DNA of 64,000 bases. Source: Thermodesulfobacteriota bacterium (lineage in GTDB: Bacteria > Desulfobacterota > GWC2-55-46). The notes under the pieces are model-generated. The model was not told the origin of the DNA, ran no database searches, and saw only the letters and a list, made by a program, of their open reading frames with translations. Numbering within the stretch: the first letter of the stretch is position 1; each line of letters opens with the position of its first letter. The stretch covers positions 570,744 through 634,743 of the forward strand of contig CP129479.1 in assembly GCA_030583865.1 (NCBI GenBank), written 5' to 3'. The position numbers and the translations under genes are program-made. Shown in pieces: positions 1 to 64,000 of the stretch.

Positions 1-54
1 TGTATGAAAGGGAAGGGTGGGTTGAAGAAATGGTGGAGGTATACTGATGGCTGA
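1..54 (+). CDS. 3' end of an unidentified gene
   Basis: The first reading frame runs 17 codons (ending KKWWRYTDG) to a TGA and overlaps the next start by 8 bases. It probably is the tail of a gene that begins outside the window. Too little is visible to assign a function; the tight overlap with the following small genes suggests the same phage-like operon. Confidence 0.3.
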   Translation, partial: CMKGKGGLKKWWRYTDG

Positions 55-172
55 AAGGCCGGTAATTATCGTCAGGGACGAGGACAAGGCCAGGCTTCAG
101 GCGCCGGTCTGGACGCCCCAGGAAAGAGACGAAGCTCTGAGGATGCTGTTGAAAAAAGCGGTGGCCGGATAA
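47..172 (+). CDS. 41-aa hypothetical protein, phage-like operon
   Basis: A small frame starts with ATG at 47 behind a clear GGAGG at 35-39 and codes for a basic and acidic 41-residue protein ending LLKKAVAG. Its TAA overlaps the ATG of the next gene by one base (TAATG), as in tightly packed phage operons. I do not recognise the family. The good ribosome binding site and the stop/start coupling are the reasons to call it real. Confidence 0.5.
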   Translation: MAERPVIIVRDEDKARLQAPVWTPQERDEALRMLLKKAVAG

Positions 173-726
173 TGGCGAACGTTAAGCTCATCGAGCATTA
201 CGGAGATACGGGGCTCTCCCTGCATCTGAGATTGTTGCGCCTTTCGGATTTCTGGCTCCTCGACCCAGGCGACGGCGTTTTCAAGGCCGCGCCGGAGATG
301 CCCTTCTCTCCCATGCCCGAGGACGGCACAAGAAAAGGGGAGTATGCGCTTTCGGAGAGCAGAGAGGAGTGGGAGGACGGGGAATACACCTTCGCGGTAC
401 GGAGGCAGGCCGGAGAGGCCCCGGCCTACATCGACCCGGTAGTCGGCTGCGGGAAGTTTTCCATCAAGGACGATAGGGAAGTCGTGCTGGACGTGAACCC
501 TTCGACTAGGCTTGCCTCTATGGAATATGAGCCCCCGGATAACTTGGGCATAAGCGTCGTCCGCGAGGCCGTAACGACCCTCCGCAAGCACGCTACAAAC
601 AGGATGACCGAGGCCGACAACGGCGACGGCACAAGGACCTTCACCTACTTCGACGACGACGGCACTACCCCCGTCCTTACCTATTCCTACAGGACCGCCG
701 AGAAGACGAGGGAAAAGGCGACATGA
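172..726 (+). CDS. phage-like structural protein (hypothetical)
   Basis: A 184-residue acidic protein. The C-terminal part (about 125-175) has a helix, then a turn-rich NGDGTRTFTYFDDDGTT segment and a beta strand. This resembles the small proteins found in tail-gene regions of Mu-like and lambdoid phages, where a short domain ends with a beta hairpin containing DDDGTTPLLT-like text. No signal peptide or membrane segment. It is translationally coupled on both sides (TAATG before, ATGA after). The assignment to a tail or neck function is inference; a generic phage origin is supported by context next to ssrA, a common integration site. Confidence 0.5.
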   Translation: MANVKLIEHYGDTGLSLHLRLLRLSDFWLLDPGDGVFKAAPEMPFSPMPEDGTRKGEYALSESREEWEDGEYTFAVRRQAGEAPAYIDPVVGCGKFSIKDDREVVLDVNPSTRLASMEYEPPDNLGISVVREAVTTLRKHATNRMTEADNGDGTRTFTYFDDDGTTPVLTYSYRTAEKTREKAT

Positions 727-1160
727 GCATCTCACCGGCTTTCCACGGGTGGTCGTCCGGGTATCTGAAGCCCGCCTTTTTGGGCTGGGAGCGGCATGAA
801 GCTATTGCGTCAAATACGGCGGCGGGGAGGCTCGTCCACCATGGGCGCCTCATTTCAACATGCGCCCACGCAGGGTCAATTGCCCGCCTTGCGCACCAAT
901 CCCGCCATGTCTCTGGGATAAGCCCTATGGCGGCAAGCCATCAGATCGCGACCCATGCCGGGTGCCCGAAGGCGGTTTCGTCCGGGGACAATCCCGTGAA
1001 GGCCGTGCGCGGCAAAATGGCGCTTAAGATCTCCGCGCCGCTTGATACAGCCGCAATATCGATAAAGGAGGGAAGGGTCCCGCTGGTCTGCAACGGAGTC
1101 GATTCAACCTCAAAGGCGGTAAGGGACTCCGGGGACGCGCACCCGGCAGTAACCAGGTGA
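723..1160 (+). CDS. hypothetical protein at the end of the phage-like operon
   Basis: A 145-residue protein rich in His, Ser and Ala (isoelectric point clearly basic), starting in an ATGA overlap with the gene before. No domain recognised, no signal peptide, no membrane segment. It is the last gene before a bidirectional terminator and the ssrA 3' end, so it marks the edge of the putative integrated element. Its composition is low in aromatic residues apart from the N-terminus (FHGW, FLGW), which resembles a repeated tryptophan motif. Confidence 0.5.
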   Translation: MSISPAFHGWSSGYLKPAFLGWERHEAIASNTAAGRLVHHGRLISTCAHAGSIARLAHQSRHVSGISPMAASHQIATHAGCPKAVSSGDNPVKAVRGKMALKISAPLDTAAISIKEGRVPLVCNGVDSTSKAVRDSGDAHPAVTR

Positions 1161-1168
1161 AAGCCCGA

Positions 1169-1211
1169 AATAAAGAAGGGGCAGCCTGTAATGGGCTACC
1201 CCTTCTTTATT
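1169..1211. terminator. bidirectional intrinsic terminator
   Basis: A perfect 13-bp outer stem (AATAAAGAAGGGG at 1169-1181 with its complement at 1199-1211) encloses a further GC-rich inner pairing. A-rich on one side and T-rich on the other, it can stop transcription from the phage-like operon and from ssrA. Confidence 0.75.
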
Positions 1212-1216
1212 TAAAT

Positions 1217-1570
1217 TGGTGGAGGCGGCGGGAATCGAACCCGCGTCCGGCAACGCTTACCCGGTTCTTCTACATGCTTATCCTGTCAGGGTAAAATCTC
1301 GCTCTCCGGCCCCCTGAAGGCGTACGATCCGGAAAGCCAGCCCGGTTGAGTCTCGCTCCCAGGTCCTTCGGACAGAGCCCCGGAAGCCATCCTGCTAAGT
1401 GTCGTCCCTCAGGCCCCGCAGGAGAAAGCCTGAAAGACGCTGGCCGGCTTAAGCGGCCAGGGCGTAATCGTAGTCGTTGCCGACTGTTTTTGTCTATCTG
1501 ATTTACGAGGAGATAGAGCTCGGCATGCTTCACCCGGATTCAGACCGTCCCGTCGAAGCCAGTCGCCCCC
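1217..1570 (-). ncRNA. ssrA: tmRNA (transfer-messenger RNA)
   Basis: Rescues stalled ribosomes with SmpB and tags the unfinished protein. The 5' end (minus strand) begins GGGGGCGACTGGCTTCGACG, and the 3' end carries the T arm GGGTTCGATTCCC and an encoded CCA at 1217-1219, together the tRNA-like domain. The tag frame follows AGTC: GGC AAC GAC TAC GAT TAC GCC CTG GCC GCT TAA (1481 down to 1449), giving GNDYDYALAA, with the stop in the loop of a GGCCG/CGGCC hairpin. The resume codon is Gly instead of the usual Ala. smpB lies just upstream on the same strand. Confidence 0.95.
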
Positions 1571-1610
1571 ATTTTTCAAAGAACAAGATGCCTTTCCTGC
1601 ATTCCTATTA

Positions 1611-1639
1611 ATTATACCATACAGGCTGGAGGCTTAAAA
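1611..1639 (-). promoter_or_regulatory. possible ssrA promoter
   Basis: On the minus strand a perfect -10 box TATAAT (1616-1611) sits 17 bases from a poor -35 (TTTTAA). It would start a precursor with about 30 extra 5' bases, which RNase P could remove at 1570. Confidence 0.35.
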
Positions 1640-1646
1640 GAGGTTT

Positions 1647-2108
1647 TCAGTTCTTCCCGCGCTTGCTGAGGGCCTTCTCCATCTCCCTCTTCACGTCCCG
1701 CTTCTTTATGCTCTCACGTTTGTCGTAGAAGGTCTTTCCCTTCGCGAGCCCCAGCTCCACCTTGGCCTTGCCGTCCTTGAAGTATATCTTGGTAGGAATG
1801 AGGGTGTAGCCCTTCTCGCGGGTCTTGCCGAGAAGCCTCCTTATCTCCTTCTTGTGCAGGAGGAGCTTCCGGGTCCTGTCCGGCTCGTGCTGCCGGAAGC
1901 CGTCAGCCTTCGAGTAGGGGCTTATGTGGGCGTTCAGCAGGAACGCCTCTTCGCCCATTATCTTGGCGTAGCCGTCCTTCAGGTTGGCCTTTCCCGCCCT
2001 GAGCGACTTTACCTCCGTGCCGGTGAGGATAATGCCCGCCTCGAAGGTCTCCTCTATGAAATAATCGTGGTAAGCCTTCCTGTTCTGGGTGACTATATCT
2101 ATCGACAC
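1647..2108 (-). CDS. smpB: SsrA-binding protein SmpB
   Basis: A 153-residue protein of the family's normal length. It starts with the conserved [20 protein letters not shown] segment, followed by [20 protein letters not shown] and the core of the oligonucleotide-binding barrel, and ends in the basic tail [17 protein letters not shown], which folds into the mRNA channel of a stalled ribosome. It binds the tRNA-like domain of tmRNA and delivers it to the ribosome. ssrA follows 76 bases downstream on the same strand, so the two trans-translation partners are neighbours. Start ATG at 2108. Confidence 0.97.
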
Positions 2109-2192
2109 TGGCCTTAAGCCTCCGAATACATAGGGATCATGTAAAGGTGGTAGTTAAAGAATCGGGGAAAAGAACATATAACAGGCGGCTGA

Positions 2193-2627
2193 TTATTCGA
2201 CCCTCAGGACCCGGGGCCTTAAAGACCCGCCGCGCTCGGAAAGAATGCTGAAGCCTTTGAGCAGGCCGAAGGCGGCGGCTAAAAAGACCACCCCGGCCAT
2301 GCCGGAGACGAGGTCAGGATGGTAGCCGGGCAGGAACCTCGGGAATACCGATTGCCCGAGAGCCACCCCGGCCATGAAACTCAGTATGGGAAAGAGATAC
2401 AAGAGCGCCCCGGCCTTCAGGACCGACCCGGCGCTCACCGAGAATACGACCTTGTCGCCCACCTTTACGCCGACCGGGTCTATGGCATCGACGATGACCT
2501 CGGCGTCGGCAGCGCCCGCAGTCGCGCAGGACTTTTTCGAGGAGCAGCTCTCGCACGCGCCAGTCCTCGTCGCCCGTATGGCCACCCTGTCACCGTCCTT
2601 CCGGATTATCGTACCGTGCTCTTCCAT
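2193..2627 (-). CDS. rseC: SoxR-reducing system RseC family protein
   Basis: A 144-residue inner-membrane protein of the RseC/MucC family. The N-terminal half carries the Cys cluster CESCSSKKSC (about residues 25-34) typical of the family, then a small beta domain (EVIVDAIDPVGVKVGDKVVF) and two transmembrane helices (about 72-92 and 105-125). The family helps reduce SoxR or modulate sigma-E, usually with electron-transfer complexes; here it stands alone downstream of a chemoreceptor gene. I chose ATG 2627 (MEEHG), because family members begin at this point; an in-frame TTG at 2645 would add six residues. No strong ribosome binding site precedes either. Confidence 0.85.
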   Translation of the reverse strand: MEEHGTIIRKDGDRVAIRATRTGACESCSSKKSCATAGAADAEVIVDAIDPVGVKVGDKVVFSVSAGSVLKAGALLYLFPILSFMAGVALGQSVFPRFLPGYHPDLVSGMAGVVFLAAAFGLLKGFSILSERGGSLRPRVLRVE

Positions 2628-2681
2628 CAATTTAAATCGTAACAAATAAGGGGCGGTTTTTCAAGAAACGCCGGGGCTCAA

Positions 2682-2716
2682 AAAAAAGCCCTGCCCCTTT
2701 CGGGGAGGGCTTTTTG
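2682..2716 (-). terminator. terminator of the chemoreceptor gene
   Basis: On the minus strand a stem AAAAGCCCTCCCC/GGGGCAGGGCTTTT with a GAAA loop is followed by a run of eight T, 25 bases after the stop of the methyl-accepting protein. Confidence 0.85.
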
Positions 2717-2740
2717 ACTCGTGTCTATTCCGCCGGTCAG

Positions 2741-4861
2741 CTAAGCCGCGTACTCTTCCGATTCGTGGTTGGCAAACGCGGCGGTCGCATTCTCGCGGTG
2801 TTTCTTGCTGATATTGAAGACCTCGACCTTTGATTTGAGGCCGGTCGCCAGCTCCGCAATCTCCTCGCTCGCCCTTGCTATCTGCTGGGCGCTTGCGGAA
2901 GTGTCGGTTATCACGTTGGCCATCGTGGCTACGTCGCCGCTTATCTGGTCGGTCGTTGTCGACTGCTGCTCGGCCGCTGCCGCGACCTGGTGCATCCTGG
3001 AGGTAACCGCGCCGACCTTCTCGACTATCTCCTGGAGCGACTGGCCGGCTGCCGTGGCGAGCTTGACCCCCTTCTCAACGGCCTTGACCTCGTGCTCCAT
3101 CGAGGATATCGCCTTGCCGGTCTCCTCCTGCATGGCGGTTATCATCACGCCTATCTCCTTCGTTGCCTTCATGGTCTTTTCCGCCAGTTTTCTGACCTCG
3201 TCGGCGACTACGGCGAAGCCGCGCCCCTGCTCGCCGGCCCTCGCGGCCTCTATGGCCGCGTTCAGGGCAAGGAGGTTCGTCTGGTCGGCTATGTCGTTTA
3301 TGACGCTTATGATGTTCCCTATCTCCTCGGAGCGGCTGCCGAGCTTGGATATCGTCTCGCTCGATTCCCGCGCCGATTTGGCAATGCCGTTCATGGAATC
3401 GATTGTCTCGGAGACTATCCCCCCGCCGCTTACGGCGACCTCGCTCGCCTCCCTGGCGGCTTCCGCGGCCCCGGAGACGTTCTTTACGACCTCGATGATG
3501 GTGGCGCTCATCTCCTGGGCGGCGGTCGAGACCTGGTTCGCCTTGAAGCTCTGCGACTGCGAGCCCCCGGCTATCTGGACGGCGGTGGCCGAGAGCTCCT
3601 CCGAGGACGACGCGAGTTGCTCTATGGACGTATGCAGCTCGTTCACTATGAAGCGGAACCTTTCCAGCATGCGGTTAAAGGCGTCGGCAGCCTTGCCGCT
3701 CTCGTCTTCCGATGAGAGGTCGAGCTTGAGGGTCAGGTCGTTCGTGCGCTCGACCTTTGACATCGCCTCCGAGAGGTAATGGAGCGGCATGACCACCTTG
3801 CCCTTGATCACAAGGGCAGAGCCTATCCCCAGGACGAGTACGACAAGGAGGGTCGCCGCGGAGACGACCATTACGGCCTTTGACGTCCTCAGGTCCGCGG
3901 CTATCCGGGAATTGACCATCTCGCCCACGGCCGCCGAGACTTCGAGTATGGTATCGATGCCCTTGGTGCTCTCTTCTATCCACTCCCGGCCCGTTATGCC
4001 GTAGTCGCCGGTCGAGCTTGCGGCCATCACGGAGCTCCGCACGCTCGCGAAGCTTCCCAGGAAGGTTGACTCCATCTTCGAGACCGCCTCGGTCACCTTC
4101 GGGTCGATGCCCTGGGTTTCCTTCAGGCGGAGGACCGGCTTGAGGTTGATATCTGTAATGGCGCGGAAGGTGTTGAGCTTTTCGCGGGTCGCGTCGTCAA
4201 CCGGGACCCGCCTGGACACTACCCCTGCCATAGCGGCCCGCTCCCTGCCCGCGTACTCGCCCATGAGCCAGACCGCCTGCTTCACTTCCAGGTTCATCCT
4301 GAGGGCCTCCTGGTTGGTGTCGGTGCTGGCGCTTGAGGCGAAGGCGGCGAGCCTGGCTTCCGATGCGGCGTCTATGAGGGAGGTGGCGAACTTGAACCAT
4401 TCCTGGGCCTGGTAGTCCTTGGCCGGCCTGGCTATGTTTGAGTCCACTCTGGCCCTTGTATTCGGGAGTTCCGAGCCGAGCCTTTCAAGTTCCTTTGTCC
4501 GGGCTATCAGAAGGTGGTTTCCCGGGTCCACGTCCATAAGCGTCCTGGACAGGTCCAGGGCGGCCTTGAGCGATCCGTCAAGCTGCTTCCGCACCCCTTC
4601 TATCCTGAGTACTATCGCGTTCTCAGCCGGCTTGTCGGATGAGAGGGCCATGAATGTCGTCCCCCTTTCCAGCGCGGCGAAACCGGCGGCGTCAAGGAGA
4701 TGGTCGGAAAGCTCGTTGGCCTCCCCCATGCGGGTAGTCTCCTTGTATTTCTGGTAGCTCCAGAGAGTATTCCATGCGGAAAGGGTTGCGAGAGCCAGAA
4801 CCAGAAAGCCTATTGCCGCCAACATGAAGTTCCTGATGCTCAAACGGTCTAAAAATCTCAT
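2741..4861 (-). CDS. methyl-accepting chemotaxis protein with NIT-like sensor
   Basis: A 706-residue transmembrane receptor. TM1 spans about 14-34, a periplasmic all-helical sensor about 40-325, TM2 about 327-349, HAMP about 350-405 and the cytoplasmic signalling coiled coil about 430-690. The hairpin tip [20 protein letters not shown] (near residue 545) contacts CheA and CheW. The sensor contains [14 protein letters not shown] near residue 60, matching the ERG helix of nitrate/nitrite-sensing (NIT) domains, so a nitrate or related anion is a possible ligand; that is inference. It ends ESEEYAA, with no CheR-tethering pentapeptide. Start ATG behind GGAGGGCC. No che genes nearby; it is a stand-alone receptor. 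Confidence 0.93.
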
Positions 4862-5068
4862 ACGGCCCTCCTCAGGTCCAAATACAAAAAAATATTGCGT
4901 TTTATTGAGGAATAGTAAGACGCGATATTTCGTTTATCGGGAGGTCTGCGCGGATACTTTAATTAATTTCATATATTGTTGCGTAAAAGCCGGACCGCGG
5001 CGCCGCTTTTTTAAATCGATTGAATTGCCGGTCACGCGTGGTAAACTCTTTGAAACGAGGAGGGTGAG

Positions 5069-6406
5069 TTGGCTGAAAAACATAAGAAAACCGGCGCGAG
5101 GGAAGCGGCCCTCAGAGTGCTTGAGAGGGTAGAGGGAGGGGCGTACGCGGACATACTCCTCGATAGGGAGCTCAGGAATCTAAGCTCCCTTGACGCGGGG
5201 CTCGCGACCGAGCTCACTTACGGCGTGCTCAGGTGGAAGTTGAGGCTCGACTACACCATAGACCTTTTCTCGTCCATAAGGGTTACGAAGCTCGAAAGGA
5301 TGGTGCTGAACGCCTTGCGGTTAGGCGCATATCAGCTACTTTTCCTCACCAGGGTGCCAGCCTCGGCCGCCATCAACGAGTCCGTAGAGCTGGTAAAGCC
5401 CGATAGGAAAAGGGCCGGGTTCGTGAACGCTGTCCTGAGGAAGATACTTGCCGAAAAAGAGAGGATAGCCGTGCCCGGGGAGGACGGCCCGGTCCGGCGC
5501 ATCTCGGTTTCCTGGTCCCATCCCGAGTGGATGGTGCGCAGGTGGGCGGGAAGATACGGCCTTGATGAGGCCGAGGAAATCTGCAGGGCAGGGCAGGAGC
5601 CTCCACCGAGGACAATAAGGGTGAATACCATTCTCTCGACCAGGGAACGGCTTGCCGTTGAGCTGAAAAGCGAGGGCTTCGAGGCGGCAGAGACGCGCTA
5701 TTCGCCTTACGGGCTCGATATTCGCGGAGGCGGCGCGCTCGGGGCAAAGGATGCGAGGTACTATATCCAGGACGAGGCCTCTCAGCTCGTGCCTCTGCTA
5801 CTTGCCCCAGGGCCAGGACAGGCCGTTCTGGACGCTTGCAGCGCCCCGGGGGGAAAGACCGCGCACTTGGCCCAGCTCATGGAGAACAGGGGCGCGATAT
5901 ACGCGCTGGACAGGAACGCTGCGAGGCTCCGGGCCGTAATTGAGACGGCTTCGAGGCTCGGCGTTGATAAGATAATAAAGACCTTCGAGGCGGACGCCTC
6001 AGCGCCGCTTGGTTTCATCGAAGAGGGCACAATTGACGCAATACTCTGCGACGCGCCCTGCTCGGGCCTCGGGGTGCTCAGAAGGGCGCCCGATTCCAAG
6101 TACAGGCGGAAGGAGGAGGATATAAGGGAGCTTGCCGGGATACAGGCGCGGCTTCTCGACAACCTCGCCGGGTATCTCAGGAAAGGCGGCAGGCTAGTCT
6201 ATTCGGTCTGCACCTTCGAGCCAGAGGAGACGGAGGGGACTGTCTCCGGATTCCTTGAAAAGCACAGGGAGTTTTCGATAGAGGACGCTTCCGGCTATCT
6301 TCCGCCCCAATGCAGCGAACTCGTGGGCCCGGATGGTTTCCTTAGGACCTTTCCGCACAGGCACGGGATGGACGGCTTTTTCGCGGCGCGCCTCAGGAAG
6401 GATTAG
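5069..6406 (+). CDS. rsmB: 16S rRNA (cytosine-967-C5)-methyltransferase RsmB
   Basis: A 445-residue enzyme that methylates C967 of 16S rRNA with S-adenosylmethionine. The N-terminal 140 residues form the NusB-like RNA-binding helical domain (REAALRVLERVEGGAYAD). The C-terminal Rossmann domain shows the SAM site LDACSAPGGKTAHLAQLM (about 252-270), motif IV DAPCSGLGVLRR with one catalytic Cys (about 329) and motif VI YSVCTFEPEE with the other (about 376). The start is TTG at 5069, preceded by GAGGAGGG, and an MAEKHKK beginning. Convergent with the flagellar-rod-like gene, 23 bases apart. Confidence 0.95.
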   Translation: MAEKHKKTGAREAALRVLERVEGGAYADILLDRELRNLSSLDAGLATELTYGVLRWKLRLDYTIDLFSSIRVTKLERMVLNALRLGAYQLLFLTRVPASAAINESVELVKPDRKRAGFVNAVLRKILAEKERIAVPGEDGPVRRISVSWSHPEWMVRRWAGRYGLDEAEEICRAGQEPPPRTIRVNTILSTRERLAVELKSEGFEAAETRYSPYGLDIRGGGALGAKDARYYIQDEASQLVPLLLAPGPGQAVLDACSAPGGKTAHLAQLMENRGAIYALDRNAARLRAVIETASRLGVDKIIKTFEADASAPLGFIEEGTIDAILCDAPCSGLGVLRRAPDSKYRRKEEDIRELAGIQARLLDNLAGYLRKGGRLVYSVCTFEPEETEGTVSGFLEKHREFSIEDASGYLPPQCSELVGPDGFLRTFPHRHGMDGFFAARLRKD

Positions 6407-6429
6407 ACGATCGAACGGGGTGAAACCGT

Positions 6430-6768
6430 TCAGGCGATTATGTCGATGATGGACTTCTCCATCTCAAAGCCGGTTTTGAGGGCCGCCGCGTTTATCGAGA
6501 GCATGTGCTTTGCGGTCATGAGAGAGACCATCTCGTAAGCAAGCTCCACGTTCGAGGCCTCGGCAATGCCCATGTCGAGGTAGCGCGCGCCGGGGCTCGG
6601 GTCAATTGAGACCGAAGCCTGAACCCCTCCCAGAGGGGCCTCCTTGAATGATACCGAATGGCGCTTGAAGCCGTCGGTATTGGAGTTGGCGACATTGTGG
6701 GCCGTAGTATCGAGGAGCTTGAAAGAGGCGAAGATACCGGATGATGATATGCCGACAGGACGGAGCAT
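6430..6768 (-). CDS. orphan flagellar basal-body rod-like protein
   Basis: Only 112 residues, yet it contains both halves of a rod or hook protein: the N-terminal helix with LLDTTAHNVANSNTDGFKR (about 19-37, the flg_bb_rod signature) and the C-terminal helix EASNVELAYEMVSLMTAKHM...ALKTGFEMEKSIIDI. This is the layout of FlgB/FlgC, which are a little longer (130-150 residues). Good ribosome binding site AAGGAGG before ATG 6768. No other flagellar gene is in the window, so it may be a stand-alone paralogue rather than part of the basal-body operon. Exact subfamily uncertain. Confidence 0.8.
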   Translation of the reverse strand: MLRPVGISSSGIFASFKLLDTTAHNVANSNTDGFKRHSVSFKEAPLGGVQASVSIDPSPGARYLDMGIAEASNVELAYEMVSLMTAKHMLSINAAALKTGFEMEKSIIDIIA

Positions 6769-6896
6769 ATAAACCTCCTTTATGTATTATCGGCAAGCCG
6801 TCTTGAGACTTTAGGAAAAATGTTGTCGCAAGACGATTTTTTTGAATGTTATTATAAATGATAGTAAATACGAAGGGTTGCGGAGTCTGATTCCGT

Positions 6897-7508
6897 CTAA
6901 TCGATTATCAAGGAGGAAGGTATCTCGCCCTCCCTGATTATGACGGGCGCTTCCCCTGTGGCGTCAACTATCGTCGAGCCTTTCCCGCCCTTTAACGCCC
7001 CCCCGTCTATGAGCATCCGGATGGAGCCGTCGAAAAAAGAGAGCACCTCTCCGGGCCTTGTGGCGGGCGGCTTGCACGAAGGGTTTGCGCTCGTTGAGGT
7101 TATTGGAGAGGATAGCATTACTGAAAGCCTCCTCGCGTGTGCGCTCCCCGAGAGCCGGACCCCGATGGTGCCGGTCCCGGCTGTGAGCCCCGGTGGAAGG
7201 GTTGGCGCGGCCTTGAGCACAAGGGTCAGCGGGCCGGGCCAGAACTTTTGGATGAGCTTATGGGCGAGCGGGGTGATAACGGAAGCGACGCCACCGAGCA
7301 TGCCGGCATCCCCGATTATTAGGGGGATGGGGCTCGATAGCGGCCTGCCTTTAAGATTATAAAGGGCTTCTACCGCAGTTTCATTGAAAGGGTCGACGCA
7401 GAGGCCGTAGAAGGTCTCTGTGGGATACGCTATGACCCCTCCGGCCCTGAAGACCTCTATAGCGCCAGAGTAATCGGCGTGAGCCTGTATTATAGAGGTT
7501 CCGGGCAT
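6897..7508 (-). CDS. tsaC: L-threonylcarbamoyladenylate synthase (Sua5/YrdC family)
   Basis: A 203-residue YrdC-fold enzyme that makes threonylcarbamoyl-AMP from Thr, bicarbonate and ATP for the t6A37 modification of tRNAs decoding ANN codons. The nucleotide-binding loop AYPTETFYGLCVDP (about 28-41), the basic pair NLKGRP (52-57) and the STSANPS motif (about 138-144) are all present. There is no C-terminal Sua5 domain. It starts only 4 bases after the stop of purE and so is the last gene of the purine transcription unit. Confidence 0.93.
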   Translation of the reverse strand: MPGTSIIQAHADYSGAIEVFRAGGVIAYPTETFYGLCVDPFNETAVEALYNLKGRPLSSPIPLIIGDAGMLGGVASVITPLAHKLIQKFWPGPLTLVLKAAPTLPPGLTAGTGTIGVRLSGSAHARRLSVMLSSPITSTSANPSCKPPATRPGEVLSFFDGSIRMLIDGGALKGGKGSTIVDATGEAPVIIREGEIPSSLIID

Positions 7509-7512
7509 ATAC

Positions 7513-8010
7513 TCATGCCTTGAGCTTCTCCGCCTTTTCCTCGACCTGTCGGGCCATCTCTTCCCTGTGCCTCTTTAGGGCTTCTCTCAGGGAAGCGTCG
7601 CCAATTGAGAGTATCTGGACGGCGAAGATCCCTGCGTTCTTTGCACCGGCCTTTCCTATGGCCATGGAGGCAACCGGCACGCCGCCCGGCATCTGGACGG
7701 TCGAGAGGAGCGAATCGAGCCCCTTCAGCGGGCTTGAGTCTATGGGCACGCCTATTACCGGAAGCGTTGTCTCGGCGGCGAGGAAGCCCGCGAGATGGGC
7801 GGCGCTCCCGGCCCCGGCTATGACGACCTTTATGCCGCGGCCTTCCGCGCTCCTCGCGTAATCGAGCGTCCTCTTGGGCGTCCTGTGCGCCGAGGAGACG
7901 GTCATCTCGTAAGGGACGTTGAAACTTTTAAGTACCTTTGCGGCCTCTTCCATGACGGGAAGGTCCGAATCGCTCCCCATGAGTATGCCTACGAGAGGTG
8001 TGTTTGACAT
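7513..8010 (-). CDS. purE: N5-carboxyaminoimidazole ribonucleotide mutase PurE
   Basis: A 165-residue class I PurE that moves the carboxyl group from N5 to C4 of the imidazole ribotide in purine synthesis. GSDSD (12-16), SAHRTP (40-45) with the catalytic His, and the GAGSAAHLAG loop (65-74) are intact. Its ATP-dependent partner purK is not in the window. It lies between purD and tsaC, all on the minus strand with short gaps, so an operon with purH and purD is likely. Start ATG 8010 behind GGGAG. Confidence 0.96.
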   Translation of the reverse strand: MSNTPLVGILMGSDSDLPVMEEAAKVLKSFNVPYEMTVSSAHRTPKRTLDYARSAEGRGIKVVIAGAGSAAHLAGFLAAETTLPVIGVPIDSSPLKGLDSLLSTVQMPGGVPVASMAIGKAGAKNAGIFAVQILSIGDASLREALKRHREEMARQVEEKAEKLKA

Positions 8011-8047
8011 GCGAAATCTCCCTTGTGGGTTATTAAGTCGTAATCAA

Positions 8048-9334
8048 TCAGGGCGCGTCGGTGCCGGTTCGTAGCGCTTTCTGCCCGATGTCCTTCCTGT
8101 AGTGCGCGCCCTCCCAGCTTATCATCGAAACCGCCTCATAGGCCCTGGCGATGGCATCTCTTATGGTGCCACCGAGGGCCGTGACACCCAAAACTCTGCC
8201 GCCCGATGTGACGACCATTCCGTCCCTCAGGGCCGTGCCTGCGTGGAAGACCATCGTGTCCTTGATGAGCGCGGCTTCCTTGAGCCCCTTGATCTCGGTC
8301 CCTTTTATGTAGTCGCCGGGATAGCCCGCGGCGGCCATGACAACGCAGACCGCGGCCTCGTCCTTCCACCGGATGAGGACTTCATCGAGCCTCCCGTCGA
8401 CCGCGGCCATTAGCACGTCGATGAGGTCGGTCTCCATCCGCATGAGTATGGGCTGGGTCTCCGGGTCCCCGAACCTGCAGTTGAACTCCAGCACCTTCGG
8501 GCCTGCCTCGGTGAGCATGAGACCGGCATAGAGGACGCCCCTGTAGGGCCTCCCTTCGGCCTCCATCGCGCGCACTGTCGGCAGCATCACCGTGTCGGTA
8601 ATGTACTTTTCCATCTCCGGCGCAACTACAGGGGCAGGGGAGTACGCGCCCATGCCTCCGGTATTGGGGCCCGTGTCGTTGTCATAAACCGCCTTGTGGT
8701 CCTGGGCAGGGGCAAGGGGCACGACGGTCTTTCCGTCGGTTATGGCCAGGAAAGACGCCTCCTCGCCCTTCAGGAACTCTTCGATAATTATCTTTTTCCC
8801 CGCGCCCCCGAAAGCCTTCCGGGTCATTATGAGGTCTACGGCATCGATGGCCTCGTCCCTGGTCTGGCATATTATGACGCCCTTGCCGGCCGCGAGGCCG
8901 TCGGCTTTTACGACAAAAGGCGGCTCGTGCTCCTGGATAAAGGCCTTTGCCGGGCCTGGTTTCTCAAACGACTGGTAGAAGGCCGTGGGGATGCCGTAGC
9001 GGGTCATGATCTCCTTGCTGAAAGCCTTGCTCCCCTCTATTTCCGCGGCGGCCTTCGAGGGCCCGAAGACCTTGAGGCCCGCCTTCTCGAACTCGTCCAC
9101 TATGCCGAGCGTAAGCGGAAGCTCCGGGCCCACTACCGTAAGCGCGACCCCCTCTTTTAGCGCGAAGTCCCTCAAGCCGGGTATGTCGTCCGCGGATATG
9201 GGGACGTTCTCGCCGTGGAGCGCCGTGCCGGGGTTTCCCGGCGCGATGAATACCTTCTCGACCTTCGGGCTCTCCTTGAGCTTCCATGCGAGGGCGTGCT
9301 CCCTGCCGCCGCCGCCTACCACGAGTACCTTCAT
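8048..9334 (-). CDS. purD: phosphoribosylamine-glycine ligase (GAR synthetase)
   Basis: A 428-residue ATP-grasp enzyme for the second step of purine synthesis. The N-domain begins MKVLVVGGGGREHALAWKL. The ATP-grasp core holds PFVVKADGLAAGKGV (about 140-154), the metal-binding region VLEFNCRFGDPETQ (about 286-299) and the C-terminal domain GGRVLGVTALG. Length and motifs are normal. It follows purH by 28 bases and precedes purE, one transcription unit on the minus strand. Confidence 0.97.
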   Translation of the reverse strand: MKVLVVGGGGREHALAWKLKESPKVEKVFIAPGNPGTALHGENVPISADDIPGLRDFALKEGVALTVVGPELPLTLGIVDEFEKAGLKVFGPSKAAAEIEGSKAFSKEIMTRYGIPTAFYQSFEKPGPAKAFIQEHEPPFVVKADGLAAGKGVIICQTRDEAIDAVDLIMTRKAFGGAGKKIIIEEFLKGEEASFLAITDGKTVVPLAPAQDHKAVYDNDTGPNTGGMGAYSPAPVVAPEMEKYITDTVMLPTVRAMEAEGRPYRGVLYAGLMLTEAGPKVLEFNCRFGDPETQPILMRMETDLIDVLMAAVDGRLDEVLIRWKDEAAVCVVMAAAGYPGDYIKGTEIKGLKEAALIKDTMVFHAGTALRDGMVVTSGGRVLGVTALGGTIRDAIARAYEAVSMISWEGAHYRKDIGQKALRTGTDAP

Positions 9335-9362
9335 TTGCTGCCCTTCTCCGGTGAAATTTCCA

Positions 9363-10946
9363 TCAATGCCTGAAATGCCTTACTCCTGTAAAGACCATTG
9401 CGATGCCGTGCTCGTTCGCCGCCTTTATTACCTCTTCGTCGCGTATCGAGCCGCCGGGCTGGATTATGGCGGTCACGCCGTGTTCCGCCGCGAGGTCAAC
9501 GTTATCCCTGAACGGGAAGAAGGCGTCAGAGGCCATGACCGACCCCTTTACGGAGAGCTCGGCGTCCGCGGCTTTCTGCGAGGCTATGCGGGTCGAGTCT
9601 ATCCTGGACATCTGGCCCGCGCCGATGCCGATCGTCCGCGTGTCCCTTGCGAAGATGATGGCGTTGCTTTTCACGTGCTTGCAGACGTTCCAGGCGAAGA
9701 GGAGGTCCTCGAGCTCCTTTTCATTCGGCCCGCGCTCCGTTACGGTCTTGAGGTCGGAGGCGCTCTCGATATCGAGCCCCTGGAGGAGCACCCCGCCGGA
9801 AACCCTCTTTATGTCGAGGTCAGCAGGGCCGAAGGAGAGGACTTCCGGCTTGATGTCGCCCATCTCAAGCAGGCGGAGGTTCTTTTTCGACGAGAGTGCT
9901 TCGAGAGCCTCGGGCGCGAACTCCGGGGCTATCACTGCTTCGAGGAATATCTTCCCCAGCTCCTCTGCGACTTCCCTGGTCACTTTTCTGTTGAGGCCCA
10001 CGATTCCGCCGAAGGCCGAGGTCTTGTCGCACTCGTAGGCGAGCCTGTACGCGCCAAGGAGCCCGGCTTTCGATACTGCGGTGCCGCAGGGGTTATTGTG
10101 CTTTACAATCACCGCCGCCGGCTCGTGGAACTCGGCCGCGAGGTTGAGGGCCGCGTGGAGGTCGAGGATGTTATTGTAGGAAAGCTCCTTTCCCTGGAGC
10201 TGCTTCGCCCCGGCGAGCCCGGCCTGTCCCTTTACGCGCCTCCTGTAGAAGGCCGCTTTCTGGTGGGGGTTTTCGCCGTAGCGGAGGTCCTGCACCTTCT
10301 CGAACTGGACGGTGTAGGTGTCCGGGAACTCCTTCCTGGGCTCGGCCTCGGGGATGTCGGGCACGGTGCCGAGGTAATTCGAGATGGCCGCGTCGTAGCG
10401 GGCCGTGAGCTGAAATACCTTTTTCGCGAGCGCGAACCGCGTCATCTTCGAAAGGCAGTTCTTCTTCTCCTTCATCTCGGAGACTATGCCCGCGTAGTCC
10501 GAGGGGTCGACGACCACGGCTACGTCATCGTAGTTCTTTGCAGCGGCCCGTATCATGGTGGGCCCGCCTATGTCTATGTTCTCTATGGCGTCCTCGAGGG
10601 TCGCGCCCTTGGCGATGGTGTCCTCGAAAGCGTAGAGGTTCACGACAACCATGTCGATGGGGAGTATACCGTTCGTCTCCATCTCCTTCTGGTGCGCGGG
10701 GTTCGCCCGCATGCCGAGTATGCCGCCGTGTATCTTCGGGTGCAGGGTCTTGAGCCTGCCGTCGAGCATTTCCGGGAAACCCGTGTAGGACGAAATGGGG
10801 ATCACGGTCACCCCGGCATTTTTTATAAGCTCGGCCGTTCCGCCGGTCGAGATGATCTCCACCCCGGCTGCCGAGAGCTCCTTTGCGAACTCGACCACGC
10901 CGGTCTTGTCGGTTACGCTTATTATCGCTCGCCTTATCCTCTTCAT
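9363..10946 (-). CDS. purH: bifunctional AICAR formyltransferase / IMP cyclohydrolase
   Basis: A 527-residue enzyme for the last two steps of IMP synthesis. The N-terminal cyclohydrolase domain is a methylglyoxal-synthase fold (RRAIISVTDKTGVVEFAKEL, then STGGT and HPKIHGGIL). The transformylase domain carries the catalytic Lys-His in IVKHNNPCGTAV (about 282-293) and ends with GGSIRDEEVIKAANEHGIAM. First gene of the purine unit; ATG 10946 is preceded by AAGGAGG. A GC-rich hairpin (10982-10997) and a family 1 element (11011-11156) lie upstream. Confidence 0.97.
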   Translation of the reverse strand: MKRIRRAIISVTDKTGVVEFAKELSAAGVEIISTGGTAELIKNAGVTVIPISSYTGFPEMLDGRLKTLHPKIHGGILGMRANPAHQKEMETNGILPIDMVVVNLYAFEDTIAKGATLEDAIENIDIGGPTMIRAAAKNYDDVAVVVDPSDYAGIVSEMKEKKNCLSKMTRFALAKKVFQLTARYDAAISNYLGTVPDIPEAEPRKEFPDTYTVQFEKVQDLRYGENPHQKAAFYRRRVKGQAGLAGAKQLQGKELSYNNILDLHAALNLAAEFHEPAAVIVKHNNPCGTAVSKAGLLGAYRLAYECDKTSAFGGIVGLNRKVTREVAEELGKIFLEAVIAPEFAPEALEALSSKKNLRLLEMGDIKPEVLSFGPADLDIKRVSGGVLLQGLDIESASDLKTVTERGPNEKELEDLLFAWNVCKHVKSNAIIFARDTRTIGIGAGQMSRIDSTRIASQKAADAELSVKGSVMASDAFFPFRDNVDLAAEHGVTAIIQPGGSIRDEEVIKAANEHGIAMVFTGVRHFRH

Positions 10947-11010
10947 CTGTGTACCGCGGACCTCCTTATGTATTAAGAGCCGGGCCTCTGGCCCGGGTTC
11001 CAGGCATTTT

Positions 11011-11156
11011 AAGGCAACCTCTAAAAATTGATCTTTTCCCCGGACTCTTTGTCAGGCCGGGAATAAAAATGCTCACATATTGTCATATATGCTCCGCTTT
11101 TTATTCCCGGCCTTCCTTGATTTCGGGAAAAATCTCTAATTTTTAGAGGTTGCCTT
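11011..11156 (+). mobile_element. family 1 palindromic element, copy A
   Basis: The reference copy of the family. Ends are inverted (GGCAACCTCTAAAAATT at the left, its exact complement at the right). Three nested stems follow: the outer A/T-rich end stem, TTTTCCCCG with CGGGAAAAA, and GGCCGGGAATAAAAA with its complement. The apex holds the near-constant core TGCTCACATATTGTCATAT. The ends GGCAACC/GGTTGCC are flanked by a perfect 4-bp duplication TTAA (left 11009-11012, right 11155-11158). It sits between purH and the ASKHA gene. No coding capacity. Confidence 0.9.
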
Positions 11157-11179
11157 AACAGCTATGGTCGCGGGATCCT

Positions 11180-12514
11180 TCAGAACCCCATGTTACTTAT
11201 GAACTCCCGCTCGAACCGGGGGCTTCCGGAAAGCGGCACGTATCTGGCAGTTTCAGCCAGATCCTCGGCCTCTTTTTTCTTTTCGTCAGAGAGGGCCAGG
11301 GCCGCCCCCTCGAGCGCGGCGTCTCCGACGAATCTCACGTCCTGCCACTTGCTGTCCAGCAGGCCTATGCCCCGGAGGGCCGCCGGGCTCAGGTGGGCGC
11401 CGAACGCGCCCGCGACGTACACCCGCTCGACCTCTTCGGGCTTTACTCCGGCTTTTTCAAGCAGTACGGCCATACCTGCCCTGGTCGCGGATTTTGCGGT
11501 CTGGAGCGCCCTCACGTCCGCCTGGTTTATCCGGACCTCTCCTTTGGCGTCCCTGTAGAGGACAAAGGAGTTCCCGTCCTTTCCGGGTTTTATCCTGGAT
11601 GCGAGGTTTGTCTTTACCTCGTCACTGTCCAGAATCCTCCCGGACCTGTCTATAGCCCCCGCATTTATGAGCTGGTGTATTGACTCAACCAGCCCCGAGC
11701 CGCATATGCCTCGGGCGGCAGCATTTCCTATGACATCGAGGCGTAGCGCGTCACCATCTATCCGGAGGCCCTCGATCGCACCAGGGCCGGCAATCATGCC
11801 CTGCTCGACTTCTCCGCCCTCGAATGCCGGGCCAGCGGCAGCGGAAGTGGCGAGGACGGTCCCGTTTACGCCAAGGAGTATCTCGCTATTCGTGCCCACG
11901 TCTATGACGAGCGCGGGCCTTTCAGCCTTTTTAAGCCCCAAGGCAAGCGCGACCGCAACCGCGTCGCCGCCGACAAAGCCCCCGATGAGGGGAAAAATGT
12001 AAACCTTTGCGTCGCAATCGAGCCCAGCCTCTGAGGCCGGGAGGCGCTTCGAATCCATGAAGACCGGCCTGTACGGGACTTTCGAGAGCGGCTCCGGCGA
12101 GATGCCGAGAAAGAGGTGCTCCATTACGGTATTACCGGCTATGGAGACCTCCTGCACGAGGTGCTTTCTCTCCCCCGCAAGCTTTTCGATCAGGCCGTTA
12201 CATGCATTCCTGGCCGCCGCCGATATATCCCTGAGAGGACCCGGGCCTGCCAGGGCCGCATCCAGCCTCGATATCACGTCCCGCCCCCATGCGGCCTGCG
12301 GGTTGGGGAGCGACGAGGAAGCCTCGATGGAATTCGACCCGAGGTCAACGAGCGCGCCCGCGATCGTGGTAGTCCCGAGGTCTATGGCTATGCCTAAACC
12401 CGTTTTATCTGCTTTTTTGCTCAATTGGCGGGAGGGCCTGTCGTCTCCATAAAAGATTAAGGCTGGCCCGAGGGCCAGCCTTAATCTTTTATCCTTTTTC
12501 AAGGCGTAAGGCAA
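11180..12514 (-). CDS. ASKHA-domain reductive activator (RamA-like), without ferredoxin domain
   Basis: Related to RamA and other ATP-dependent activators that reduce the cobalt of corrinoid methyltransferases. The actin-like ATPase fold is clear: GIAIDLGTTTIAGALVDL (about 41-58), SIAGNTVMEHL, VIDVGTNSEILLG (about 204), GNAAARGICGSGL and VYVAGAFGAHL. Usual family members are about 600 residues with an N-terminal [2Fe-2S] ferredoxin domain; here none is present. The annotated start (TTG 12514) lies in a family 1 element and the first 22 codons cross a perfect palindrome (12450-12491), so the true start is doubtful; TTG 12424 (LSKKADKTG) is an alternative. No corrinoid protein nearby. Confidence 0.8.
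   Translation of the reverse strand: MPYALKKDKRLRLALGPALIFYGDDRPSRQLSKKADKTGLGIAIDLGTTTIAGALVDLGSNSIEASSSLPNPQAAWGRDVISRLDAALAGPGPLRDISAAARNACNGLIEKLAGERKHLVQEVSIAGNTVMEHLFLGISPEPLSKVPYRPVFMDSKRLPASEAGLDCDAKVYIFPLIGGFVGGDAVAVALALGLKKAERPALVIDVGTNSEILLGVNGTVLATSAAAGPAFEGGEVEQGMIAGPGAIEGLRIDGDALRLDVIGNAAARGICGSGLVESIHQLINAGAIDRSGRILDSDEVKTNLASRIKPGKDGNSFVLYRDAKGEVRINQADVRALQTAKSATRAGMAVLLEKAGVKPEEVERVYVAGAFGAHLSPAALRGIGLLDSKWQDVRFVGDAALEGAALALSDEKKKEAEDLAETARYVPLSGSPRFEREFISNMGF
12450..12491. repeat. perfect 20-bp palindrome at the start of the ASKHA gene
   Basis: TAAAAGATTAAGGCTGGCCC, a 2-base loop, and its exact complement. It has the form of a bidirectional terminator and lies in the first codons of the open frame on the minus strand, which argues that the real gene start is downstream of it. 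Confidence 0.75.
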
Positions 12515-12653
12515 CCTCTAAAAATTGATCTTTTCCCCGGATTCTGTGTCAGGCCGGGAATAAAAATGCTCACATATTATCATATATGCTCCGCTTTTTA
12601 TTCCCGGCCTTCCTTGACTGCGGGAAAAATCTCTAATTTTTAGAGGTTGCCTT
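12508..12653 (+). mobile_element. family 1 palindromic element, copy B
   Basis: Full-length copy with the same core orientation as copy A. The flanks GTAA and TTGA do not match, so any target duplication has decayed. It directly precedes the ASKHA reading frame, whose annotated TTG start lies in its left end. Confidence 0.88.
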
Positions 12654-12714
12654 GAATCAAGGTTTTCACAAAGTGTGCGGGCGACTTGGTAGGCTGCGGA
12701 AACACGAATTCGCT

Positions 12715-12845
12715 CAGGCTGCTCAAAAAGCTCCAGATGCGAGGCCCCCATTGGAATAGGGGGGCGATGAATGTGGCGTATTTTTGTATACGCCGGAGTG
12801 TCCAGCGACGTAGCCTTCGAAGCAGATGGACTTTTGAGCAGCCTG
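12715..12845. repeat. family 2 palindromic repeat (GCTGCTCAAAAAG ends)
   Basis: Left end CAGGCTGCTCAAAAAGCTCC, right end complementary (GACTTTTGAGCAGCCTG), with an inner hairpin around GGCGTATTTTTGTATACGCC. It starts right after the mlaD stop codon on the minus strand and may act as its terminator. No clear target duplication. Confidence 0.8.
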
Positions 12846-12846
12846 C

Positions 12847-14385
12847 CTAGAACGACACGGGCGGCGCGCTTGAGAGGAGGAACTTCAGGTCCTCGTCCCT
12901 GAACTGGAAGCCTAGGCCCACGTACGCGGACCTGAGGCCGACGTTGTTCGTAAAGTCGTCGTATCCGGCGGTGAGGAAGAAGAACTTGTTCAAGTAGAGC
13001 GTGCTTCCGGCCTTCAGGTGCGCCCCGCCGTCGCGGCTGAAGTCGAACGCCTCGAGGGTGATCTTCAGCCTGTCCCGGAACATGTAGTAGTCCAGGCCAG
13101 CGCCCCCGGTAGACTCGATTATGCCGCCCCTTACGACGAAGTTGTCGAACCTCTTGGCTATCTGGGCCGATATCTTTATCTGGTCCGTGGTCTTTGTCTC
13201 GGTTATTGTGGACGGGACGCCGTCGGTTACGACCACCCGCGTCTCCTCGGTGATCTTGCCCCTCGGGTCGTCGACCACTTCGAGGAGGTAGTACTTGTCG
13301 GCCTTGGGCTGTATGCGGAGCGTGAAGTAGCTCTTGGTGTCGCGCGCGTCGAAGAGGTATTCGCCCCTGAACCCGATGAAGGTCTGGAAGCTTTCGGCCC
13401 GCTCTATGTAGCTGTTTATGCCGGAGACGGTCTTGTTTATGTTCTCGTGGAGAGTTTTGTCGTTCACGAGCTGCCCGAGCGTGCCCTGGCCCTGGTCTAT
13501 CTTCTGCGTTATGCTCTTTACCGAGCTCATGGTGGTGCTTATGTCCGGGCCGAGCTCCCCTGCGACCTTGTTGAGCGTGTCCATGGCCTGCTGGAGGCTC
13601 AGGGACGCGGCCTTGAGGTTTTCGACCCCTTCCTTCAGGTTCCCGCGGTTCTCGGATATCATGCCGTCAAGGTTCTCGGAGGTCGCAAGGAGCGACTCGC
13701 TCAGGCTCTTTATGGCGGTCCTTAGCTCGGTCGTGACCTGTGGGCCTTCGCTGTTCAGGAAGGCCGTGAAGGAATCGAGGTTCCGCATGATGTTCTCGAA
13801 CTGGTCGTCGTTCTTGGCGACTATCCTGTTCAGGCGGAATGTGAGGTCCTCGATGTTCTTCACGATGTTGCTCAAGGTCTGCTCGCCCGCTTCGCCTCCG
13901 AGGACGTTGCTCAGCGACTCAGTTATCTTCTTGATGTCGAGTGAGACGTCGCTCAGGATGGTTATGAGCCTGTCAATGTCCGCGTAGGCCCTGGTCCGGG
14001 TTATGTATTCGCCCTCCTTCAATGGGGGCGCGCCTGGCTGGCCGGGCAGGAGCTCCAGGTACTTTTCGCCGAGGAGGCCCTTGGTGGTGAGGACGGCGGT
14101 AAAGTCCTTGCCGATATTGATGTCCGGCCGTATCTGCAGCTCGAGAAGGGCCTTGTGGTCCACGAGGGAAATCTTTTTGACCCTCCCCACCTCGACGCCC
14201 GCCACGCGCACCGCCGCATTGGGGTCGAGCCCGGCGGCGGAATCGAACTCGACGAAAAGGGTGTAGCCTTCGGCGCGGCCCAGCTGTATGCCCCCGAGCC
14301 TCAACGACATGTAGGCGAGGAGTATCACCCCGAGGAGGACGAAGAGCCCTACCTTGGCTTCAGAACTGAGTTTTGGAAGCTCCAT
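12847..14385 (-). CDS. mlaD: MlaD-type MCE-domain protein with beta-rich C-terminus
   Basis: The substrate-binding component of the Mla phospholipid transporter. A transmembrane anchor (about 13-32) is followed by an MCE domain (about 38-118, EFDSAAGLDPNAAVRVAGVEVGRV in part, GLLGEKYLELLPG). A long coiled-coil region (130-335) then leads to a segment of about 170 residues with alternating polar and aromatic strands ending SAYVGLGFQFRDEDLK...PPVSF. Typical MlaD proteins are only 150-180 residues; this C-terminal part looks like an outer-membrane beta barrel. Last gene of alr-mlaE-mlaF-mlaD. Confidence 0.9.
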   Translation of the reverse strand: MELPKLSSEAKVGLFVLLGVILLAYMSLRLGGIQLGRAEGYTLFVEFDSAAGLDPNAAVRVAGVEVGRVKKISLVDHKALLELQIRPDINIGKDFTAVLTTKGLLGEKYLELLPGQPGAPPLKEGEYITRTRAYADIDRLITILSDVSLDIKKITESLSNVLGGEAGEQTLSNIVKNIEDLTFRLNRIVAKNDDQFENIMRNLDSFTAFLNSEGPQVTTELRTAIKSLSESLLATSENLDGMISENRGNLKEGVENLKAASLSLQQAMDTLNKVAGELGPDISTTMSSVKSITQKIDQGQGTLGQLVNDKTLHENINKTVSGINSYIERAESFQTFIGFRGEYLFDARDTKSYFTLRIQPKADKYYLLEVVDDPRGKITEETRVVVTDGVPSTITETKTTDQIKISAQIAKRFDNFVVRGGIIESTGGAGLDYYMFRDRLKITLEAFDFSRDGGAHLKAGSTLYLNKFFFLTAGYDDFTNNVGLRSAYVGLGFQFRDEDLKFLLSSAPPVSF

Positions 14386-14488
14386 TTTCCTTCTAATCTC
14401 CGGGTCCGGTCCAGCCGACTGATTTAAACCGAAAAACGCTCAAGCCGGTATGACTTTTGTCCTTTTACGCAGGGCGAGCCGCCCCGGC

Positions 14489-15250
14489 TCAGTACACCTT
14501 TATCGGCCCCTCGGCCCTGCCCTCGAGAAACTGCCTGACGACGGGGTTTGGGTTCTTCTTCATCTCCTCGACCGAGCCCTGCTCGATTATCTTCCCCTCG
14601 TGGAGCATGGCGATCTTGTCGGCGATCTTGTAGGTGAACGGGATGTCGTGGGTTATGAGGACGTATGTCGTCTTGAGCTCCCGCTGGGTGTCGAGTACAA
14701 GGTCGGCGATGGAATCGCTCATTATGGGGTCGAGGCCGGTCGTCGGCTCGTCAAAGAGGACTATCTCCGGGTCCATCACTATGGCCCTCGCGAGCCCCAC
14801 CCGCTTTTTCATTCCCCCGGAGAGCTCGGCTGTCGTCATCTTCTCGACCCCCACGAGGCCCACCCTCCGGAGCTTCTCCCCCACGACCTTCATTATGTCC
14901 TCATCGCTCAAGTCCGTGTGTTCCTTGAGCGGAAATCCCACATTTCCGCCCACGGACATGGAGTCGAATAGCGCGGCCCCCTGGAAGAGCATCCCGAAGC
15001 GCTTCCTCACCTCGTTGAACTCGCGCTCCCGCATGGCGGTTATCTCCTGGCCCTCGAGGAATATCTGCCCCTCGTCAGGCCGGAGGAGGCCTATGATGTG
15101 CTTCAAGAGGACGCTCTTGCCCTCTCCGCTCCGCCCGATGATGACGGTTATCTTGCCCTTCTCCACGTCGAGGTCCACGCCGTCGAGGACCTTCTTCGGG
15201 CCGAAGGACTTTTTAAGCCCGAATATCTTTATCAGGGCGGCCGGAGACAT
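14489..15250 (-). CDS. mlaF: Mla ABC transporter ATP-binding protein MlaF
   Basis: A 253-residue ABC ATPase that powers retrograde or anterograde phospholipid movement between the membranes. Walker A is GRSGEGKSVLL (about 39-49), the signature motif LSGGMKKR (about 143-150), Walker B VLFDEPTTGLDP (about 164-175) and the switch His follows in YVLITHD. The MKKR signature variant is normal for the MlaF branch. It starts 6 bases after the mlaE stop and is 103 bases upstream of mlaD. Confidence 0.95.
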   Translation of the reverse strand: MSPAALIKIFGLKKSFGPKKVLDGVDLDVEKGKITVIIGRSGEGKSVLLKHIIGLLRPDEGQIFLEGQEITAMREREFNEVRKRFGMLFQGAALFDSMSVGGNVGFPLKEHTDLSDEDIMKVVGEKLRRVGLVGVEKMTTAELSGGMKKRVGLARAIVMDPEIVLFDEPTTGLDPIMSDSIADLVLDTQRELKTTYVLITHDIPFTYKIADKIAMLHEGKIIEQGSVEEMKKNPNPVVRQFLEGRAEGPIKVY

Positions 15251-15256
15251 TGGGCC

Positions 15257-16030
15257 TCAGATCATGAAAGACGACATTATGTAGTCGGATACGAGTATCA
15301 TCACGCTCGCAGTTACGACCGAAAGGGTCGCGGCCCTGCCCACGCCCTCGGCCCCGCCCGTCGTGTAGAAGCCGTTGAAGCAGGCCACCATCGTGGTTAT
15401 GAGGCCGAACACGGTAGATTTGTAAAGCCCGGTCATGATGTCGCTCACCTGTACGAAGTCTATGGTGCGGCCCACGTAGACCCCGGGGTTTATGCCGAGG
15501 AGCTGTACGCCTATGACGTAGCCGCCGACCACGCCCACGAAGTCGGTGACTATCGTAAGGAGCGGGAACATCAGGACGCCCGCGATTATCCGGGGGACGA
15601 CGAGGTATTTGACGGGGTTCACCGCCATGGTGACGAGGGCGTCTATCTGCTCGGTGACCCGCATGGTGCCGAGCTCGGTGGCCATCGCGCTCCCGGCGCG
15701 TCCGGTGACCATGAGGCCGGTGAGGACAGGGCCGAGCTCCCGCGCCATGCTGAGGGCGACCGTCGGCCCCACGAGGCTTTCCGCGCCGAACCTCTTCAAG
15801 GCGTTATACCCCTGGAGCGCGAGCACCATGCCGGTGAACGAGCCCGTAAGGACGACCACGAAAAGGCTCTGCACGCCCACGAACTCCATCTGCTTGAAGA
15901 TGTTCCGGAACTTCACGGGGGGCGTGAAGACGAGGACAAGGGCGCGCATGAGCATGATCGCCATGAGCCCAGCGGCCTCGACGAAGCGCTGCGCGCTACG
16001 CCCTATGCTTTCGAGGTATGCCCTTATCAT
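15257..16030 (-). CDS. mlaE: Mla ABC transporter permease MlaE
   Basis: A 257-residue permease with the MlaE (DUF140) fold: an amphipathic N-terminal interface helix followed by five membrane helices. Conserved segments are GSFTGMVLALQGY (about 82-94), MARELGPVLTGLMVTGRAGSA (about 115-135) and MRVTEQIDALVTMAVNPVKY (about 143-162), the last being the coupling region that contacts MlaF. Translated just after alr (7-base gap) and just before mlaF. Confidence 0.95.
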   Translation of the reverse strand: MIRAYLESIGRSAQRFVEAAGLMAIMLMRALVLVFTPPVKFRNIFKQMEFVGVQSLFVVVLTGSFTGMVLALQGYNALKRFGAESLVGPTVALSMARELGPVLTGLMVTGRAGSAMATELGTMRVTEQIDALVTMAVNPVKYLVVPRIIAGVLMFPLLTIVTDFVGVVGGYVIGVQLLGINPGVYVGRTIDFVQVSDIMTGLYKSTVFGLITTMVACFNGFYTTGGAEGVGRAATLSVVTASVMILVSDYIMSSFMI

Positions 16031-16037
16031 AGCCCTC

Positions 16038-17183
16038 TCAGGAGAGATAGACCCTCGGCACCCGCCGGGAGATGCCGCAGAATATCTCGTAGCTTATGGT
16101 GCCGGCCTTTCCGGCGACCTCTTCAGCGGTTATCGTCTCCGCGCCCTGCGAGCCGATTATGACGACCTCGTCCCCGGCCTTAGCGTCCGGAACGTCCGTC
16201 ACGTCGGCCATCGCGAGGTCCATGCATATCGCGCCGACGAGAGGCACCCTTTTGCCGCCCACGAGCGCCTCGCCCTTGCCTTCGAGCCTCCTCGGCAGGC
16301 CGTCGGCATAGCCTATGGGGAGGGTCGCTATCATACTCTGCCTTTTTGTGGCGAACCTTCTCCCGTAGCTCACGCTGAAGCCCGGGGGCACGCCCTTCAA
16401 GTGCAGTATGCGCGTCTTGAGCTGAAGGACCGGCTTCAGTTCCAGCCTCTCCCTCAGGCGCTCGGCCGGGTAGGAGCCGTAGAGCATTATACCGGGCCTT
16501 ACAAGGCTATGGTGGGAGCTTTCTAGGTCCACTATCGCCGCGCTGTTGGCTATCTCGGTAAACAAGGGGTCGAAGCCCATCCCCCGTATCTCCTCCAGGG
16601 ACCTCTTGAAATCCGAGAGCTGCGACTCGGAAAACACCTTGTCCGCGCTTTCGGACTCGGCGAAATGCGAGAGCACGGCTTCGACGGTCAGGTTATGCAA
16701 TTCCTTCAGCCCGGCAAAGAACCGGCCCGCTTCACTGGGCAGGAGGCCCAGCCTGCCCATGCCGGTATCGATTTTAACATGTATTTTTTTAATTGCTCCC
16801 CTTTTCCGGGCCTCTGAATCGAGCGAGCGCGCGGTCTTCATGTCGAAGACTACCGGGGTCAGGTCATAGTCGAATACATCACCGGCCTGGTCCGGGAAGA
16901 TGCCGCCCAGGACGGCGACAGGCCTTTTTATTCCGGCCTCCCTGAGCCTCGCCCCCTCCTCGGGGATGGCTACGCCAAAAAACTCTGAACCCATTGCTTC
17001 GAGGACGCGGGCCACCTCGATATCCCCGTGGCCGTAGGCATCGGCTTTGACAACGGCCATCATGGCCGCTCCGGCAGGGATCCTGCTCCTCAACTGGCGG
17101 TAATTGAACCTGAGCGCCTCCCTGTCGATAAAGGCGGAGGTCGGCCTTTTTCCCAAAAGCGTTCTCCGGTAAGAAAAAAGCAA
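16038..17183 (-). CDS. alr: alanine racemase
   Basis: A 381-residue fold-type III PLP enzyme that supplies D-alanine for peptidoglycan. The PLP lysine lies in MAVVKADAYGHG (about 42-53); HVKIDTGMGRLG (about 134-145), LVRPGIMLYG (about 230-239) and the catalytic Tyr in VSYGRRF (about 271) follow. Start is TTG 17183 (MLFSYRRTLLG); an internal ATG could also serve, so the N-terminus is uncertain. First gene of an operon with mlaEFD, which couples a wall precursor enzyme to outer-membrane lipid transport. Confidence 0.94.
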   Translation of the reverse strand: MLFSYRRTLLGKRPTSAFIDREALRFNYRQLRSRIPAGAAMMAVVKADAYGHGDIEVARVLEAMGSEFFGVAIPEEGARLREAGIKRPVAVLGGIFPDQAGDVFDYDLTPVVFDMKTARSLDSEARKRGAIKKIHVKIDTGMGRLGLLPSEAGRFFAGLKELHNLTVEAVLSHFAESESADKVFSESQLSDFKRSLEEIRGMGFDPLFTEIANSAAIVDLESSHHSLVRPGIMLYGSYPAERLRERLELKPVLQLKTRILHLKGVPPGFSVSYGRRFATKRQSMIATLPIGYADGLPRRLEGKGEALVGGKRVPLVGAICMDLAMADVTDVPDAKAGDEVVIIGSQGAETITAEEVAGKAGTISYEIFCGISRRVPRVYLS

Positions 17184-17340
17184 GTTTTAACGGGTACTTA
17201 ATAACATTTTTGAATCGAGCTTGCAAAGGAAATCGTCAGTGGCGGGCGGGAATGGGGAAAAGATCCATTTCACGCGCTGCCGCGCGGTTAGAGGGCAAGG
17301 CTCGTTTGCCAGCCACCTCCCCCATTTGCATTTAAAACAA
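17184..17340. other. intergenic DNA upstream of alr
   Basis: Between alr and the family 3 repeat I see no gene, no clear promoter and no known RNA. A short GCGCTGCCGCGCGGTT palindrome at about 17276-17291 matches the flank of the other family 3 copies. Confidence 0.5.
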
Positions 17341-17502
17341 CCCCGGGGCATAAGGCGGAGCGAACATAGGGATGGGGGAGGGGCGGGCGAGGCGGGGCTG
17401 TTAGGAGCGAGGCCAAAGGCCGAGCGACATAAGGGCCCGGGGGATGTAGGCGGAAAGGGAGCGGAGCCTTATGCCCGAAAAGCGCGGCAGCGCGTTAAAA
17501 GG
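17341..17502 (+). repeat. family 3 GC-rich repeat, copy 1
   Basis: Begins CCCCGGGGCATAAGGCGGAG and ends with GGAGCCTTATGCCCGAAAAG before GCGCGGCAGCGCG. The inverted pair GGGCATAAGGC/GCCTTATGCCC frames a purine-rich middle (GGGGGAGGGGCGGGCGAGGCG) and an inner GACATAAGGGCC. Copies at 25943-26113 and, inverted, 43979-44150. Confidence 0.8.
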
Positions 17503-17602
17503 CCTTTTATCAGCATGGCATTAATAGAGGGGGAAAAGACCTTATCCATGCGTTCGGCGAGGGGAGGGGAGGGGCTTTTTGAGAGGGAGAAAGCTTGGGC
17601 TA

Positions 17603-18406
17603 TCAAGCGCCCTGCGGGAGCGCCTGCTTTATCCTGACAAGGGACTTTTCGAGCTTCTTCATAGCCTGGCTCTCTATCTGGCGGACCCTTTCCCTCGTTA
17701 TCCCGAGGGCGTCGCCTATGACCTGCAGGCTCTCGGGCTCGTCGGACATGAGCCTTTTCTCCACGACCAACCGCTCCTTTTCGTTAAGGAGCGCGAGGGC
17801 GCTGGAGACCTCTTCCCTGACAATGAGGCTCTCCTGGCTCCGGGCAACGGCCTCGAGAGGGCCCGGCCCCTCGTCCCTCAGAAGATCGAGGTGCGTTGCG
17901 CTGTCGTCCCTTACAGGGGCGTCCAGCGAGAGGTCGCTCTTGAGCTCAATGTCGTCATGGGGTGCATAGGAGAGGTCTCCCCCTGCGGTCCCGTCCGCGA
18001 GAGCGGGGGTCCTGTAGAAGAGTTTCTTCTTGAGGGCCTTGGTGCTTTTCCTTACGAGCCCCCTTGACTTGAGTATATAGTCCTGTATGAACGACCGTAT
18101 CCACCAGGTCGCGTAGGTGATGAGCCTGAAGCCCTTGTAGGGGTTGAACTTCTTGACGGCCGTCATGAGGCCGATATTGCCTTCCTGTATGAGGTCGGCG
18201 AGCCTGCACCCGTAGTTCCTGAACTCGAGGGCGATCTTGACGACATACCTCAGGTTCGAGGTGACGAGCTTGTGCGCGTCCTCGATGGCCCTGGTCTTAT
18301 AGTAGCGCTCGGCTACCCGGAACTCGTCCTCGGCTGAGAGCATTGGATAACGGCTCACTTCAGCGAGATAGCTCTGGACCGAATCTGTTACGACAGGAAG
18401 ACACAT
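17603..18406 (-). CDS. rpoH: RNA polymerase sigma-32 factor RpoH
   Basis: A 267-residue heat-shock sigma factor of normal length. Region 2 (DAHKLVTSNLRYVVKIALEF, then ADLIQEGNIGLMTAVKKFNP and the -10-contacting FRLITYATWWIRSFIQDYIL, about 44-112) and region 4 (GDALGITRERVRQIESQAMKKL, about 230-251) are complete. The RpoH box is variant: STKALKKKLFYR (about 121-132) in place of QRKLFFNLR, but the KLF core stays. Upstream are a consensus sigma70 promoter and a perfect CIRCE operator, so HrcA should repress this gene and heat stress should release it. Confidence 0.95.
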   Translation of the reverse strand: MCLPVVTDSVQSYLAEVSRYPMLSAEDEFRVAERYYKTRAIEDAHKLVTSNLRYVVKIALEFRNYGCRLADLIQEGNIGLMTAVKKFNPYKGFRLITYATWWIRSFIQDYILKSRGLVRKSTKALKKKLFYRTPALADGTAGGDLSYAPHDDIELKSDLSLDAPVRDDSATHLDLLRDEGPGPLEAVARSQESLIVREEVSSALALLNEKERLVVEKRLMSDEPESLQVIGDALGITRERVRQIESQAMKKLEKSLVRIKQALPQGA

Positions 18407-18427
18407 CAGATGACCGCCTCCATTTGG

Positions 18428-18454
18428 TTAGCACTCTTATTTGCCGAGTGCTAA
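18428..18454. promoter_or_regulatory. CIRCE operator (HrcA binding site)
   Basis: TTAGCACTC, nine bases, GAGTGCTAA: both 9-bp arms are perfect. It lies directly downstream of the rpoH -10 box and overlaps the expected transcription start, 22 bases before the rpoH start codon. Confidence 0.95.
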
Positions 18455-18455
18455 T

Positions 18456-18484
18456 ATTATAAAGAGCAGGTTGAATTTTGTCAA
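18456..18484 (-). promoter_or_regulatory. sigma70 promoter of rpoH
   Basis: On the minus strand TTGACA (18484-18479) and TATAAT (18461-18456) are both perfect consensus boxes with a 17-base spacer. The CIRCE operator begins one base after the -10 box. Confidence 0.9.
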
Positions 18485-18555
18485 GGCCGTCGCGTTTTTA
18501 ATAGTGATTTTAATATGTTAAGGAAAGGCGGAGGGAGAAGCCAGCTGGCATGGCG

Positions 18556-18588
18556 AAAAAAAAGGGGCGGCATATTTGCCGCCCCTTT
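18556..18588 (-). terminator. terminator of the atp F0 operon
   Basis: On the minus strand a GGGGCGGCA/TGCCGCCCC stem is followed by eight T, 24 bases after the atpE stop. Confidence 0.88.
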
Positions 18589-18611
18589 CTCTTCCCGTGT
18601 TCCTTTTCTTT

Positions 18612-18944
18612 TTAGACGACGAAAAGGAGGATAAGGGCTACGACGAGCGCGTAGATGGCAAGCGATTCCATCATGGCGAGACCGACGAGCATGGTCGTCA
18701 TGATCTTGCTCGAATGGCCGGGGTTCCTGGCCATGCCCTCGAGGGCGCCCCTTACGGCGTGACCCATGCCGATGCCGGGCCCGATCGCGCCGAGGCCCAT
18801 GCCGAGTCCGGCGCCGATGAATATGGCGGCCTGCACGAGCGCGCTCCTTCCGCCCTCAGCGGCCGCTTCCTGCGCAAAAGCCAGGTTGGAGCCGACGACG
18901 ACGGCTATCAAAGCCAATACTGCCGTTACCGCGTACTTCCTCAT
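18612..18944 (-). CDS. atpE: F0F1 ATP synthase subunit c with N-terminal leader
   Basis: A 110-residue subunit c forming the rotor ring. A cleavable-looking leader of about 24 residues (MRKYAVTAVLALIAVVVGSN, then LAFAQ) precedes the usual hairpin: helix 1 with GAGLGMGLGAIGPGIGMG, the polar loop ARNPG (about 73) and helix 2 with the ion-carrying Glu in MMESLAIYALV (about 93). Leaders of this kind occur on subunit c in many deltaproteobacteria. Helix 1 has Pro where sodium-binding rings have Gln, which favours protons, but this is not decisive. A family 1 element separates it from atpB. Confidence 0.95.
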   Translation of the reverse strand: MRKYAVTAVLALIAVVVGSNLAFAQEAAAEGGRSALVQAAIFIGAGLGMGLGAIGPGIGMGHAVRGALEGMARNPGHSSKIMTTMLVGLAMMESLAIYALVVALILLFVV

Positions 18945-19093
18945 CTTTGACTACCTCCTTGAGATTAGGGAGTCCGTATTCCGCCTGACCACATGGCCTC
19001 CTGTCGGACAGGCCGGGGATTGCCATCTTCCCCGGCTGACTCCCGGCCCCGTACGGCGCCAGGGTAAGGCGTCGTCTCCCTTTGAAAAAATCC

Positions 19094-19237
19094 AGGCAAC
19101 CTCTAAAAATTGATCTTTTCCCGGCACTCTGCGTCATGCCGTGAATAAAAATGCTCACATATGGTCATACATGCTCCGCTTTTTATTCCCGGCCTTCCTC
19201 GATTGCGGGAAAAACCTCTAATTTTTTAGAGGCTGCT
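19094..19237 (+). mobile_element. family 1 palindromic element, copy C (inside the atp operon)
   Basis: Complete copy with core TGCTCACATATGGTCATACA. The left flank is TCCA; the right end reads GAGGCTGC followed by TCCA, so a 4-bp duplication is present if one base of the right end was lost. It sits in the 305-base gap between atpB and atpE. Confidence 0.85.
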
Positions 19238-19249
19238 CCATTCTAAATA

Positions 19250-19906
19250 TCAGTGCGCCTCTTCGAGCGCGCCCCCTATGTACATCATCGAGAGGAGCGC
19301 GAAGATGAACGCCTGTATGAAAATGACGAGCACGCCCAGCACCGTCGAGAAAGCGAGCAGCGGGTAGGCGAGCGGCATGAGTATCAGGAGGACGGCCACC
19401 ACCTGCTCGTGGCCCATGATGTTCCCGAAAAGACGGAGCGAGAGGGAGACCGGCCTCGCGAGGTGGCCTATTATCTCTATGGGTATCATGAGCGGCATGA
19501 GCCACCAGACCGGGCCCGTGAAGTGCTTGAAGTATTTAAGCCCGTGCTCCTTGACCCCGATTATATGCGTTGCGACGAATACGATCAGCGCCAGGGCCGC
19601 CGTGGTGTTGAGGTTCGCGGTCGGCGGGAGAAGCCCGGGTATCATGCCGAGGAGGTTCGATATGAAGATGAATATCGCGAAGGTCATTATGAAGGGGAAG
19701 TACTTCCGGCCCTTGTGCCCCATTGTCTCGTCGACCATGCCCTCGAAGGAGGTCACGGTGAGCTCCACTATGGACTGGACCCTGCCGGGCACCAGCGCGA
19801 GCCTTCTCGCGAGAAGCAGCGAGAATATCGCGAGCCCTATGGTTATGTATATCGTGAAGGCTGTATGGGCGTGGAGCCCGAAGGTCGGCACTATCGTGTC
19901 ATGCAT
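19250..19906 (-). CDS. atpB: F0F1 ATP synthase subunit a
   Basis: A 218-residue membrane subunit that forms the two half-channels of the stator. The essential Arg is in PVSLSLRLFGNIMGHE (about 150), preceded by the conserved PIEIIGHLARP. Six hydrophobic segments are visible. I start it at ATG 19906 (MHDTIVPTFGLH), which overlaps atpI by 8 bases and follows GGAAGCTTC; an in-frame start at 19927 would add seven residues. The F1 genes and the b subunits are not in the window, as in other bacteria with split atp operons. Confidence 0.95.
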   Translation of the reverse strand: MHDTIVPTFGLHAHTAFTIYITIGLAIFSLLLARRLALVPGRVQSIVELTVTSFEGMVDETMGHKGRKYFPFIMTFAIFIFISNLLGMIPGLLPPTANLNTTAALALIVFVATHIIGVKEHGLKYFKHFTGPVWWLMPLMIPIEIIGHLARPVSLSLRLFGNIMGHEQVVAVLLILMPLAYPLLAFSTVLGVLVIFIQAFIFALLSMMYIGGALEEAH

Positions 19907-20309
19907 GTGAAGCTTCCTCCCTGGCAAGGTATATCGTCGTGCATACCGTTATCAAAGCTGATCCTAAAAAGCCCCCGATGAGGGGCCACGGGCTCAAGAC
20001 GCCTTTATACATGATGAGCGCGAGAAGCGCCGCGACCACCGCGAACCTAAGGCGGTACGCGGCGGGGATGAACCTGCCGGCCTTTTCCGGGTCCATGCGG
20101 ACCCCCTTCCGGGCTATCCTAAGGAGCCAGAGCGTGCTCGCTGTCCCGATGAAGAACCCGGCTGCTATTCCAAAGAAGGCGTGCGTGCCTGCAAAGGCCA
20201 GCGCCAGGCCGGAGGCCGCGATGAAAGCCGCCAGGTTCGCGCCCAGGAGCTTAAGGGAAACCGTTGCTGAGAATGCCTCTGTGTCCGCTGTCTCCCGGCT
20301 ATAGTCCAT
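19899..20309 (-). CDS. atpI: ATP synthase subunit I (AtpI)
   Basis: A 136-residue protein with four predicted membrane helices (about 19-39, 42-60, 86-106, 110-130), basic loops and the position typical of AtpI, directly before subunit a. AtpI helps assemble the c ring and may aid magnesium uptake. The sequence is poorly conserved in this family; length, topology and gene order carry the call. It overlaps atpZ by 11 bases and atpB by 8. Confidence 0.85.
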   Translation of the reverse strand: MDYSRETADTEAFSATVSLKLLGANLAAFIAASGLALAFAGTHAFFGIAAGFFIGTASTLWLLRIARKGVRMDPEKAGRFIPAAYRLRFAVVAALLALIMYKGVLSPWPLIGGFLGSALITVCTTIYLAREEASHA

Positions 20310-20517
20310 ACTTCCTGGCCGTCTCGTACATGTTTTTAAAACCCGCGGCTATGCCGAAAAGCAGGAATATTATCGTGAGCCAGGGCTTGGTGCCTAAGAA
20401 CTTGTCAAGGTATATGCCTATGGCCAGTCCTATGACCGTCGAGACCACCATCGCTATGCCCATCGAGGCGAGCATGGCGAGGCCCTTGTAAAAACCCCGG
20501 CCGTTGTCTTCAGGCAT
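20299..20517 (-). CDS. atpZ: AtpZ/AtpI family membrane protein
   Basis: A 72-residue protein with two membrane helices separated by a short acidic loop containing YLDKFLGTKPWLTI, the pattern of the small F0-operon protein AtpZ (AtpR-like). The proteins AtpZ and AtpI together are reported to form a small cation channel beside the synthase. First gene of the F0 operon, ATG 20517 behind GGGGGAC. Confidence 0.85.
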   Translation of the reverse strand: MPEDNGRGFYKGLAMLASMGIAMVVSTVIGLAIGIYLDKFLGTKPWLTIIFLLFGIAAGFKNMYETARKYGL

Positions 20518-20687
20518 AAGTCCCCCTTGCCTTTGATTTACCTGCTGATTTTTCAGGGGGACGGCCCATGCAACCGGAAATCATTATCACATGGGGGAAA
20601 AGAAAGTCAAAGGAAATTTATCACGTCCGGGACGGAGTTATGCGCCCCGGAACCGCGTCCCATACGCATCAAGTCCCCCTTTATCCG

Positions 20688-20693
20688 ATTATA
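20688..20693 (-). promoter_or_regulatory. possible -10 box of the atpZIBE operon
   Basis: A perfect TATAAT on the minus strand about 170 bases before atpZ. No good -35 box at the right distance. Confidence 0.3.
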
Positions 20694-20769
20694 CTTTGAT
20701 TTCCAATCTCAAGTGAAGCCGGGTTTTTCCCTGGCATGAGGCCTGGACAGGGGTTTCTTTCAGGTTTCC

Positions 20770-20797
20770 TTGACGCCCCGGTCAGATATGGTAAAAT
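20770..20797 (+). promoter_or_regulatory. sigma70-type promoter before the nucleotidyltransferase gene
   Basis: TTGACG, 16 bases, TAAAAT, ending 133 bases before the TTG start at 20931. Confidence 0.5.
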
Positions 20798-20930
20798 CCA
20801 AAGGCTTTCAAGCCTTCCATGACGTTCAGCCCTGTTCCGTGCGTGAGTTTTTAGTTCTGAATCTGTCGCCCCGGGGTCTTGCTTCGAGGCCCGGGCCTTC
20901 TTCAATACCATTTCAACCCAAGGAGAGAGC

Positions 20931-23444
20931 TTGAAAAGCATCATAATGGCTGGCGGGTTCGGCACCAGGCTCCGCCCCCTCACGAACAACCTCCCGAAGC
21001 CCATGGTGCCGATGGCGAACAGGCCCATGATGGAGCACATAATCGAGCTCCTCAAATCCCACGGGATAAAGGACCTTACCGCGCTCCTCTATTTCCAGCC
21101 CGAGATGATATCCGGCCACCTCGGGGACGGGAGCGCCTTCGGGGTGAAGCTCGACTATATAACGCTTACCGTCGACCTCGGCACAGCCGGAGCCGTCGGG
21201 AGCGCCATGAGGAAGATGGGCGGGGACGGGACGACGCTCATCATAAGCGGCGACGTGCTTACCGACATAGACCTCCAGAAGGCGGTAAGCTTCCACAGGG
21301 AGAGGAAGGCCGCGGCAACGATAGTCCTCACGAGGGTAGAGAACCCGCTCCCCTTCGGCATAGTCATAACCGACGAGGAGGGCAGGATCGTCAGGTTCCT
21401 CGAAAAGCCGAGCTGGGGAGAGGTCTTCAGCGACACCATAAATACAGGCATATACATCCTGGAGCAGAAGGTCCTGGACTACATACCCGCCGACAGGGAG
21501 TTCGACTTCAGCAAGGACCTTTTCCCTCTCATGCTCGACAAGAAGGAGCCCCTTTACGGCTACATAGCCGAGGGCTACTGGAAGGACGTCGGGAGCCTCG
21601 AGGAGTACAGGGCCGCGAACATGGACATCCTCCAGGGGGCCGTCCACGTCGAGGTGCCGGGCGAGAGGATAGACGGCAGGAGGCTCTGGGTCGGCAAGGG
21701 CTCGCGCATAGATTTTACCGCCAAGCTCGAAGGCTCGATAATCATAGGCGAGAACTGCCGGATAGGGGCCGAGGCCAGGATATCGAATTCGATAATCGGG
21801 CCCGGCTCCATAGTCGAGGAGGGCGCGGTAATCCTCGATTCCGTAGTCTGGGACTCGGCAAAAGTGGCCCACGGGGCGTCGCTTCACGAGAACGTGGTCG
21901 CGCGCGGAAGCGAGATACTCGACCAGGCGCACCTGGCCGAGGGCGTGATCGTGAGCGACCACTGCCGGATAGGAAGGAACGCTACAATAAAGGCAAACGT
22001 CAAGGTATGGCCATACAAGGTGGTCGAGGACGACGCGACACTCGCCTCGAGCCTCATCTGGGGCGAGAAGTGGAGCAGGAACATATTCTCGACCTACGGC
22101 GTCACGGGGCTTGCGAACATTGAGCTCTCGCCGGAGTTCGCGGCCAAGCTAGGGGCCGCCTACGGCGCCTCCCTCAAGAAGGGCGCGGCAGTGTCGACCA
22201 GCAGGGACGCGCACAAGACCTCGAGGATGATAAACAGGGCCATAATGACGGGCATACTCTCGACGGGCGTAAACGTACACGACTACGGCGTAACGCCCAT
22301 GCCGGTCGTGAGGTTCCTGGCGAGGAGCGGGACCGAGGCCGGAGGGGTGCACACCAGGAGGTCGCCCTTCGACCCCCAGCTCGTCGACTTGAAGTTCTTC
22401 GACGGCAAGGGCCTCGACCTCCACCCCGGATACGAGAAGACGATAGAGAAGCTCTTTTTCAAGGAGGACTTCCTCCGCGCCCCAATGGAGGAGACGGGCG
22501 AGATGAGCTTCCCCGTTCACGGCTTCGAGTCGTACCAGAACGGCTTCCTTTCCATGATAGACTCGGAGACCATCTCGAAGGCCGGGTTCAGGTTCGTCGT
22601 GGACTACTCCTACGGCTCGTCATCGCGGATATTCCCCTACATACTCGGAAAGCTCAACTGCGAGGTCATAGCCCTTAACGCGAACCTCGACGGCAGCAAG
22701 ACCACCAAGAGCCCGGAGGAGTTCCAGAGGGCGATGGACCAGCTGTCGTCGATAGTGCGCTCGCTTGACGCTGACATGGGCTTCTACCTCGACGCGGGCG
22801 GGGAGAAGGTATTTCTCTTCGACGAGACCGGCGAGGCCCTGGACGGCGACACGGCGCTCAATATAGTCACGCTCCTGGTCCTCAAGTTCAACAAGGACGC
22901 CGGGCGAAAGGGGCACATAGCGGTGCCGGTGACCGCCTCCCGCGCCATAGACAGGATGGCCGAGACCTACGGCTTCGAGGTGCGGAGGACAAAGACCACC
23001 CCGAGGGGGCAGATGGAGGCCGCGGCAAGCGAAGGGGCGCTATTCGTGGGAGAGCAGTCCGGCGGCTTCATATTCCCGGACTTCCAGCCGAACTTCGACG
23101 GCATGTACGCGATAGCGAAATTGCTTGAGATGCTCTCCAAGCACGGCACGAGGCTACACAGGCTCATGAGGGAGATACCGCCTTCCATTATAATAAAGGA
23201 CAGGGTATCATGCTCATTCGAGAGCAAGGGCATGGTGATGAGGAGGCTTGCCGAGGACTCGCGGGACCTGGATACCGTGCTCCTCGACGGGATAAAGATA
23301 AAATTCGGCGAGGACTGGCTGGTGGCATACCCGAGCCAGGACATGCCCTACTTCAACCTTGTGGCCGAGGCCTCGACCGAAGAGGCGGCCCGGTCGCTCG
23401 TAAACAAATACGCGGAGAAGATAAAAGGATGGCAGAGATCCTGA
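20931..23444 (+). CDS. sugar nucleotidyltransferase / phosphomannomutase-like fusion
   Basis: An 837-residue fusion. Residues 1-235 are a nucleotidyltransferase (IIMAGGFGTRLRPLTNNLPK with the GDP/UDP-sugar pyrophosphorylase signature; GSLEEY near 223). Residues 250-370 are a left-handed beta-helix of hexapeptide repeats. Residues 380-830 follow the phosphohexomutase fold (GVTPMPVVRFL, then the metal region and GEQSGGFIFPDFQPNFDG). The mutase phosphoserine motif TASHNP is replaced by HTRRSPFDP (about 474-482), so mutase activity is doubtful. TTG start behind AGGAGAG. Family members are usually annotated mannose-1-phosphate guanylyltransferase; the substrate is unproven here. Confidence 0.88.
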   Translation: MKSIIMAGGFGTRLRPLTNNLPKPMVPMANRPMMEHIIELLKSHGIKDLTALLYFQPEMISGHLGDGSAFGVKLDYITLTVDLGTAGAVGSAMRKMGGDGTTLIISGDVLTDIDLQKAVSFHRERKAAATIVLTRVENPLPFGIVITDEEGRIVRFLEKPSWGEVFSDTINTGIYILEQKVLDYIPADREFDFSKDLFPLMLDKKEPLYGYIAEGYWKDVGSLEEYRAANMDILQGAVHVEVPGERIDGRRLWVGKGSRIDFTAKLEGSIIIGENCRIGAEARISNSIIGPGSIVEEGAVILDSVVWDSAKVAHGASLHENVVARGSEILDQAHLAEGVIVSDHCRIGRNATIKANVKVWPYKVVEDDATLASSLIWGEKWSRNIFSTYGVTGLANIELSPEFAAKLGAAYGASLKKGAAVSTSRDAHKTSRMINRAIMTGILSTGVNVHDYGVTPMPVVRFLARSGTEAGGVHTRRSPFDPQLVDLKFFDGKGLDLHPGYEKTIEKLFFKEDFLRAPMEETGEMSFPVHGFESYQNGFLSMIDSETISKAGFRFVVDYSYGSSSRIFPYILGKLNCEVIALNANLDGSKTTKSPEEFQRAMDQLSSIVRSLDADMGFYLDAGGEKVFLFDETGEALDGDTALNIVTLLVLKFNKDAGRKGHIAVPVTASRAIDRMAETYGFEVRRTKTTPRGQMEAAASEGALFVGEQSGGFIFPDFQPNFDGMYAIAKLLEMLSKHGTRLHRLMREIPPSIIIKDRVSCSFESKGMVMRRLAEDSRDLDTVLLDGIKIKFGEDWLVAYPSQDMPYFNLVAEASTEEAARSLVNKYAEKIKGWQRS

Positions 23445-24076
23445 CATTGCCCGTCGGGCCGCTCGAGGTAAACTGCTATATCGTGTGGGACAGGGATAGC
23501 GGCGAGGGGGCCGTTATAGACCCGGGCGGGGACGTGGAAGAGATAGAGGCGGCCCTTAAGAAGGAGGGCGTGAAGGTCAGGTATATAATAAACACCCACG
23601 GCCACTTCGACCACGTGGGCGGGAACGGGCTCCTGAAATCCGCGGTGAAGGCCGAGATAGCCATACACGCGGATGACGAGCCCCTTCTGGAATACGCCCA
23701 CGAGCAGGCGGTCATGTTCGGCCTGAAGACCCCGAAGCAGCCGAAACCGGATATCTATTTGGAGGACGGGGTCCTTCTTTCGTTCGGCCCCCTGAGCATC
23801 AAGGTGATACACACGCCGGGGCACTCGAAAGGCGGAGTATGCCTTTACATGGAGAAGGAGGGCGTCCTCTTTACAGGGGACACGCTCTTCGCGGGCTCGA
23901 TCGGAAGGACGGACTTCGAAGGCGGCTCAATGGATGAGCTCATGGACTCCATATTCGAGAGGATACTTCCGCTCGGTGATAATGTGAGGGTGCTTCCCGG
24001 CCACGGCCCGGAGTCGACCATAGGCGAAGAGAGGGAGATAAACCCTTTTATCGCTGGAGTCAAAAGGGTAAAGTAA
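23429..24076 (+). CDS. MBL-fold hydrolase (glyoxalase II-like)
   Basis: A 215-residue metallo-beta-lactamase fold protein. The metal motif is THGHFDHVGG (about 51-60), with further ligands in HTPGHSKGG (about 126-134), FTGDTLFAGSIGR (about 146-158) and LPGHGPEST (about 189). This matches the YcbL/GloB-like thioester hydrolase branch. ATG 23429 overlaps the end of the preceding gene by 16 bases and has AAAAGG ahead, so the two are translationally coupled. Substrate unknown. Confidence 0.92.
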   Translation: MAEILTLPVGPLEVNCYIVWDRDSGEGAVIDPGGDVEEIEAALKKEGVKVRYIINTHGHFDHVGGNGLLKSAVKAEIAIHADDEPLLEYAHEQAVMFGLKTPKQPKPDIYLEDGVLLSFGPLSIKVIHTPGHSKGGVCLYMEKEGVLFTGDTLFAGSIGRTDFEGGSMDELMDSIFERILPLGDNVRVLPGHGPESTIGEEREINPFIAGVKRVK

Positions 24077-24466
24077 GAAAGGCAATTTGCTGGCCCCTCT
24101 TTCCTAAAGAGGGGCCAGGGGAGATTATCCGTAGCGTGCGCTATGCGCACCATTAATAAATCCCCTACTTTCCCCTTTAGAAAAGGGGGATATTCACTCA
24201 GGCGGTTGGGTCCACTGCAAATGAACTGCCCCGCCGCAAGCGCGGGTATCTAATCCTCCCCTCCCTTGATGGGAGGGGATAAGAGGGGAGGGTGAAATCC
24301 CTTCACCCCCACCCTACCCTCCCCCTTCAAGTGGGAGGGTAAAAAACGCCGCGAGAAATGGCGAATGACGAGGAAAATCGCAGGCGTACTTTCAGGTACG
24401 TCGATGATTTTCCGAGGAGTACAACGCAGTATGAAGCCATTTCTTGCGTCCTCGTGAAGGCGCAAC
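24077..24466. repeat. composite of short hairpin repeats
   Basis: No gene. At 24089-24115 a CCCCTCTTT/AAAGAGGGG hairpin is followed by CAGGGGAGATTATC (like 31268-31305). At 24128-24200 comes GTGCGCTATGCGCACCATTA followed by a CCCCTTTAGAAAAGGGG hairpin (like 37055-37130). At 24256-24345 there are CTCCCCTCCCTTGATGGGAG-type hairpins (like 31553-31640). Confidence 0.7.
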
Positions 24467-25654
24467 GTGAGTTTACTTAAGGCTAAAAAGATCACCCTTG
24501 GCGTTACAGGGGCCATATCGGCCTACAAGGCCCTCGAGCTTGCGCGCCTTCTCGTGAAGGAAGAGGCTGTCGTCCGTCCAGTGATGACGAGGTCGGCGGC
24601 CGAGTTCATAAGCCCCTTGAGCCTGTCGACCCTCTGCTGCAACCCGGTCTCGATGGAGCTTTTCGATTCTATTGGAGAGGCCAGGATAAGCCACATCGAG
24701 CTTGCGCAAAAGGCCGACCTCATCATAGTCGCCCCGGCCACCGCGAACTTCATCGGCAAGGCCGCTGCCGGAATAGCCGACGACCTTCTTACGAACATAG
24801 CGATGGCCGCCTCGGCCCCGATACTCCTCGCCCCTTCCATGAATACGCGGATGTGGGAGAACCCTGTCGTAATGGAAAACGTAAGGAAGCTTGAGAGGGC
24901 GGGATATCGCTTCATCGGGCCCGAAGAGGGGGCGCTCGCCTGCGGCTATGAGGGCAAGGGACGCCTCGCAAAGGTGGAGGACATACTCGACGCAGCGATG
25001 GAGGCCCTGAGCCCAAAGGACCTTAAGGGCGAGAAGGTGCTCGTTACGGCCGGCCCCACGCGCGAGGCAATAGACCCGGTGCGCTACGTTTCGAACGCAT
25101 CGTCCGGCAAGATGGGCTATGCCGTCGCAAGGGCCGCCCGGAGGCGGGGAGCGGAGGTGGTGCTCGTTTCAGGCCCTACTTACATTCCGAAGCCCGCAGG
25201 CATCACGCATGTGCCCGTGACCACCGCAGAGGAAATGCTGGATGCCTGCGAAAGGCATTTTGCCCAGTCGACGATAGTCGTAATGGCCGCCGCGGTCGCC
25301 GATTACAGGCCCACGAAGAGCTATCCCACGAAGGTAAAGAAGGAGGCAAAGACCCTTTCCCTTGAGATGGAGCGGACGCCCGACGTGCTGAAATACATGG
25401 GGAAGCACAAGAAGGAAGGCCAGCTCCTCGTGGGGTTCGCGCTCGAGACCGACGCGCTTGAGGAGAACGCCAGGAAGAAGCTCAAGGAGAAGAACCTCGA
25501 CCTCGTGGTCGGCAACACCCCAGCAGGGCTCGACAGCGACTTGAACCAGGTGACCCTCATCGACCGCGACGGGAAGAAGGCGGTCCTGCCGCCTTTAATG
25601 AAGGACGAGGTCGCGGAGAGGATTCTGGACCTGGCGGCGGGCCTTAAAAGATGA
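24467..25654 (+). CDS. coaBC: bifunctional phosphopantothenoylcysteine decarboxylase/synthetase
   Basis: A 395-residue coenzyme A biosynthesis enzyme. The N-terminal flavoprotein decarboxylase (CoaC) has TGAISAYKALELARLL, the catalytic His in ARISHIELAQKADL (about 75), PSMNTRMWENP (about 125) and the substrate-flap Cys in ALACGYEGKGRL (about 163). The C-terminal synthetase (CoaB) has VTAGPTREAIDPVRYVSNAS (about 194-213), SGKMGYAVARAARRRGAEV and the KVKKE lysine (about 292). Start is GTG 24467; the ribosome binding site is weak. Confidence 0.97.
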   Translation: MSLLKAKKITLGVTGAISAYKALELARLLVKEEAVVRPVMTRSAAEFISPLSLSTLCCNPVSMELFDSIGEARISHIELAQKADLIIVAPATANFIGKAAAGIADDLLTNIAMAASAPILLAPSMNTRMWENPVVMENVRKLERAGYRFIGPEEGALACGYEGKGRLAKVEDILDAAMEALSPKDLKGEKVLVTAGPTREAIDPVRYVSNASSGKMGYAVARAARRRGAEVVLVSGPTYIPKPAGITHVPVTTAEEMLDACERHFAQSTIVVMAAAVADYRPTKSYPTKVKKEAKTLSLEMERTPDVLKYMGKHKKEGQLLVGFALETDALEENARKKLKEKNLDLVVGNTPAGLDSDLNQVTLIDRDGKKAVLPPLMKDEVAERILDLAAGLKR

Positions 25655-25942
25655 TCCACTGAATTCAGATGGAAAGCCTGTTAGTCCATGCCCCGGAAAT
25701 TCTCCTGCCGGAGACTCTTAGGTAAAAAGATATTTGCCCTGCCGAGTTTTTAAGTATATGCAAAAGGGCCTTTTCCGCACTGCCGTGCGGTATGTGGGTA
25801 AGTCCTCGTTGCTATCCGTCTCCCCATTCCGGCCCGTCCACGTTCACCTATCTTATGTGCTTGCTCGCCTTACCCTCCGGGGTTTGTTGAATACAAAATA
25901 AAGGTGCGCGAAGCGCCGCTCGGTTTTTGTCTTTCCAAACAA
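25655..25942. other. intergenic DNA, nothing recognised
   Basis: I see no coding frame with a ribosome binding site and no known RNA. GGGCCTTTTCCGCACTGCCG near 25770 resembles text at 44450-44470. Confidence 0.5.
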
Positions 25943-26113
25943 CCCAGGGGCATAAGGCGGAGCGAACCTAAGGTTGGGGGAGGGGCGGGCGAGGCGGGGC
26001 AGCAGGAGCTCGGCCCTCAATGGGCCGAGCGACATAAGGGCCGAGCCCGGAGGATGGAGGCGGAAAGAGAGCGGAGCCTTATGCCCGAAAAGAGCGCGGC
26101 AGCGCGCTAAAAG
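25943..26113 (+). repeat. family 3 GC-rich repeat, copy 2
   Basis: Same order and orientation as the copy at 17341: CATAAGGCGGAGCGAAC, purine-rich middle, inner GACATAAGGGCC, GGAGCCTTATGCCCGAAAAG, GCGCGGCAGCGCG. The inner CGGCCCTCAATGGGCCG hairpin differs in sequence from copy 1 but still pairs. Confidence 0.8.
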
Positions 26114-26197
26114 GTTTTTGCACAAGGCTAATAGATTCTTGTCTCGCCTCGTCCTGCTCAGAATGACAAGAAATAGAATTATCAGAGCTTCCCTGGC

Positions 26198-27052
26198 TCA
26201 TATCCTCACCCACTTGAGCGCGCTCTCCATGGCTGTTTCCCAATCCCTGCCGCTCCTCTGGATGGTCTTCAACCTCTTCCTTATGAACTTCGCGGCATTG
26301 AGGGAATGCCTGCCGGTGGGGTCCTTCCTTATGCAGTGCGCCTTGTGTGAGAAGGTGAGGAGGTCTATGACGCTGTCGACCGATATGGCGAAGTACCGTT
26401 CCTTCTCTTCCTTGCTCAAGGCCCATTTGGATGAGGACGAGAGTAGGCCCAGCATCTTGTGCCACTGCTCGAACCTGTGGAGCATCAGCATGCTCGAGAA
26501 TATGGTCTTGTTGGTGCGGAAGGAAAGGGGCGTGTCCTCGATGGTCTCGCCCATCAGTCGGTCGTTGTCCCGGTGGACTTCCTTTATGAACTTCCTGGGA
26601 AGCTGCCATATGCCCTTTTCAGCGAGCGCGTCGAACCTCATCTCCCAGTATATGTGGCGGAGGCTCCTTGCCGAGAAGCTCTTTATCATCATCTCGGGGA
26701 TGAAATGGTTGTGGGCTATGGTATCAGCCGAGAGGTGGCTCAAATACCCGTAGGCAAAGGCCTTCTGGGAATCGGTCTCGGCCCTCCTGAGGAGCCTGAA
26801 GCCGACCTTCCAGTTGTGGCAGTGCTTGAGCTCTTCGACGAGGTTTTTCCCTATCACGATATCAGCGCTGATGTTCCCATAGAGGAAGTCATATGGGTAG
26901 GCAAGGAGGAGCGCCCTTATGGGCGGGACGAGGAGCTTTGTATTTTCAAGTATTGTCTTCCCGACCTCCAGGTGCGTTGCCGGCCCCCACGCGAGTGCCT
27001 CACCCGGAAGGAGGAGGACTGCGATAATTGTCATTATGGCTATTAAAATCAT
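26198..27052 (-). CDS. secreted zinc-dependent phospholipase C-like protein
   Basis: A 284-residue protein with an N-terminal signal sequence (about 1-21, ending GEALA) directly followed by WGPATHLEVG, where the mature N-terminal Trp and a His bind zinc in this family. More metal ligands lie in DFLYGNISADI (Asp about 64), HCHNW and AYGYLSHLSADTIAHNHFIP (about 100-119, with HxxxD and HxH). This is the zinc-dependent PLC fold. The C-terminal part is helical and unassigned. No neighbours point to a substrate. It may be a lipase or a non-lipolytic relative. Confidence 0.82.
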   Translation of the reverse strand: MILIAIMTIIAVLLLPGEALAWGPATHLEVGKTILENTKLLVPPIRALLLAYPYDFLYGNISADIVIGKNLVEELKHCHNWKVGFRLLRRAETDSQKAFAYGYLSHLSADTIAHNHFIPEMMIKSFSARSLRHIYWEMRFDALAEKGIWQLPRKFIKEVHRDNDRLMGETIEDTPLSFRTNKTIFSSMLMLHRFEQWHKMLGLLSSSSKWALSKEEKERYFAISVDSVIDLLTFSHKAHCIRKDPTGRHSLNAAKFIRKRLKTIQRSGRDWETAMESALKWVRI

Positions 27053-27106
27053 ATAGTTATATGCTATAGAAAGGATTAACCGTTGTAAAGCGGAAAAAAA
27101 GATAGT

Positions 27107-27248
27107 AGGCTACCTCTAAAAATTGTTCTTTTTTCTGATCTCTTCGTTGAGGCGGAAATAAAATGCTCACATATTCACATATATGCTCCGCTTTTATTTC
27201 CGCCTCTGCCTCGACCTCAGAAAAAATTTCTAATTTTTAGAGGCACCC
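27107..27248 (+). mobile_element. family 1 palindromic element, copy D (subfamily 2)
   Basis: Ends GGCTACC/GGCACCC, flanked by a perfect 4-bp duplication AGTA. The middle stem TTTTTTCTGA pairs with TCAGAAAAAA and the inner stem GGCGGAAATAAA with TTTATTTCCGCC. Both differ from copy A on both sides. Confidence 0.9.
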
Positions 27249-27259
27249 AGTAGATATTA

Positions 27260-27991
27260 ATGATGCCACAGGATAGAGACGACGCTTCAATTGCCCTCGA
27301 ATTGAGGGAGGTCGCGGATTCGCTCCGGACCCGGCTTAAGCTCCTCGGAGAGGCCGGGCTGTCGATAGTCCCCTTTGCCGGTGCCACTGCCCTGCGCTGC
27401 CCGGAAGGCCCGGTTGCCATGGAATGCGGGGAGTGCGGGCCAGGCGAGTTTGCGGCAATAAGCCCCTGCCCCTTGCACGCCTCCTGGGAAGGGGCCATTT
27501 TCGGGTGCTGGGAAATCGCCGACAGCCGCGAGAAATGCGCTGCGGTAATCTGGGGGGCGCCTGTATCCGTCAAAGGCCAGGCGTCCGAAAGGCCTTTGGA
27601 AGCCTTCCGCCCGGAAGAAATGGAGCAGTTCCTCCGAATGCTCGAATGGCTCTCGGGCGAGCTCGATGCCCCTCAGCCTGGTTCGTTCCGCATCATCGCG
27701 TCCGGTAAATGCCTTGAGAGAGGCAGGATAAGCGCGGAAGAGGCCGCCTCAGCAGCAGCGGCGGCCCTGGAGCGCAGGCTTTCGGCAATAAAACCAGGGG
27801 CAGTGCTTCTCATGGGAAGACATGCGGTCAGGGTCTTCTCTCAAAAAGATGAGGCGCCCGGCAAACCTTTCGAAAAGAACGGCCTTGTTTTCATGGCCAC
27901 CTATTCGCCCGAGGAGATGCTCAAGTCCGGTCAGCGAAAAAAAGAGGCGCACGGACACCTGAAGGGGTTCATAAGGGCGGTAAGGCCCTAG
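27260..27991 (+). CDS. uracil-DNA glycosylase-like protein, N-terminal half divergent
   Basis: A 243-residue protein. The C-terminal third matches the end of family 4/5 uracil-DNA glycosylases: IKPGAVLLMGRHAVRVF (about 176-192) then LVFMATYSPEEMLKSGQRKK (about 210-229, in the place of the catalytic loop ATYHPSYLLR) and a final helix. The N-terminal catalytic motif GEAPG..E and the Cys ligands of the iron-sulfur cluster are not recognisable, although CGECGPG (about 57-63) and CPLH (about 72) supply cysteines. Activity is doubtful. The stop codon lies in a perfect hairpin (27987-28018). Confidence 0.55.
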   Translation: MMPQDRDDASIALELREVADSLRTRLKLLGEAGLSIVPFAGATALRCPEGPVAMECGECGPGEFAAISPCPLHASWEGAIFGCWEIADSREKCAAVIWGAPVSVKGQASERPLEAFRPEEMEQFLRMLEWLSGELDAPQPGSFRIIASGKCLERGRISAEEAASAAAAALERRLSAIKPGAVLLMGRHAVRVFSQKDEAPGKPFEKNGLVFMATYSPEEMLKSGQRKKEAHGHLKGFIRAVRP

Positions 27992-28018
27992 CAGGGTGTT
28001 GGAAAACACCCTGCTAGG
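27987..28018. terminator. perfect hairpin over the stop of the UDG-like gene
   Basis: CCTAGCAGGGTGTT, GGAA loop, AACACCCTGCTAGG: a 14-bp perfect stem that contains the TAG stop. No T run follows, so it could be a repeat rather than a classical terminator. Confidence 0.5.
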
Positions 28019-28159
28019 CGATCCACTGATGGATTGCCAAATCGCGAAGCAATACACAAACCGGGCAATTAGTGAGGCTTGGATGGTAAGCCGGACCTCA
28101 CGGGCCCGTTTCAGCCGGTTCCGATTGAAACCCGCCCTTTTTCCTGCTAAAATCGGGGC

Positions 28160-29452
28160 ATGGCAAATCTCTTAAGGCCCCTCCTCCTCCTTGCTGCCGC
28201 CATCCTCATACAGGCGTTCCCTTCCCATTCGTCAGCAAAAGAAATCCTATACGTAAAGGCCGAGGGTGTCGTGAACCCGGTCATGGCAGGTTTTCTCCTG
28301 GACAATTTCGAGGATGCCGCGGAGAGAAACGCCGAGGCCGTCGTTATTCAGCTCGACACGCCAGGCGGACTCGACCTTTCCATGAGGGACATCGTAAAGG
28401 CCATGCTCGCCTCTGAAGTGCCCGTTGTGGTCTATGTGGCCCCGGCAGGCTCGCGGGCCGGCTCCGCCGGGGTCTTCATGACCTATGCCGCGGACATAGC
28501 CGCAATGGCGCCGGGCACGAACATCGGCTCGGCGCACCCGGTCTCAATGGGCGGGGAAATGGACGAGACCATGGCCGAGAAGGTCGAGAACGACGCGGTC
28601 GCGTACATAAAGGGCATAGCCGCCAAGAGGGGAAGGAACGCCGAGTGGGCGGAGCTGGCGGTAAGGGAGTCGAAGAACATCACCGCCGAGGAGGCCCTTA
28701 ACCTCGGGGTGATAAACATACTGGCCGCCGGCAGGGACGAGCTCATACAGAAACTCGACGGGATGAAGGTCGAGACCATAGCGGGCGAGAGGGCGCTTTC
28801 AACAAGCGGCAGCCGAGTGGTCGAGGTCGAGATGGACCTACGCTACAGGATACTCGGGGCCATAAGCAACCCCAATGTCGCCTATATACTCATGATACTC
28901 GGGCTCATAGGCATCTACTTCGAGCTCTCTAACCCGGGCGCGGTCTATCCGGGGGTCATAGGGGCCGTTTCGCTCATACTCGCCTTCTACGCCTTCCAGA
29001 CGCTCCCGGTAAACTACGCCGGGTTCATCCTCATAGGGCTCGGCGTGATATTCTTCATATTGGAGCTTATGATCGTGAGCTACGGGCTTCTTGCGATAGC
29101 CGGTGTCGTTTCTCTACTTTTGGGGTCGCTCATGCTATTCGATTCGCCTGCGCCGTATTTCCGCATCTCCATCTGGGTGATACTCCCGGCAGTGATACTC
29201 ATGACCGCCGTCGTAATAGGCGCCATGCTCTACGCGGTAAGGGTGCACAGGAGAAGGCCCGTAAGCGGGACCGACACCCTCGTCGGCTCGGTGGGGGTCG
29301 CCTCAGGGGACTTCGGGGGCGATGAAAAGGAAGGGAGCGTCTACGTCGAGGGCGAGTACTGGAACGCCGTAAGCGATGTGCCTCTAATAGTCGGGGAAAA
29401 GGTCAGGGTGGTCGAGGTGAGGGGGCTTTTGCTCAAGGTGACGAAAGCCTGA
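28160..29452 (+). CDS. NfeD-family membrane-bound serine protease
   Basis: A 430-residue protein. After a signal peptide (about 1-26) comes a ClpP/SppA-type protease domain with LDTPGGLDLSMRD (about 66-78), the nucleophile Ser in AGSAGVFMTYAA (about 102) and the base Lys in RESKNITAEEA (about 172). Four or five membrane helices follow (about 236-355), then a small OB-fold NfeD domain (365-430). This is the long NfeD type that cleaves C-terminal hydrophobic regions of stomatins. The downstream slipin gene is the expected partner and likely substrate. Confidence 0.93.
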   Translation: MANLLRPLLLLAAAILIQAFPSHSSAKEILYVKAEGVVNPVMAGFLLDNFEDAAERNAEAVVIQLDTPGGLDLSMRDIVKAMLASEVPVVVYVAPAGSRAGSAGVFMTYAADIAAMAPGTNIGSAHPVSMGGEMDETMAEKVENDAVAYIKGIAAKRGRNAEWAELAVRESKNITAEEALNLGVINILAAGRDELIQKLDGMKVETIAGERALSTSGSRVVEVEMDLRYRILGAISNPNVAYILMILGLIGIYFELSNPGAVYPGVIGAVSLILAFYAFQTLPVNYAGFILIGLGVIFFILELMIVSYGLLAIAGVVSLLLGSLMLFDSPAPYFRISIWVILPAVILMTAVVIGAMLYAVRVHRRRPVSGTDTLVGSVGVASGDFGGDEKEGSVYVEGEYWNAVSDVPLIVGEKVRVVEVRGLLLKVTKA

Positions 29453-29602
29453 CAGGCTGCTCAAAAAGCCCTTGAATGCGTCGTCTTCAAAATTGGCAAC
29501 TCCGGCGTACAGGAAAGTACGCCTCATTCCTCATTTTTCGACTCCTTGCATCTTGGACTTTTTGCCTGAATAAAAACGAGTTTTCAGCAAGCTGTTAAAA
29601 CC
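29453..29602. repeat. family 2 palindromic repeat, variant with long right end
   Basis: It starts right after the protease stop (CAGGCTGCTCAAAAAGCCC). The inner hairpin is GGCGTACaggaaaGTACGCC. The right end is extended by GAATAAAAACGAGTTTTCAG and CAAGCTGTTA, also seen at 59747-59779 and inverted at 31482-31510. Confidence 0.7.
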
Positions 29603-29638
29603 ATTCGGATATCAAGGGCGGAAAGAAAGGGGAGGTAA

Positions 29639-30409
29639 ATGGACATGGACTTCGGCATAGGCGCGGGTACGCTGGTACTGATTGCGCTGGCGGTGCTCTT
29701 TTTATGGAGCGCTGTAAAGATACTACCCGAGTACGAAAGGGGCGTAATATTCTTCCTCGGGCGGTTCCAGGCCGTAAAGGGGCCGGGGCTGACACTTCTC
29801 ATCCCCGGCATCCAGAAGATGATGAAGGTGAGCCTACGTACTGTCGCGATGGACGTGCCTCCGCAGGAGGTCATAACCAAGGACAACGTCTCGGTGAGGG
29901 TGAACGCGGTCATCTATTTCAGGGTGGTGAACTCGGACAAGGCCGTAATCGCGATAGAGAACTTCCTCTACGCCACGAGCCAGCTTGCCCAGACGACCTT
30001 GAGGAGCGTCTGCGGACAGGCCGAGCTCGACGAGCTCCTTACCGAAAGGGAGAATATAAACAAGAGCATACAGGCGATACTCGACCGCCAGACCGACCCC
30101 TGGGGCATAAAGGTGAGCATAGTCGAGGTCAAGGCCATAGACCTACCCGAGGAGATGAAGCGCGCCATGGCAAAGCAGGCCGAGGCCGAGAGGGAGAAGA
30201 GGGCCAAGATAATCCACGCGGAAGGCGAGGCTGTTGCAGCCACCCGGATATTCGACGCAGCCGAGCTCCTCGCAAAGAACCCGGTATCGCTACAGCTCCG
30301 GTATCTCCAGACGCTTACCGAGATAGCCGCGGAGAAGAACTCGACCATACTCTTCCCGCTGCCCATGGACCTCATAAAGCCGTTTCTGAAGGCCTTGAAG
30401 ACGGAATGA
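29639..30409 (+). CDS. slipin (stomatin-like SPFH/Band 7 protein)
   Basis: A 256-residue membrane scaffold protein. One N-terminal hydrophobic segment (about 9-26) is followed by [21 protein letters not shown], the stomatin signature, and the SPFH domain (about 30-190) with [11 protein letters not shown] and [17 protein letters not shown]. The C-terminal part is a helical [20 protein letters not shown] coiled coil. It forms oligomers in the inner membrane. The adjacent NfeD-type protease is the usual operon partner. ATG behind GGAGGT. Confidence 0.95.
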
Positions 30410-30413
30410 CAGG

Positions 30414-31097
30414 ATGGCCGAAAACCACCCCGCGTCAGGCCACAGGAAAAGGCTCAAGGAGAGGTTCCTCAAGTCCTCGCTCCAGGGCCTGCACGACTAC
30501 GAGGCCGTAGAGCTCCTCCTTGCCTACGCCATCCCGAGGAGGGACGTAAAGCCCCTTGCCAAAAAGCTGCTTAAGGAGTTCAAGGGGCTTAAAGGGGTAC
30601 TGGAGGCCTCTCCGGAGAGGCTCAAGGAAGCGAGCGGTCTCGGCGAGGCGAGCGCCCTCCTGCTGGCGCTCGTAAGGGAGGCGGCCAGGGCATATCTTTC
30701 GGAGAGGAGCACCTCCTTTAGGGGGGTCGTATCTTCCCCGAAGGACGCCGTGAGGGTGCTGCGAGATTCTCCGGAAGGCGCTGGAAAAGAGGGCCTTTTC
30801 GCGCTCTATCTGAACTCCAAGAACGAGGTCCTCGGAGTGGAGTCGATGGGAGAGGCTTCTGAGCCGGTTTCCCCCAAGACGGTCATCAGGAAGGCCTTCA
30901 GCCACAACGCCAGGTCGATGATACTTGTGAACTCGAAAAAGGGGAAGGCAGTTGCCGCGGCAGGGGAGCGGGGGCTTGCCGCGGAGATAGACGCCGCGGC
31001 CTCGTCCATAGACATACTCGTGCACGATTACATAATCGCTGGGGACGAGGGGTTGCTGAGCGCGAGGGAGCTGGGGTGGCTGAGGGCTAAGAATTGA
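30414..31097 (+). CDS. radC: RadC family protein lacking the JAMM metal motif
   Basis: A 227-residue protein 4 bases after the slipin gene. The N-terminal helix-hairpin-helix part (HRKRLKERFLKSSLQGLHDY, YELLLAY-like segment, LKEASGLGEASALLL) and the C-terminal JAB fold (LFALYLNSKNEVLGVESMGEA, then TVIRKAFSHNARSMILVNS) are in order. Canonical RadC has HNHPSGDP and a following Asp as zinc ligands; here the place reads VNSKKGKAVAAAGE (about 176-189). The fold is kept but a zinc peptidase activity is not expected. Biological role of RadC is unsettled in general. Confidence 0.85.
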   Translation: MAENHPASGHRKRLKERFLKSSLQGLHDYEAVELLLAYAIPRRDVKPLAKKLLKEFKGLKGVLEASPERLKEASGLGEASALLLALVREAARAYLSERSTSFRGVVSSPKDAVRVLRDSPEGAGKEGLFALYLNSKNEVLGVESMGEASEPVSPKTVIRKAFSHNARSMILVNSKKGKAVAAAGERGLAAEIDAAASSIDILVHDYIIAGDEGLLSARELGWLRAKN

Positions 31098-31100
31098 TTC

Positions 31101-31246
31101 AAGGGCAAGCTTGAAAAAATTGAGCTTTACCCGGATTCTGCGTAGTTACGGTAATAAAAATGCTCACATATTGTCATATATGCTCCGCTTTTTATTCCAG
31201 GCCTTCCGGAAAAGCGGGAAAAATCTCTAATTGTTAGAGGTTGCCT
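31101..31246 (+). mobile_element. family 1 palindromic element, copy E (degenerate left end)
   Basis: Begins 3 bases after the radC stop. The core TGCTCACATATTGTCATATA is exact, but the left arm has diverged (GTTACGGTAATAAAAA against TTTTTATTCCAGGCC), so the inner stem no longer pairs at its base. Flanks TCAA and TACA match in three of four bases. Confidence 0.82.
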
Positions 31247-31252
31247 ACAACG

Positions 31253-31680
31253 ACTTGATTTGAAAATTGGTGCCCCTCTTTTTTGAAGAGGGGCAGGGGA
31301 GATTATCTTTCTTCCAGGCAGCTTCTTTATTCCATTTAGAGAAACGGTCAGAAACCCCCGGCCTTTCAAGGCCGGGGATGAATGGCCGCCCGTAGCGAAG
31401 CCAGCGTAAGCTGGCGTAGCGGAGGCAATATCGCCTCACGGTTTCCCGATACCCCGGCCTTCAGGCCGGGGAGAGGTTCATCAGCTTGCTGAAAAACTCC
31501 GTTTTTATTCTCTCTCGGGTTTAATACCCCGCAGCTTGCTGCGCTGTCTTTTAACTCCTCCCCCTTGATGGGGGAGGTTGGGAGGGGGTGAAGGATAAGT
31601 CACCCTCCCCTCTTATCCCCTCCCATCAAGGGAGGGGATGTTTGAAGATACCCCGCAGCTTGCTGCGGGGAGGTTCATTT
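31253..31680. repeat. cluster of short hairpin repeats
   Basis: No gene. 31268-31305: TGCCCCTCT/AGAGGGGCA hairpin followed by GGGGAGATTATC. 31344-31372: CCCCGGCCTTTCAAGGCCGGGG. 31388-31425: GCCAGCGTAAGCTGGC. 31449-31480: ATACCCC hairpin GGGGAGAGGTTCAT. 31482-31510: inverted copy of the GAATAAAAACGGAGTTTTTC block. 31553-31640: CTCCCCC hairpins. 31648-31678: ATACCCC hairpin GGGGAGGTTCAT with another stem. The hairpins with GGTTCAT flank resemble the right ends of IS200/IS605-type elements. Confidence 0.65.
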
Positions 31681-31802
31681 CAGGCTGCTCGAAAAGCTCC
31701 ATATGCGAGGCGTCGAGGAGCGAGGAATGCGGCGTACTTTTCGTGTACGCCGCAGTGACGAGCGACGAAGACAACGAAGCAGATGGACTTTTTCAGCAGC
31801 CT
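31681..31802. repeat. family 2 palindromic repeat
   Basis: CAGGCTGCTCGAAAAGCTCC to GACTTTTTCAGCAGCCT, inner hairpin TGCGGCGTAC ttttc GTGTACGCCGCA. Lies 36 bases downstream of the thiD stop. Confidence 0.8.
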
Positions 31803-31838
31803 TTTCTGAAAAAGAAAGGATCCAGGTTTAGCCAGGCC

Positions 31839-32585
31839 TCAAGCGCGCGGCCGCTCCCTCAGGACCCTCACAAGGTATGCCCTTGCGTCAGCCACCGCCT
31901 CTCCAACGCCCTTGCCTTTGGCAAGCCCGGCGGCTATGCCTGCCGAGAGTATGCACCCGGTGCCGTGGAAACGGCCTATCCCGCCCTTAAGCCGCCTTCC
32001 CCTGTAGTATCTGAACGACAGCCCGTCGAATAACACGTCCACCGGCTCTCCCTCAAGGTGGCCGCCCTTCACGAGCGCGTGCCTCGCGCCCATTTCGAAT
32101 AGCCGCCTTGCCGCGAGTTCCATCTCTTTTACACCGTTTATCCGCCTTACTCCAGTCAGGGCCGCTGCCTCGTCAAGGTTCGGCATGACGACATGGATTG
32201 ATGCAAGGATGGACCTGATTTCAGAAAGGCCGTCCTTCGTAAGTAACGACTTCCCGCTCGTTGACCGGAGCACCGGGTCGAGCACCACGTTCGGGAGTGA
32301 CCGCCTTTTTATCAGGTTCCTTATCGCCCGGAGGTTTTCGGGGCTGCCAGCCATGCCGATCTTTACCGCGTTGACCTCGAACTCTTCCAGAAGGGCATCG
32401 GCCTGCCTTGCCACAAAGCGCGGCGGTACAGGGAGAGCAGCCTTGAAGTCGGTAGAATTCTGGGCCGTAAGCGCCGCGGCCACCGAAAGGCCGCACACCC
32501 CGAGCTCGTGGAAGGTAAGGAGGTCCCTCTGGAGGCCCGCGCCGCCCGAGGGGTCTGACCCCGCTATGGTGAGGACCGTTTTCAT
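31839..32585 (-). CDS. thiD: hydroxymethylpyrimidine/phosphomethylpyrimidine kinase
   Basis: A 248-residue ribokinase-fold enzyme for two phosphorylations in thiamine synthesis. It begins VLTIAGSDPSGGAGLQRDL (about 4-22); MPNLDEAAALTG (about 133-144), VLVKGGHL-like HALVKGGHLEG (about 168) and the anion hole/catalytic Asp region FHGTGCILSAGIAAGLAKG (about 209-227) are present, although the usual GTGC/TLS reads GTGCILSA. It overlaps the DUF445 gene by 4 bases, so the two are cotranscribed. No other thi genes in the window. Confidence 0.94.
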   Translation of the reverse strand: MKTVLTIAGSDPSGGAGLQRDLLTFHELGVCGLSVAAALTAQNSTDFKAALPVPPRFVARQADALLEEFEVNAVKIGMAGSPENLRAIRNLIKRRSLPNVVLDPVLRSTSGKSLLTKDGLSEIRSILASIHVVMPNLDEAAALTGVRRINGVKEMELAARRLFEMGARHALVKGGHLEGEPVDVLFDGLSFRYYRGRRLKGGIGRFHGTGCILSAGIAAGLAKGKGVGEAVADARAYLVRVLRERPRA

Positions 32586-33187
32586 GAAAGCCCGAAGAGG
32601 TAGGTGAAAAGGGACTGGAAGACGCCGATAATGAAGCCCATTATGCCCCCGAGGTATTCGAGATGCTTAAGCTCCCTGGTTATGAAGTCCGTAAGGAGCC
32701 TCTCGAACCTCATGAGGTCGAGCTGGTCTATGCGCGTTACCAGCAGCTCCTTTACGTCTATCCTGTCCCTGACCTTTGCCGCAAGCGTACCCTTTTTCCT
32801 GTCGAGGTGAGTTACTATCTCCCTCGTAAGGAGGAGCTTGATCTGGCTCTTGAGGTTCTCCGAGACGAGGCCCACGACAGGGAGCTTCAAGAACCTTGAG
32901 GAGAACCTGTGCTCCACGGCCTCCTCCACTGTCCTTTCGACCTCCCTTTCCCAGTTGAGCCCCGAGAGGGCCTTCCCAAGGTCCTCTGAGGAGAGGAGTT
33001 CTTTTTCTATGGTCCGGGCTATGGACCTTGCTATCTCCTTCCGCCTCTTCGGTATTATGCCCTGTATGCGGAAGCCGAGCACCTCCAGCGGGATATGCGG
33101 CCTGAAAAGCAGCTTTATCGCGACGTAGTTCGTGAGCCAGCCTATGGCGGCCCCGATTATGGGGGGGAGTATGAGATTAAGGTACAT
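32582..33187 (-). CDS. DUF445 family membrane protein
   Basis: A 201-residue protein with a hydrophobic N-terminus (PPIIGAAIGWLTNYVAIKLLFRP, about 8-30), a signature of DUF445, a long charged helical middle and a C-terminal hydrophobic segment (YLGGIMGFIIGVFQSLFTYL). The family is found in many bacteria next to cell-envelope or quinone genes; no function is established. It is half the length of the larger DUF445 proteins, as in the short YheB-like branch. Translation of thiD is coupled to its end. Confidence 0.88.
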   Translation of the reverse strand: MYLNLILPPIIGAAIGWLTNYVAIKLLFRPHIPLEVLGFRIQGIIPKRRKEIARSIARTIEKELLSSEDLGKALSGLNWEREVERTVEEAVEHRFSSRFLKLPVVGLVSENLKSQIKLLLTREIVTHLDRKKGTLAAKVRDRIDVKELLVTRIDQLDLMRFERLLTDFITRELKHLEYLGGIMGFIIGVFQSLFTYLFGLS

Positions 33188-33200
33188 CTGTTGATTTTAG

Positions 33201-33331
33201 AGGCTGCTGAAAAGTCCATCAGCGTCAAAGGCTACGTCGCTGGACACTCCGGCGTACACGAAAAGTACGCCTCATTCCTCGCTCCCCTATTCCAACGGGG
33301 GCCTCGCTTCTGGAGCTTTTTGAGCAGCCTG
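33201..33331. repeat. family 2 palindromic repeat, with possible target duplication
   Basis: AGGCTGCTGAAAAGTCCATC to GGAGCTTTTTGAGCAGCCT, inner hairpin GGCGTACacgaaaaGTACGCC. TGATTTT occurs at both borders (33191-33197 and 33332-33338), which could be a 7-9-bp target duplication. Confidence 0.75.
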
Positions 33332-33357
33332 TGATTTTGAGTTTTTTAGCAACCTGT

Positions 33358-33390
33358 CAGGTGTAAATCCCAAATTTTTAGAGGTTGATA
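33358..33390 (+). repeat. family 1 relic (right end only)
   Basis: AAATCCCAAATTTTTAGAGG followed by TTGATAT matches the right terminal arm of family 1; the rest is missing. Confidence 0.55.
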
Positions 33391-33450
33391 TAAGTTTCTT
33401 GGGGATGCTCAAGAGGGGTAACCGGCGGAGAGGTTGAGGGCGGGGCCTGC

Positions 33451-33726
33451 TCAGCGGAAGCCCTTTTTGGACGCCTCCTCCTCGAAATACTTCTTGTAGA
33501 GTATGTCCCACTCGCGGCTTCCCTCGGGGACATCTCTTGAGAGCGAGCGTATCTTTGCCCGGGCCGCGGTGTCGGCCTCGTCCTCGACCTTCAAATACCC
33601 GGTCATGGCCTTCTTTATCTCGGCAAGGGCCTTGTCCTCGTCGGTAAAGTCCACGAGGTCGTCCTTCCATACGCCGTCGAAAAGGAGGTGGGCTATGTGC
33701 GATATCCTGTCGTCCGAGAGCCTCAA
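33451..33726 (-). CDS. DUF507 family protein (second of a pair)
   Basis: A 91-residue protein of DUF507, acidic and helical, starting MRLSDDRISHIAHLLFDGVW and ending with the family's EWDILYKKYFEEEASKKGFR. Function unknown; the two DUF507 genes nearly always sit side by side in deltaproteobacteria. Its TTG start at 33726 is part of the 4-bp target duplication (TTGA on the minus strand) of family 1 copy F, and the AGAGG in the element's end lies 5 bases upstream, where a ribosome binding site belongs. Confidence 0.88.
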   Translation of the reverse strand: MRLSDDRISHIAHLLFDGVWKDDLVDFTDEDKALAEIKKAMTGYLKVEDEADTAARAKIRSLSRDVPEGSREWDILYKKYFEEEASKKGFR

Positions 33727-33868
33727 GGCAACCTCTATAAATTAGAGTTTTTTACCGCTTTTCCCTGAAGGGCGGGAATAAAAAACGGAGCATATATGTG
33801 AATATGTGAGCATTTTTATTCCCGGCTGACACAGAGCCCGGGGAAAAGGCCATTTTAAAGGTTGCCTC
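33725..33868 (-). mobile_element. family 1 palindromic element, copy F (between the DUF507 genes)
   Basis: The only copy with the core in the opposite orientation (GAGCATATATGTGAATATGT on the plus strand). The ends GGCAACC/GGTTGCC are flanked by a perfect 4-bp duplication TCAA on the plus strand (33723-33726 and 33868-33871). Confidence 0.9.
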
Positions 33869-34148
33869 AAAGGACTATGCCCCTTTCCCTGGCCAGCTTG
33901 CCCTTTATCATGTTGAACATCTTCCTGTAATCGAGCCTGTCCTTGTCGATCGCTCCGGCATGGCTCTGGAGAAGCCCCTCTACCTCCCTGTCGAGCTCGT
34001 CCTCGGCCCGGAGGTCCGCCAAAAAGACCTCGGTCATCTTCTCGAAGGCCTTTCTCTCGTCGGCCTTGAAGACCACGAGTCCCCCGTCTTTAAGCCTTTC
34101 GAGGACGTTCCTGACTATCTTCTCGACCTGGTCCCTGGAGAGTTTCAT
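33867..34148 (-). CDS. DUF507 family protein (first of a pair)
   Basis: A 93-residue paralogue of the next gene: MKLSRDQVEKIVRNVLERLK at the start, a central acidic helix and LDYRKMFNMIKGKLARERG at the end, matching DUF507 in length and layout. Its stop TGA abuts the end of family 1 copy F. Before the insertion its last bases CTTTGA contained both this stop and the TTG start of the second DUF507 gene. ATG 34148 is preceded by GGAG. Confidence 0.88.
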   Translation of the reverse strand: MKLSRDQVEKIVRNVLERLKDGGLVVFKADERKAFEKMTEVFLADLRAEDELDREVEGLLQSHAGAIDKDRLDYRKMFNMIKGKLARERGIVL

Positions 34149-34189
34149 GAACCGAAAATATCACAGGATACCAATGTTTGCAAGGGTGT

Positions 34190-34218
34190 TGACACGTGGC
34201 CTTTTTTAGACTATAAAT
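34190..34218 (+). promoter_or_regulatory. sigma70 promoter of the PA2779-like gene
   Basis: TTGACA (34190-34195), 17 bases, TATAAA (34213-34218), followed by a 5' leader of about 175 bases. Confidence 0.75.
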
Positions 34219-34398
34219 TATCGAATGCTCCTTGCGGAGCTCAGTCAAACGAGGCAAGCCCTCTTGCATTGAAAACCGAGGAAAAGCCCTCTCCCGCTAT
34301 CGAGTTTTTTGCGGTCTTAAGCCCGCTATCATCGCAGGCAGTTTTGTGTATCTCTTTCGGCAGCGCACTTTTAACAACAGAAAAGGGGGAGTGCAGTT

Positions 34399-34809
34399 AT
34401 GAAAGTCGTAAAAAGCTTCTATTTCAGGCAGGTCGCTCTTGTCCTTGCCTTCACAATGCTCGTCCTCGGAAGCATCCCCACAAAGAGCATGGCTCTTGTG
34501 ATCGGCTCTGACGCCGTGGTCGCTGCCGTGGCCGCAGAAGAGGCCCGCGAAGCTGACATTGCCAGGGTTCAGAGGGTGCTTGAGAGCAAGCTCGTGGCGG
34601 ACAAGCTCCAGCAGGCGGGCCTTTCGGAGGCCGAGATAAACGAGAGGCTGAGTAAGCTTTCGGACTCCGAGCTGCACTCGTTCGCCTCCCAGCTCGAAAG
34701 CCTCTATCCCGGCGGCGACGCCCTGAGCGCGATAATAGCGCTCCTTATAATCGTCATACTCGTGCTGGTGGTCCTTAAGCTCGCGGACAGGAAGATAGTC
34801 ATAAGATAG
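34399..34809 (+). CDS. PA2779 family protein
   Basis: A 136-residue envelope protein. N-terminal hydrophobic segment (about 10-32, QVALVLAFTMLVLGSI) typical of the family, then a charged helical middle with AEEAREADIARVQRVLESKL and LSEAEINERLSKLSDSEL, and a C-terminal membrane helix (about 110-128) with a basic tail DRKIVIR. The family is named after a Pseudomonas protein; it is regularly next to a C39-like peptidase (PA2778), as here. No biochemical role known. Its own promoter and terminator surround it. Confidence 0.85.
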   Translation: MKVVKSFYFRQVALVLAFTMLVLGSIPTKSMALVIGSDAVVAAVAAEEAREADIARVQRVLESKLVADKLQQAGLSEAEINERLSKLSDSELHSFASQLESLYPGGDALSAIIALLIIVILVLVVLKLADRKIVIR

Positions 34810-34820
34810 CGCAACATGGC

Positions 34821-34852
34821 GGGGCCCGGGCTCAGGCCCGGGCCCTTTTTTT
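34821..34852 (+). terminator. terminator after the PA2779-like gene
   Basis: GGGCCCGGGC TCA GGCCCGGGCCC followed by seven T, 12 bases after the stop. Confidence 0.9.
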
Positions 34853-34903
34853 CTGGCCCCGGCTGGCCGGGGCCTCTTCAAGGAAAGCTTGCCGGTCCTC
34901 GAT

Positions 34904-35046
34904 GGCAGCCTCTAAAGATTGGCCTTTCCCCGGACTCTTTGTCAGGCCTGGAACAAAAATGCTCACATGTTAATCATATATGCTCCGCTTTTTATTCCAG
35001 GCCTCCGGAAAAAGCAGGAAAAATCTCTAAATTTTTAGAGGTTGCC
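34904..35046 (+). mobile_element. family 1 palindromic element, copy G (supplies a ribosome binding site)
   Basis: The inner stem GGCCTGGAA pairs with TTCCAGGCC, differing from copy A on both sides. Its right end TTTAGAGGTTGCC stands 2 bases before the ATG of the C39-like peptidase gene. Confidence 0.88.
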
Positions 35047-35048
35047 GC

Positions 35049-35618
35049 ATGTCGCTCAGCAAGGCCCTTTTTCTTTCCGTTCTCCTGCTCTTCATCTCCG
35101 GGTGCGCCCCGGCAAGGGATGCCGTGCTCGAATCCCTCAGGGCCGACCCGGCTGCAGGCGCCTATATAGAAGGCGTGCCCTTTTTTCCGCAAGACGAATA
35201 CCTGTGCGGCCCGGCAGCGCTTGCCGGAGTGATGGCCTTTTACGGCGCCGAAGAGTCGATGGACGGGGTGGCCGGGGCCGTATATAATGAGAAGCTCAGG
35301 GGCACTCTCCCGATGGACCTCCTCGTCTACGCAAGGGACAGGGGGTTTGAGACGAGCTATTACAAGGGGGGATTCAAAGACCTTTCGGAAAGGGTCGGGA
35401 AAGGCGAGCCCCTGATATTATTCCTCAACCTGGGCTATGACATCTACCCGGTCGGGCATTACATCGTGGCCGTGGGGATACGCGAAAAGGACGGCGTGGT
35501 CCTGGCCCACTCCGGGACTGAAAGGGAAAAGGTCTACGGCATGAAGGAGCTTCAAAAGGCATGGTCCAGGACAGGGTATTCGACGCTACTTGTCCGCCCA
35601 GAGGGGAGGGAAAATTGA
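35049..35618 (+). CDS. PA2778-like C39-family cysteine peptidase lipoprotein
   Basis: A 189-residue protein. The signal ends in a lipobox (LLFISGCAP, Cys about 19). The papain-like C39 fold shows the nucleophile in DEYLCGPAALAGVM (Cys about 55) and the His in PVGHYIVAVGIREKDGV (about 138), with Asp/His-Ser region VLAHSGTE after it. PA2778-type peptidases are anchored in the membrane and occur with PA2779-type proteins and TPR lipoproteins, as here. AGAGG from family 1 copy G lies 7 bases before ATG. Its TGA overlaps the TTG of the next gene. Confidence 0.88.
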   Translation: MSLSKALFLSVLLLFISGCAPARDAVLESLRADPAAGAYIEGVPFFPQDEYLCGPAALAGVMAFYGAEESMDGVAGAVYNEKLRGTLPMDLLVYARDRGFETSYYKGGFKDLSERVGKGEPLILFLNLGYDIYPVGHYIVAVGIREKDGVVLAHSGTEREKVYGMKELQKAWSRTGYSTLLVRPEGREN

Positions 35619-36247
35619 AAAGGGTACACGCTCTCGCGCTTTTCGCGTTCCTTTCGCTTGCGTCGTGCGGGGTGTTTGAGGTCAAGGACTCGACCCCGCT
35701 TTCATTCGACGAGCACATGAGGCTCGGCTCCATCTACGAATCCCAGGGCAAATATGAGTTGGCGCTCCGCGAATACGAGAGCGCGCAGGCCATCGATACC
35801 AAGGAGGCCAAGGCCTACTTTGCCCTGGGGAATGTTTACCTGAGGACGGGCGAGTACGGCAAGGCGGAAAAGAGCTATGCCAGGGCAATCGAGCTCGGGC
35901 CGAGGCCCGAGTACTACAATAACCTTGCATGGGCGCTCATGGAAAAAGGCGACCTCCAGGCGGCAAGGGCCTCGGCTGAGGAGGCCCTTAAAAGCTCTCC
36001 TCCAAAGGAAAAATTCATCTACCTTGACACGCTCGGCGTCCTTGAGATGAGGGCCGGGGAGTACGTGTCGGCTGAGGAGAAGTTCCTGCAGGCCGCTGGC
36101 ACGGTGCCAGAGGGGCGCGCAGACGCTCTCTCCGAGATATACAGGCACCTCCGCGAGCTTTACAGGGCAAGCGGAGAGCCGGAGAAGGCCTCCACAATCG
36201 ACCGGAAGCTCGAAGTATTCAGGGGCGGAGACAAAGAAGGGCTTTGA
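35615..36247 (+). CDS. TPR-repeat lipoprotein
   Basis: A 210-residue protein starting with TTG in a TTGA overlap with the peptidase gene. Signal sequence KRVHALALFAFLSLASCGVF with a lipobox Cys near residue 18. Four or five tetratricopeptide repeats follow (HMRLGSIYESQGKYELALRE, AYFALGNVYLRTGEYGKAEK, YYNNLAWALMEKGDLQAARA and two more), giving a protein-binding solenoid. Probably a partner of the PA2778-like peptidase. Its stop overlaps the rlmB start, so the set PA2778-TPR-rlmB is one translation unit. Confidence 0.88.
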   Translation: MKRVHALALFAFLSLASCGVFEVKDSTPLSFDEHMRLGSIYESQGKYELALREYESAQAIDTKEAKAYFALGNVYLRTGEYGKAEKSYARAIELGPRPEYYNNLAWALMEKGDLQAARASAEEALKSSPPKEKFIYLDTLGVLEMRAGEYVSAEEKFLQAAGTVPEGRADALSEIYRHLRELYRASGEPEKASTIDRKLEVFRGGDKEGL

Positions 36248-36978
36248 GGACTGTATACGGAATAAACCCGGTGCTTGAGGCGCTTCGCTCGGGGGCCGTC
36301 ATCGACAAGGTCTTGATCTCCGAGGGGAGGACCGGCAGGGCGGCTTCCGACATCATGAAGCTCGCGGGCCAGAAAAAGGTCGAGGTCGCAAAGGCCGCCC
36401 CGCACGAGATTGCGAAGATTGCCGGGACCGAGAGGCACCAGGGGGTAGTTGCGCTCCTGCATGAGGAGTTCAGGTATTCGGATATCGAGGACCTCATTGC
36501 CGCATGGAAGGCGAAGGGCGGGCAGGCCTTCTTTCTCGTGCTCGATTCAGTGCAGGACCCGCAGAACCTCGGCTCTCTCGTAAGGACCGCCAATGCCGCC
36601 GGGGTGCACGGGGTCGTCATACCGAAAGACAGGGCGGCCGAGGTGACGCCGGCTGTCGTCAAGGCCTCGGCAGGCGCGACCGAACACACGCTGATAGCCC
36701 GGGAAGTGAATATCACGAGGGTGCTGGAGAGGCTCAAGGAGGAAGGGGTCTGGGCGGTCGCCGTTGAGGCCGGGTGCAGGGACGCGCTCTGGGGCACTGA
36801 CCTCGATAGAGATCTGGCCCTCGTAATCGGGAGCGAGGGAAAGGGCATAAGGAGGCTCGTCAGGGAAAGTTGCGACCTCTGCGCCTCCATACCGATGGCC
36901 GGCCAGGTAAATTCCCTTAATGCCGCGCAGGCCGGGGCCATAGCGATGTTCGAGGCCCTGAGGCAGCGGGGGAGATAG
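36244..36978 (+). CDS. rlmB: 23S rRNA (guanosine-2251-2'-O)-methyltransferase RlmB
   Basis: A 244-residue SpoU (SPOUT) methyltransferase. The N-terminal RNA-binding part starts RTVYGINPVLEALRSG; the knotted SAM domain has motif 1 VQDPQNLGSLVRTANAAGVH (about 102-121), motif 2 LVIGSEGKGIRRLVRE (about 196-211) and motif 3 IPMAGQVNSLNAAQAGAIAM (about 219-238). TTG start overlaps the previous stop. Could methylate another nucleotide, but the length and context fit RlmB. Confidence 0.93.
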   Translation: MRTVYGINPVLEALRSGAVIDKVLISEGRTGRAASDIMKLAGQKKVEVAKAAPHEIAKIAGTERHQGVVALLHEEFRYSDIEDLIAAWKAKGGQAFFLVLDSVQDPQNLGSLVRTANAAGVHGVVIPKDRAAEVTPAVVKASAGATEHTLIAREVNITRVLERLKEEGVWAVAVEAGCRDALWGTDLDRDLALVIGSEGKGIRRLVRESCDLCASIPMAGQVNSLNAAQAGAIAMFEALRQRGR

Positions 36979-37130
36979 CAGGCTGCTGAAAAAGGCCAAT
37001 CTGCTGTGTCGTCTTCAACATTGGCAACTCCGGCGTACAAAAAAGAAAATTATATTGTAGGGCGCGCTATGCGCACCATTACAAATCCCCCGCCATCCCC
37101 TTTAGAAAGGGTCTTAGGAAAGGGGGATAA
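36979..37130. repeat. truncated family 2 repeat and short composite repeat
   Basis: 36979-37045 holds the left half of family 2 (GCAGGCTGCTGAAAAAGGCC, GGCGTAC). 37055-37130 holds GCGCGCTATGCGCACCATTA followed by a CCCCTTTAGAAAGG hairpin, the same order as at 24128-24200. Confidence 0.65.
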
Positions 37131-37156
37131 ATCCTTGCTGACGGCAAATCCAGAAC

Positions 37157-38374
37157 ATGGTGCTCATGTCCAAGGCCGTCCTTTCTGACCTCGTAAGGGA
37201 AGCAGCCGAAAGGCTCAAGGGTGTCATAAGCCCCACCCCGCTCATATACTCTTCCAGCCTTTCGAGGCTCTTGGGCTTCGAATGCCTCCTTAAGCTCGAA
37301 AACCTCCAGAAGACCGGCTCATTCAAGGCGCGCGGGGCCTACTTTAAAATCTCTTCTCTTTCAGACCGGGAAAGAGCAGCTGGCGTTATAGCCGCCTCCT
37401 CGGGCAACCACGCCCAGGGGGTCGCGTGGGCCGCGGCGCTACTGGGCGTGAGGTCGCACATAGTAATGCCCGAGACGACACCCATCGTGAAGTTCGTGGC
37501 GACAAAAGGCTACGGCGGCGAGGTCATAATACACGGCAGCAACTTCATGGAGTCTTTCGCTTACGCCAGGGACCTTTCAGCCAAAAGGGGCCTGACGCTA
37601 ATCCATCCTTTTGACGACTATTCGATAATCGCCGGGCAGGGGACGATCGGCCTTGAGATAATTGAGGCGGCCCCGGAAGCCGACGCTATCGTCGTCCCGG
37701 TGGGCGGAGGCGGCCTCATCTCGGGGATTGCCTCTGTGGTGAAGGAGAAAAGCCCGGGCATGAAGGTAATAGGCGTTGAGGCAGCGGCATCGAGCTCGTG
37801 CATCGAGTCACTTAAAAGGGGCGGGCCATCGGAGGTAGAGGAGAGGCCCACCATCGCCGACGGAATAGCCGTAAAGCGCCCCGGTGAGAAGACCTTCAAG
37901 ATAATAAGAGAGCTTGTGGACGAGGTCCATGACGCAGGCGAGGACTCGATCGCATGGGCGATAGTTCAGCTCCTTGAAAGGAAAAAGCTCGTGGTCGAAG
38001 GCGCGGGCGCGGTGGGCGTCGCAGCGGCCATCGAAGGGAAGCTCCCGAAATCCGTAAAGAAGGCCGTCTTCGTCCTTAGCGGCGGCAACATCGACGTGAC
38101 CACCCTTGACAGGATAATAAGGCTCGGGCTGATACGCGAGGGGAGGATATTGAGGCTGTCGGCCCTCATACCCGATGAGCCGGGGGCATTGGCCCGGCTT
38201 ACCGCCGACATAGCTGCGCTCAAGGCCAACATCCTCCATGTGATACACGAGAGGGAGGCCGTTTCCGCGCCCATCAACACCATCCGGCTCGAGATAGTTC
38301 TTGAGACCGAAGGTCACGGACATTCGGAGAGGATAAGAAAGGAGCTTGGGGGGAAGGGGTACCTGCTGGGTTGA
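37157..38374 (+). CDS. ilvA: threonine ammonia-lyase (with ACT domain)
   Basis: A 405-residue PLP enzyme that deaminates threonine to 2-oxobutanoate for isoleucine synthesis. The PLP lysine is in LQKTGSFKARGAYFKI (about 56), the Asn ring in ASSGNHAQGVAWAA (about 80-93), the phosphate-binding glycine loop PVGGGGLISGIASV (about 179-192) and SGGNIDVTTLDRII (about 311). A single ACT domain ends the protein (about 325-405, RLSALIPDEPGALARLTADI), as in the medium, TdcB-like form. ATG 37157; no strong ribosome binding site. The next gene on the strand is far away, so it is probably monocistronic. Confidence 0.95.
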   Translation: MVLMSKAVLSDLVREAAERLKGVISPTPLIYSSSLSRLLGFECLLKLENLQKTGSFKARGAYFKISSLSDRERAAGVIAASSGNHAQGVAWAAALLGVRSHIVMPETTPIVKFVATKGYGGEVIIHGSNFMESFAYARDLSAKRGLTLIHPFDDYSIIAGQGTIGLEIIEAAPEADAIVVPVGGGGLISGIASVVKEKSPGMKVIGVEAAASSSCIESLKRGGPSEVEERPTIADGIAVKRPGEKTFKIIRELVDEVHDAGEDSIAWAIVQLLERKKLVVEGAGAVGVAAAIEGKLPKSVKKAVFVLSGGNIDVTTLDRIIRLGLIREGRILRLSALIPDEPGALARLTADIAALKANILHVIHEREAVSAPINTIRLEIVLETEGHGHSERIRKELGGKGYLLG

Positions 38375-38703
38375 ATGTAAATAAGCCAGATTTGATTATC
38401 GCACCGTTGTCATTCTGAGCGTAGCGAAAAATCTGGCATTTGATATTTTGCGGCGCTTATGTCTTTTCTTTACGATCTCCTTGAATTCTCTGCGCCTTAA
38501 CGCCGCGCTTCAGTTCGAAGACGAGCTCCGAGAGCGTGATGGCCTCCTAGATCTTCTTTCCGCGGGGCACTTCCGCCAGGCTTGCAGCTCTCTTTGCTTT
38601 AAATGTGGCGCGTATGGGTTTTATCAGCGTGCAGGGGCCTTAACAAGCGTCCAGGCTCCGATTCTCCGTCCAGGAAACGCGCTATTACCGGCGATAGCCG
38701 AAG
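38375..38703. other. 329-base intergenic stretch, nothing recognised
   Basis: No gene with start signal. TCATTCTGAGCGTAGCGAAA at 38410 resembles 43833-43852 and is a widespread short repeat. On the minus strand 38455-38540 can be read ITLSELVFELKRGVKAQR before a stop, possibly the tail of a dead gene, but I cannot place it. Confidence 0.45.
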
Positions 38704-38982
38704 CTACTTCCCCTGCCACCTCTTCAGGAGCTTCATCCTCCCCCAGGCCAACTCGCGGGCCTCTTCCTGGGAGATATTCTTTCCGATCATCATGGCGGAC
38801 GAGAGCTTCTCGAGCATCTCTTCCTTTGTGATGTCCGGCTCGGTAAACTGCCCTTTCCAGTAGCAGTACCTGCAATAGAAGGTGTTCATCACGGTGAGGT
38901 TGGCCTCGCAGCCGAACTCATCCTTGTTCATTATGAGCATGCCGCAGCTGTGGCACACCGGGCCTGGTAGTATTTCAGCCAT
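38704..38982 (-). CDS. small zinc-ribbon protein
   Basis: A 92-residue protein of the putative zinc ribbon family often annotated as such: CHSCGMLIMNKDEFG (about 10-24) and FYCRYCYWKGQFTEPDIT (about 35-52) supply four cysteines for one zinc, with a fifth Cys (EFGCEAN). The C-terminal part is helical (EEMLEKLSSAMM, LAWGRMKLLKRW). Function unknown; found stand-alone in many bacteria and archaea. It is 22 bases upstream of the HIT gene's stop, on the same strand, but transcription runs from hisIE and HIT into it. Confidence 0.85.
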   Translation of the reverse strand: MAEILPGPVCHSCGMLIMNKDEFGCEANLTVMNTFYCRYCYWKGQFTEPDITKEEMLEKLSSAMMIGKNISQEEARELAWGRMKLLKRWQGK

Positions 38983-39004
38983 ACTTTTTTACGCCTCCCT
39001 TTTC

Positions 39005-39343
39005 TTATCCCATCCTGCCGAGGAGCGTTCTCCCGGCCATGAAATGCATGTGCAGGTGGAAGACGGTCTGGCCGCCCTCCTCGTTGGTGTTTATTACGGT
39101 ACGGAAGCCCCTCTTGTCCAGCCCGAGCTTTTTAGCCAGCGCCTTTGCGGTCTCAAGCATCTCAGCAAGGAGCTCCCTGTCGTCGCAGTCCATGAGCGTT
39201 TCGTAGTGCGCCTTCGGGATTATGAGGATGTGCGTTGGGGCCTGCGGGTTTATGTCCCTTATCGCAATGAGCCTTTCGCTTTCGAGGACGACCTCGGACT
39301 TGGCCTCTTTCCTCCCGATACGGCAGAATATGCAACCGCTCAT
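39005..39343 (-). CDS. HIT-family nucleotide hydrolase
   Basis: A 112-residue histidine-triad protein of the Hint branch, which hydrolyses phosphoramidates such as aminoacyl-AMP or AMP-lysine. [16 protein letters not shown] (about 4-19) begins it with two zinc-ligand Cys, [18 protein letters not shown] (about 33-50) carries the fold, and the triad is [13 protein letters not shown] (about 94-106). Normal length. It overlaps the hisIE stop by 4 bases, so it is cotranscribed with histidine synthesis. Confidence 0.95.
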
Positions 39344-40029
39344 TTCCCGCCCCGCGCCTCCTTCTCAGTTATGCCTGATATGCCGAAACGCCTCGCGAGT
39401 TCCCCGTATATCTCGTCCATGCCGATGCCCTTCTCTGAAAGTAGGACCATGCAGTGGAAGAGGAGGTCGGAAAATTCATAGACCACCTGGCCGTTCTCCT
39501 TGGAGCTTGCGGCTTCCAGGAGCTCGGCGGATTCCTCCTCTATCTTGTCGAGTATCTTCGTAAGCCCCTTGGCGTAGAGCGAGGCGACATATGATTTCGC
39601 CGGGTCGGCTTTCTTCCTTTCGGCGAGCACCTTCATGAGCTCCGTAAGCACGGCAGGCCCCGAGGGCTTTACCTCCTTGCCGTCCAAAGCCCTGTAGAAG
39701 CATGTCCTCTCGCCAGTGTGGCAGGCAGGCCCCCTGGGCTCGACGAGCAAGAGAAGGGTGTCCCCGTCGCAGTCGTACCTTACGGAGCGGACCTCCTGGA
39801 AGTTACCGGAGGTCTCGCCCTTCAGCCAGAGCTTCCCCCGGGAGCGGCTGAAATAGTGCGCCCTTCCGGTCGCAAGTGTCTTCTCGACGGCGACCCTGTC
39901 CATCCATGCCATCATAAGGACCTCGGAGGTCCGAGAGTCCTGCGCTATGGCGGGCACGAGCCCGCTCTCGTTGAACTTGACGGCGCTTATGTCGAACTGA
40001 ATGGGTTCCACAGGCGGATATAATACCAT
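39340..40029 (-). CDS. hisIE: bifunctional phosphoribosyl-AMP cyclohydrolase / phosphoribosyl-ATP diphosphatase
   Basis: A 229-residue fusion for steps 2 and 3 of histidine synthesis. The HisI part (about 1-120) has [38 protein letters not shown] and the metal-binding [23 protein letters not shown] cysteines. The HisE part (about 125-215) has the pyrophosphohydrolase helices with [17 protein letters not shown] and [16 protein letters not shown] 40029 is given, with [13 protein letters not shown] before the first conserved block. No other his gene here. Confidence 0.95.
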
Positions 40030-40204
40030 GCGGATTTCCGTGAATTCCAGTGTTTTGAAAGGGTCCTCTTCCAGCCGGGCAATTGCGCCAGGTATGTTTT
40101 TTTTGCAAAGCCGGTTTTGCCGCCTGACTTACACGGGATACACTGGATTTACTCGCGCGCCGGGCCGCCTTGACGGTCAGGTTTTTGGCTGATAGACTAC
40201 CTCT

Positions 40205-41272
40205 ATGCCTACAAAGACCGTTTCAAGCTCCGAGACGAAAAACATCCAGATAATCAACGAGAAGGGCGAGGCCGACGGCTCCCTCGTAAGCCTGTTTGCC
40301 GAGGATGACTTCCGGCGTTTCTTCGAGACCATAATACTCGCCCGCACCTTCAACCACAGGGCCCTGAGCCTTCAGAGGGAGGGACGCCTCGGCACCTATG
40401 CCTCCATCTGGGGGCAGGAGGCCTCCCAGATAGGCTCGGCGCTCGCCTTCGGAGAAGAGGACTGGTTGTTCCCTTCATTCAGGGAGTCCGGGGTCTACAT
40501 CGCAAGGGGCTACCCCGTCTGGATGCTCTACCGCTACTGGGCGGGGGACGAGCGCGGCATGCACGCCCCTACGGGCTTTAACCTCTTCCCCATGAGCGTG
40601 CCGGTCGGCACGCAGGTGCCGCACGCAACTGGCGCGGCCTGGGCCATGAAGCTCAAGGGCCACAGGAAGGCGGCTGCGGTCTACTTCGGCGACGGCGGCT
40701 CGTCAAAAGGGGACTTCCACGAGGGGCTAAATTTCGCCGGCGTCTTCAAGGTCCCTGCCATATTCATATGCCAGAACAACCAGTGGGCCATATCCGTGCC
40801 GAGGTCCAGGCAGACGACGGCGAAGACGATAGCCGAGAGGGCCTTCGGCTACGGCTTCGAGGGCGTCCAGGTGGACGGCAATGACATATTGGCCGTATTC
40901 AAGGTCACGAGGGACGCGATAGAGAGGGCCAGGGCCGGCGAAGGACCGACCCTCATAGAGTGCTTCACCTACCGCCTCGACGACCACACCACCGCCGACG
41001 ACTCGTCGCGCTACAGGAGCGACGAAGAGGTCGAGTACTGGAAGGAGAGGGAGCCCCTTAAAAGGCTCAGGACATACATGGAAGGCAAGGGCTGGTGGAC
41101 GAAGGAATATGAAGACAGTGTAACGAAAAAAGCCGAGGAGAGGATCGATTCCGAGATACGAAAGGCAGAGGCATTCGAGGCGCCAGACCCGGCGGACATC
41201 ATAAAATACACGTACGGCTCCCTTACCCCGCGGCAGGCCCGGGAGCTGAAGGAGTTCAAGTGGCGAGGCTGA
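40205..41272 (+). CDS. pdhA: pyruvate dehydrogenase E1 component subunit alpha
   Basis: A 355-residue thiamine-diphosphate enzyme subunit that decarboxylates pyruvate (or a branched oxoacid) and acetylates E2. The TPP/Mg motif is GDGGSSKGDFHEGLNFAGVF with ICQNNQWAIS (about 161-197), and the phosphorylation-loop region reads YRLDDHTTADDSSRYR (about 258-273). HAPTGFNLFPMSVPVGTQVP (about 120) contacts substrate. Length and form fit the alpha2beta2 type with pdhB, which it overlaps by 13 bases. Substrate choice between pyruvate and branched-chain oxoacids cannot be settled by eye. Confidence 0.93.
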   Translation: MPTKTVSSSETKNIQIINEKGEADGSLVSLFAEDDFRRFFETIILARTFNHRALSLQREGRLGTYASIWGQEASQIGSALAFGEEDWLFPSFRESGVYIARGYPVWMLYRYWAGDERGMHAPTGFNLFPMSVPVGTQVPHATGAAWAMKLKGHRKAAAVYFGDGGSSKGDFHEGLNFAGVFKVPAIFICQNNQWAISVPRSRQTTAKTIAERAFGYGFEGVQVDGNDILAVFKVTRDAIERARAGEGPTLIECFTYRLDDHTTADDSSRYRSDEEVEYWKEREPLKRLRTYMEGKGWWTKEYEDSVTKKAEERIDSEIRKAEAFEAPDPADIIKYTYGSLTPRQARELKEFKWRG

Positions 41273-42222
41273 ACCTTGTGCAGGCCATAAACCAGGCCCT
41301 CGCCCAGGAGATGGAGCGGGACAAAGACGTCATCGTCATCGGCGAGGACGTGGGAAAGGACGGAGGCGTTTTCAGGGTCACGCAGGGCCTCCTGGATAAA
41401 TTCGGCCCCGAGAGGGTCATGGATACCCCACTTTCGGAGCTCGGCATCATAGGCGCGGCAGTGGGGCTTGCCGCATACGGCATGAAGCCGGTTGCAGAGA
41501 TACAGTTCATGGGATTCACCTACGCAGGTCTTGAGCAGCTCTTCTCGCACGCCGCGCGCATACGCTCCCGTTCGAGAAACCGTTTCACCTGCCCGATGGT
41601 CGTCCGCACCCCTTACGGTATAGGCATAAAGCCGCCGGAGCTTCATTCGGAATCTACCGAGGCGCTGTTCTGCCACATGCCGGGCTTGAAGGTGGTCGTG
41701 CCTTCAAACCCGTATAGCGCCAAGGGCCTCCTTGCCTCGGCCATAAGGGACCCCGACCCGGTGCTTTTTCTGGAGGCATCGAGGCTTTACAGGTCCATTA
41801 AGGCGGAGGTTCCGGAAGAGGAGTATACGATACCCCTCGGCAAGGCCTCGGTTTATCAGGAGGGGAATGACATTACGGTCGTTTCCTGGGGCACCATGCT
41901 CCACAGGGCAGCGGAGGCCTCGGAGGATTTCGACTGCGAGATAATAGACCTGCAGACGCTCCGCCCCTATGACGAGGAGGCCGTAGTAAATTCCGTAAAG
42001 AAGACCGGCAGGCTCGTCATAGTCTATGAGGCGACGAGGATAGGGGGCTTCGGTGCGGAGATAGCGGCACTCGTAGCGGAGGAGGCTTTCGAGTACCTCA
42101 AGGCCCCTGTAATAAGGGTGGCGGCGCCGGAGGCCGTTATACCCATGGCAAGGCTCGAAGACCATTACATGCCCTCTCCCGAGAGGATAAGGGCTGCTTT
42201 CGAGAAGGTGATGCAGTACTGA
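41260..42222 (+). CDS. pdhB: pyruvate dehydrogenase E1 component subunit beta
   Basis: A 320-residue subunit. It starts MARLNLVQAINQALAQEMER with VIVIGEDVGKDGGVFRVTQG (Glu contacting TPP, about 29), then MDTPLSELGIIGAAVGLAAYG, KPVAEIQFMGFTYAGLEQL, and PVIRVAAPEAVIPMARLEDH near the C-terminus. GTG start overlaps pdhA. A family 1 element (copy H) begins at the last base of its TGA stop and separates it from the E2 gene. Confidence 0.93.
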   Translation: MARLNLVQAINQALAQEMERDKDVIVIGEDVGKDGGVFRVTQGLLDKFGPERVMDTPLSELGIIGAAVGLAAYGMKPVAEIQFMGFTYAGLEQLFSHAARIRSRSRNRFTCPMVVRTPYGIGIKPPELHSESTEALFCHMPGLKVVVPSNPYSAKGLLASAIRDPDPVLFLEASRLYRSIKAEVPEEEYTIPLGKASVYQEGNDITVVSWGTMLHRAAEASEDFDCEIIDLQTLRPYDEEAVVNSVKKTGRLVIVYEATRIGGFGAEIAALVAEEAFEYLKAPVIRVAAPEAVIPMARLEDHYMPSPERIRAAFEKVMQY

Positions 42223-42364
42223 GGCAGCCTCTGAAAATTGATTTTTTCCCCGGACTCTGTGTCAGGCCGTTAATAAAAATGCTCACATATTGTCATATAT
42301 GCTGCGCTTTTATTCCCGGTCTTCCTCGATTGCGGGGAAAAATCTCGAATTTTTAGAGGTTGCC
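42222..42364 (+). mobile_element. family 1 palindromic element, copy H (inside the pdh operon)
   Basis: Full-length with core TGCTCACATATTGTCATATA. The flanks CTGA and CTGG match in three of four bases. It lies between pdhB and the E2 gene. Confidence 0.88.
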
Positions 42365-42368
42365 CTGG

Positions 42369-42406
42369 ATTAAAAACCGCTCTTTTCCCCGATCTCTTAA
42401 GTAAAG
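42369..42406 (+). repeat. family 1 relic (left arm only)
   Basis: ATTAAAAACCGCTCTTTTCC followed by CCGATCTCTT resembles the left arm of family 1 and stands right behind copy H; the apex and right arm are absent. Confidence 0.45.
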
Positions 42407-42475
42407 AAGCACCCCATTTTGATATACGCGGGTAGCGGCGAATCTTATCTATCGCTTTTTTTCAGGAGGACCTTG

Positions 42476-43795
42476 ATGGAATTCGAATTCCGGCTGCCGG
42501 ACCTCGGCGAGGGCATAACCGAGGGCGAGGTGGTGAAATGGCGCGTAAAGGAGGGCGACCGCGTCGAGGAACACCAGGTCGTCGTCGAGGTGGAGACCGA
42601 CAAGGCCATTGTCGAGGTCCCTTCGCCGAGGGGAGGGAAGGTCACGGGCATCAATAAGGGCGAGCGAGAGACGGTCAGGGTCGGCGAGACCCTTATGAGG
42701 ATAGAGACGGAAGCGGCTGCCGAGGAAAGGGCCCCTGAGAAGAAACCTGAAAAGAAGAAAGCAGAGGAGCAGAGGGCGAGGCCTCCCTCGGTTTCGGTCG
42801 TGGGCGCATTGCCTGAAAAGGAGGAGGTCACCGCATCCCCCAAGGCGAGGGCGCTCGCCAAAAAGCTTGGAGTGGACCTTCCGGCTGTAAAAGGCACAGG
42901 GCCGGGCGGCATGGTAACCGAGGCGGACGTAAAGGCCGCATCCGAAGGCAAGGCGGCCCCTCCCAGGCCGCCGGAAAAGGAAGAGGCCGTCGAGAGGGCT
43001 TACGAGCCGAGGCTTGAAGAGAGGCCCGGGCCTCCAGGGGAAAAACGGGCCGAGGAAAGGCCGCCCTCACCGCCAGGACAGGACAAGTACGGGCCTGTCG
43101 AGCGGATACCCATAAGGGGCGTAAGGAAGGCCATAGCAAAAAACCTCCTCGCGAGCCAGAGGACCGCCGCGTTCGTAACGGGCATGGACGACGCGGACGT
43201 GACCGAGCTTTGGGCCCTCCGGAAGCGAGAGTCAAAGGTCGCGAAGGAAAGAGGGGTGCACCTCACCTTCCTCCCATTTTTCATGAAGGCCGCGCAGCAC
43301 GCCCTTGCGGCCTATCCCCGCGTAAACGCCTCGGTCGACGAGCAGTCGGGCGAGATAATCATTAAGAAATACTACAACATCGGCTTTGCCGTGGACACGC
43401 CCGAGGGGCTCATGGTCTCGGTAGTGAAGAACGTGGAAAAGAAGACCATACTCGATCTTGCCGCGGAGCTGCAGGAGCTTTCGCTCAAGGCCAGGGAGAG
43501 GAAGATAACCCTTGATGAGCTCAAGGGCTCGACCTTCACCATAAGCAATTACGGGAGCTTCGGCGGCACCTACGCGACCCCCATAATCAACCACCCTGAC
43601 GTTGCAATACTCGGCACAGGGAAGATAAGCGAAAGGCCCTGGGTGGTGAACGGGTCGGTCGCGATAAGGAAGGTGCTCCCGATATCATTCACCTTCGACC
43701 ACAGGGTCATAGACGGCGCGGACGCGGCCCGGTTCGTGAACAGGATAGTAGCCTACCTCGAAGACCCGGGAAGGATATTCATAGAGAGCTCATGA
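42476..43795 (+). CDS. pdhC: dihydrolipoamide acyltransferase (E2) of the pyruvate dehydrogenase complex
   Basis: A 439-residue E2. One lipoyl domain (about 1-77) with the lipoylated Lys in VEVETDKAIVEVPSP (about 43), a charged Pro/Glu/Lys linker, a peripheral-subunit-binding domain (TASPKARALAKKLGVDLPAV, about 119-155), a second linker, and the catalytic domain (about 205-439) with the active-site SFTFDHRVIDGADAARFVNR (His and Asp near 404-408) and ISNYGSFGGTY. ATG 42476 sits behind CAGGAGGA; the frame extends upstream but without support. Lipoamide dehydrogenase (E3) is not in the window. Confidence 0.93.
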   Translation: MEFEFRLPDLGEGITEGEVVKWRVKEGDRVEEHQVVVEVETDKAIVEVPSPRGGKVTGINKGERETVRVGETLMRIETEAAAEERAPEKKPEKKKAEEQRARPPSVSVVGALPEKEEVTASPKARALAKKLGVDLPAVKGTGPGGMVTEADVKAASEGKAAPPRPPEKEEAVERAYEPRLEERPGPPGEKRAEERPPSPPGQDKYGPVERIPIRGVRKAIAKNLLASQRTAAFVTGMDDADVTELWALRKRESKVAKERGVHLTFLPFFMKAAQHALAAYPRVNASVDEQSGEIIIKKYYNIGFAVDTPEGLMVSVVKNVEKKTILDLAAELQELSLKARERKITLDELKGSTFTISNYGSFGGTYATPIINHPDVAILGTGKISERPWVVNGSVAIRKVLPISFTFDHRVIDGADAARFVNRIVAYLEDPGRIFIESS

Positions 43796-43978
43796 GGACT
43801 GGCGCGGTATGCTTCAGCCCGGCAGGATTTTTTGTCATTCTGAGGGAGCGTAAGCGACCGATAATTTTTGCAGGACAGCAAAAATTGAATGCCGAGCCTC
43901 TTAGCGAGGCAGCCCGAAGGGTCGAGCCCCAGGACGGGGCGAGATAAGAACCTCGTATACAAGCCCCGTCGCAAAAAG
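43796..43978. other. intergenic DNA, nothing recognised
   Basis: After the E2 gene I see TCATTCTGAGGGAGCGTAAG, a TTTTTGCaggacaGCAAAAA hairpin (43867-43885) and GCCTCTTAGCGAGGC (43895-43909), but no gene and no clear terminator. Confidence 0.5.
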
Positions 43979-44150
43979 ACCTTTTAACGCGCTGCCGCGC
44001 TCTTTTTGGGCATAAGGCTCCGCTCCCTTTCCGCCTCCTTCCTCCGGGCTCGGCCCTTAAGTCGCTCGACCTTCGGCCTCGCTCCTGCTGCCCCGCCTCG
44101 CCCGCCCCTCCCCCATCCCCATGTTCGCTCCGCCTTATGCCCCGGGGTGG
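43979..44150 (-). repeat. family 3 GC-rich repeat, copy 3 (inverted)
   Basis: Reads on the minus strand like the copies at 17341 and 25943: GGGGCATAAGGCGGAGCGAA, GGGGGAGGGGCGGGCGAGGCG, GGGCATAAG-type inverted end, GAGCGCGGCAGCGCG. A degenerate fourth copy may extend over 44205-44285. Confidence 0.8.
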
Positions 44151-44287
44151 TTTGAAATACAAAAACAAAAACGAGTGAGATTCTTTTTGTCTTGAAACAA
44201 ACACCGGAGGGTAAGGCGAGCGCAGCATAAGGGAGGAAGAGCGTGAACGGGCCGGGGCGGGAGGAGCAAAGCGACTTAAGGGGCCCG

Positions 44288-44324
44288 TTGGAGATTCCCG
44301 GCATTCCGCCGGGAATCTCCAACA
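44288..44324. repeat. perfect 16-bp hairpin
   Basis: GTTGGAGATTCCCGGC, 5-base loop, GCCGGGAATCTCCAAC. Not followed by T; not near a gene end. The rest of 44151-44540 shows no gene. Confidence 0.7.
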
Positions 44325-44544
44325 CAAGAGGAAGATTTCCGGATTTACATCCGCTCGCTCGACCCCCAAAAAAAATCGGGGTCTCTCTTCGCTTTTGTGT
44401 GTTCACGGGGTGGGGGAGGGGGTTAGCAAGCGAGTCTTACCCTCAAAAACCGCACGGCAGTGCGGAAAAAGGCAGTTTTGCACATATGGTCAATGTATGG
44501 CCATTTTCATTACCCCCAGCCTTGTAGAATTACCCGGCCTTCTC

Positions 44545-44577
44545 CCAAAAAAGAGCCCCGCCTTTTCAGGCGGGGCC
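44545..44577 (-). terminator. terminator of sodB
   Basis: On the minus strand GCCCCGCC TGAAAA GGCGGGGC followed by CTTTTTT, 31 bases after the sodB stop. Confidence 0.88.
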
Positions 44578-44607
44578 TCCTAAAATCGTATCTTCCGAAG
44601 GCAGGCC

Positions 44608-45222
44608 TCAGCTCGCCGCCTCTTTCTGCACCTGGTCGAGGTCGACCCTGTCGAGCCTCTTCTGGCAGACATTCCAGTTGATGTTCTTCATGAACGCGTC
44701 GATATAGGGCGCCCTCTTCGCGCCGTAGTCCATGAAGTAGGCGTGCTCGTAGACGTCCATTACGAGCACGGGCACCACGTTCATCGGGACCTTCTCGTTG
44801 TGCGCGTCAAGGCAGTAGTTGTGGAGCTTGCCGTCGTAGAGCGAGAGGGCAGTTACCACCCAGCCCCTGCATGACATGCCGCAGGCCTTGAACTCCTCCG
44901 TCCACTTCTCGAACGAGCCCCATTCCCTCGCGATAAGGTCCGAGAGCTTCCCCGACGGCTTGCCGCCCTTGCCCATGAGGTTCTCGAAGTAGAGCTCGTG
45001 GAGGACGACGGCGTTATAGGCGAAGGTCTCTTCTATCTTCAAGGCCCTCCAGTCGGAAAAGACCTGGTTTGCCGTTCCGAGGTCGGCCTTCTTCTGCTTA
45101 TCCTCTATCTCGTTCAATTTGTTTATGTAGCCGACGTAGAGTATGTCCCTGTGGTTCGATATCTGCGCCTCGGAGAGGCCCTCGGGCTTGAGGTCGAACT
45201 TTTTTGGCTGGTGCTGTGGCAT
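44608..45222 (-). CDS. sodB: superoxide dismutase (Fe/Mn family)
   Basis: A 204-residue dismutase. Metal ligands: His in SNHRDILYVGYINKL (about 24), His in VVLHELYFENL (about 75), Asp and His in VLVMDVYEHAYFMDYG (about 154-168). The helical N-domain and LHNYCLDAHNE in the C-domain follow the family. It differs from E. coli SodB in several usual metal-preference positions, so iron or manganese cannot be told. Its own GGGAGGGA precedes ATG 45222; family 1 copy I lies 21 bases upstream. Confidence 0.93.
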   Translation of the reverse strand: MPQHQPKKFDLKPEGLSEAQISNHRDILYVGYINKLNEIEDKQKKADLGTANQVFSDWRALKIEETFAYNAVVLHELYFENLMGKGGKPSGKLSDLIAREWGSFEKWTEEFKACGMSCRGWVVTALSLYDGKLHNYCLDAHNEKVPMNVVPVLVMDVYEHAYFMDYGAKRAPYIDAFMKNINWNVCQKRLDRVDLDQVQKEAAS

Positions 45223-45243
45223 GAGTCCCTCCCTTTCTTAAGT

Positions 45244-45386
45244 GGCACCCTCTAAAAATTGATCTTTTCCCCGGACTCTCTGTCAGGCCGTGAATAAAAA
45301 TGCTCACATATTGTCATATATGCTCCGCTTTTTATTCCCGGCCTTCCTTGATTGCGGGCAAAATATCTAATTTTTGGAGGTTGCCA
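45244..45386 (+). mobile_element. family 1 palindromic element, copy I
   Basis: Complete copy; left end GGCACCC, right end GGTTGCC, flanks AAGT and AGGT (three of four match). It occupies the promoter region of sodB. Confidence 0.87.
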
Positions 45387-45472
45387 GGTGTTATTTGTGC
45401 GGACGCCTGAAAATGACAGTGCGTCGTAAGACCACTGTTTTAACTGGTTGCCGAAAAACTAAAAACACGTTC

Positions 45473-45528
45473 AGACTGCTCAAAAAGCTCAAGGCGACGC
45501 AGCAGATGTGGGCTTTTTCAGCAACCCG
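45473..45528. repeat. family 2 relic
   Basis: CAGACTGCTCAAAAAGCTCA to GGGCTTTTTCAGCAACC, with the inner hairpin deleted. The rest of 45387-45566 shows no gene. Confidence 0.6.
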
Positions 45529-45566
45529 GTAGCTTAATTAAACCAGCTATCATGAATCTGTCAAGG

Positions 45567-45902
45567 TCAGACGAACCTGTTGAGGACTATGCTCAAGAGG
45601 CTTATGACGAGCGCCCCTACCAGGGCAGGCAGGAAGCCGGCAACCGCAAAGCCGCTTATAAGCCAGCCCACCGCCCAGAAAATGAGGCCGTTAAGGACGA
45701 GCGTAAAGAGCCCGAGCGTGAGTATGTTTATGGGCAGAGTGAGTACCAGGAGGACCGGCTTTATTATGAGGTTCATGACGGCCAGGAGGACCGCGGCCTT
45801 TATCGCGGGGCCGTAGCCCTCGACGTTCACGCCCGGGACCAGGTACGAGGCGAGGAATATCCCTGCCGTTAATATTATGAGCCGGAGTATGATGTTAAGC
45901 AT
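45567..45902 (-). CDS. phage holin family membrane protein
   Basis: A 111-residue protein with four close membrane helices (about 4-22, 31-52, 58-79, 83-105). It matches the chromosomal phage holin family 4 type (small uncharacterised membrane proteins), with IKPVLLVLTLPINILTLGLF in the middle. Not necessarily phage-derived. ATG 45902 once overlapped the end of the inositol-phosphatase gene before family 1 copy J came in between. Confidence 0.88.
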   Translation of the reverse strand: MLNIILRLIILTAGIFLASYLVPGVNVEGYGPAIKAAVLLAVMNLIIKPVLLVLTLPINILTLGLFTLVLNGLIFWAVGWLISGFAVAGFLPALVGALVISLLSIVLNRFV

Positions 45903-45919
45903 CCCAATCGAGCCCCTTT

Positions 45920-46061
45920 AGGCTACCTCTAAAAACGATTATTTTTCCTGATCTCTGTGTCAGGGCGGAAATAAAAATGCTCACATATTACCATATATGC
46001 TGCGCTTTTATTTCCGCCCTTCCTTGACCTCAGAAAAAATTCTTAATTCTTAGAGGCACCC
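45920..46061 (+). mobile_element. family 1 palindromic element, copy J (subfamily 2)
   Basis: Ends GGCTACC/GGCACCC with a perfect 4-bp duplication TTTA on the plus strand (45917-45920 and 46062-46065). The stems GGGCGGAAATAAAA/TTTTATTTCCGCCC and TTTTTCCTGA/TCAGAAAAA are of the same subfamily as copy D. Confidence 0.9.
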
Positions 46062-46831
46062 TTTAATACCTTTATCATTCGCTCGTGTATCAGGCCGTTC
46101 GAGGCGAGGCATTCCTTGCCGTAGATGGAAAAAGGGCCGCCGCCGAAGCCGGTCACCCGCCCCCCGGCCTCCTCGACTATTAGCGCGCCTGCCGCCACAT
46201 CCCAGGGCCTCAGTTTCATCTCCCAGTACCCGTCGAACCTGCCCGAGGCCGTGTAGCAGAGGTCCAGCGCCGCCGAGCCCGCCCTCCTTATGGCCTGCGC
46301 CCTGAGCGAAAAGGCCGAGAAGTGGTCGAGGTTATTGTCGTCCGCCACGCGGAGATCATAGGGGAAGCCGGTCGCAAGCAGGCTCCTGTCGAGAGAGCCA
46401 GTGGAAGATACTTTTATCTTCTCGCCGTTAAGGGACGCGCCCCGGCCCTTCTCGGCCGTGTAGAGCTCATCGAGCATGGGGTCGTATACGGCCCCGAAAA
46501 CGATAGCCCCTTCCTCCTCGAAGGCTATGGAGACGCAGAAGAAAGGGAAACCGTGGGAGTAGTTTGTCGTTCCGTCGAGCGGGTCTATTATCCATTTGAA
46601 AGGCGAGTCCTTCACTACCTCCGGGCTCTCCTCCGTAAGGATGCCGTGCCCGGGGAAGGCCTTCCGTATCTCGCCCATTATGAGGTCCTCGGACGCGCGG
46701 TCGGCCTCTGTAACGAGGTCTATCGCACCTTTGAACTCAATGCTCCGGGCCCTTCCCAGGTTTTCCTTGAGCAGGCCTCCCGCGCGCCTTATGGTCTCTA
46801 TCGCGGTTTCCCTTACCTTGTTTCTCATCAT
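46043..46831 (-). CDS. inositol monophosphatase family protein (first paralogue)
   Basis: A 262-residue member of the IMPase/SuhB family. Metal-binding motifs: TEADRASEDLI (about 40), LTEESPE (about 69-75), WIIDPLDGTTNYSHGFPF (about 84-101) and the C-terminal WDVAAGALIVEEAGG (about 205-219). The last five residues and the stop come from family 1 copy J, because the gene now runs into that element (KGASKN instead of an original KGLDWDA). The paralogue at 46893 lies 61 bases upstream. Whether it acts on inositol phosphate, a nucleotide or as a ribosome-biogenesis SuhB is open. Confidence 0.92.
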   Translation of the reverse strand: MMRNKVRETAIETIRRAGGLLKENLGRARSIEFKGAIDLVTEADRASEDLIMGEIRKAFPGHGILTEESPEVVKDSPFKWIIDPLDGTTNYSHGFPFFCVSIAFEEEGAIVFGAVYDPMLDELYTAEKGRGASLNGEKIKVSSTGSLDRSLLATGFPYDLRVADDNNLDHFSAFSLRAQAIRRAGSAALDLCYTASGRFDGYWEMKLRPWDVAAGALIVEEAGGRVTGFGGGPFSIYGKECLASNGLIHERMIKVLKGASKN

Positions 46832-46892
46832 CCGCCTTTTTGTGGATCCATATTTACAGAGTATATCCGAAAAAGACCTTATGAAATGTCTC

Positions 46893-47657
46893 TCAGGCTA
46901 ATGCCTCGAGCACCCGTTCATGGATGAGCCCGTTCGTGGCAAGGCACTCCCCGGAATCGAGGGAAAAGGGGCCGCCCTCCAAGTCGGTTATCATGCCCCC
47001 TGCCTCGGTCAGGACGAGGGAGCCTGCCGCCGCGTCCCACGCATGGAACCTGGGGTTCCGGTATCCTTCGAGCCTCCCGGCGGCCACGTAGCAGAGCTCG
47101 AGCGCGGCTGAGCCCGCGCGTCTTAAGGCCTGCGCCTTTCTCGAAAGGGCGGCGAAGTCCCTGAATATCCCGCCCTCTTTTGCGGCCAGGTCCTTCGGAA
47201 AATCGCTTGCAAGGAGGCTTTTGCCGAGCTCCCCGGTCCGGGAGACATGAATGGCCTTACCGTTAAGCCGGGCCCCTTTGCCGGCCTCGGCCAGAAAGAG
47301 CTCGTCCCTGAGGGGATCGAATACCACACCGAGGACCACTTGCCCTTTCTCCTCAAGCGCTATCGAAACGGAGAAATGGGGGAACGAATGCGAATAGTTC
47401 GTCGTCCCGTCGAGCGGGTCTATTATCCAGCGGTACGTAAGGCTGCCCTTCTCTTCAGGGCTCTCCTCTGAGAGGATGCCATGCCCCGGGAAAGCCGAGC
47501 GGATCTCCTCCTTTATGATGCGTTCGGAAAGGAAGTCGCTCTCCGTTACCACGCCCTCGACGCCCTTGGACTCTACGGACAAGGGCCTGCCGAAACCCTC
47601 CCTGACGGCGGCGCCCGCCTTCAGGGCCGCCTTTGTCGCGACCTCTTTAAAGTCCAT
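46893..47657 (-). CDS. inositol monophosphatase family protein (second paralogue)
   Basis: A 254-residue paralogue of the next gene: VTESDFLSERIIKEEI (about 37-52), LSEESPEEKG, RWIIDPLDGTTNYSHSFPHF (about 77-96) and WDAAAGSLVLTEAGG (about 197-211). The two share the SNGLIHER/TNGLIHER end segment, so they arose by tandem duplication. An FmdB-type zinc-ribbon gene lies upstream, separated by a terminator. Confidence 0.92.
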   Translation of the reverse strand: MDFKEVATKAALKAGAAVREGFGRPLSVESKGVEGVVTESDFLSERIIKEEIRSAFPGHGILSEESPEEKGSLTYRWIIDPLDGTTNYSHSFPHFSVSIALEEKGQVVLGVVFDPLRDELFLAEAGKGARLNGKAIHVSRTGELGKSLLASDFPKDLAAKEGGIFRDFAALSRKAQALRRAGSAALELCYVAAGRLEGYRNPRFHAWDAAAGSLVLTEAGGMITDLEGGPFSLDSGECLATNGLIHERVLEALA

Positions 47658-47691
47658 GCGGCCTCCGGGGGCTTTCAGGTTGAAAGGACCG

Positions 47692-47722
47692 GAAAAAATT
47701 CGGCCCGGGAAGACCCCGGGCC
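47692..47722 (-). terminator. terminator after the FmdB-type gene
   Basis: On the minus strand GGCCCGGGG TCTT CCCGGGCC followed by GAATTTTTT. Confidence 0.8.
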
Positions 47723-47806
47723 ATGCCTATCAAGAGGATGCTGAAAAACCTTTTTGGGGAAACTTCTGTAGAAAGGTTTCCCCCATACCCCTTCAAAGAC
47801 TTCTAG

Positions 47807-47845
47807 TTCCTGAGGAAGCCCCCCTTGGGGGCTTCCTCAGGAAGA
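47807..47845. repeat. perfect 17-bp hairpin
   Basis: TTCCTGAGGAAGCCCCC, short loop, GGGGGCTTCCTCAGGAA. No T run. The surroundings (47745-47905) contain further inverted AGAAAGGTTTC/GAAACTTTTT segments; no gene. Confidence 0.65.
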
Positions 47846-47931
47846 ACTGAAAGTTTTTGGAGAGTGTTTGAGAGAAACTTTTTACAAAAAGGTTCTCTCA
47901 AGGGGTTTTCGGCATTCTATGAAAAAGCTGC

Positions 47932-48183
47932 TCAGCAGGACGGGCACGACGAGCAGTCCGGCTTCGGCGCGTCCGATTCCTTTTTGGATTCCTTTGAAGC
48001 GCTCTTTGAGGCGTAATCGGTCTTGTACCAGCCCGAGCCCTTCAGGTGGAAGGCTGAAGAAGATATTTTCCTTTCGACCTTGCCCGAGCAGTGGACGCAT
48101 TTCTTGAGGGGCTTTTCCGAAAACTTCTGCAGCGCCTCGAACTCCTTGCCGCAGTCCTTGCAGATATATTCATAGATCGGCAT
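47932..48183 (-). CDS. FmdB-family zinc ribbon protein
   Basis: An 83-residue protein. MPIYEYICKDCGKEFEALQK is the FmdB signature; CKDCG (8-12) and CVHC (29-32) bind one zinc. ISSSAFHLKGSGWYKTDYAS follows as in the family. The tail is hydrophilic and ends with CSSCPSC, three extra cysteines common in deltaproteobacterial members. Proposed to act as a regulator, but function is not established. Confidence 0.93.
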   Translation of the reverse strand: MPIYEYICKDCGKEFEALQKFSEKPLKKCVHCSGKVERKISSSAFHLKGSGWYKTDYASKSASKESKKESDAPKPDCSSCPSC

Positions 48184-48306
48184 GAACCTATACCTCCGGG
48201 CCAGATTTTTCCTTTATATATTGTAGGTACGTGCGGCAGTAATGTCAATTTTAAAAAAAAGCTGCTTTAAGGGAGCCAACAAAAATCTGGCTAAGGTACT
48301 GATTTT

Positions 48307-49716
48307 ATGGCAGAATGGGGGAGTTTGGCGGAACCCGGCTTCTGTTCGATCTCGCTCCTCTTACCCCGCCGCGACTTTTTCATGGACCCTGATTCGTTTA
48401 AAAAAGAAAAGAGCTTGCGATACTCAGTAAGGAACGGGGTGTTCGCGAGCATGATGAACGGCTTTACGCTCGACTACCTGACCCCGTTTCTGCTGCTCCT
48501 CGGCGGGACGATCAAGCACGTCGGGATATTGAGCGCCCTTCCGCACCTCTTCGCTTCCATCATACAACTGAAGGGCCCGGACATAACGGAGAAGCTCCGT
48601 TCCCGGAAACTCGCGGTGGGGCTTTTCATCCTCCTTCAGGCATTGATGCTCCCGCTGATGGTGGGGAGCTATTTCCTGGGCGACTGGAATGTCGCGGCCT
48701 TCATAGCGGCTGTTGCGCTCTTTACGGCGTTCGGCGCCATCGCGGTGCCGGCGTGGGGGAGCCTCATGTCCGATCTTGTGGAGGAAGACAGGAGGGGTGA
48801 GTTCTTCGGATGGCTCCAGAAGATTCTCGCCATAGTCACTGTAATAGCCACCTTCGCAGCCGGTTTCGTCCTGCACAGGGCCGAGAGGTCGGACGCGTTC
48901 TGGGGCTTTGCGGCAATATTCGGGCTTGCATTCGCCTTCAGGCTCGCCTCGTGGAGATACTTGAGAAAAATGCACGAGCCGCGCCTTGTAAGGAAGGAAG
49001 AGGACTACTTCTCGCTCCTGGACTTCGTCTCGAGGCTCCACAAGAGCAATTTCCTCAAGTTCGTGGTCTTCGTATCGGCCATGAAGTTCGCGGTCAATAT
49101 CGCCTCACCGTTCTTCGCGGTCCTGATGCTCAAGAACCTGGGGTTCGGCTACATGACCTTCACCGTGGTCACCCTTGCCGCGACAATGGCGACCATATTC
49201 TCCATAAGGCGCTGGGGCGTGCACGCGGACAGGGTGGGGAACCTGAAGGTGCTCCGCTCGACCTCAGTGCTCGTGGCCCTGATACCGCTCTTCTGGCTCG
49301 TGAACCAGAACCCCGTTTACCTCTTTTTCGTGCAGGTCTTCTCCGGCTTTGCGTGGGCGGGCTTCAACCTCTCGGCCTCGAACTTCATATACGACGCCGC
49401 GTCGCCCGGCAAGAGGGAGAGGTGCATCGCGTATTACAACTTCTTCGGGGGCGCGGCGCTCGCCCTCGGCTCCCTTCTCGGCGGCTGGCTTGCCTGGGTC
49501 CTGCCCACGGGCTTTCTGGAGTTCAGGACCATGAACCTCATCCTAATATCCGCGATACTCCGCCTGGCGGTCGCGTTTTTTCTGCCTTTCAGGTTGAAGG
49601 AGGTGAGGGAGGTGGAGAAGATACGAACGCACGAGCTCCTCTTCAGCATGCTGAGGCTCGGGCCCGCATTGGCCCGGCTCGGGCGCGGGGCAGGCAGGAA
49701 GGGGTTTACTTCGTGA
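48307..49716 (+). CDS. MFS transporter
   Basis: A 469-residue protein with about twelve membrane helices in two halves, separated by the charged cytoplasmic loop KMHEPRLVRKEEDYFSLLDF. Loop 2-3 motif is degenerate (EKLRSRKLAVG). GGWLAWVLP and EFRTMNLILISAILRL lie in the last helices. Substrate unknown. Start ATG 48307 gives MAEWGSLAEPGF; an alternative ATG at 48382 (MDPDSFKKEKS) would fit the usual short N-terminus but has no ribosome binding site either. Convergent with ubiU, with which it overlaps by 11 bases. Confidence 0.85.
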   Translation: MAEWGSLAEPGFCSISLLLPRRDFFMDPDSFKKEKSLRYSVRNGVFASMMNGFTLDYLTPFLLLLGGTIKHVGILSALPHLFASIIQLKGPDITEKLRSRKLAVGLFILLQALMLPLMVGSYFLGDWNVAAFIAAVALFTAFGAIAVPAWGSLMSDLVEEDRRGEFFGWLQKILAIVTVIATFAAGFVLHRAERSDAFWGFAAIFGLAFAFRLASWRYLRKMHEPRLVRKEEDYFSLLDFVSRLHKSNFLKFVVFVSAMKFAVNIASPFFAVLMLKNLGFGYMTFTVVTLAATMATIFSIRRWGVHADRVGNLKVLRSTSVLVALIPLFWLVNQNPVYLFFVQVFSGFAWAGFNLSASNFIYDAASPGKRERCIAYYNFFGGAALALGSLLGGWLAWVLPTGFLEFRTMNLILISAILRLAVAFFLPFRLKEVREVEKIRTHELLFSMLRLGPALARLGRGAGRKGFTS

Positions 49717-50713
49717 GGTACGAGCCCAGGGTCTCCCTCGTGCCCTCGAAGGTGGAGACGGTCTTTCTTGCCCACTCGGGCCTGACTTCATACCCCCTGC
49801 TGTCGGCGTAGCACGCGTCCACCGCTTCGCGGAGCACTCTGGTCATGGCGGCGACGTAGCTCTTGGTCCGCTGCCTGCCCTCGATCTTGAGGGCCGAAAC
49901 ACCAGCGTCCATAAGGCCGGGCAGGACCTTCAGGACGTTCAGCGATTCCGGTTCCTCGAAGGCGTACTCGTAGCTTCCGCCGGGCGTCACATACCTTCCC
50001 TTGCAGCAGGTGGGATACGGCGAAGACTCGTCCTTGCCGAGCCTGTTGAGGGTGACCCCGTTAAGCGCGATGGTCATGCCGCCGTCCGCGGAGGGGTTGA
50101 AGCGGACGAACCTTGAAGGGGAGCACGCCCCTTCCGTGTTGGTGGACGCGCCCGTGACCCAGGAGGATAGATAGCACCTGCCTTCGATGTTTATGCAGAG
50201 GCCGCCGAGGGCGAAGACCTCTATCTCTGCTTCCGTCCTCTCCTTCAGGCGCTTCATCTCTTCGATAGTGAGCACCCGAGGCAATACTACCCTTTTTATG
50301 CCGAAGTGCTTCCTGTAGAAGTTTATAGACTCGTAATTGGATGAGCTGGCCTGCGTCGAGAGGTGGAGGACCGAATCCGGGTGGCGTTCCCTGGCGTATT
50401 TGAGTATGCCGAGGTTGGCTATTATCACGGCGTCCGCGCCGAGCTCCACCGCGTGGTCCACGGCCTTGTACCATTTGACGAAGGTATCGCCCTGCGGGAA
50501 GGTGTTTATGGCTATATAGAACTTCCGGCCCTTGGACCTGACATAACCGATGCCGTCCGCCATTTCCGCGGGTGTGAAGTTGAGCCCCTCGAAGTTCCTG
50601 GCGTTCGTCGAGTCGCTGAAGCCCAGGTATACGGCGTCGGCCCCGCTGTCGATAGCGGCCTTGAGCGAGGCCAGGTTCCCGGCAGGGGACACGATCTCAG
50701 GTTTTCCTCTCAT
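49706..50713 (-). CDS. ubiU: U32-peptidase-like UbiU (oxygen-independent quinone hydroxylation)
   Basis: A 335-residue protein colinear with E. coli UbiU: EIVSPAGNLASLKAAIDSGA (about 5-24), DAVYLGFSDSTNARNFEGLN, LSTQASSSNYESINFYRKHF, RVVLPRVLTIEEMKRL, the iron-sulfur cysteines in GLCINIEGRCYLSS and GACSPSRFVRF and CCKGRY, and LKIEGRQRTKSYVAAM. UbiU with UbiV and UbiT hydroxylates ubiquinone precursors without oxygen; neither partner is in the window. ATG 50713 follows GGAGGCCTC; a longer frame to 50848 overlaps the next gene and is rejected. Could be a tRNA or rRNA hydroxylation relative, but UbiU fits best. Confidence 0.88.
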   Translation of the reverse strand: MRGKPEIVSPAGNLASLKAAIDSGADAVYLGFSDSTNARNFEGLNFTPAEMADGIGYVRSKGRKFYIAINTFPQGDTFVKWYKAVDHAVELGADAVIIANLGILKYARERHPDSVLHLSTQASSSNYESINFYRKHFGIKRVVLPRVLTIEEMKRLKERTEAEIEVFALGGLCINIEGRCYLSSWVTGASTNTEGACSPSRFVRFNPSADGGMTIALNGVTLNRLGKDESSPYPTCCKGRYVTPGGSYEYAFEEPESLNVLKVLPGLMDAGVSALKIEGRQRTKSYVAAMTRVLREAVDACYADSRGYEVRPEWARKTVSTFEGTRETLGSYLTK

Positions 50714-50754
50714 GAGGCCTCCGCGCTTTCCATAGTCCGCACCAATATACAATT

Positions 50755-53637
50755 TCACATATTCCCGGTCAAACCCGTTCTGAGGAGGGGCTCTATTTCG
50801 GAAGGACGGCCCGGTTTGCCGAAGTAGTATCCCTGGACGAAGTCGCACCCGTACTCTTCGAGAAGCTTGAGCTGCGCCTCGGTTTCCACGCCCTCGGCTA
50901 TGACCTCCAGGTCGAGGCTCGAGGCCATCGCGATTATGCCCCTTGCCATTGTCATGCTCCCGGCATCCGATGCGAGGTCCTGTATGAACGACCGGTCTAT
51001 TTTGAGCATGTCAACCGGGAGCCTGTTAAGGTAGCTTAAAGACGAGTACCCGGTCCCGAAGTCGTCTATATAGACGCGCACCCCGATGGACCTGAGCCTG
51101 TCGAGTATGCTGCTGAAGCGCGAGATATCGTCCATGAGCTCGCTCTCGGTAACCTCCACGGCAAAGCGCACCCCATCGGTTGCGCCGATATTTTTCGTCA
51201 TCCCTTCAAGGCGCTCCGGGAAGCCCAGGTCCTTGAGCTGGCTGACGGAGACGTTTACGCCAACCTCCAGCTCTATCCCGAGCTCCTTCCATTCTCTTGC
51301 CTGGCCGAGCGCGGTCTGAACGACCCAGTCTCCTATCGGGATTATGAGGCCCGTGTCCTCGGCGATAGGGATGAACTTGTCAGGCGGCACCGGCCCTAGC
51401 CGGCTGCTATTCCACCTTATGAGGGCCTCTGCAGCCGCGGGTTTTCTGCCGGCAATTGCCATTATGGGCTGGTATACGAGCTCGAGCTCGCCTCGCGAGA
51501 GCGCGTATCTGAGCTCGTTCTCTATGGTCCGCCTTTCCTGCGCCTTCCTGTTTATCTCCGGGGAATAATAGGACGCGGCCTTGCCTTGCTCCGGTGCGGT
51601 CCGGGAATGGACCGCCAGGGCGGAGTTCCTCATGAGCTCGGCCGCGGTGCCGCCGTCGTCGGGGTATAAGGAGACGCCGACAGCGGCATTGATGACGACC
51701 TCTTCTCCGCCGGCCGGCACGGTATGCGGCAGCCCGCCGACTATCCTTTCAAGGACCGCCACGACATCGTCCCTGTCCGCCGCGTCGGCCAGCACAAGTC
51801 CGAAGTTGTCGTTCCCGAGCCTGGCGACGGTGTCGCCGTCCCTGGTCGAGCGCGAGAGGTATCCGGCTATATGCTTAAGCAGCTCGTCCCCGGCCCTGTG
51901 GCCGAGGGTGTCGTTCACCTTCCTGAACCCGGCGACATCCAGAGTTACAACGCCTACGCTCCTGCCGTAGTACCTGGCCCTCTGCACCGCGTGCCCCAGC
52001 CTGTCCTCGAATACCCACCTGTTGGAAAGGCCCGTGAGCGTATCGTATCTCGACAGGAAGTCCAGCCGTTCTTCCTTTTCAATGTTCTGAAGACCCAGCG
52101 AGGTGTCGGCCGCGAGCTCAAGGAGGAGGGCCATCTCCTCCCTGTCATTAAAGAAGCCGGGCTCGGCTGAATAGAGGCATAGCGCCCCTTTCGCCTCCCC
52201 TTCAGTCCGGAGCGGGAATGCCGCCGCCGACCTGTAGCCGAACTTCCTGGCAAGGTCTTTCCACGGGGCGAGGGCGGTCTCTTTTTCGAAATCGGTCCCG
52301 ATTACATGGCGGTCGCCGGCGACCGCCATTAGCGAGAAGGGCATCGGCTTCCCGGGTGATGGTTCGAGGAACGGCGCGAGCGCGTCGAGGTACTCCTTGT
52401 CGCGCCCGGCGTGCGCGGCAGGGTAGAGCCGCCCGTTCTCGTCCTTGAGCGCCACCCATGCGAGGGCAAAGCCGCCGTGCTCGACGGCTATGCGGCAGGC
52501 CTCGTTAAGGAGGAAATCCCTTTCCCGGGCCCGGATGATGGTGCCGTTGATGGCGCTGAGGACCGAGTATATCCTGTTAAGGCGGGCAATCCTTTCAAGA
52601 TGGAGCCGGGCTTCGCTTTCGCGCCTCTCCAGCGCCTCGGCCATTGAATTGAAGCTCCTGGCAAGCGAGCCTATCTCGTCGTTGCCGCCGACTGCCGCCC
52701 TGGCATCGAGCGCCCCTTCGCCGATCTTCCTCGTCGCTTCCACCAGGCCCCTTATGCGGTTCAGGACGAGCCTGTCGCCCCAGAAGACCGCCATGAGGAG
52801 GACGGCGATTATCACCGCCCCGGAGGTCAATATGTTCCGCAGAAGGGCCCTGTCCGCCTCCGCGTATGCTGTTGCGACAGGTATGCCGGCTATTACGAAT
52901 ATCCGGCTGTCCTTGCCGAGCCGTATTTCATTGAAGGCGTATATTCGTTTAATCCCGTCGAGCCCTCTTATGACAGCGTGGTCTTCGCTCAAGCGGCTTT
53001 TAAGGAGCTCCGAAAACTCGGTCCCCTCGATGCTCTGCCCGGCCCACCCGCTGCCTTCCGGGAACCTGGCGAGGACCGTGCCTTTTCCGTCCACTGCCGT
53101 TATTACGCTTCCGGGAGCAGGGCCGTCCGCCATAAGGGCATCCCGTATCCATGTTATCGGGAGCGCGGCGAAAAGGACCCCGGAAAGGGAGCCGTCCCTT
53201 CCAAGGACCGGGTATGAGAAGTTAAGGCCCGGCACGGATGTAATCCTGCCGACCTGGTAGTCGCCTATGGAGAAATCGAGGTCCCGCACTGCTTTCCGGA
53301 AATAAGGACGGTCGCCTAGGTACAGGGGGGGATCGGACGGAAGCGCGCTCGCAATGAGCATCCCGTCAGTGCCGATGAGGCCGATATTCGCGTAGACCTT
53401 CTGGTACTCCATCGTGTTCCTGAGCACCAGGGCCAGGTCTTCCCTGCTTACCGGGCCAACGGACTGGGAAAGCACCGATAGGAGGAGTTTCGTGTCGTTT
53501 ATGAGCTTGCGCTGCTCTTTGGAGGCTTGCCGCACGACAGCGAGGACCGACTGTCTCGCTTCCTCGGAACCGATGCGGCGCTGCTCGAGGCTCGTGTATA
53601 CGATAAGCGACAGCAGGGGGAGCGAGGCCAGGAGCAC
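50755..53637 (-). CDS. membrane GGDEF-EAL protein with degenerate GGDEF
   Basis: A 960-residue cyclic-di-GMP protein. TM1 (about 1-14), an extracytoplasmic double-Cache sensor (about 30-255), TM2 (about 265-283), HAMP (about 290-340), GAF (about 365-510), GGDEF (about 525-680) and EAL (about 700-945). The GGDEF site reads GNDNF (about 609), so cyclase activity is unlikely. The EAL site is intact (EALIRW about 737, DDFGTGYSS, EGVETEAQ), so it should be a phosphodiesterase. GTG 53637 probably is not the true start: the frame continues upstream with LSGAFSTLRGRLVIL, which would complete TM1. Confidence 0.9.
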   Translation of the reverse strand: MLLASLPLLSLIVYTSLEQRRIGSEEARQSVLAVVRQASKEQRKLINDTKLLLSVLSQSVGPVSREDLALVLRNTMEYQKVYANIGLIGTDGMLIASALPSDPPLYLGDRPYFRKAVRDLDFSIGDYQVGRITSVPGLNFSYPVLGRDGSLSGVLFAALPITWIRDALMADGPAPGSVITAVDGKGTVLARFPEGSGWAGQSIEGTEFSELLKSRLSEDHAVIRGLDGIKRIYAFNEIRLGKDSRIFVIAGIPVATAYAEADRALLRNILTSGAVIIAVLLMAVFWGDRLVLNRIRGLVEATRKIGEGALDARAAVGGNDEIGSLARSFNSMAEALERRESEARLHLERIARLNRIYSVLSAINGTIIRARERDFLLNEACRIAVEHGGFALAWVALKDENGRLYPAAHAGRDKEYLDALAPFLEPSPGKPMPFSLMAVAGDRHVIGTDFEKETALAPWKDLARKFGYRSAAAFPLRTEGEAKGALCLYSAEPGFFNDREEMALLLELAADTSLGLQNIEKEERLDFLSRYDTLTGLSNRWVFEDRLGHAVQRARYYGRSVGVVTLDVAGFRKVNDTLGHRAGDELLKHIAGYLSRSTRDGDTVARLGNDNFGLVLADAADRDDVVAVLERIVGGLPHTVPAGGEEVVINAAVGVSLYPDDGGTAAELMRNSALAVHSRTAPEQGKAASYYSPEINRKAQERRTIENELRYALSRGELELVYQPIMAIAGRKPAAAEALIRWNSSRLGPVPPDKFIPIAEDTGLIIPIGDWVVQTALGQAREWKELGIELEVGVNVSVSQLKDLGFPERLEGMTKNIGATDGVRFAVEVTESELMDDISRFSSILDRLRSIGVRVYIDDFGTGYSSLSYLNRLPVDMLKIDRSFIQDLASDAGSMTMARGIIAMASSLDLEVIAEGVETEAQLKLLEEYGCDFVQGYYFGKPGRPSEIEPLLRTGLTGNM

Positions 53638-53844
53638 GAGGATTACCAGCCGCCCCCTCAGGGTCGAGAAGGCGCCTGAAAGGCGCGGCCGTTTTTCAGG
53701 ATTTTCTTTCAGAAGCGTCCCCCCCCGTTCCCGGTATGCGCGGAGCCACCCCTCGGAGCTGTCCTTTACGAATTATCCTTTATCCTGAGAGAATCGTCAA
53801 AGGCGGGTATCCGTGCCGGCAACCCGGCACGGACCGAAGATAGA

Positions 53845-54258
53845 TCAGAACGGCACGTCGTCCATGTCGCTTGACGGGATGTCGTCGGCCGAGACATCGG
53901 ATGCTCCAGCGGATGCGCCGGACTCGCCCCTGGACCCGAGCATCTGCATGGTGTTGGCGAGGATCTCGGTCGTGTACTTCTTGTTGCCGTCCTTGTCCTC
54001 CCAGCTCCTTGTCTGGATCTTGCCCTCTATGTAGACCTGCTTGCCCTTTGAGAGGTACTCGCCGCATATCTCGGCGAGCTTGCCGAAGGCCACCACCCTG
54101 TGCCATTCGGTCTTAGTCTCCTTCTGCCCGTCCCTGTTGGCCCTGGTCTCGCTCGTGGCCAGCCTGAAGTTTGCCACAGCCATCCCGCCGGGAGTATAGC
54201 GCATCTCCGGGTCTGCGCCCAGGTTGCCGACCAGGATGACCTTGTTTATGCCTGCCAT
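53845..54258 (-). CDS. ssb: single-stranded DNA-binding protein
   Basis: A 137-residue SSB. The OB fold runs from [20 protein letters not shown] (about 5-24) through [20 protein letters not shown] and [20 protein letters not shown] to about residue 110. A Gly/Ala/Ser-rich linker leads to the acidic tip SSDMDDVPF, which recruits repair and replication proteins. Tetrameric in the family. No rpsF/rpsR neighbours, so it is not in the common ribosomal context. Confidence 0.96.
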
Positions 54259-54283
54259 GTGGACGTTCTCCTTTTGGTAATAT

Positions 54284-54346
54284 TTAAATCGATCTTCCCC
54301 GGCCTTCCTTGATTGCGGGGAAAATCTCTATTTTTTAGAGGTTCCT
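54284..54346 (+). repeat. family 1 relic with internal deletion
   Basis: Left arm (ATTTAAATCGATCTTCCCC) joined directly to the right arm (GGCCTTCCTTGATTGCGGGG, AAAATCTC, TTTTAGAGG). The apex and inner stem were lost between two CCGG sites, as expected for slippage across the hairpin. Confidence 0.75.
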
Positions 54347-54394
54347 TCGATTGTGCGGCTATTATAACCATCAGAATGGCTTGTTTGCAAGCCA

Positions 54395-55906
54395 TTATTC
54401 CCCAGGGCCCGTCCCCCATGCCTCAAGGTCCTTGATATACCTGTAGGCAGCAGGGTCCCCGAGCTCGTGAGCCTTTTTCATGCTGAGATATGAGTTCCTC
54501 ATGTCGCCCAGGTGCATGTAGGCCTTGCCGAGGTCTACATGCGTCGAGGCGTCGGAAGGGTCGAGCTCAGCTGCCTTACGGAAGTCATCGAGAGCGTCCC
54601 CGTACCGGCCAGCGATGGCATGGGCCGTGCCGCGCCCCTTGAACCCCTGCGCGTTGTCCGGGTATAACGCTATCTGGCGTCCCCATAACGCGAGCGAGTC
54701 TTTCCAGACCGCCTGTTGCCTGAACGTCATGGCGGAGAAGAGGGCCGAGGCCACGAAGACGGTCAGCAGCACGGGGACGAAGGCCTTCGCGCGCCTCCGG
54801 ACCGCCCAGCCTGCCCCTGCGGCGGCGAGCACCGCGAAGCCTATGCCAGGGATGTACATGAACCTGTCGGCGGCGGCGTGCATCCCAATCTGCAATATTC
54901 CGATTATCGGAAGGAGAGTTATAAGGAAGTAGGCCCATACGGAAATATAAACCCTGCTCCACCTGCAAAGGTAGAAGGCGAGCGCGGTAATTGCCGAAAG
55001 CGCAAGGGCGTAGACCGCGAAGATTGTGTCGAAGCCCGCGGTGAAATCGCGGGGATAGAGCGGGGCGAGGTTGACCGGAATAAGCGTTTTATAGATATAA
55101 AAAAGGTAGCCCCTTGCTGTGATGTGCAGGCGGCCCTCAAGCGGGAGCGCTTCCGTGGATACTATGACGCTGTCCACCGTATGAGACCAGACGTTCAGAA
55201 GCCCCGTTGCCATGCTAAACGCGAAAAAGGGGGCCTTCTCCAGCAAGAGCCTCTTCCAGCCGTCAGTCCCGGACCTCTCAAGGGGGTAGTAGTCGAGTAT
55301 GAGGAGCACAAGAGGCATGGTGACCGTCATGGGCTTGCTCATAAGCGACAGTACGAAAAATATGAGCGTCAGCGCGTAGGACGAAGCCTTACGGCCCTTT
55401 ACATAGCTCAGATAGGCATGCAGGCCCAGGAGGAAAAAAAAGGCGTTAAGGACGTCCTTTCTTTCACTTACCCAGGCAACCGACTCGACCTTGAGGGGAT
55501 GGAGCCCGAAGAGGAGGCCCGCTGAAATGGCGATTATGAAGAGCACCCTCGGCTCCAGGCCGCCCCTTGCGCCAGCGAGCCTCGCTGCCAGCAATGCCAC
55601 GAGGAAGGCGTTCGAGCCGTGGAGTATCGAATTTGAAAGGTGGTAGCCGAAAGGGTCGAGGCCCCAGAACGCGTAATCGAGCGAGAAGGAGAGGAGCGTT
55701 ACCGGGATCCAGGCGCCGTTAGCGAATGAGGTGAAGATGGCCTTGAGGTTCAGGCCTCGTATGGCCGTGTTGTTATGGACGTACATGAGGTCGTCCCAGT
55801 TGACGAAATCGAACGAGAGCGAGGGGAGGTAGATGACGAAAGAGGCCAGGGCCGATATGAGTGCGGCAACAAGGACTATCTTCGGTTGTCTTCTGTTTTC
55901 ATTCAT
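54395..55906 (-). CDS. TMTC-like GT-C glycosyltransferase with TPR tail (paralogue 1)
   Basis: A 503-residue membrane protein. Helix 1 is followed by FVNWDDLMYV (about 33-42), with the Asp pair expected for the catalytic site of GT-C enzymes; HPLKVESVAWVSERKDVLNA (about 138-157) matches the HP..E..A motif of TMTC O-mannosyltransferases. About ten helices follow. The C-terminal 100 residues hold two TPR repeats (AIAGRYGDALDDFRKAAELD, VDLGKAYMHLGDMRNSYLSM). A role in glycosylating exported proteins or envelope sugars is inference. First and shortest of three tandem paralogues. Confidence 0.78.
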   Translation of the reverse strand: MNENRRQPKIVLVAALISALASFVIYLPSLSFDFVNWDDLMYVHNNTAIRGLNLKAIFTSFANGAWIPVTLLSFSLDYAFWGLDPFGYHLSNSILHGSNAFLVALLAARLAGARGGLEPRVLFIIAISAGLLFGLHPLKVESVAWVSERKDVLNAFFFLLGLHAYLSYVKGRKASSYALTLIFFVLSLMSKPMTVTMPLVLLILDYYPLERSGTDGWKRLLLEKAPFFAFSMATGLLNVWSHTVDSVIVSTEALPLEGRLHITARGYLFYIYKTLIPVNLAPLYPRDFTAGFDTIFAVYALALSAITALAFYLCRWSRVYISVWAYFLITLLPIIGILQIGMHAAADRFMYIPGIGFAVLAAAGAGWAVRRRAKAFVPVLLTVFVASALFSAMTFRQQAVWKDSLALWGRQIALYPDNAQGFKGRGTAHAIAGRYGDALDDFRKAAELDPSDASTHVDLGKAYMHLGDMRNSYLSMKKAHELGDPAAYRYIKDLEAWGTGPGE

Positions 55907-55932
55907 TTCCGGTCCTGATCATCGGGGCCAGC

Positions 55933-57726
55933 TCATTTACCCGGGCCCTGCTCTTCGAGGTCCTTCAGATACCTTGAAGCTGCCGGGTCCCCGAGGTCAT
56001 GGGCCCTTTTCATGCTGCGGTACGAGTTTTCGCTGTCGCCCAGGTGCATGTAGGCCTTTCCGAGGTCTATGTGCGCCGAAGGGTCCGCAGGGTCGAGCAG
56101 GACGGCGTTCTTGAAGTCCTCGACCGCCTTACCGTACTGGCCGGATATGGCATGTGCAACGCCGCGGGCCCTGTAAGCGGCCTTGTTCCGAGGGTCTTTG
56201 GCCAGGACGAACGTGAGGTCCGCGGTCCCCTCCTCGAACCTGCCTGCGCTTACAAGGGCGCCCGCGCGCTTCATATAGGCGTCGGTCGATACCGGGCCGA
56301 GCTCTATGGCCCGGTCCAGGTTTTCGATGGCAAGGTCGAATTTACCGAGGCTTATATACGCGTTGGCGCGGTTCATGAACCCGCTCGCCGTGTCCGGGGT
56401 GATCCTGCTAAGGTCCTCCATGGCGCGGTCGAGCCTCCCCTGGACGAGATAGGCGTTTCCCCTGTTTACATACCCGTATGGATGGTCCGGGAAGAGCCTT
56501 ATCTGCTGGTTCCAGAGTGAGAAAGAGTCCTTCCATACGGATATCTGCTTGAGCGCAAGAATTGAGAGCAATGCCGAGGCCGCGATAATTACAGCCAGAA
56601 CCGGCGCGAACGCGCCCTTTTTCCTTTCCGCCAGCCATCCGGCCCCTGCCGCGACGAGCACGGCGATTCCCATGCCCGGGATATATGTGTACCTGTCAGC
56701 CGCGGCCTGCATCCCAACCTGCACGAGCCCTATTACAGGGATCAGCGTTATCGCGAAATAGGCCCAGGCCGCGATGAAGGCCCCGCTCCGCCTCCGAAGA
56801 TAGATCGCGAGCGCGGTCAGGGCCGAAAGCGCGAGCACATAGAGGGCGAAGAGGCCGTTGAGGCCAGCGGGGAAATCCCTGGGATATACGGGCGCGAGGT
56901 TGATCGGCACGAGGGTCTTGTAGATATAAAAGAGGTAGCCTCTGGCCGCGATATGGAGGCGGCTCCCGAAGGCGAGCTCTTCCGCCGGGACCATGGCCAT
57001 GGCCTGGGACAACATGGTCGCGAGCACGGCCGCCAAGCTCATCAGGAAGAAAGGGAGCTTCTCGGTCAAGAGCCTCCTGAAACCCTCCTTCCTTTGCCTC
57101 CCGAGCGGATACAGGTCGAGTATGAGGAGCATGAACGGCATGGTGACGGTCATGGGTTTGCTCAAGAGCGACAAGACAAAGAAGACGAGCGTCAAAACAT
57201 ATGAGGAAGCCTTTTTGTTTCTGGCGTAGCCGAGATAGGAAAGGACGCCCAGGAGGAAAAAGAAGGCGTTAAGGACGTCCTTCCTTTCGCTTATCCATGC
57301 AACCGACTCCACCCTGAGGGGATGGAGCCCGAAGAGGAGCCCTGCTGAGATGGCGACTATGAAGAGCGTCTTTGCATTAAAGCCCCTTGTCCCCGCGAGC
57401 TTCGCGGCGATGAGGGCCACAAGGAAGACGTTGGCCGCGTGGAGAGCCGAGTTCGTCAGGTGATAGCCCAGGGGGTTCAGTCCCCATATGGCGTGATCGA
57501 GAGAGAGGGACAGGAACGTTACAGGGACCCACGTCCCGAGGATTACTGATGTAAAGGCCCACTTGAGGCCGGGCCCCTGCAACCGGGGGTTTTCATAGAC
57601 ATAGAGCTGGTCGTCCCAGTTTACGAAATCGAAGCCGAGGGAAGGGAGATAGAGCGCGAACGCGGCTATGGCCGATAAAAGGGCCGCGATAAGTATTATT
57701 TTTCCTGGTTTGCTTTCTTCCGGCAT
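55933..57726 (-). CDS. TMTC-like GT-C glycosyltransferase with TPR tail (paralogue 2)
   Basis: A 597-residue paralogue of the neighbours: FVNWDDQLYVYENPRL near residue 35, HPLRVESVAWISERKDVLNA and MQAAADRYTYIPGMG, the same order and spacing. The TPR tail is about 95 residues longer than in paralogue 1 (GYVNRGNAYLVQGRLDRAME, GFMNRANAYISLGKFDLAIE, AYMKRAGALVSAGRFEEGTA, then the two shared repeats). Its stop is 26 bases from the start of paralogue 1, so the three are probably cotranscribed. Confidence 0.78.
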   Translation of the reverse strand: MPEESKPGKIILIAALLSAIAAFALYLPSLGFDFVNWDDQLYVYENPRLQGPGLKWAFTSVILGTWVPVTFLSLSLDHAIWGLNPLGYHLTNSALHAANVFLVALIAAKLAGTRGFNAKTLFIVAISAGLLFGLHPLRVESVAWISERKDVLNAFFFLLGVLSYLGYARNKKASSYVLTLVFFVLSLLSKPMTVTMPFMLLILDLYPLGRQRKEGFRRLLTEKLPFFLMSLAAVLATMLSQAMAMVPAEELAFGSRLHIAARGYLFYIYKTLVPINLAPVYPRDFPAGLNGLFALYVLALSALTALAIYLRRRSGAFIAAWAYFAITLIPVIGLVQVGMQAAADRYTYIPGMGIAVLVAAGAGWLAERKKGAFAPVLAVIIAASALLSILALKQISVWKDSFSLWNQQIRLFPDHPYGYVNRGNAYLVQGRLDRAMEDLSRITPDTASGFMNRANAYISLGKFDLAIENLDRAIELGPVSTDAYMKRAGALVSAGRFEEGTADLTFVLAKDPRNKAAYRARGVAHAISGQYGKAVEDFKNAVLLDPADPSAHIDLGKAYMHLGDSENSYRSMKRAHDLGDPAASRYLKDLEEQGPGK

Positions 57727-57804
57727 TCCGGACCCGGTCCATACGAAGATTGTTGAAGGTTTTCAGAAGTTTACCACCGCGCCCCGCCGGTTTGCAAGAC
57801 GATA

Positions 57805-59604
57805 CTACCTTTGTCCGGCGCCCCTGGCCTCGAGGTCCGAAAGGTATCCGGCGGCAGAAGGGGCGCCGAGCTCGAGCGCCATTTTCATGCTGGCGTATGA
57901 TTTCTCGAAATCGCCGAGGTGCATGTATACCTTGCCGAGGTCTATGTGCGCCGAAGCGTCTCCGGGGTCGAGCTCCGCGGTTTTCAGGAAGTCTTCTAGC
58001 GCCTCCCCGTATTGGCCGGAAATGGCGTACGCGGTGCCGCGCGCCCTGTATATGGCCTTGTTCCCCGGGTCTGAACCGATGACTACCGTAAAATCCGAAA
58101 TCCCCTCCTTGAACCTGCCGGCATTTACGAGGGCGCTCCCGCGGCTTGTGTATGCCGGCAATGTATTCGGCTCCAACTCTATGGCCTTATCGAGGTCCGG
58201 GATGGCCAGGTCGAACCTGCCGAGAGTGAGGTAGGCGTTTCCGCGGTTGAAATACCCGTGGCCGCTTTCAGGAGATATCTTCCGGAGGTCCTCTATCGCG
58301 GATTCGTTCATGCCAAGCGCGACATAAGCGGTGCTCCGGTTCACATACCCCTGGCTGTGGGACGGAAAAATCTCTATTTGCCGGCTCCAGAGGGAGACCG
58401 GGTCCTTCCAGATCATCTCCTGTCTGAACGTGAAAAAGGAGAGCAGTCCCGAGGCCGCCAAAACCAGCGCAAAAACGACCGGGAGCTTCTTGCTGTTCCT
58501 CTTTACAATCCATCCGGCCCCGGCAGAAACGAGAACCGCCAGTCCGATGGCCGGGATGTATGTATACCTGTCGGCAGCCGCCTGCCTTCCTACCTGCATA
58601 AGGCCTATGACAGGGAGCAGCGTGATCGCGTAATAGGCCCATGCGGAAATAAATGCCTTGCTCCATTTGCGAAGGTAAAGGGCGAGAGCGGTAATGAACA
58701 GAAGAGCCGCGAGGTAGATGACCGCCGAAAGGTTGAGGCCCGAGGCGAAGTCGCGGGGGTAAAGGGGCGCAAGGCCCGCCGGGACGACCGTCTTATATAT
58801 ATAGAATAGATAGCCCCTGGCCGCGATATGGATGCGGTCGGCGAACGGGAGCGCCTCCGGCGGCATCACGGCCTTTCCCTGCGACCAGATGGTCATTAGC
58901 CCAGCCATAAGGCTAAGCAGGAGGAAGGGAAGTTTTTCAATAAGCGGCCTCTTCCACCCTTCCCTCTTGAGCCTTTCAAGAGGATAGTAGTCGAGTATCA
59001 TGAGCACGAGCGGCATGGTGACCGTCATGGGCTTGCTGAGAAGCGAAAAGACGAAAAGGACCAGCGTCAACACATAGGAGGATGCCTTTTTGTCCTTGGC
59101 ATACCCGAGATATGCATGGAGGCCGAGGAGAAAGAAGAAGGCGTTCAGGACGTCTTTTCTTTCGCTGACCCAGGCCACTGATTCGGCCCTGAGGGGATGT
59201 AGCCCGAAAAGGAGCCCGGCCGAGAGGGCCATGATGAATGCCCCCCCTGCCCCAAGGCCGCCCCTTGTGCCGGCGGTCCTGGCGGCCAGGAAGGCCACAA
59301 GAAAGACGTTGGCGGCGTGGAGTATCGTGTTCGTGAGGTGGTATCCCAGCGGGTCCAGCCCCCAGATGGCGTAATCGAGGGCGAATGACAGGAACGTGAG
59401 CGGTATCCAGGTCCCCATGACGACCGCCGTGAAGGCCCACTTGAGATCAAGCCCCTGGATATCCGGGTTATCGGATACGTAAGCGGGGTCGTCCCAGTCC
59501 ACGAAATCGAAGCCCAGGGAAGGCAGATAGAGCGCGAATGCGGCTATCGCGGATATGAGCGCCGCAAGAAAAATATGCTTTACATGGTAATATCTTTCCG
59601 GCAT
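57805..59604 (-). CDS. TMTC-like GT-C glycosyltransferase with TPR tail (paralogue 3)
   Basis: A 599-residue protein with the same plan: FVDWDDPAYVSDNPDI (Asp replaces the Asn of paralogues 1 and 2), HPLRAESVAWVSERKDVLNA, RQAAADRYTYIPAIG and five TPR repeats. I start it at ATG 59604 (MPERYYHVKHIF) behind AAAAGGA. A longer frame to 59652 would begin in a family 2 repeat (MQMDFFSSL) and is rejected. First gene of the tandem set. Confidence 0.78.
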   Translation of the reverse strand: MPERYYHVKHIFLAALISAIAAFALYLPSLGFDFVDWDDPAYVSDNPDIQGLDLKWAFTAVVMGTWIPLTFLSFALDYAIWGLDPLGYHLTNTILHAANVFLVAFLAARTAGTRGGLGAGGAFIMALSAGLLFGLHPLRAESVAWVSERKDVLNAFFFLLGLHAYLGYAKDKKASSYVLTLVLFVFSLLSKPMTVTMPLVLMILDYYPLERLKREGWKRPLIEKLPFLLLSLMAGLMTIWSQGKAVMPPEALPFADRIHIAARGYLFYIYKTVVPAGLAPLYPRDFASGLNLSAVIYLAALLFITALALYLRKWSKAFISAWAYYAITLLPVIGLMQVGRQAAADRYTYIPAIGLAVLVSAGAGWIVKRNSKKLPVVFALVLAASGLLSFFTFRQEMIWKDPVSLWSRQIEIFPSHSQGYVNRSTAYVALGMNESAIEDLRKISPESGHGYFNRGNAYLTLGRFDLAIPDLDKAIELEPNTLPAYTSRGSALVNAGRFKEGISDFTVVIGSDPGNKAIYRARGTAYAISGQYGEALEDFLKTAELDPGDASAHIDLGKVYMHLGDFEKSYASMKMALELGAPSAAGYLSDLEARGAGQR

Positions 59605-59625
59605 TCCTTTTCCCAGGCTCTTTAT

Positions 59626-59748
59626 CAGGCTGCTGAAAAAGTCCATCTGCATCGTTGTCTTCGTCGCTCGTCACTGCGGCGTACACGAAAAGTACGCCGC
59701 ATTCCTCGCTCCTCGCCGCCTCGCATCTGGAGCTTTTTGAGCAGCCTG
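59626..59748. repeat. family 2 palindromic repeat (best-preserved copy)
   Basis: CAGGCTGCTGAAAAAGTCCA to GGAGCTTTTTGAGCAGCCTG, inner hairpin TGCGGCGTAC ACGAAAA GTACGCCGCA. The block GAATAAAAACGGAGTTTTTC follows (59747-59779). Confidence 0.85.
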
Positions 59749-59779
59749 AATAAAAACGGAGTTTTTCAGCAAGCTGTTA

Positions 59780-60013
59780 CAAGAAAGAGCGGCCCTTTCC
59801 GGCTGGACTGCTTTGCGTTCAAATGCTTGCCAGCTTTAGGGAATTTACTCGGGACTCGTCCGTTCAGTCAGCCAGTATACCACTGCGCGGTTTTGGTTTG
59901 CAAGGGCGCTCCGGCCAGGGATTTTTTTGTGCTATTGGGGCGTTTTGCATGATATATTATGACGATTAAGCCCTGAGGAGAGACTACGCCCCGGCTGGGG
60001 CGCGCATTCGCCT
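59780..60013. other. intergenic DNA, nothing recognised
   Basis: Upstream of plsC I see TATATTATGACG near 59950 but no convincing promoter pair, and no gene. Confidence 0.45.
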
Positions 60014-60727
60014 ATGACCGTTCTGAGGACCCTTGCCGTATGGCTCATGGGCCTGCCCATAACCATAGCCCTTTTCATCCTCGTCCTCTTTTCACTTCCG
60101 TTCGAAAGGCAGGGCAGGGCGGTCCATTCAATTGGGGCCTTCTGGTCGAGGGTGGTGCTCGCTCTATCAGGCGTAAGGGTGGACGTGAAAGGAAGGGAGA
60201 ACGTCCCTTCGGGCAGGCCTGTTATCTTCGTCTCCAACCACCAGGGCGCCTTCGATATCCCCGCGCTCCAGGCCTTCCTGCCCGTGCAGTTCCGCTGGGT
60301 GGCCAAGAAGAGCCTTTTCAGGATACCCGTCATAGGCTGGAGCATGAGCCTCGCCGGGTATGTAGGCATCGACAGGGACAACCCCTCTGAGGCCATGAAG
60401 AACATGGATGAGGCTTCGGAGAAGATTCGGAACGGGACTTCGGTGCTCATCTTCCCCGAGGGCACGAGGTCCGGCTCTGCCCGGCTACTCCCGTTTAAGC
60501 GCGGGGCCTTTGTCCTCGCCAAAAAAAGCGGCGTACCGGTAGTGCCTGTCGCAATAGACGGCACTTCGGATATAATGAGGCGGGGGGGGCTCCTCATAAG
60601 GCCCTCGCGTGTCAGGATTCGCATAGGGAGTCCCGTGGAAACCGGGCCCCTTGGCGAGAAGGAGCTCCGGAACAGGATGAAGAAGGACATAGAAGGACTT
60701 TTGCAGGCCGGGTCAGGGAGGCCCTGA
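60014..60727 (+). CDS. plsC: 1-acyl-sn-glycerol-3-phosphate acyltransferase
   Basis: A 237-residue enzyme that adds the second acyl chain in phosphatidic acid synthesis. N-terminal membrane segment (about 8-28), motif I SNHQGAFDIPAL (NHxxxxD type, about 75-86), motif II GYVGIDRDN (about 116-124), motif III FPEGTRSGSARLLPFKRGAF (about 148-167) and motif IV VPVVPVAIDGTSD. Length is normal. The RNase J gene follows 9 bases later on the same strand. Confidence 0.94.
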   Translation: MTVLRTLAVWLMGLPITIALFILVLFSLPFERQGRAVHSIGAFWSRVVLALSGVRVDVKGRENVPSGRPVIFVSNHQGAFDIPALQAFLPVQFRWVAKKSLFRIPVIGWSMSLAGYVGIDRDNPSEAMKNMDEASEKIRNGTSVLIFPEGTRSGSARLLPFKRGAFVLAKKSGVPVVPVAIDGTSDIMRRGGLLIRPSRVRIRIGSPVETGPLGEKELRNRMKKDIEGLLQAGSGRP

Positions 60728-60736
60728 AGAGTATTC

Positions 60737-62398
60737 ATGGGAGAGCCCCTTAGGATAATCCCTTTAGGCGGGCTGGGCGAGATAGGCCTGAACATGATGG
60801 CCATCGAGTACGGCGACTCCATCATAGTCGTGGACTGCGGCCTCATGTTTCCGGAGGACTACATGCTCGGGATAGACATAGTCATCCCGGACGTGAGCTA
60901 CCTTAAAAGGAACCGCGAGAAGGTAAAGGCCTATTTCATAACCCACGGACATGAGGACCACACCGGCGCCCTGCCTTTCATCCTGCCCCAGGTCGACGCG
61001 CCTATATACGGCACCGCCCTCACCATAGGGCTCATAGAAGAGAAGCTCGCGGAGTTCGGCCTCGCCAAATCGACCTTATTCGAGACGGTCCGACCGAGGG
61101 ACAGGGTATCCATAGGGCCCTTCGACATAGAGTTCATACGCGTCAGCCACTCGATAGTGGACGGCTGCGGCCTTGCCATAAGGACCCCCGTGGGCACCGT
61201 GATACATACCGGGGACTTCAAGATGGACCAGACCCCGGTGGACGGCGAGGTCATGGACTACGCCCGGTTCTCCGAGTACGGGGAATCCGGGGTGCTGCTT
61301 CTCATGTCGGACTCCACTAACGTCGAAAAGGAGGGCTATTCCCTCTCCGAGCGGGAGATAGGGAAAAACCTCGAGGAGATATTCAGGAGGTGCGAGGGGA
61401 GGATAATCGTCGCCGCCTTCTCCTCCAACATACACCGAATCCAGCAGGTCATGGACGCCGCCGCAAGGCACGGGCGGAGAGTGGTACTCAACGGGAAGAG
61501 CATGGTGGCTAACGTGCGGATAGCGCACGCCCTCGGGTATCTCAAGTACCCGGAAGGCCTCATGGCCGACCTGAAGGAAATAGACTCGATACCGCACGAC
61601 CAGGTCGTGCTCCTTACTACCGGGAGCCAGGGCGAGCCCATGAGCGCCCTTACCCGCATGGCAATGGACAACCACAAGCAGATAAAGGTAAGGAAGGGCG
61701 ATACCGTCATCCTTTCATCCAAGTTCATCCCCGGCCACGAGAAGGCCATATCCACCATGATGAACCACCTTTACAGGCGCGGCGCTGACGTCATATACGA
61801 GAAGGTCTCCGAGGTGCACGTCTCCGGGCACGCAAGCCAGGAGGAGCTTAAGATAATGCTCAACATGGTGCGCCCGAAGTACTTTATCCCGGTGCACGGC
61901 GAGTACAGGCACCTGGTCCTCCATTCGAGGCTCGCCGCGAGGATCGGCATACCGGAAGAGAACGTAATAATAGCCGAGGACGGGGACGTGGTCGAATTCG
62001 CCCCCGAGGGCGGGTTTGTCAAGGCCGGGAAGGTCGAGTCCGGGCGGGTCTTTGTCGACGGCAAGGGCGTGGGAGACGTGGGCGAGATGGTATTGAAGGA
62101 CAGGAACCACCTGGCCCAGGACGGCATGGTGCTCGCCCTCGTTGCCATAAACGCCACGACCGGCGACATGGTATACGGCCCCGAGATAGTGACCCGCGGG
62201 CTTGTCCTCGAAGAGGGCAGGCCCGCGCTCATCGAGGACGCCAGAAAAGTGGTAATAGAGGCGCTGAACACCTTGAATGCCGAGGTCAAGACCGAGCAGC
62301 TTGAGATAAAGGAAGAGGTGCGGAGGGCGCTTCGGAGGTACTTCAATAAGACCCTGGAGCGGAAACCCGTCATACTCCCCATGATAATAGAGATTTAG
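60737..62398 (+). CDS. rnj: ribonuclease J
   Basis: A 553-residue beta-CASP metallo-ribonuclease with 5'-3' exonuclease and endonuclease activity in mRNA decay and rRNA maturation. It begins RIIPLGGLGEIGLNMMAIEY, has the zinc motif FITHGHEDHTGALPFIL (about 72-88), HTGDFKMDQTPVDG (about 155), LMSDSTNVEKEGYSLSE, the beta-CASP part with ATGSQGE-like LTTGSQGEPMSALTRMA (about 294-310) and VHVSGHASQEELKIML and PVHGEYRHL (about 375-385). The C-terminal dimer domain is present. Its TAG stop lies in the left end of a family 2 repeat, which may terminate the transcript. Confidence 0.96.
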   Translation: MGEPLRIIPLGGLGEIGLNMMAIEYGDSIIVVDCGLMFPEDYMLGIDIVIPDVSYLKRNREKVKAYFITHGHEDHTGALPFILPQVDAPIYGTALTIGLIEEKLAEFGLAKSTLFETVRPRDRVSIGPFDIEFIRVSHSIVDGCGLAIRTPVGTVIHTGDFKMDQTPVDGEVMDYARFSEYGESGVLLLMSDSTNVEKEGYSLSEREIGKNLEEIFRRCEGRIIVAAFSSNIHRIQQVMDAAARHGRRVVLNGKSMVANVRIAHALGYLKYPEGLMADLKEIDSIPHDQVVLLTTGSQGEPMSALTRMAMDNHKQIKVRKGDTVILSSKFIPGHEKAISTMMNHLYRRGADVIYEKVSEVHVSGHASQEELKIMLNMVRPKYFIPVHGEYRHLVLHSRLAARIGIPEENVIIAEDGDVVEFAPEGGFVKAGKVESGRVFVDGKGVGDVGEMVLKDRNHLAQDGMVLALVAINATTGDMVYGPEIVTRGLVLEEGRPALIEDARKVVIEALNTLNAEVKTEQLEIKEEVRRALRRYFNKTLERKPVILPMIIEI

Positions 62399-62515
62399 GC
62401 TGCTCAAAAAGTCCATCTGCGTCATTGTCTTCGCGGCGTACACGAAAAGTACGCCGCATTCCTCGCTCCCCTGTTCCAATGGGGGCCTCGCATCTGGAGC
62501 TTTTTGAGCAGCCTG
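62397..62515. repeat. family 2 palindromic repeat (overlaps the rnj stop)
   Basis: AGGCTGCTCAAAAAGTCCAT to GGAGCTTTTTGAGCAGCCTG; inner hairpin GCGGCGTAC ACGAAAA GTACGCCGC. Confidence 0.85.
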
Positions 62516-62564
62516 AGCGAATTTTGATTTTAACCGCAACCTGTTGGCCCGAGGTTTTTTTGAG

Positions 62565-63668
62565 ATGAGCTCGAAAGTCTACTTCGCTGACCTCAGGACC
62601 ACCCCCAAAAGAAATCTGCTCGATAAGCTCGATTCCCTTCTTGAGAATGCAGGCATAAGGGAGCGGTTCAGGAAAGGGCACCTTGTCGCCCTTAAGCTCC
62701 ATTTCGGGGAGAAAGGGAACGCCTCCTATGTAAGGCCCGTTTTCGTGAGAAGGATAGTCGAGCGCGTAAGGGAAGCAGGCGCAAACCCCTTTCTTACCGA
62801 CACAAATACGCTATATGTGGGCACAAGGGGCAATACCGTCGACCACCTGAGGACCGCCGTCGAGAACGGCTTCGATTTCGCCGTGGTCTCCGCTCCCCTC
62901 GTCATAGCCGACGGCTTAAGGGGCGCCTCCGGGACGCCGATAAGGGTAGAGGGGAAGCACCTCAGGGAAGTAAGCATAGCGAGCGAAATAGTCGCTGCCG
63001 ACGGGCTCGTGGCAGTGACCCATTTCAAGTGCCACGAGCTTTCGGGCTTCGGGGGCGCGTTGAAGAACGTCGGCATGGGGTGCGCAAGCCGCGAGGGGAA
63101 GCTCGCGCAGCACTCGAACTGTTCCCCGATCGTAGACCCCGGAGGCTGCGTTGCCTGCGGCGACTGCGCCACCGCGTGCCCCTCGGGGGCCATAACGGTC
63201 GGGACCGCCGCTGTAATAGACGAGGAGGCCTGCATAGGGTGCGGCCACTGCATCGCCGTATGCCCGGAGGGGACGATAAAGGTAAGCTGGGACGAGACAT
63301 CGGCGAGGCTCCAGGAGAAGATGGTCGAGCACTTCGAGGGGGCCGTCAAGGGAAAAGCTGGCAGGTGCGTATACATCTCCTTCGTGACCCAGGTTAGCCC
63401 GGCATGCGACTGCTACGGCCATAACGACGCCCCCATAGTGCCGGACGCCGGGGTGCTGGCCTCGACCGACCCGGTGGCAATAGACCAGGCCGCGGCGGAC
63501 ATCGTAAACGGAATGGAAGGCTTCAGGGGGAGCGCCCTGCGGAGCGGGCACGAGCCGGGGGGCGACAAGTTCAGGGGGGTCCACCCCTCCGTAGACTGGG
63601 AAGCACAGCTGTCATACGCCGAGGAAAGGGGCCTCGGGTCGAGGGATTACACCCTTGTTAAAATCTGA
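62565..63668 (+). CDS. DUF362 protein with two 4Fe-4S clusters
   Basis: A 367-residue protein. The DUF362 part (about 1-185) has LKLHFGEKGNASYVRPVFVR (about 45-64) and TDTNTLYVGTRGNTVDHL. A ferredoxin insert carries CVACGDCATACPSGAI (about 195-210) and CIGCGHCIAVCPEGTI (about 223-238), each with the spacing of a [4Fe-4S] cluster. The C-terminal part returns to DUF362 (VYISFVTQVSPACDCYGHND, DPVAIDQAAADIVNG). The family is an anaerobe marker of unknown substrate. ATG 62565 (MSSKVYF) preferred over an in-frame TTG at 62544. Confidence 0.9.
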   Translation: MSSKVYFADLRTTPKRNLLDKLDSLLENAGIRERFRKGHLVALKLHFGEKGNASYVRPVFVRRIVERVREAGANPFLTDTNTLYVGTRGNTVDHLRTAVENGFDFAVVSAPLVIADGLRGASGTPIRVEGKHLREVSIASEIVAADGLVAVTHFKCHELSGFGGALKNVGMGCASREGKLAQHSNCSPIVDPGGCVACGDCATACPSGAITVGTAAVIDEEACIGCGHCIAVCPEGTIKVSWDETSARLQEKMVEHFEGAVKGKAGRCVYISFVTQVSPACDCYGHNDAPIVPDAGVLASTDPVAIDQAAADIVNGMEGFRGSALRSGHEPGGDKFRGVHPSVDWEAQLSYAEERGLGSRDYTLVKI

Positions 63669-63704
63669 TAATCCGGGTCTGGCCGTAAGCAGGATGGAGC
63701 GGAG

Positions 63705-64000
63705 ATGGCGGTAAAGAAGATAGGAGAGCTCCTGGTCGAATCAGGGCTCATAACCGAGGAGCAGCTCGAGGAGGCTCTTGCCGCGGGCAAGGAAAACAAG
63801 GGCACCAGGACCGGCGCCCTGCTAGTGAAGCTGGGGTACGCAACGGAGATAGACATAGCCCAGACCCTGTCCTACCAGGTAGGGATCCCCTTTATGGACA
63901 TGGCTTCCACGACAGTGGACCCGGAGAGCCTCAAGCTCGTTAGCGAGAAGCTAGCCCGGAAGTACCTCCTTGTGCCGCTCTACCACGACAAGAAGATCCT
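63705..64000 (+). CDS. pilB: N-terminus of a type IV pilus assembly ATPase (PilB-type), cut by the window end
   Basis: The first 98 residues are visible. They form the GspE/PilB N-terminal domain: KKIGELLVESGLITEEQLEE (about 4-23), LGALLVKLGYATEIDIAQTL-like segment and YQVGIPFMDMASTTVDPESL, ending LVPLYHDKKIL. The ATPase domain lies outside. This N-domain also occurs in GspE and in stand-alone MshEN proteins (cyclic-di-GMP binding), so PilB is likely but not proven. ATG 63705 behind GGAGCGG. Confidence 0.8.
   Translation, partial: MAVKKIGELLVESGLITEEQLEEALAAGKENKGTRTGALLVKLGYATEIDIAQTLSYQVGIPFMDMASTTVDPESLKLVSEKLARKYLLVPLYHDKKI

Follow-up and report, generated by a model that had tools for sequence, protein, structure and literature searches.

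REP and REPIN elements, the repeats of the RAYT/Y1 transposases, are not known to be flanked by target-site duplications. The YPAL elements of Yersinia (RU-2) were reportedly seen, in the paper that first described them, to insert close to stop codons. They are short palindromic intergenic elements (~168 bp) that duplicate their target and are missing from the corresponding sites of relatives, and they are thought to be carried as hairpins on the transcripts of upstream genes (PMC2229807). RUP, Correia/NEMIS and ERIC elements (~100–170 bp) have terminal inverted repeats, many intergenic copies and a stable hairpin RNA (PMC2229807), while BOX of Streptococcus pneumoniae is an interspersed repeat sitting at gene ends, where it provides the stop codon of 36 genes (PMC3049150). 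Much of this is found again in the repeat family that we describe here. Its target-site duplication is, however, fixed at 4 bp and its inverted repeats are terminal, whereas YPAL has duplications of 3–26 bp and internal inverted repeats (PMC2229807), so that identity with YPAL is ruled out. RUP, Correia/NEMIS and ERIC end in 5'-TA-3' and duplicate TA (PMC2229807), in contrast to the T/A-rich 4 bp and the different terminal repeat of the present family. BOX, a modular element, provides stop codons out of its own sequence; at the locus considered below, stop and start both come from the duplicated target. Identity with REP/REPIN is likewise ruled out by the 4-bp duplication, and a search of the genus for Y1_Tnp (PF01797) gave weak matches only, one of them in the genome under study. 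Our literature search brought up no report of a YPAL element restoring both codons of a gene overlap, and nothing relevant on the insertion of elements into gene overlaps.

The window, the whole 64,000-nt stretch of DNA that was analysed, holds two DUF507 genes separated by one member of this family, copy F (Table 1). In all likelihood, a non-autonomous MITE transposed into the TTGA by which these genes overlapped, and the 4-bp duplication of the target kept both codons. On the minus strand, the junction reads ...GTCCTTTGA[GGCAACC...AGAGGTTGCC]TTGAGGCTC, where the brackets enclose copy F, and its codons are GGC ATA GTC CTT TGA, then the element, then TTG AGG CTC TCG. The stop of the upstream gene lies within one TTGA of the duplication and the start of the downstream gene within the other, and the duplicated TTGA is the 4-nt gene overlap of the relatives. 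Just 5' of the TTG, the codons in frame are TAA TTT ATA GAG GTT GCC; as no usual start is among them, TTG is the only usual start giving the conserved N-terminus. A first-pass annotation had placed the element exactly on TTGA, with TGA and TTG each restored by the duplication and AGAGG from the element's end 5 bases before the TTG. The TCAA flanks, the two codons read within them and the position of AGAGG agree with it throughout, save that its interval, 33723–33871, begins correctly and ends one base too far, the second TCAA ending at 33870.

Table 1. Features of the DUF507 junction and other copies of the element family, in window coordinates
Feature	Position	Strand	Remarks
Upstream gene, N-terminal half of DUF507	33867..34148	-	93 aa; ATG start; TGA stop (33869-33867)
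Downstream gene, C-terminal half of DUF507	33451..33726	-	91 aa; TTG start (33726-33724)
Copy F	33727..33866		140 bp; MITE-like repeat between the two DUF507 genes
TCAA (coding strand TTGA)	33867..33870		upstream copy of the target duplication on the coding strand; holds the TGA stop
TCAA (coding strand TTGA)	33723..33726		downstream copy of the target duplication on the coding strand; holds the TTG start
AGAGG, Shine-Dalgarno-like end of terminal repeat	33732..33736	-	5 bases before TTG
Family copy	11013..11154		exact TTAA duplication
Family copy	12510..12651
Family copy	19095..19237
Family copy	27108..27248		exact AGTA duplication; diverged subfamily; one end GGGTGCC
Family copy	31104..31245		one end altered (GGCAAGCTTGAAAAA)
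Family copy	34904..35046		2 nt before ATG of the gene at 35049
Family copy	42223..42364
Family copy	45244..45385
Family copy	45921..46061		exact TTTA duplication; diverged subfamily; one end GGGTGCC

The two genes are halves of a single domain. Gene 1 (upstream) covers positions 1–93 of the 182 of the Pfam profile PF04368 (E 4.9e-16, 59.7 bits) and gene 2 positions 95–182 (E 1.5e-20, 74.4 bits), both exceeding the curated cut-off of 24.7 bits. They align, respectively, to residues 2–92 and 98–183 (the latter with E 1.4e-13) of PDB entry 8t8k, the single 183-residue DUF507 protein of Aquifex aeolicus, whose halves are related by pseudo-twofold symmetry (PMC10439177). The overlap therefore marks the point where two parts meet that other organisms make as one protein, and this gives coupling good cause to be conserved. 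A profile search for DUF507 covered 59 genomes, ranging from the same genus to the same class, and the junctions were then read out. Leaving the window genome aside, this gave 48 intact pairs, in 47 related genomes that belong to several orders and families within the class. All 48 overlap by exactly 4 nt and lack the element (34 TTGA, 12 ATGA and 2 GTGA), and a gap of +140 between intact DUF507 genes is found in the window genome alone. Within the genus, two genomes (G005, L063; G004, L062) display a clean empty site, with TTGA and well-aligned flanks. The empty site that had been reconstructed by removing the element and one TCAA, a TTGA overlap, is thus what the relatives have, a 4-nt NTGA overlap in every intact pair and TTGA itself in these two genomes of the genus; a second gene starting elsewhere, or an unrelated spacer, was looked for in the relatives and did not appear.

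It could still be argued that the spacer is old in this operon, that the relatives acquired their overlap by deletion and that TCAA flanks the element by chance, inasmuch as the element is also present in another genome of the genus, G001. This is barely credible: a precise deletion of the element with one copy of the duplication would be needed many times over to account for the overlap without element in 47 other genomes of several families and orders, and such duplications are a property of the whole family. In G001 the element sits at the same TTGA (TTTGA followed directly by GGCAACC), a left junction common to it and the window genome, and the gene 1 flank has ~92% nucleotide identity. 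The second DUF507 gene is absent from this assembly (L061, G001:C9). However, the sequence past the G001 element adjoins a different copy of the element in G005 (C19:44358-44504 compared with C19:44510), and C20, the G001 contig that carries the following gene, breaks off 504 bases from its end. These two facts point to repeat-induced misassembly as likelier than gene loss, which we set aside; contig C9 of G001 is a probable chimera formed at an element copy, making the second gene seem absent.

Copy F is an imperfect palindrome from end to end, its coding strand being GGCAACCTTTAAAAT...ATTTATAGAGGTTGCC. The terminal inverted repeats of the family are GGCAACCTCTAAAAATT, present at both ends, and this motif has 91 forward and 93 reverse matches over the window genome, against 0 for the reversed control. 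Among the stretches of that genome that were read, 111 element matches were collected, 97 of them near full length, and the family amounts to ~100 copies of about 140–147 bp. All five relatives in the genus have copies, with ~100 each in some genomes of the genus. An exact 4-bp duplication flanks 32 of the 97 copies, as compared with 2.75 expected from shuffled pairings, and the exact match reaches 5 bp in one copy and 6 bp in none; when four genomes are pooled, 54 of 153 copies have it, copies without an exact duplication making up about two-thirds. The duplicated bases have a T/W/W/A-like composition, and the target is A+T-rich and TTAA-like. Copy F holds no open reading frame of at least 60 aa. 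Empty sites are seen in relatives for two insertions, in the DUF507 pair and between purM and purN. Being short and non-coding, with terminal inverted repeats, a fixed 4-bp duplication and empty sites in relatives, the family is of the MITE kind. As for the transposase that would mobilise it, DDE_Tnp_1 (PF01609) and DDE_Tnp_1_2 (PF13586) are absent from the six genomes of the genus, and no autonomous copy with the family ends was seen in the searches for these two domains and PF01797.

The sequence of events was very probably as follows. In an ancestor of the window genome and its close relative, an element of ~140 bp with GGCAACCTCTAAAAATT ends and an A+T-rich target would have been moved by a transposase acting in trans, and inserted into the TTGA of a two-gene DUF507 operon. 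A 4-bp duplication on an overlap of n nt leaves 5-n positions at which both genes are spared, that is, four for a 1-nt overlap and one for a 4-nt overlap; a single placement would thus have kept both stop and start, and other insertions in this junction would be lost to selection. The native Shine-Dalgarno sequence would then lie 140 nt away, and AGAGG, 5 nt from the edge of the element, would serve instead. That a transposase acted in trans, that the insertion survived purifying selection, that the new Shine-Dalgarno sequence is used and that coupling was lost are inferences. The most likely account is ordinary transposition together with purifying selection, the duplication happening, by luck, to be as long as the overlap. 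More generally, the length of the target duplication sets which junctions a transposon can enter without harm, and 4 bp just suffices for a 4-nt overlap.

The separation of overlapping genes that had been proposed holds at DUF507 and is not unique to it. In the window genome (G000), a copy at C1:1457290-1457430 (L013) stands between purM and purN in the context ATGATTTAA[element]TTAATGGTCAAC. The junction is TTAA[element]TTAATG, with TTAA duplicated, and in four relatives (G001, G002, G003 and G005) the genes overlap by 1 nt, TAATG, without element. Read in this way, the junction is a second, independent split, in which the duplication restored both stop and start. Among tandem genes in bacteria, no layout is commoner than the four-base overlap, and whether coupled translation needs the overlap itself has been debated. 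Overlaps of the -4 and -1 types (ATGA, TTGA, TAATG) dominate tandem gene pairs (PMC10666635), and the DUF507 and purM–purN pairs of the relatives are of precisely these types, here undone by a transposon with both codons kept. This is a natural experiment rather than a new kind of system, and one carried out twice, on the DUF507 N-half and C-half and on purM and purN, with a 140-nt spacer, unchanged coding sequence and a replacement Shine-Dalgarno sequence. The first case bears directly on the need for overlap in 1:1 assembly, since Aquifex has the two DUF507 halves as a single symmetric protein. Other genes have start codons at the edge of an element. That of acn lies in or beside the duplication in G000, G001 and G005 (L028, L162, L182), and so does that of nuoL, at the nuoK–nuoL junction, in G005, while in G000 it comes two bases further on (L023, L175); both starts are closely preceded by AGAGG or a variant of it that belongs to the element. 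Between mreC and mreD (L116), a partial copy ends directly before the mreD start. To judge from these positions, acn, nuoL and mreD apparently use a ribosome-binding site derived from the element. A spacing rule forbidding starts 4–8 nt from the element end seemed likely from the first genome and was unsupported over four, where 8, 3, 6 and 6 starts fall at 0–3, 4–8, 9–13 and 14–18 nt, respectively.

How surprising are two insertions into overlaps? The composition-weighted share of gene-sparing positions is ~0.0006 for 4-nt overlaps and ~0.0001 for 1-nt overlaps, so that an even spread over such positions predicts ~0.07 overlap insertions for the ~100 copies of the window genome, against the two seen. 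It might be, then, that the family targets the 3' ends of genes or their junctions, and that overlap insertions are a by-product of this targeting, not of selection. We consider this quite possible while leaning the other way. The copies do crowd around stop codons: 59 of 153 (from the whole of G000 and from loci L154–L233 of G001, G004 and G005) lie -1 to +8 nt from one, and, when conditioned on interval and duplication composition, 44 are found in tandem pairs where 20.8 are expected and 12 in convergent pairs where 4.9 are expected, counts that rest on crude, codon-score-based gene calls and include orthologous copies that are not independent. Against this family-wide excess, the two overlap insertions become unremarkable. 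However, selection against insertion between a promoter or ribosome-binding site and a start codon would shift copies towards 3' ends alike, and the excess at stop codons fits either targeting or selection.

The first-pass annotation had further held that the two genes were separated without damage to either. The coding sequences are indeed intact; expression may nonetheless have suffered, in view of the 140-nt gap and of the predicted pairing of the Shine-Dalgarno sequence. In reporter work, an intergenic distance of ~20 nt nearly abolishes termination–reinitiation (PMC10666635), which implies that 140 nt should uncouple the DUF507 pair: coupling of this kind should be lost at the new gap. 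Against a generic anti-Shine-Dalgarno sequence, the element-borne site scores -7.0 kcal/mol, equal to the native site of the reconstructed empty junction, and AGAGG of copy F falls in predicted paired structure (unpaired probability 0.01–0.09). Loss of coupling, the pairing of the new site and the absence of gene 2 from the G001 assembly would all suit a gene 2 that is not translated from TTG and is a dying half-gene. We deem this very unlikely, as gene 2 is intact and, of the substitutions between it and its G005 counterpart, 19 are synonymous and 2 non-synonymous, a pattern in which it looks constrained, and as its absence in G001 resembles misassembly at a repeat.

RNA structure suggests one more scenario. 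The family consensus folds into a single end-to-end hairpin (-76.8 kcal/mol), and copy F RNA folded in isolation reaches -45.2 kcal/mol (z -4.17 versus shuffles); alignment-wide covariation of the hairpin (RNAalifold) retained just 14 central pairs. No known RNA family was found at 30000–37000, and no pattern matched a promoter or intrinsic terminator within copy F. It is conceivable, if rather unlikely, that the hairpin acts as a coupler and the terminal repeat as a portable ribosome-binding site. In the folded state, the stop codon of the first gene and the start codon of the second would meet at the base of the stem, which a ribosome finishing at that stop would open, freeing AGAGG. Fold calculations with the first 13 nt covered give partial support: the Shine-Dalgarno sequence is predicted to be released at purM–purN (unpaired 0.41) and acn (0.61), but not at copy F (0.09) or nuoL (0.00). 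If the hairpin did couple, the family would be suited to enter operon junctions without uncoupling their genes.

Several minor observations concern the repeats themselves. Some copies in the window genome (e.g. 853051, 539809, 186815, 681516 and 178331) display mirrored changes that keep the two ends complementary, with the pairs GGCGACC/GGTCGCC, GGCAGCC/GGCTGCC, GGCTACC/GGTAGCC, TGCAACC/GGTTGCA and GGCAACT/AGTTGCC; subfamilies, mutation through repeat correction or structural selection could each produce such patterns. A second interspersed family, AGGCTGCTGAAAAAGTCC...TTTTTGAGCAGCCTG, is present in the window at 12684–12844, 31679–31802, 33201–33362, 59627–59778 and 62397–62545. What seem to be its ends appear on some copies of the first family (window 31104; L131; L011), which hints at nesting or at chimeras of the two families. 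A third family, of ~190 bp, has copies at 17325–17507, 25933–26119 and 43973–44163, with 89–95% identity and one copy inverted. Finally, three copies of 200–300 bp direct repeats, spaced by ~1.8 kb, occupy 54408–59559, and are probably repeated coding units.
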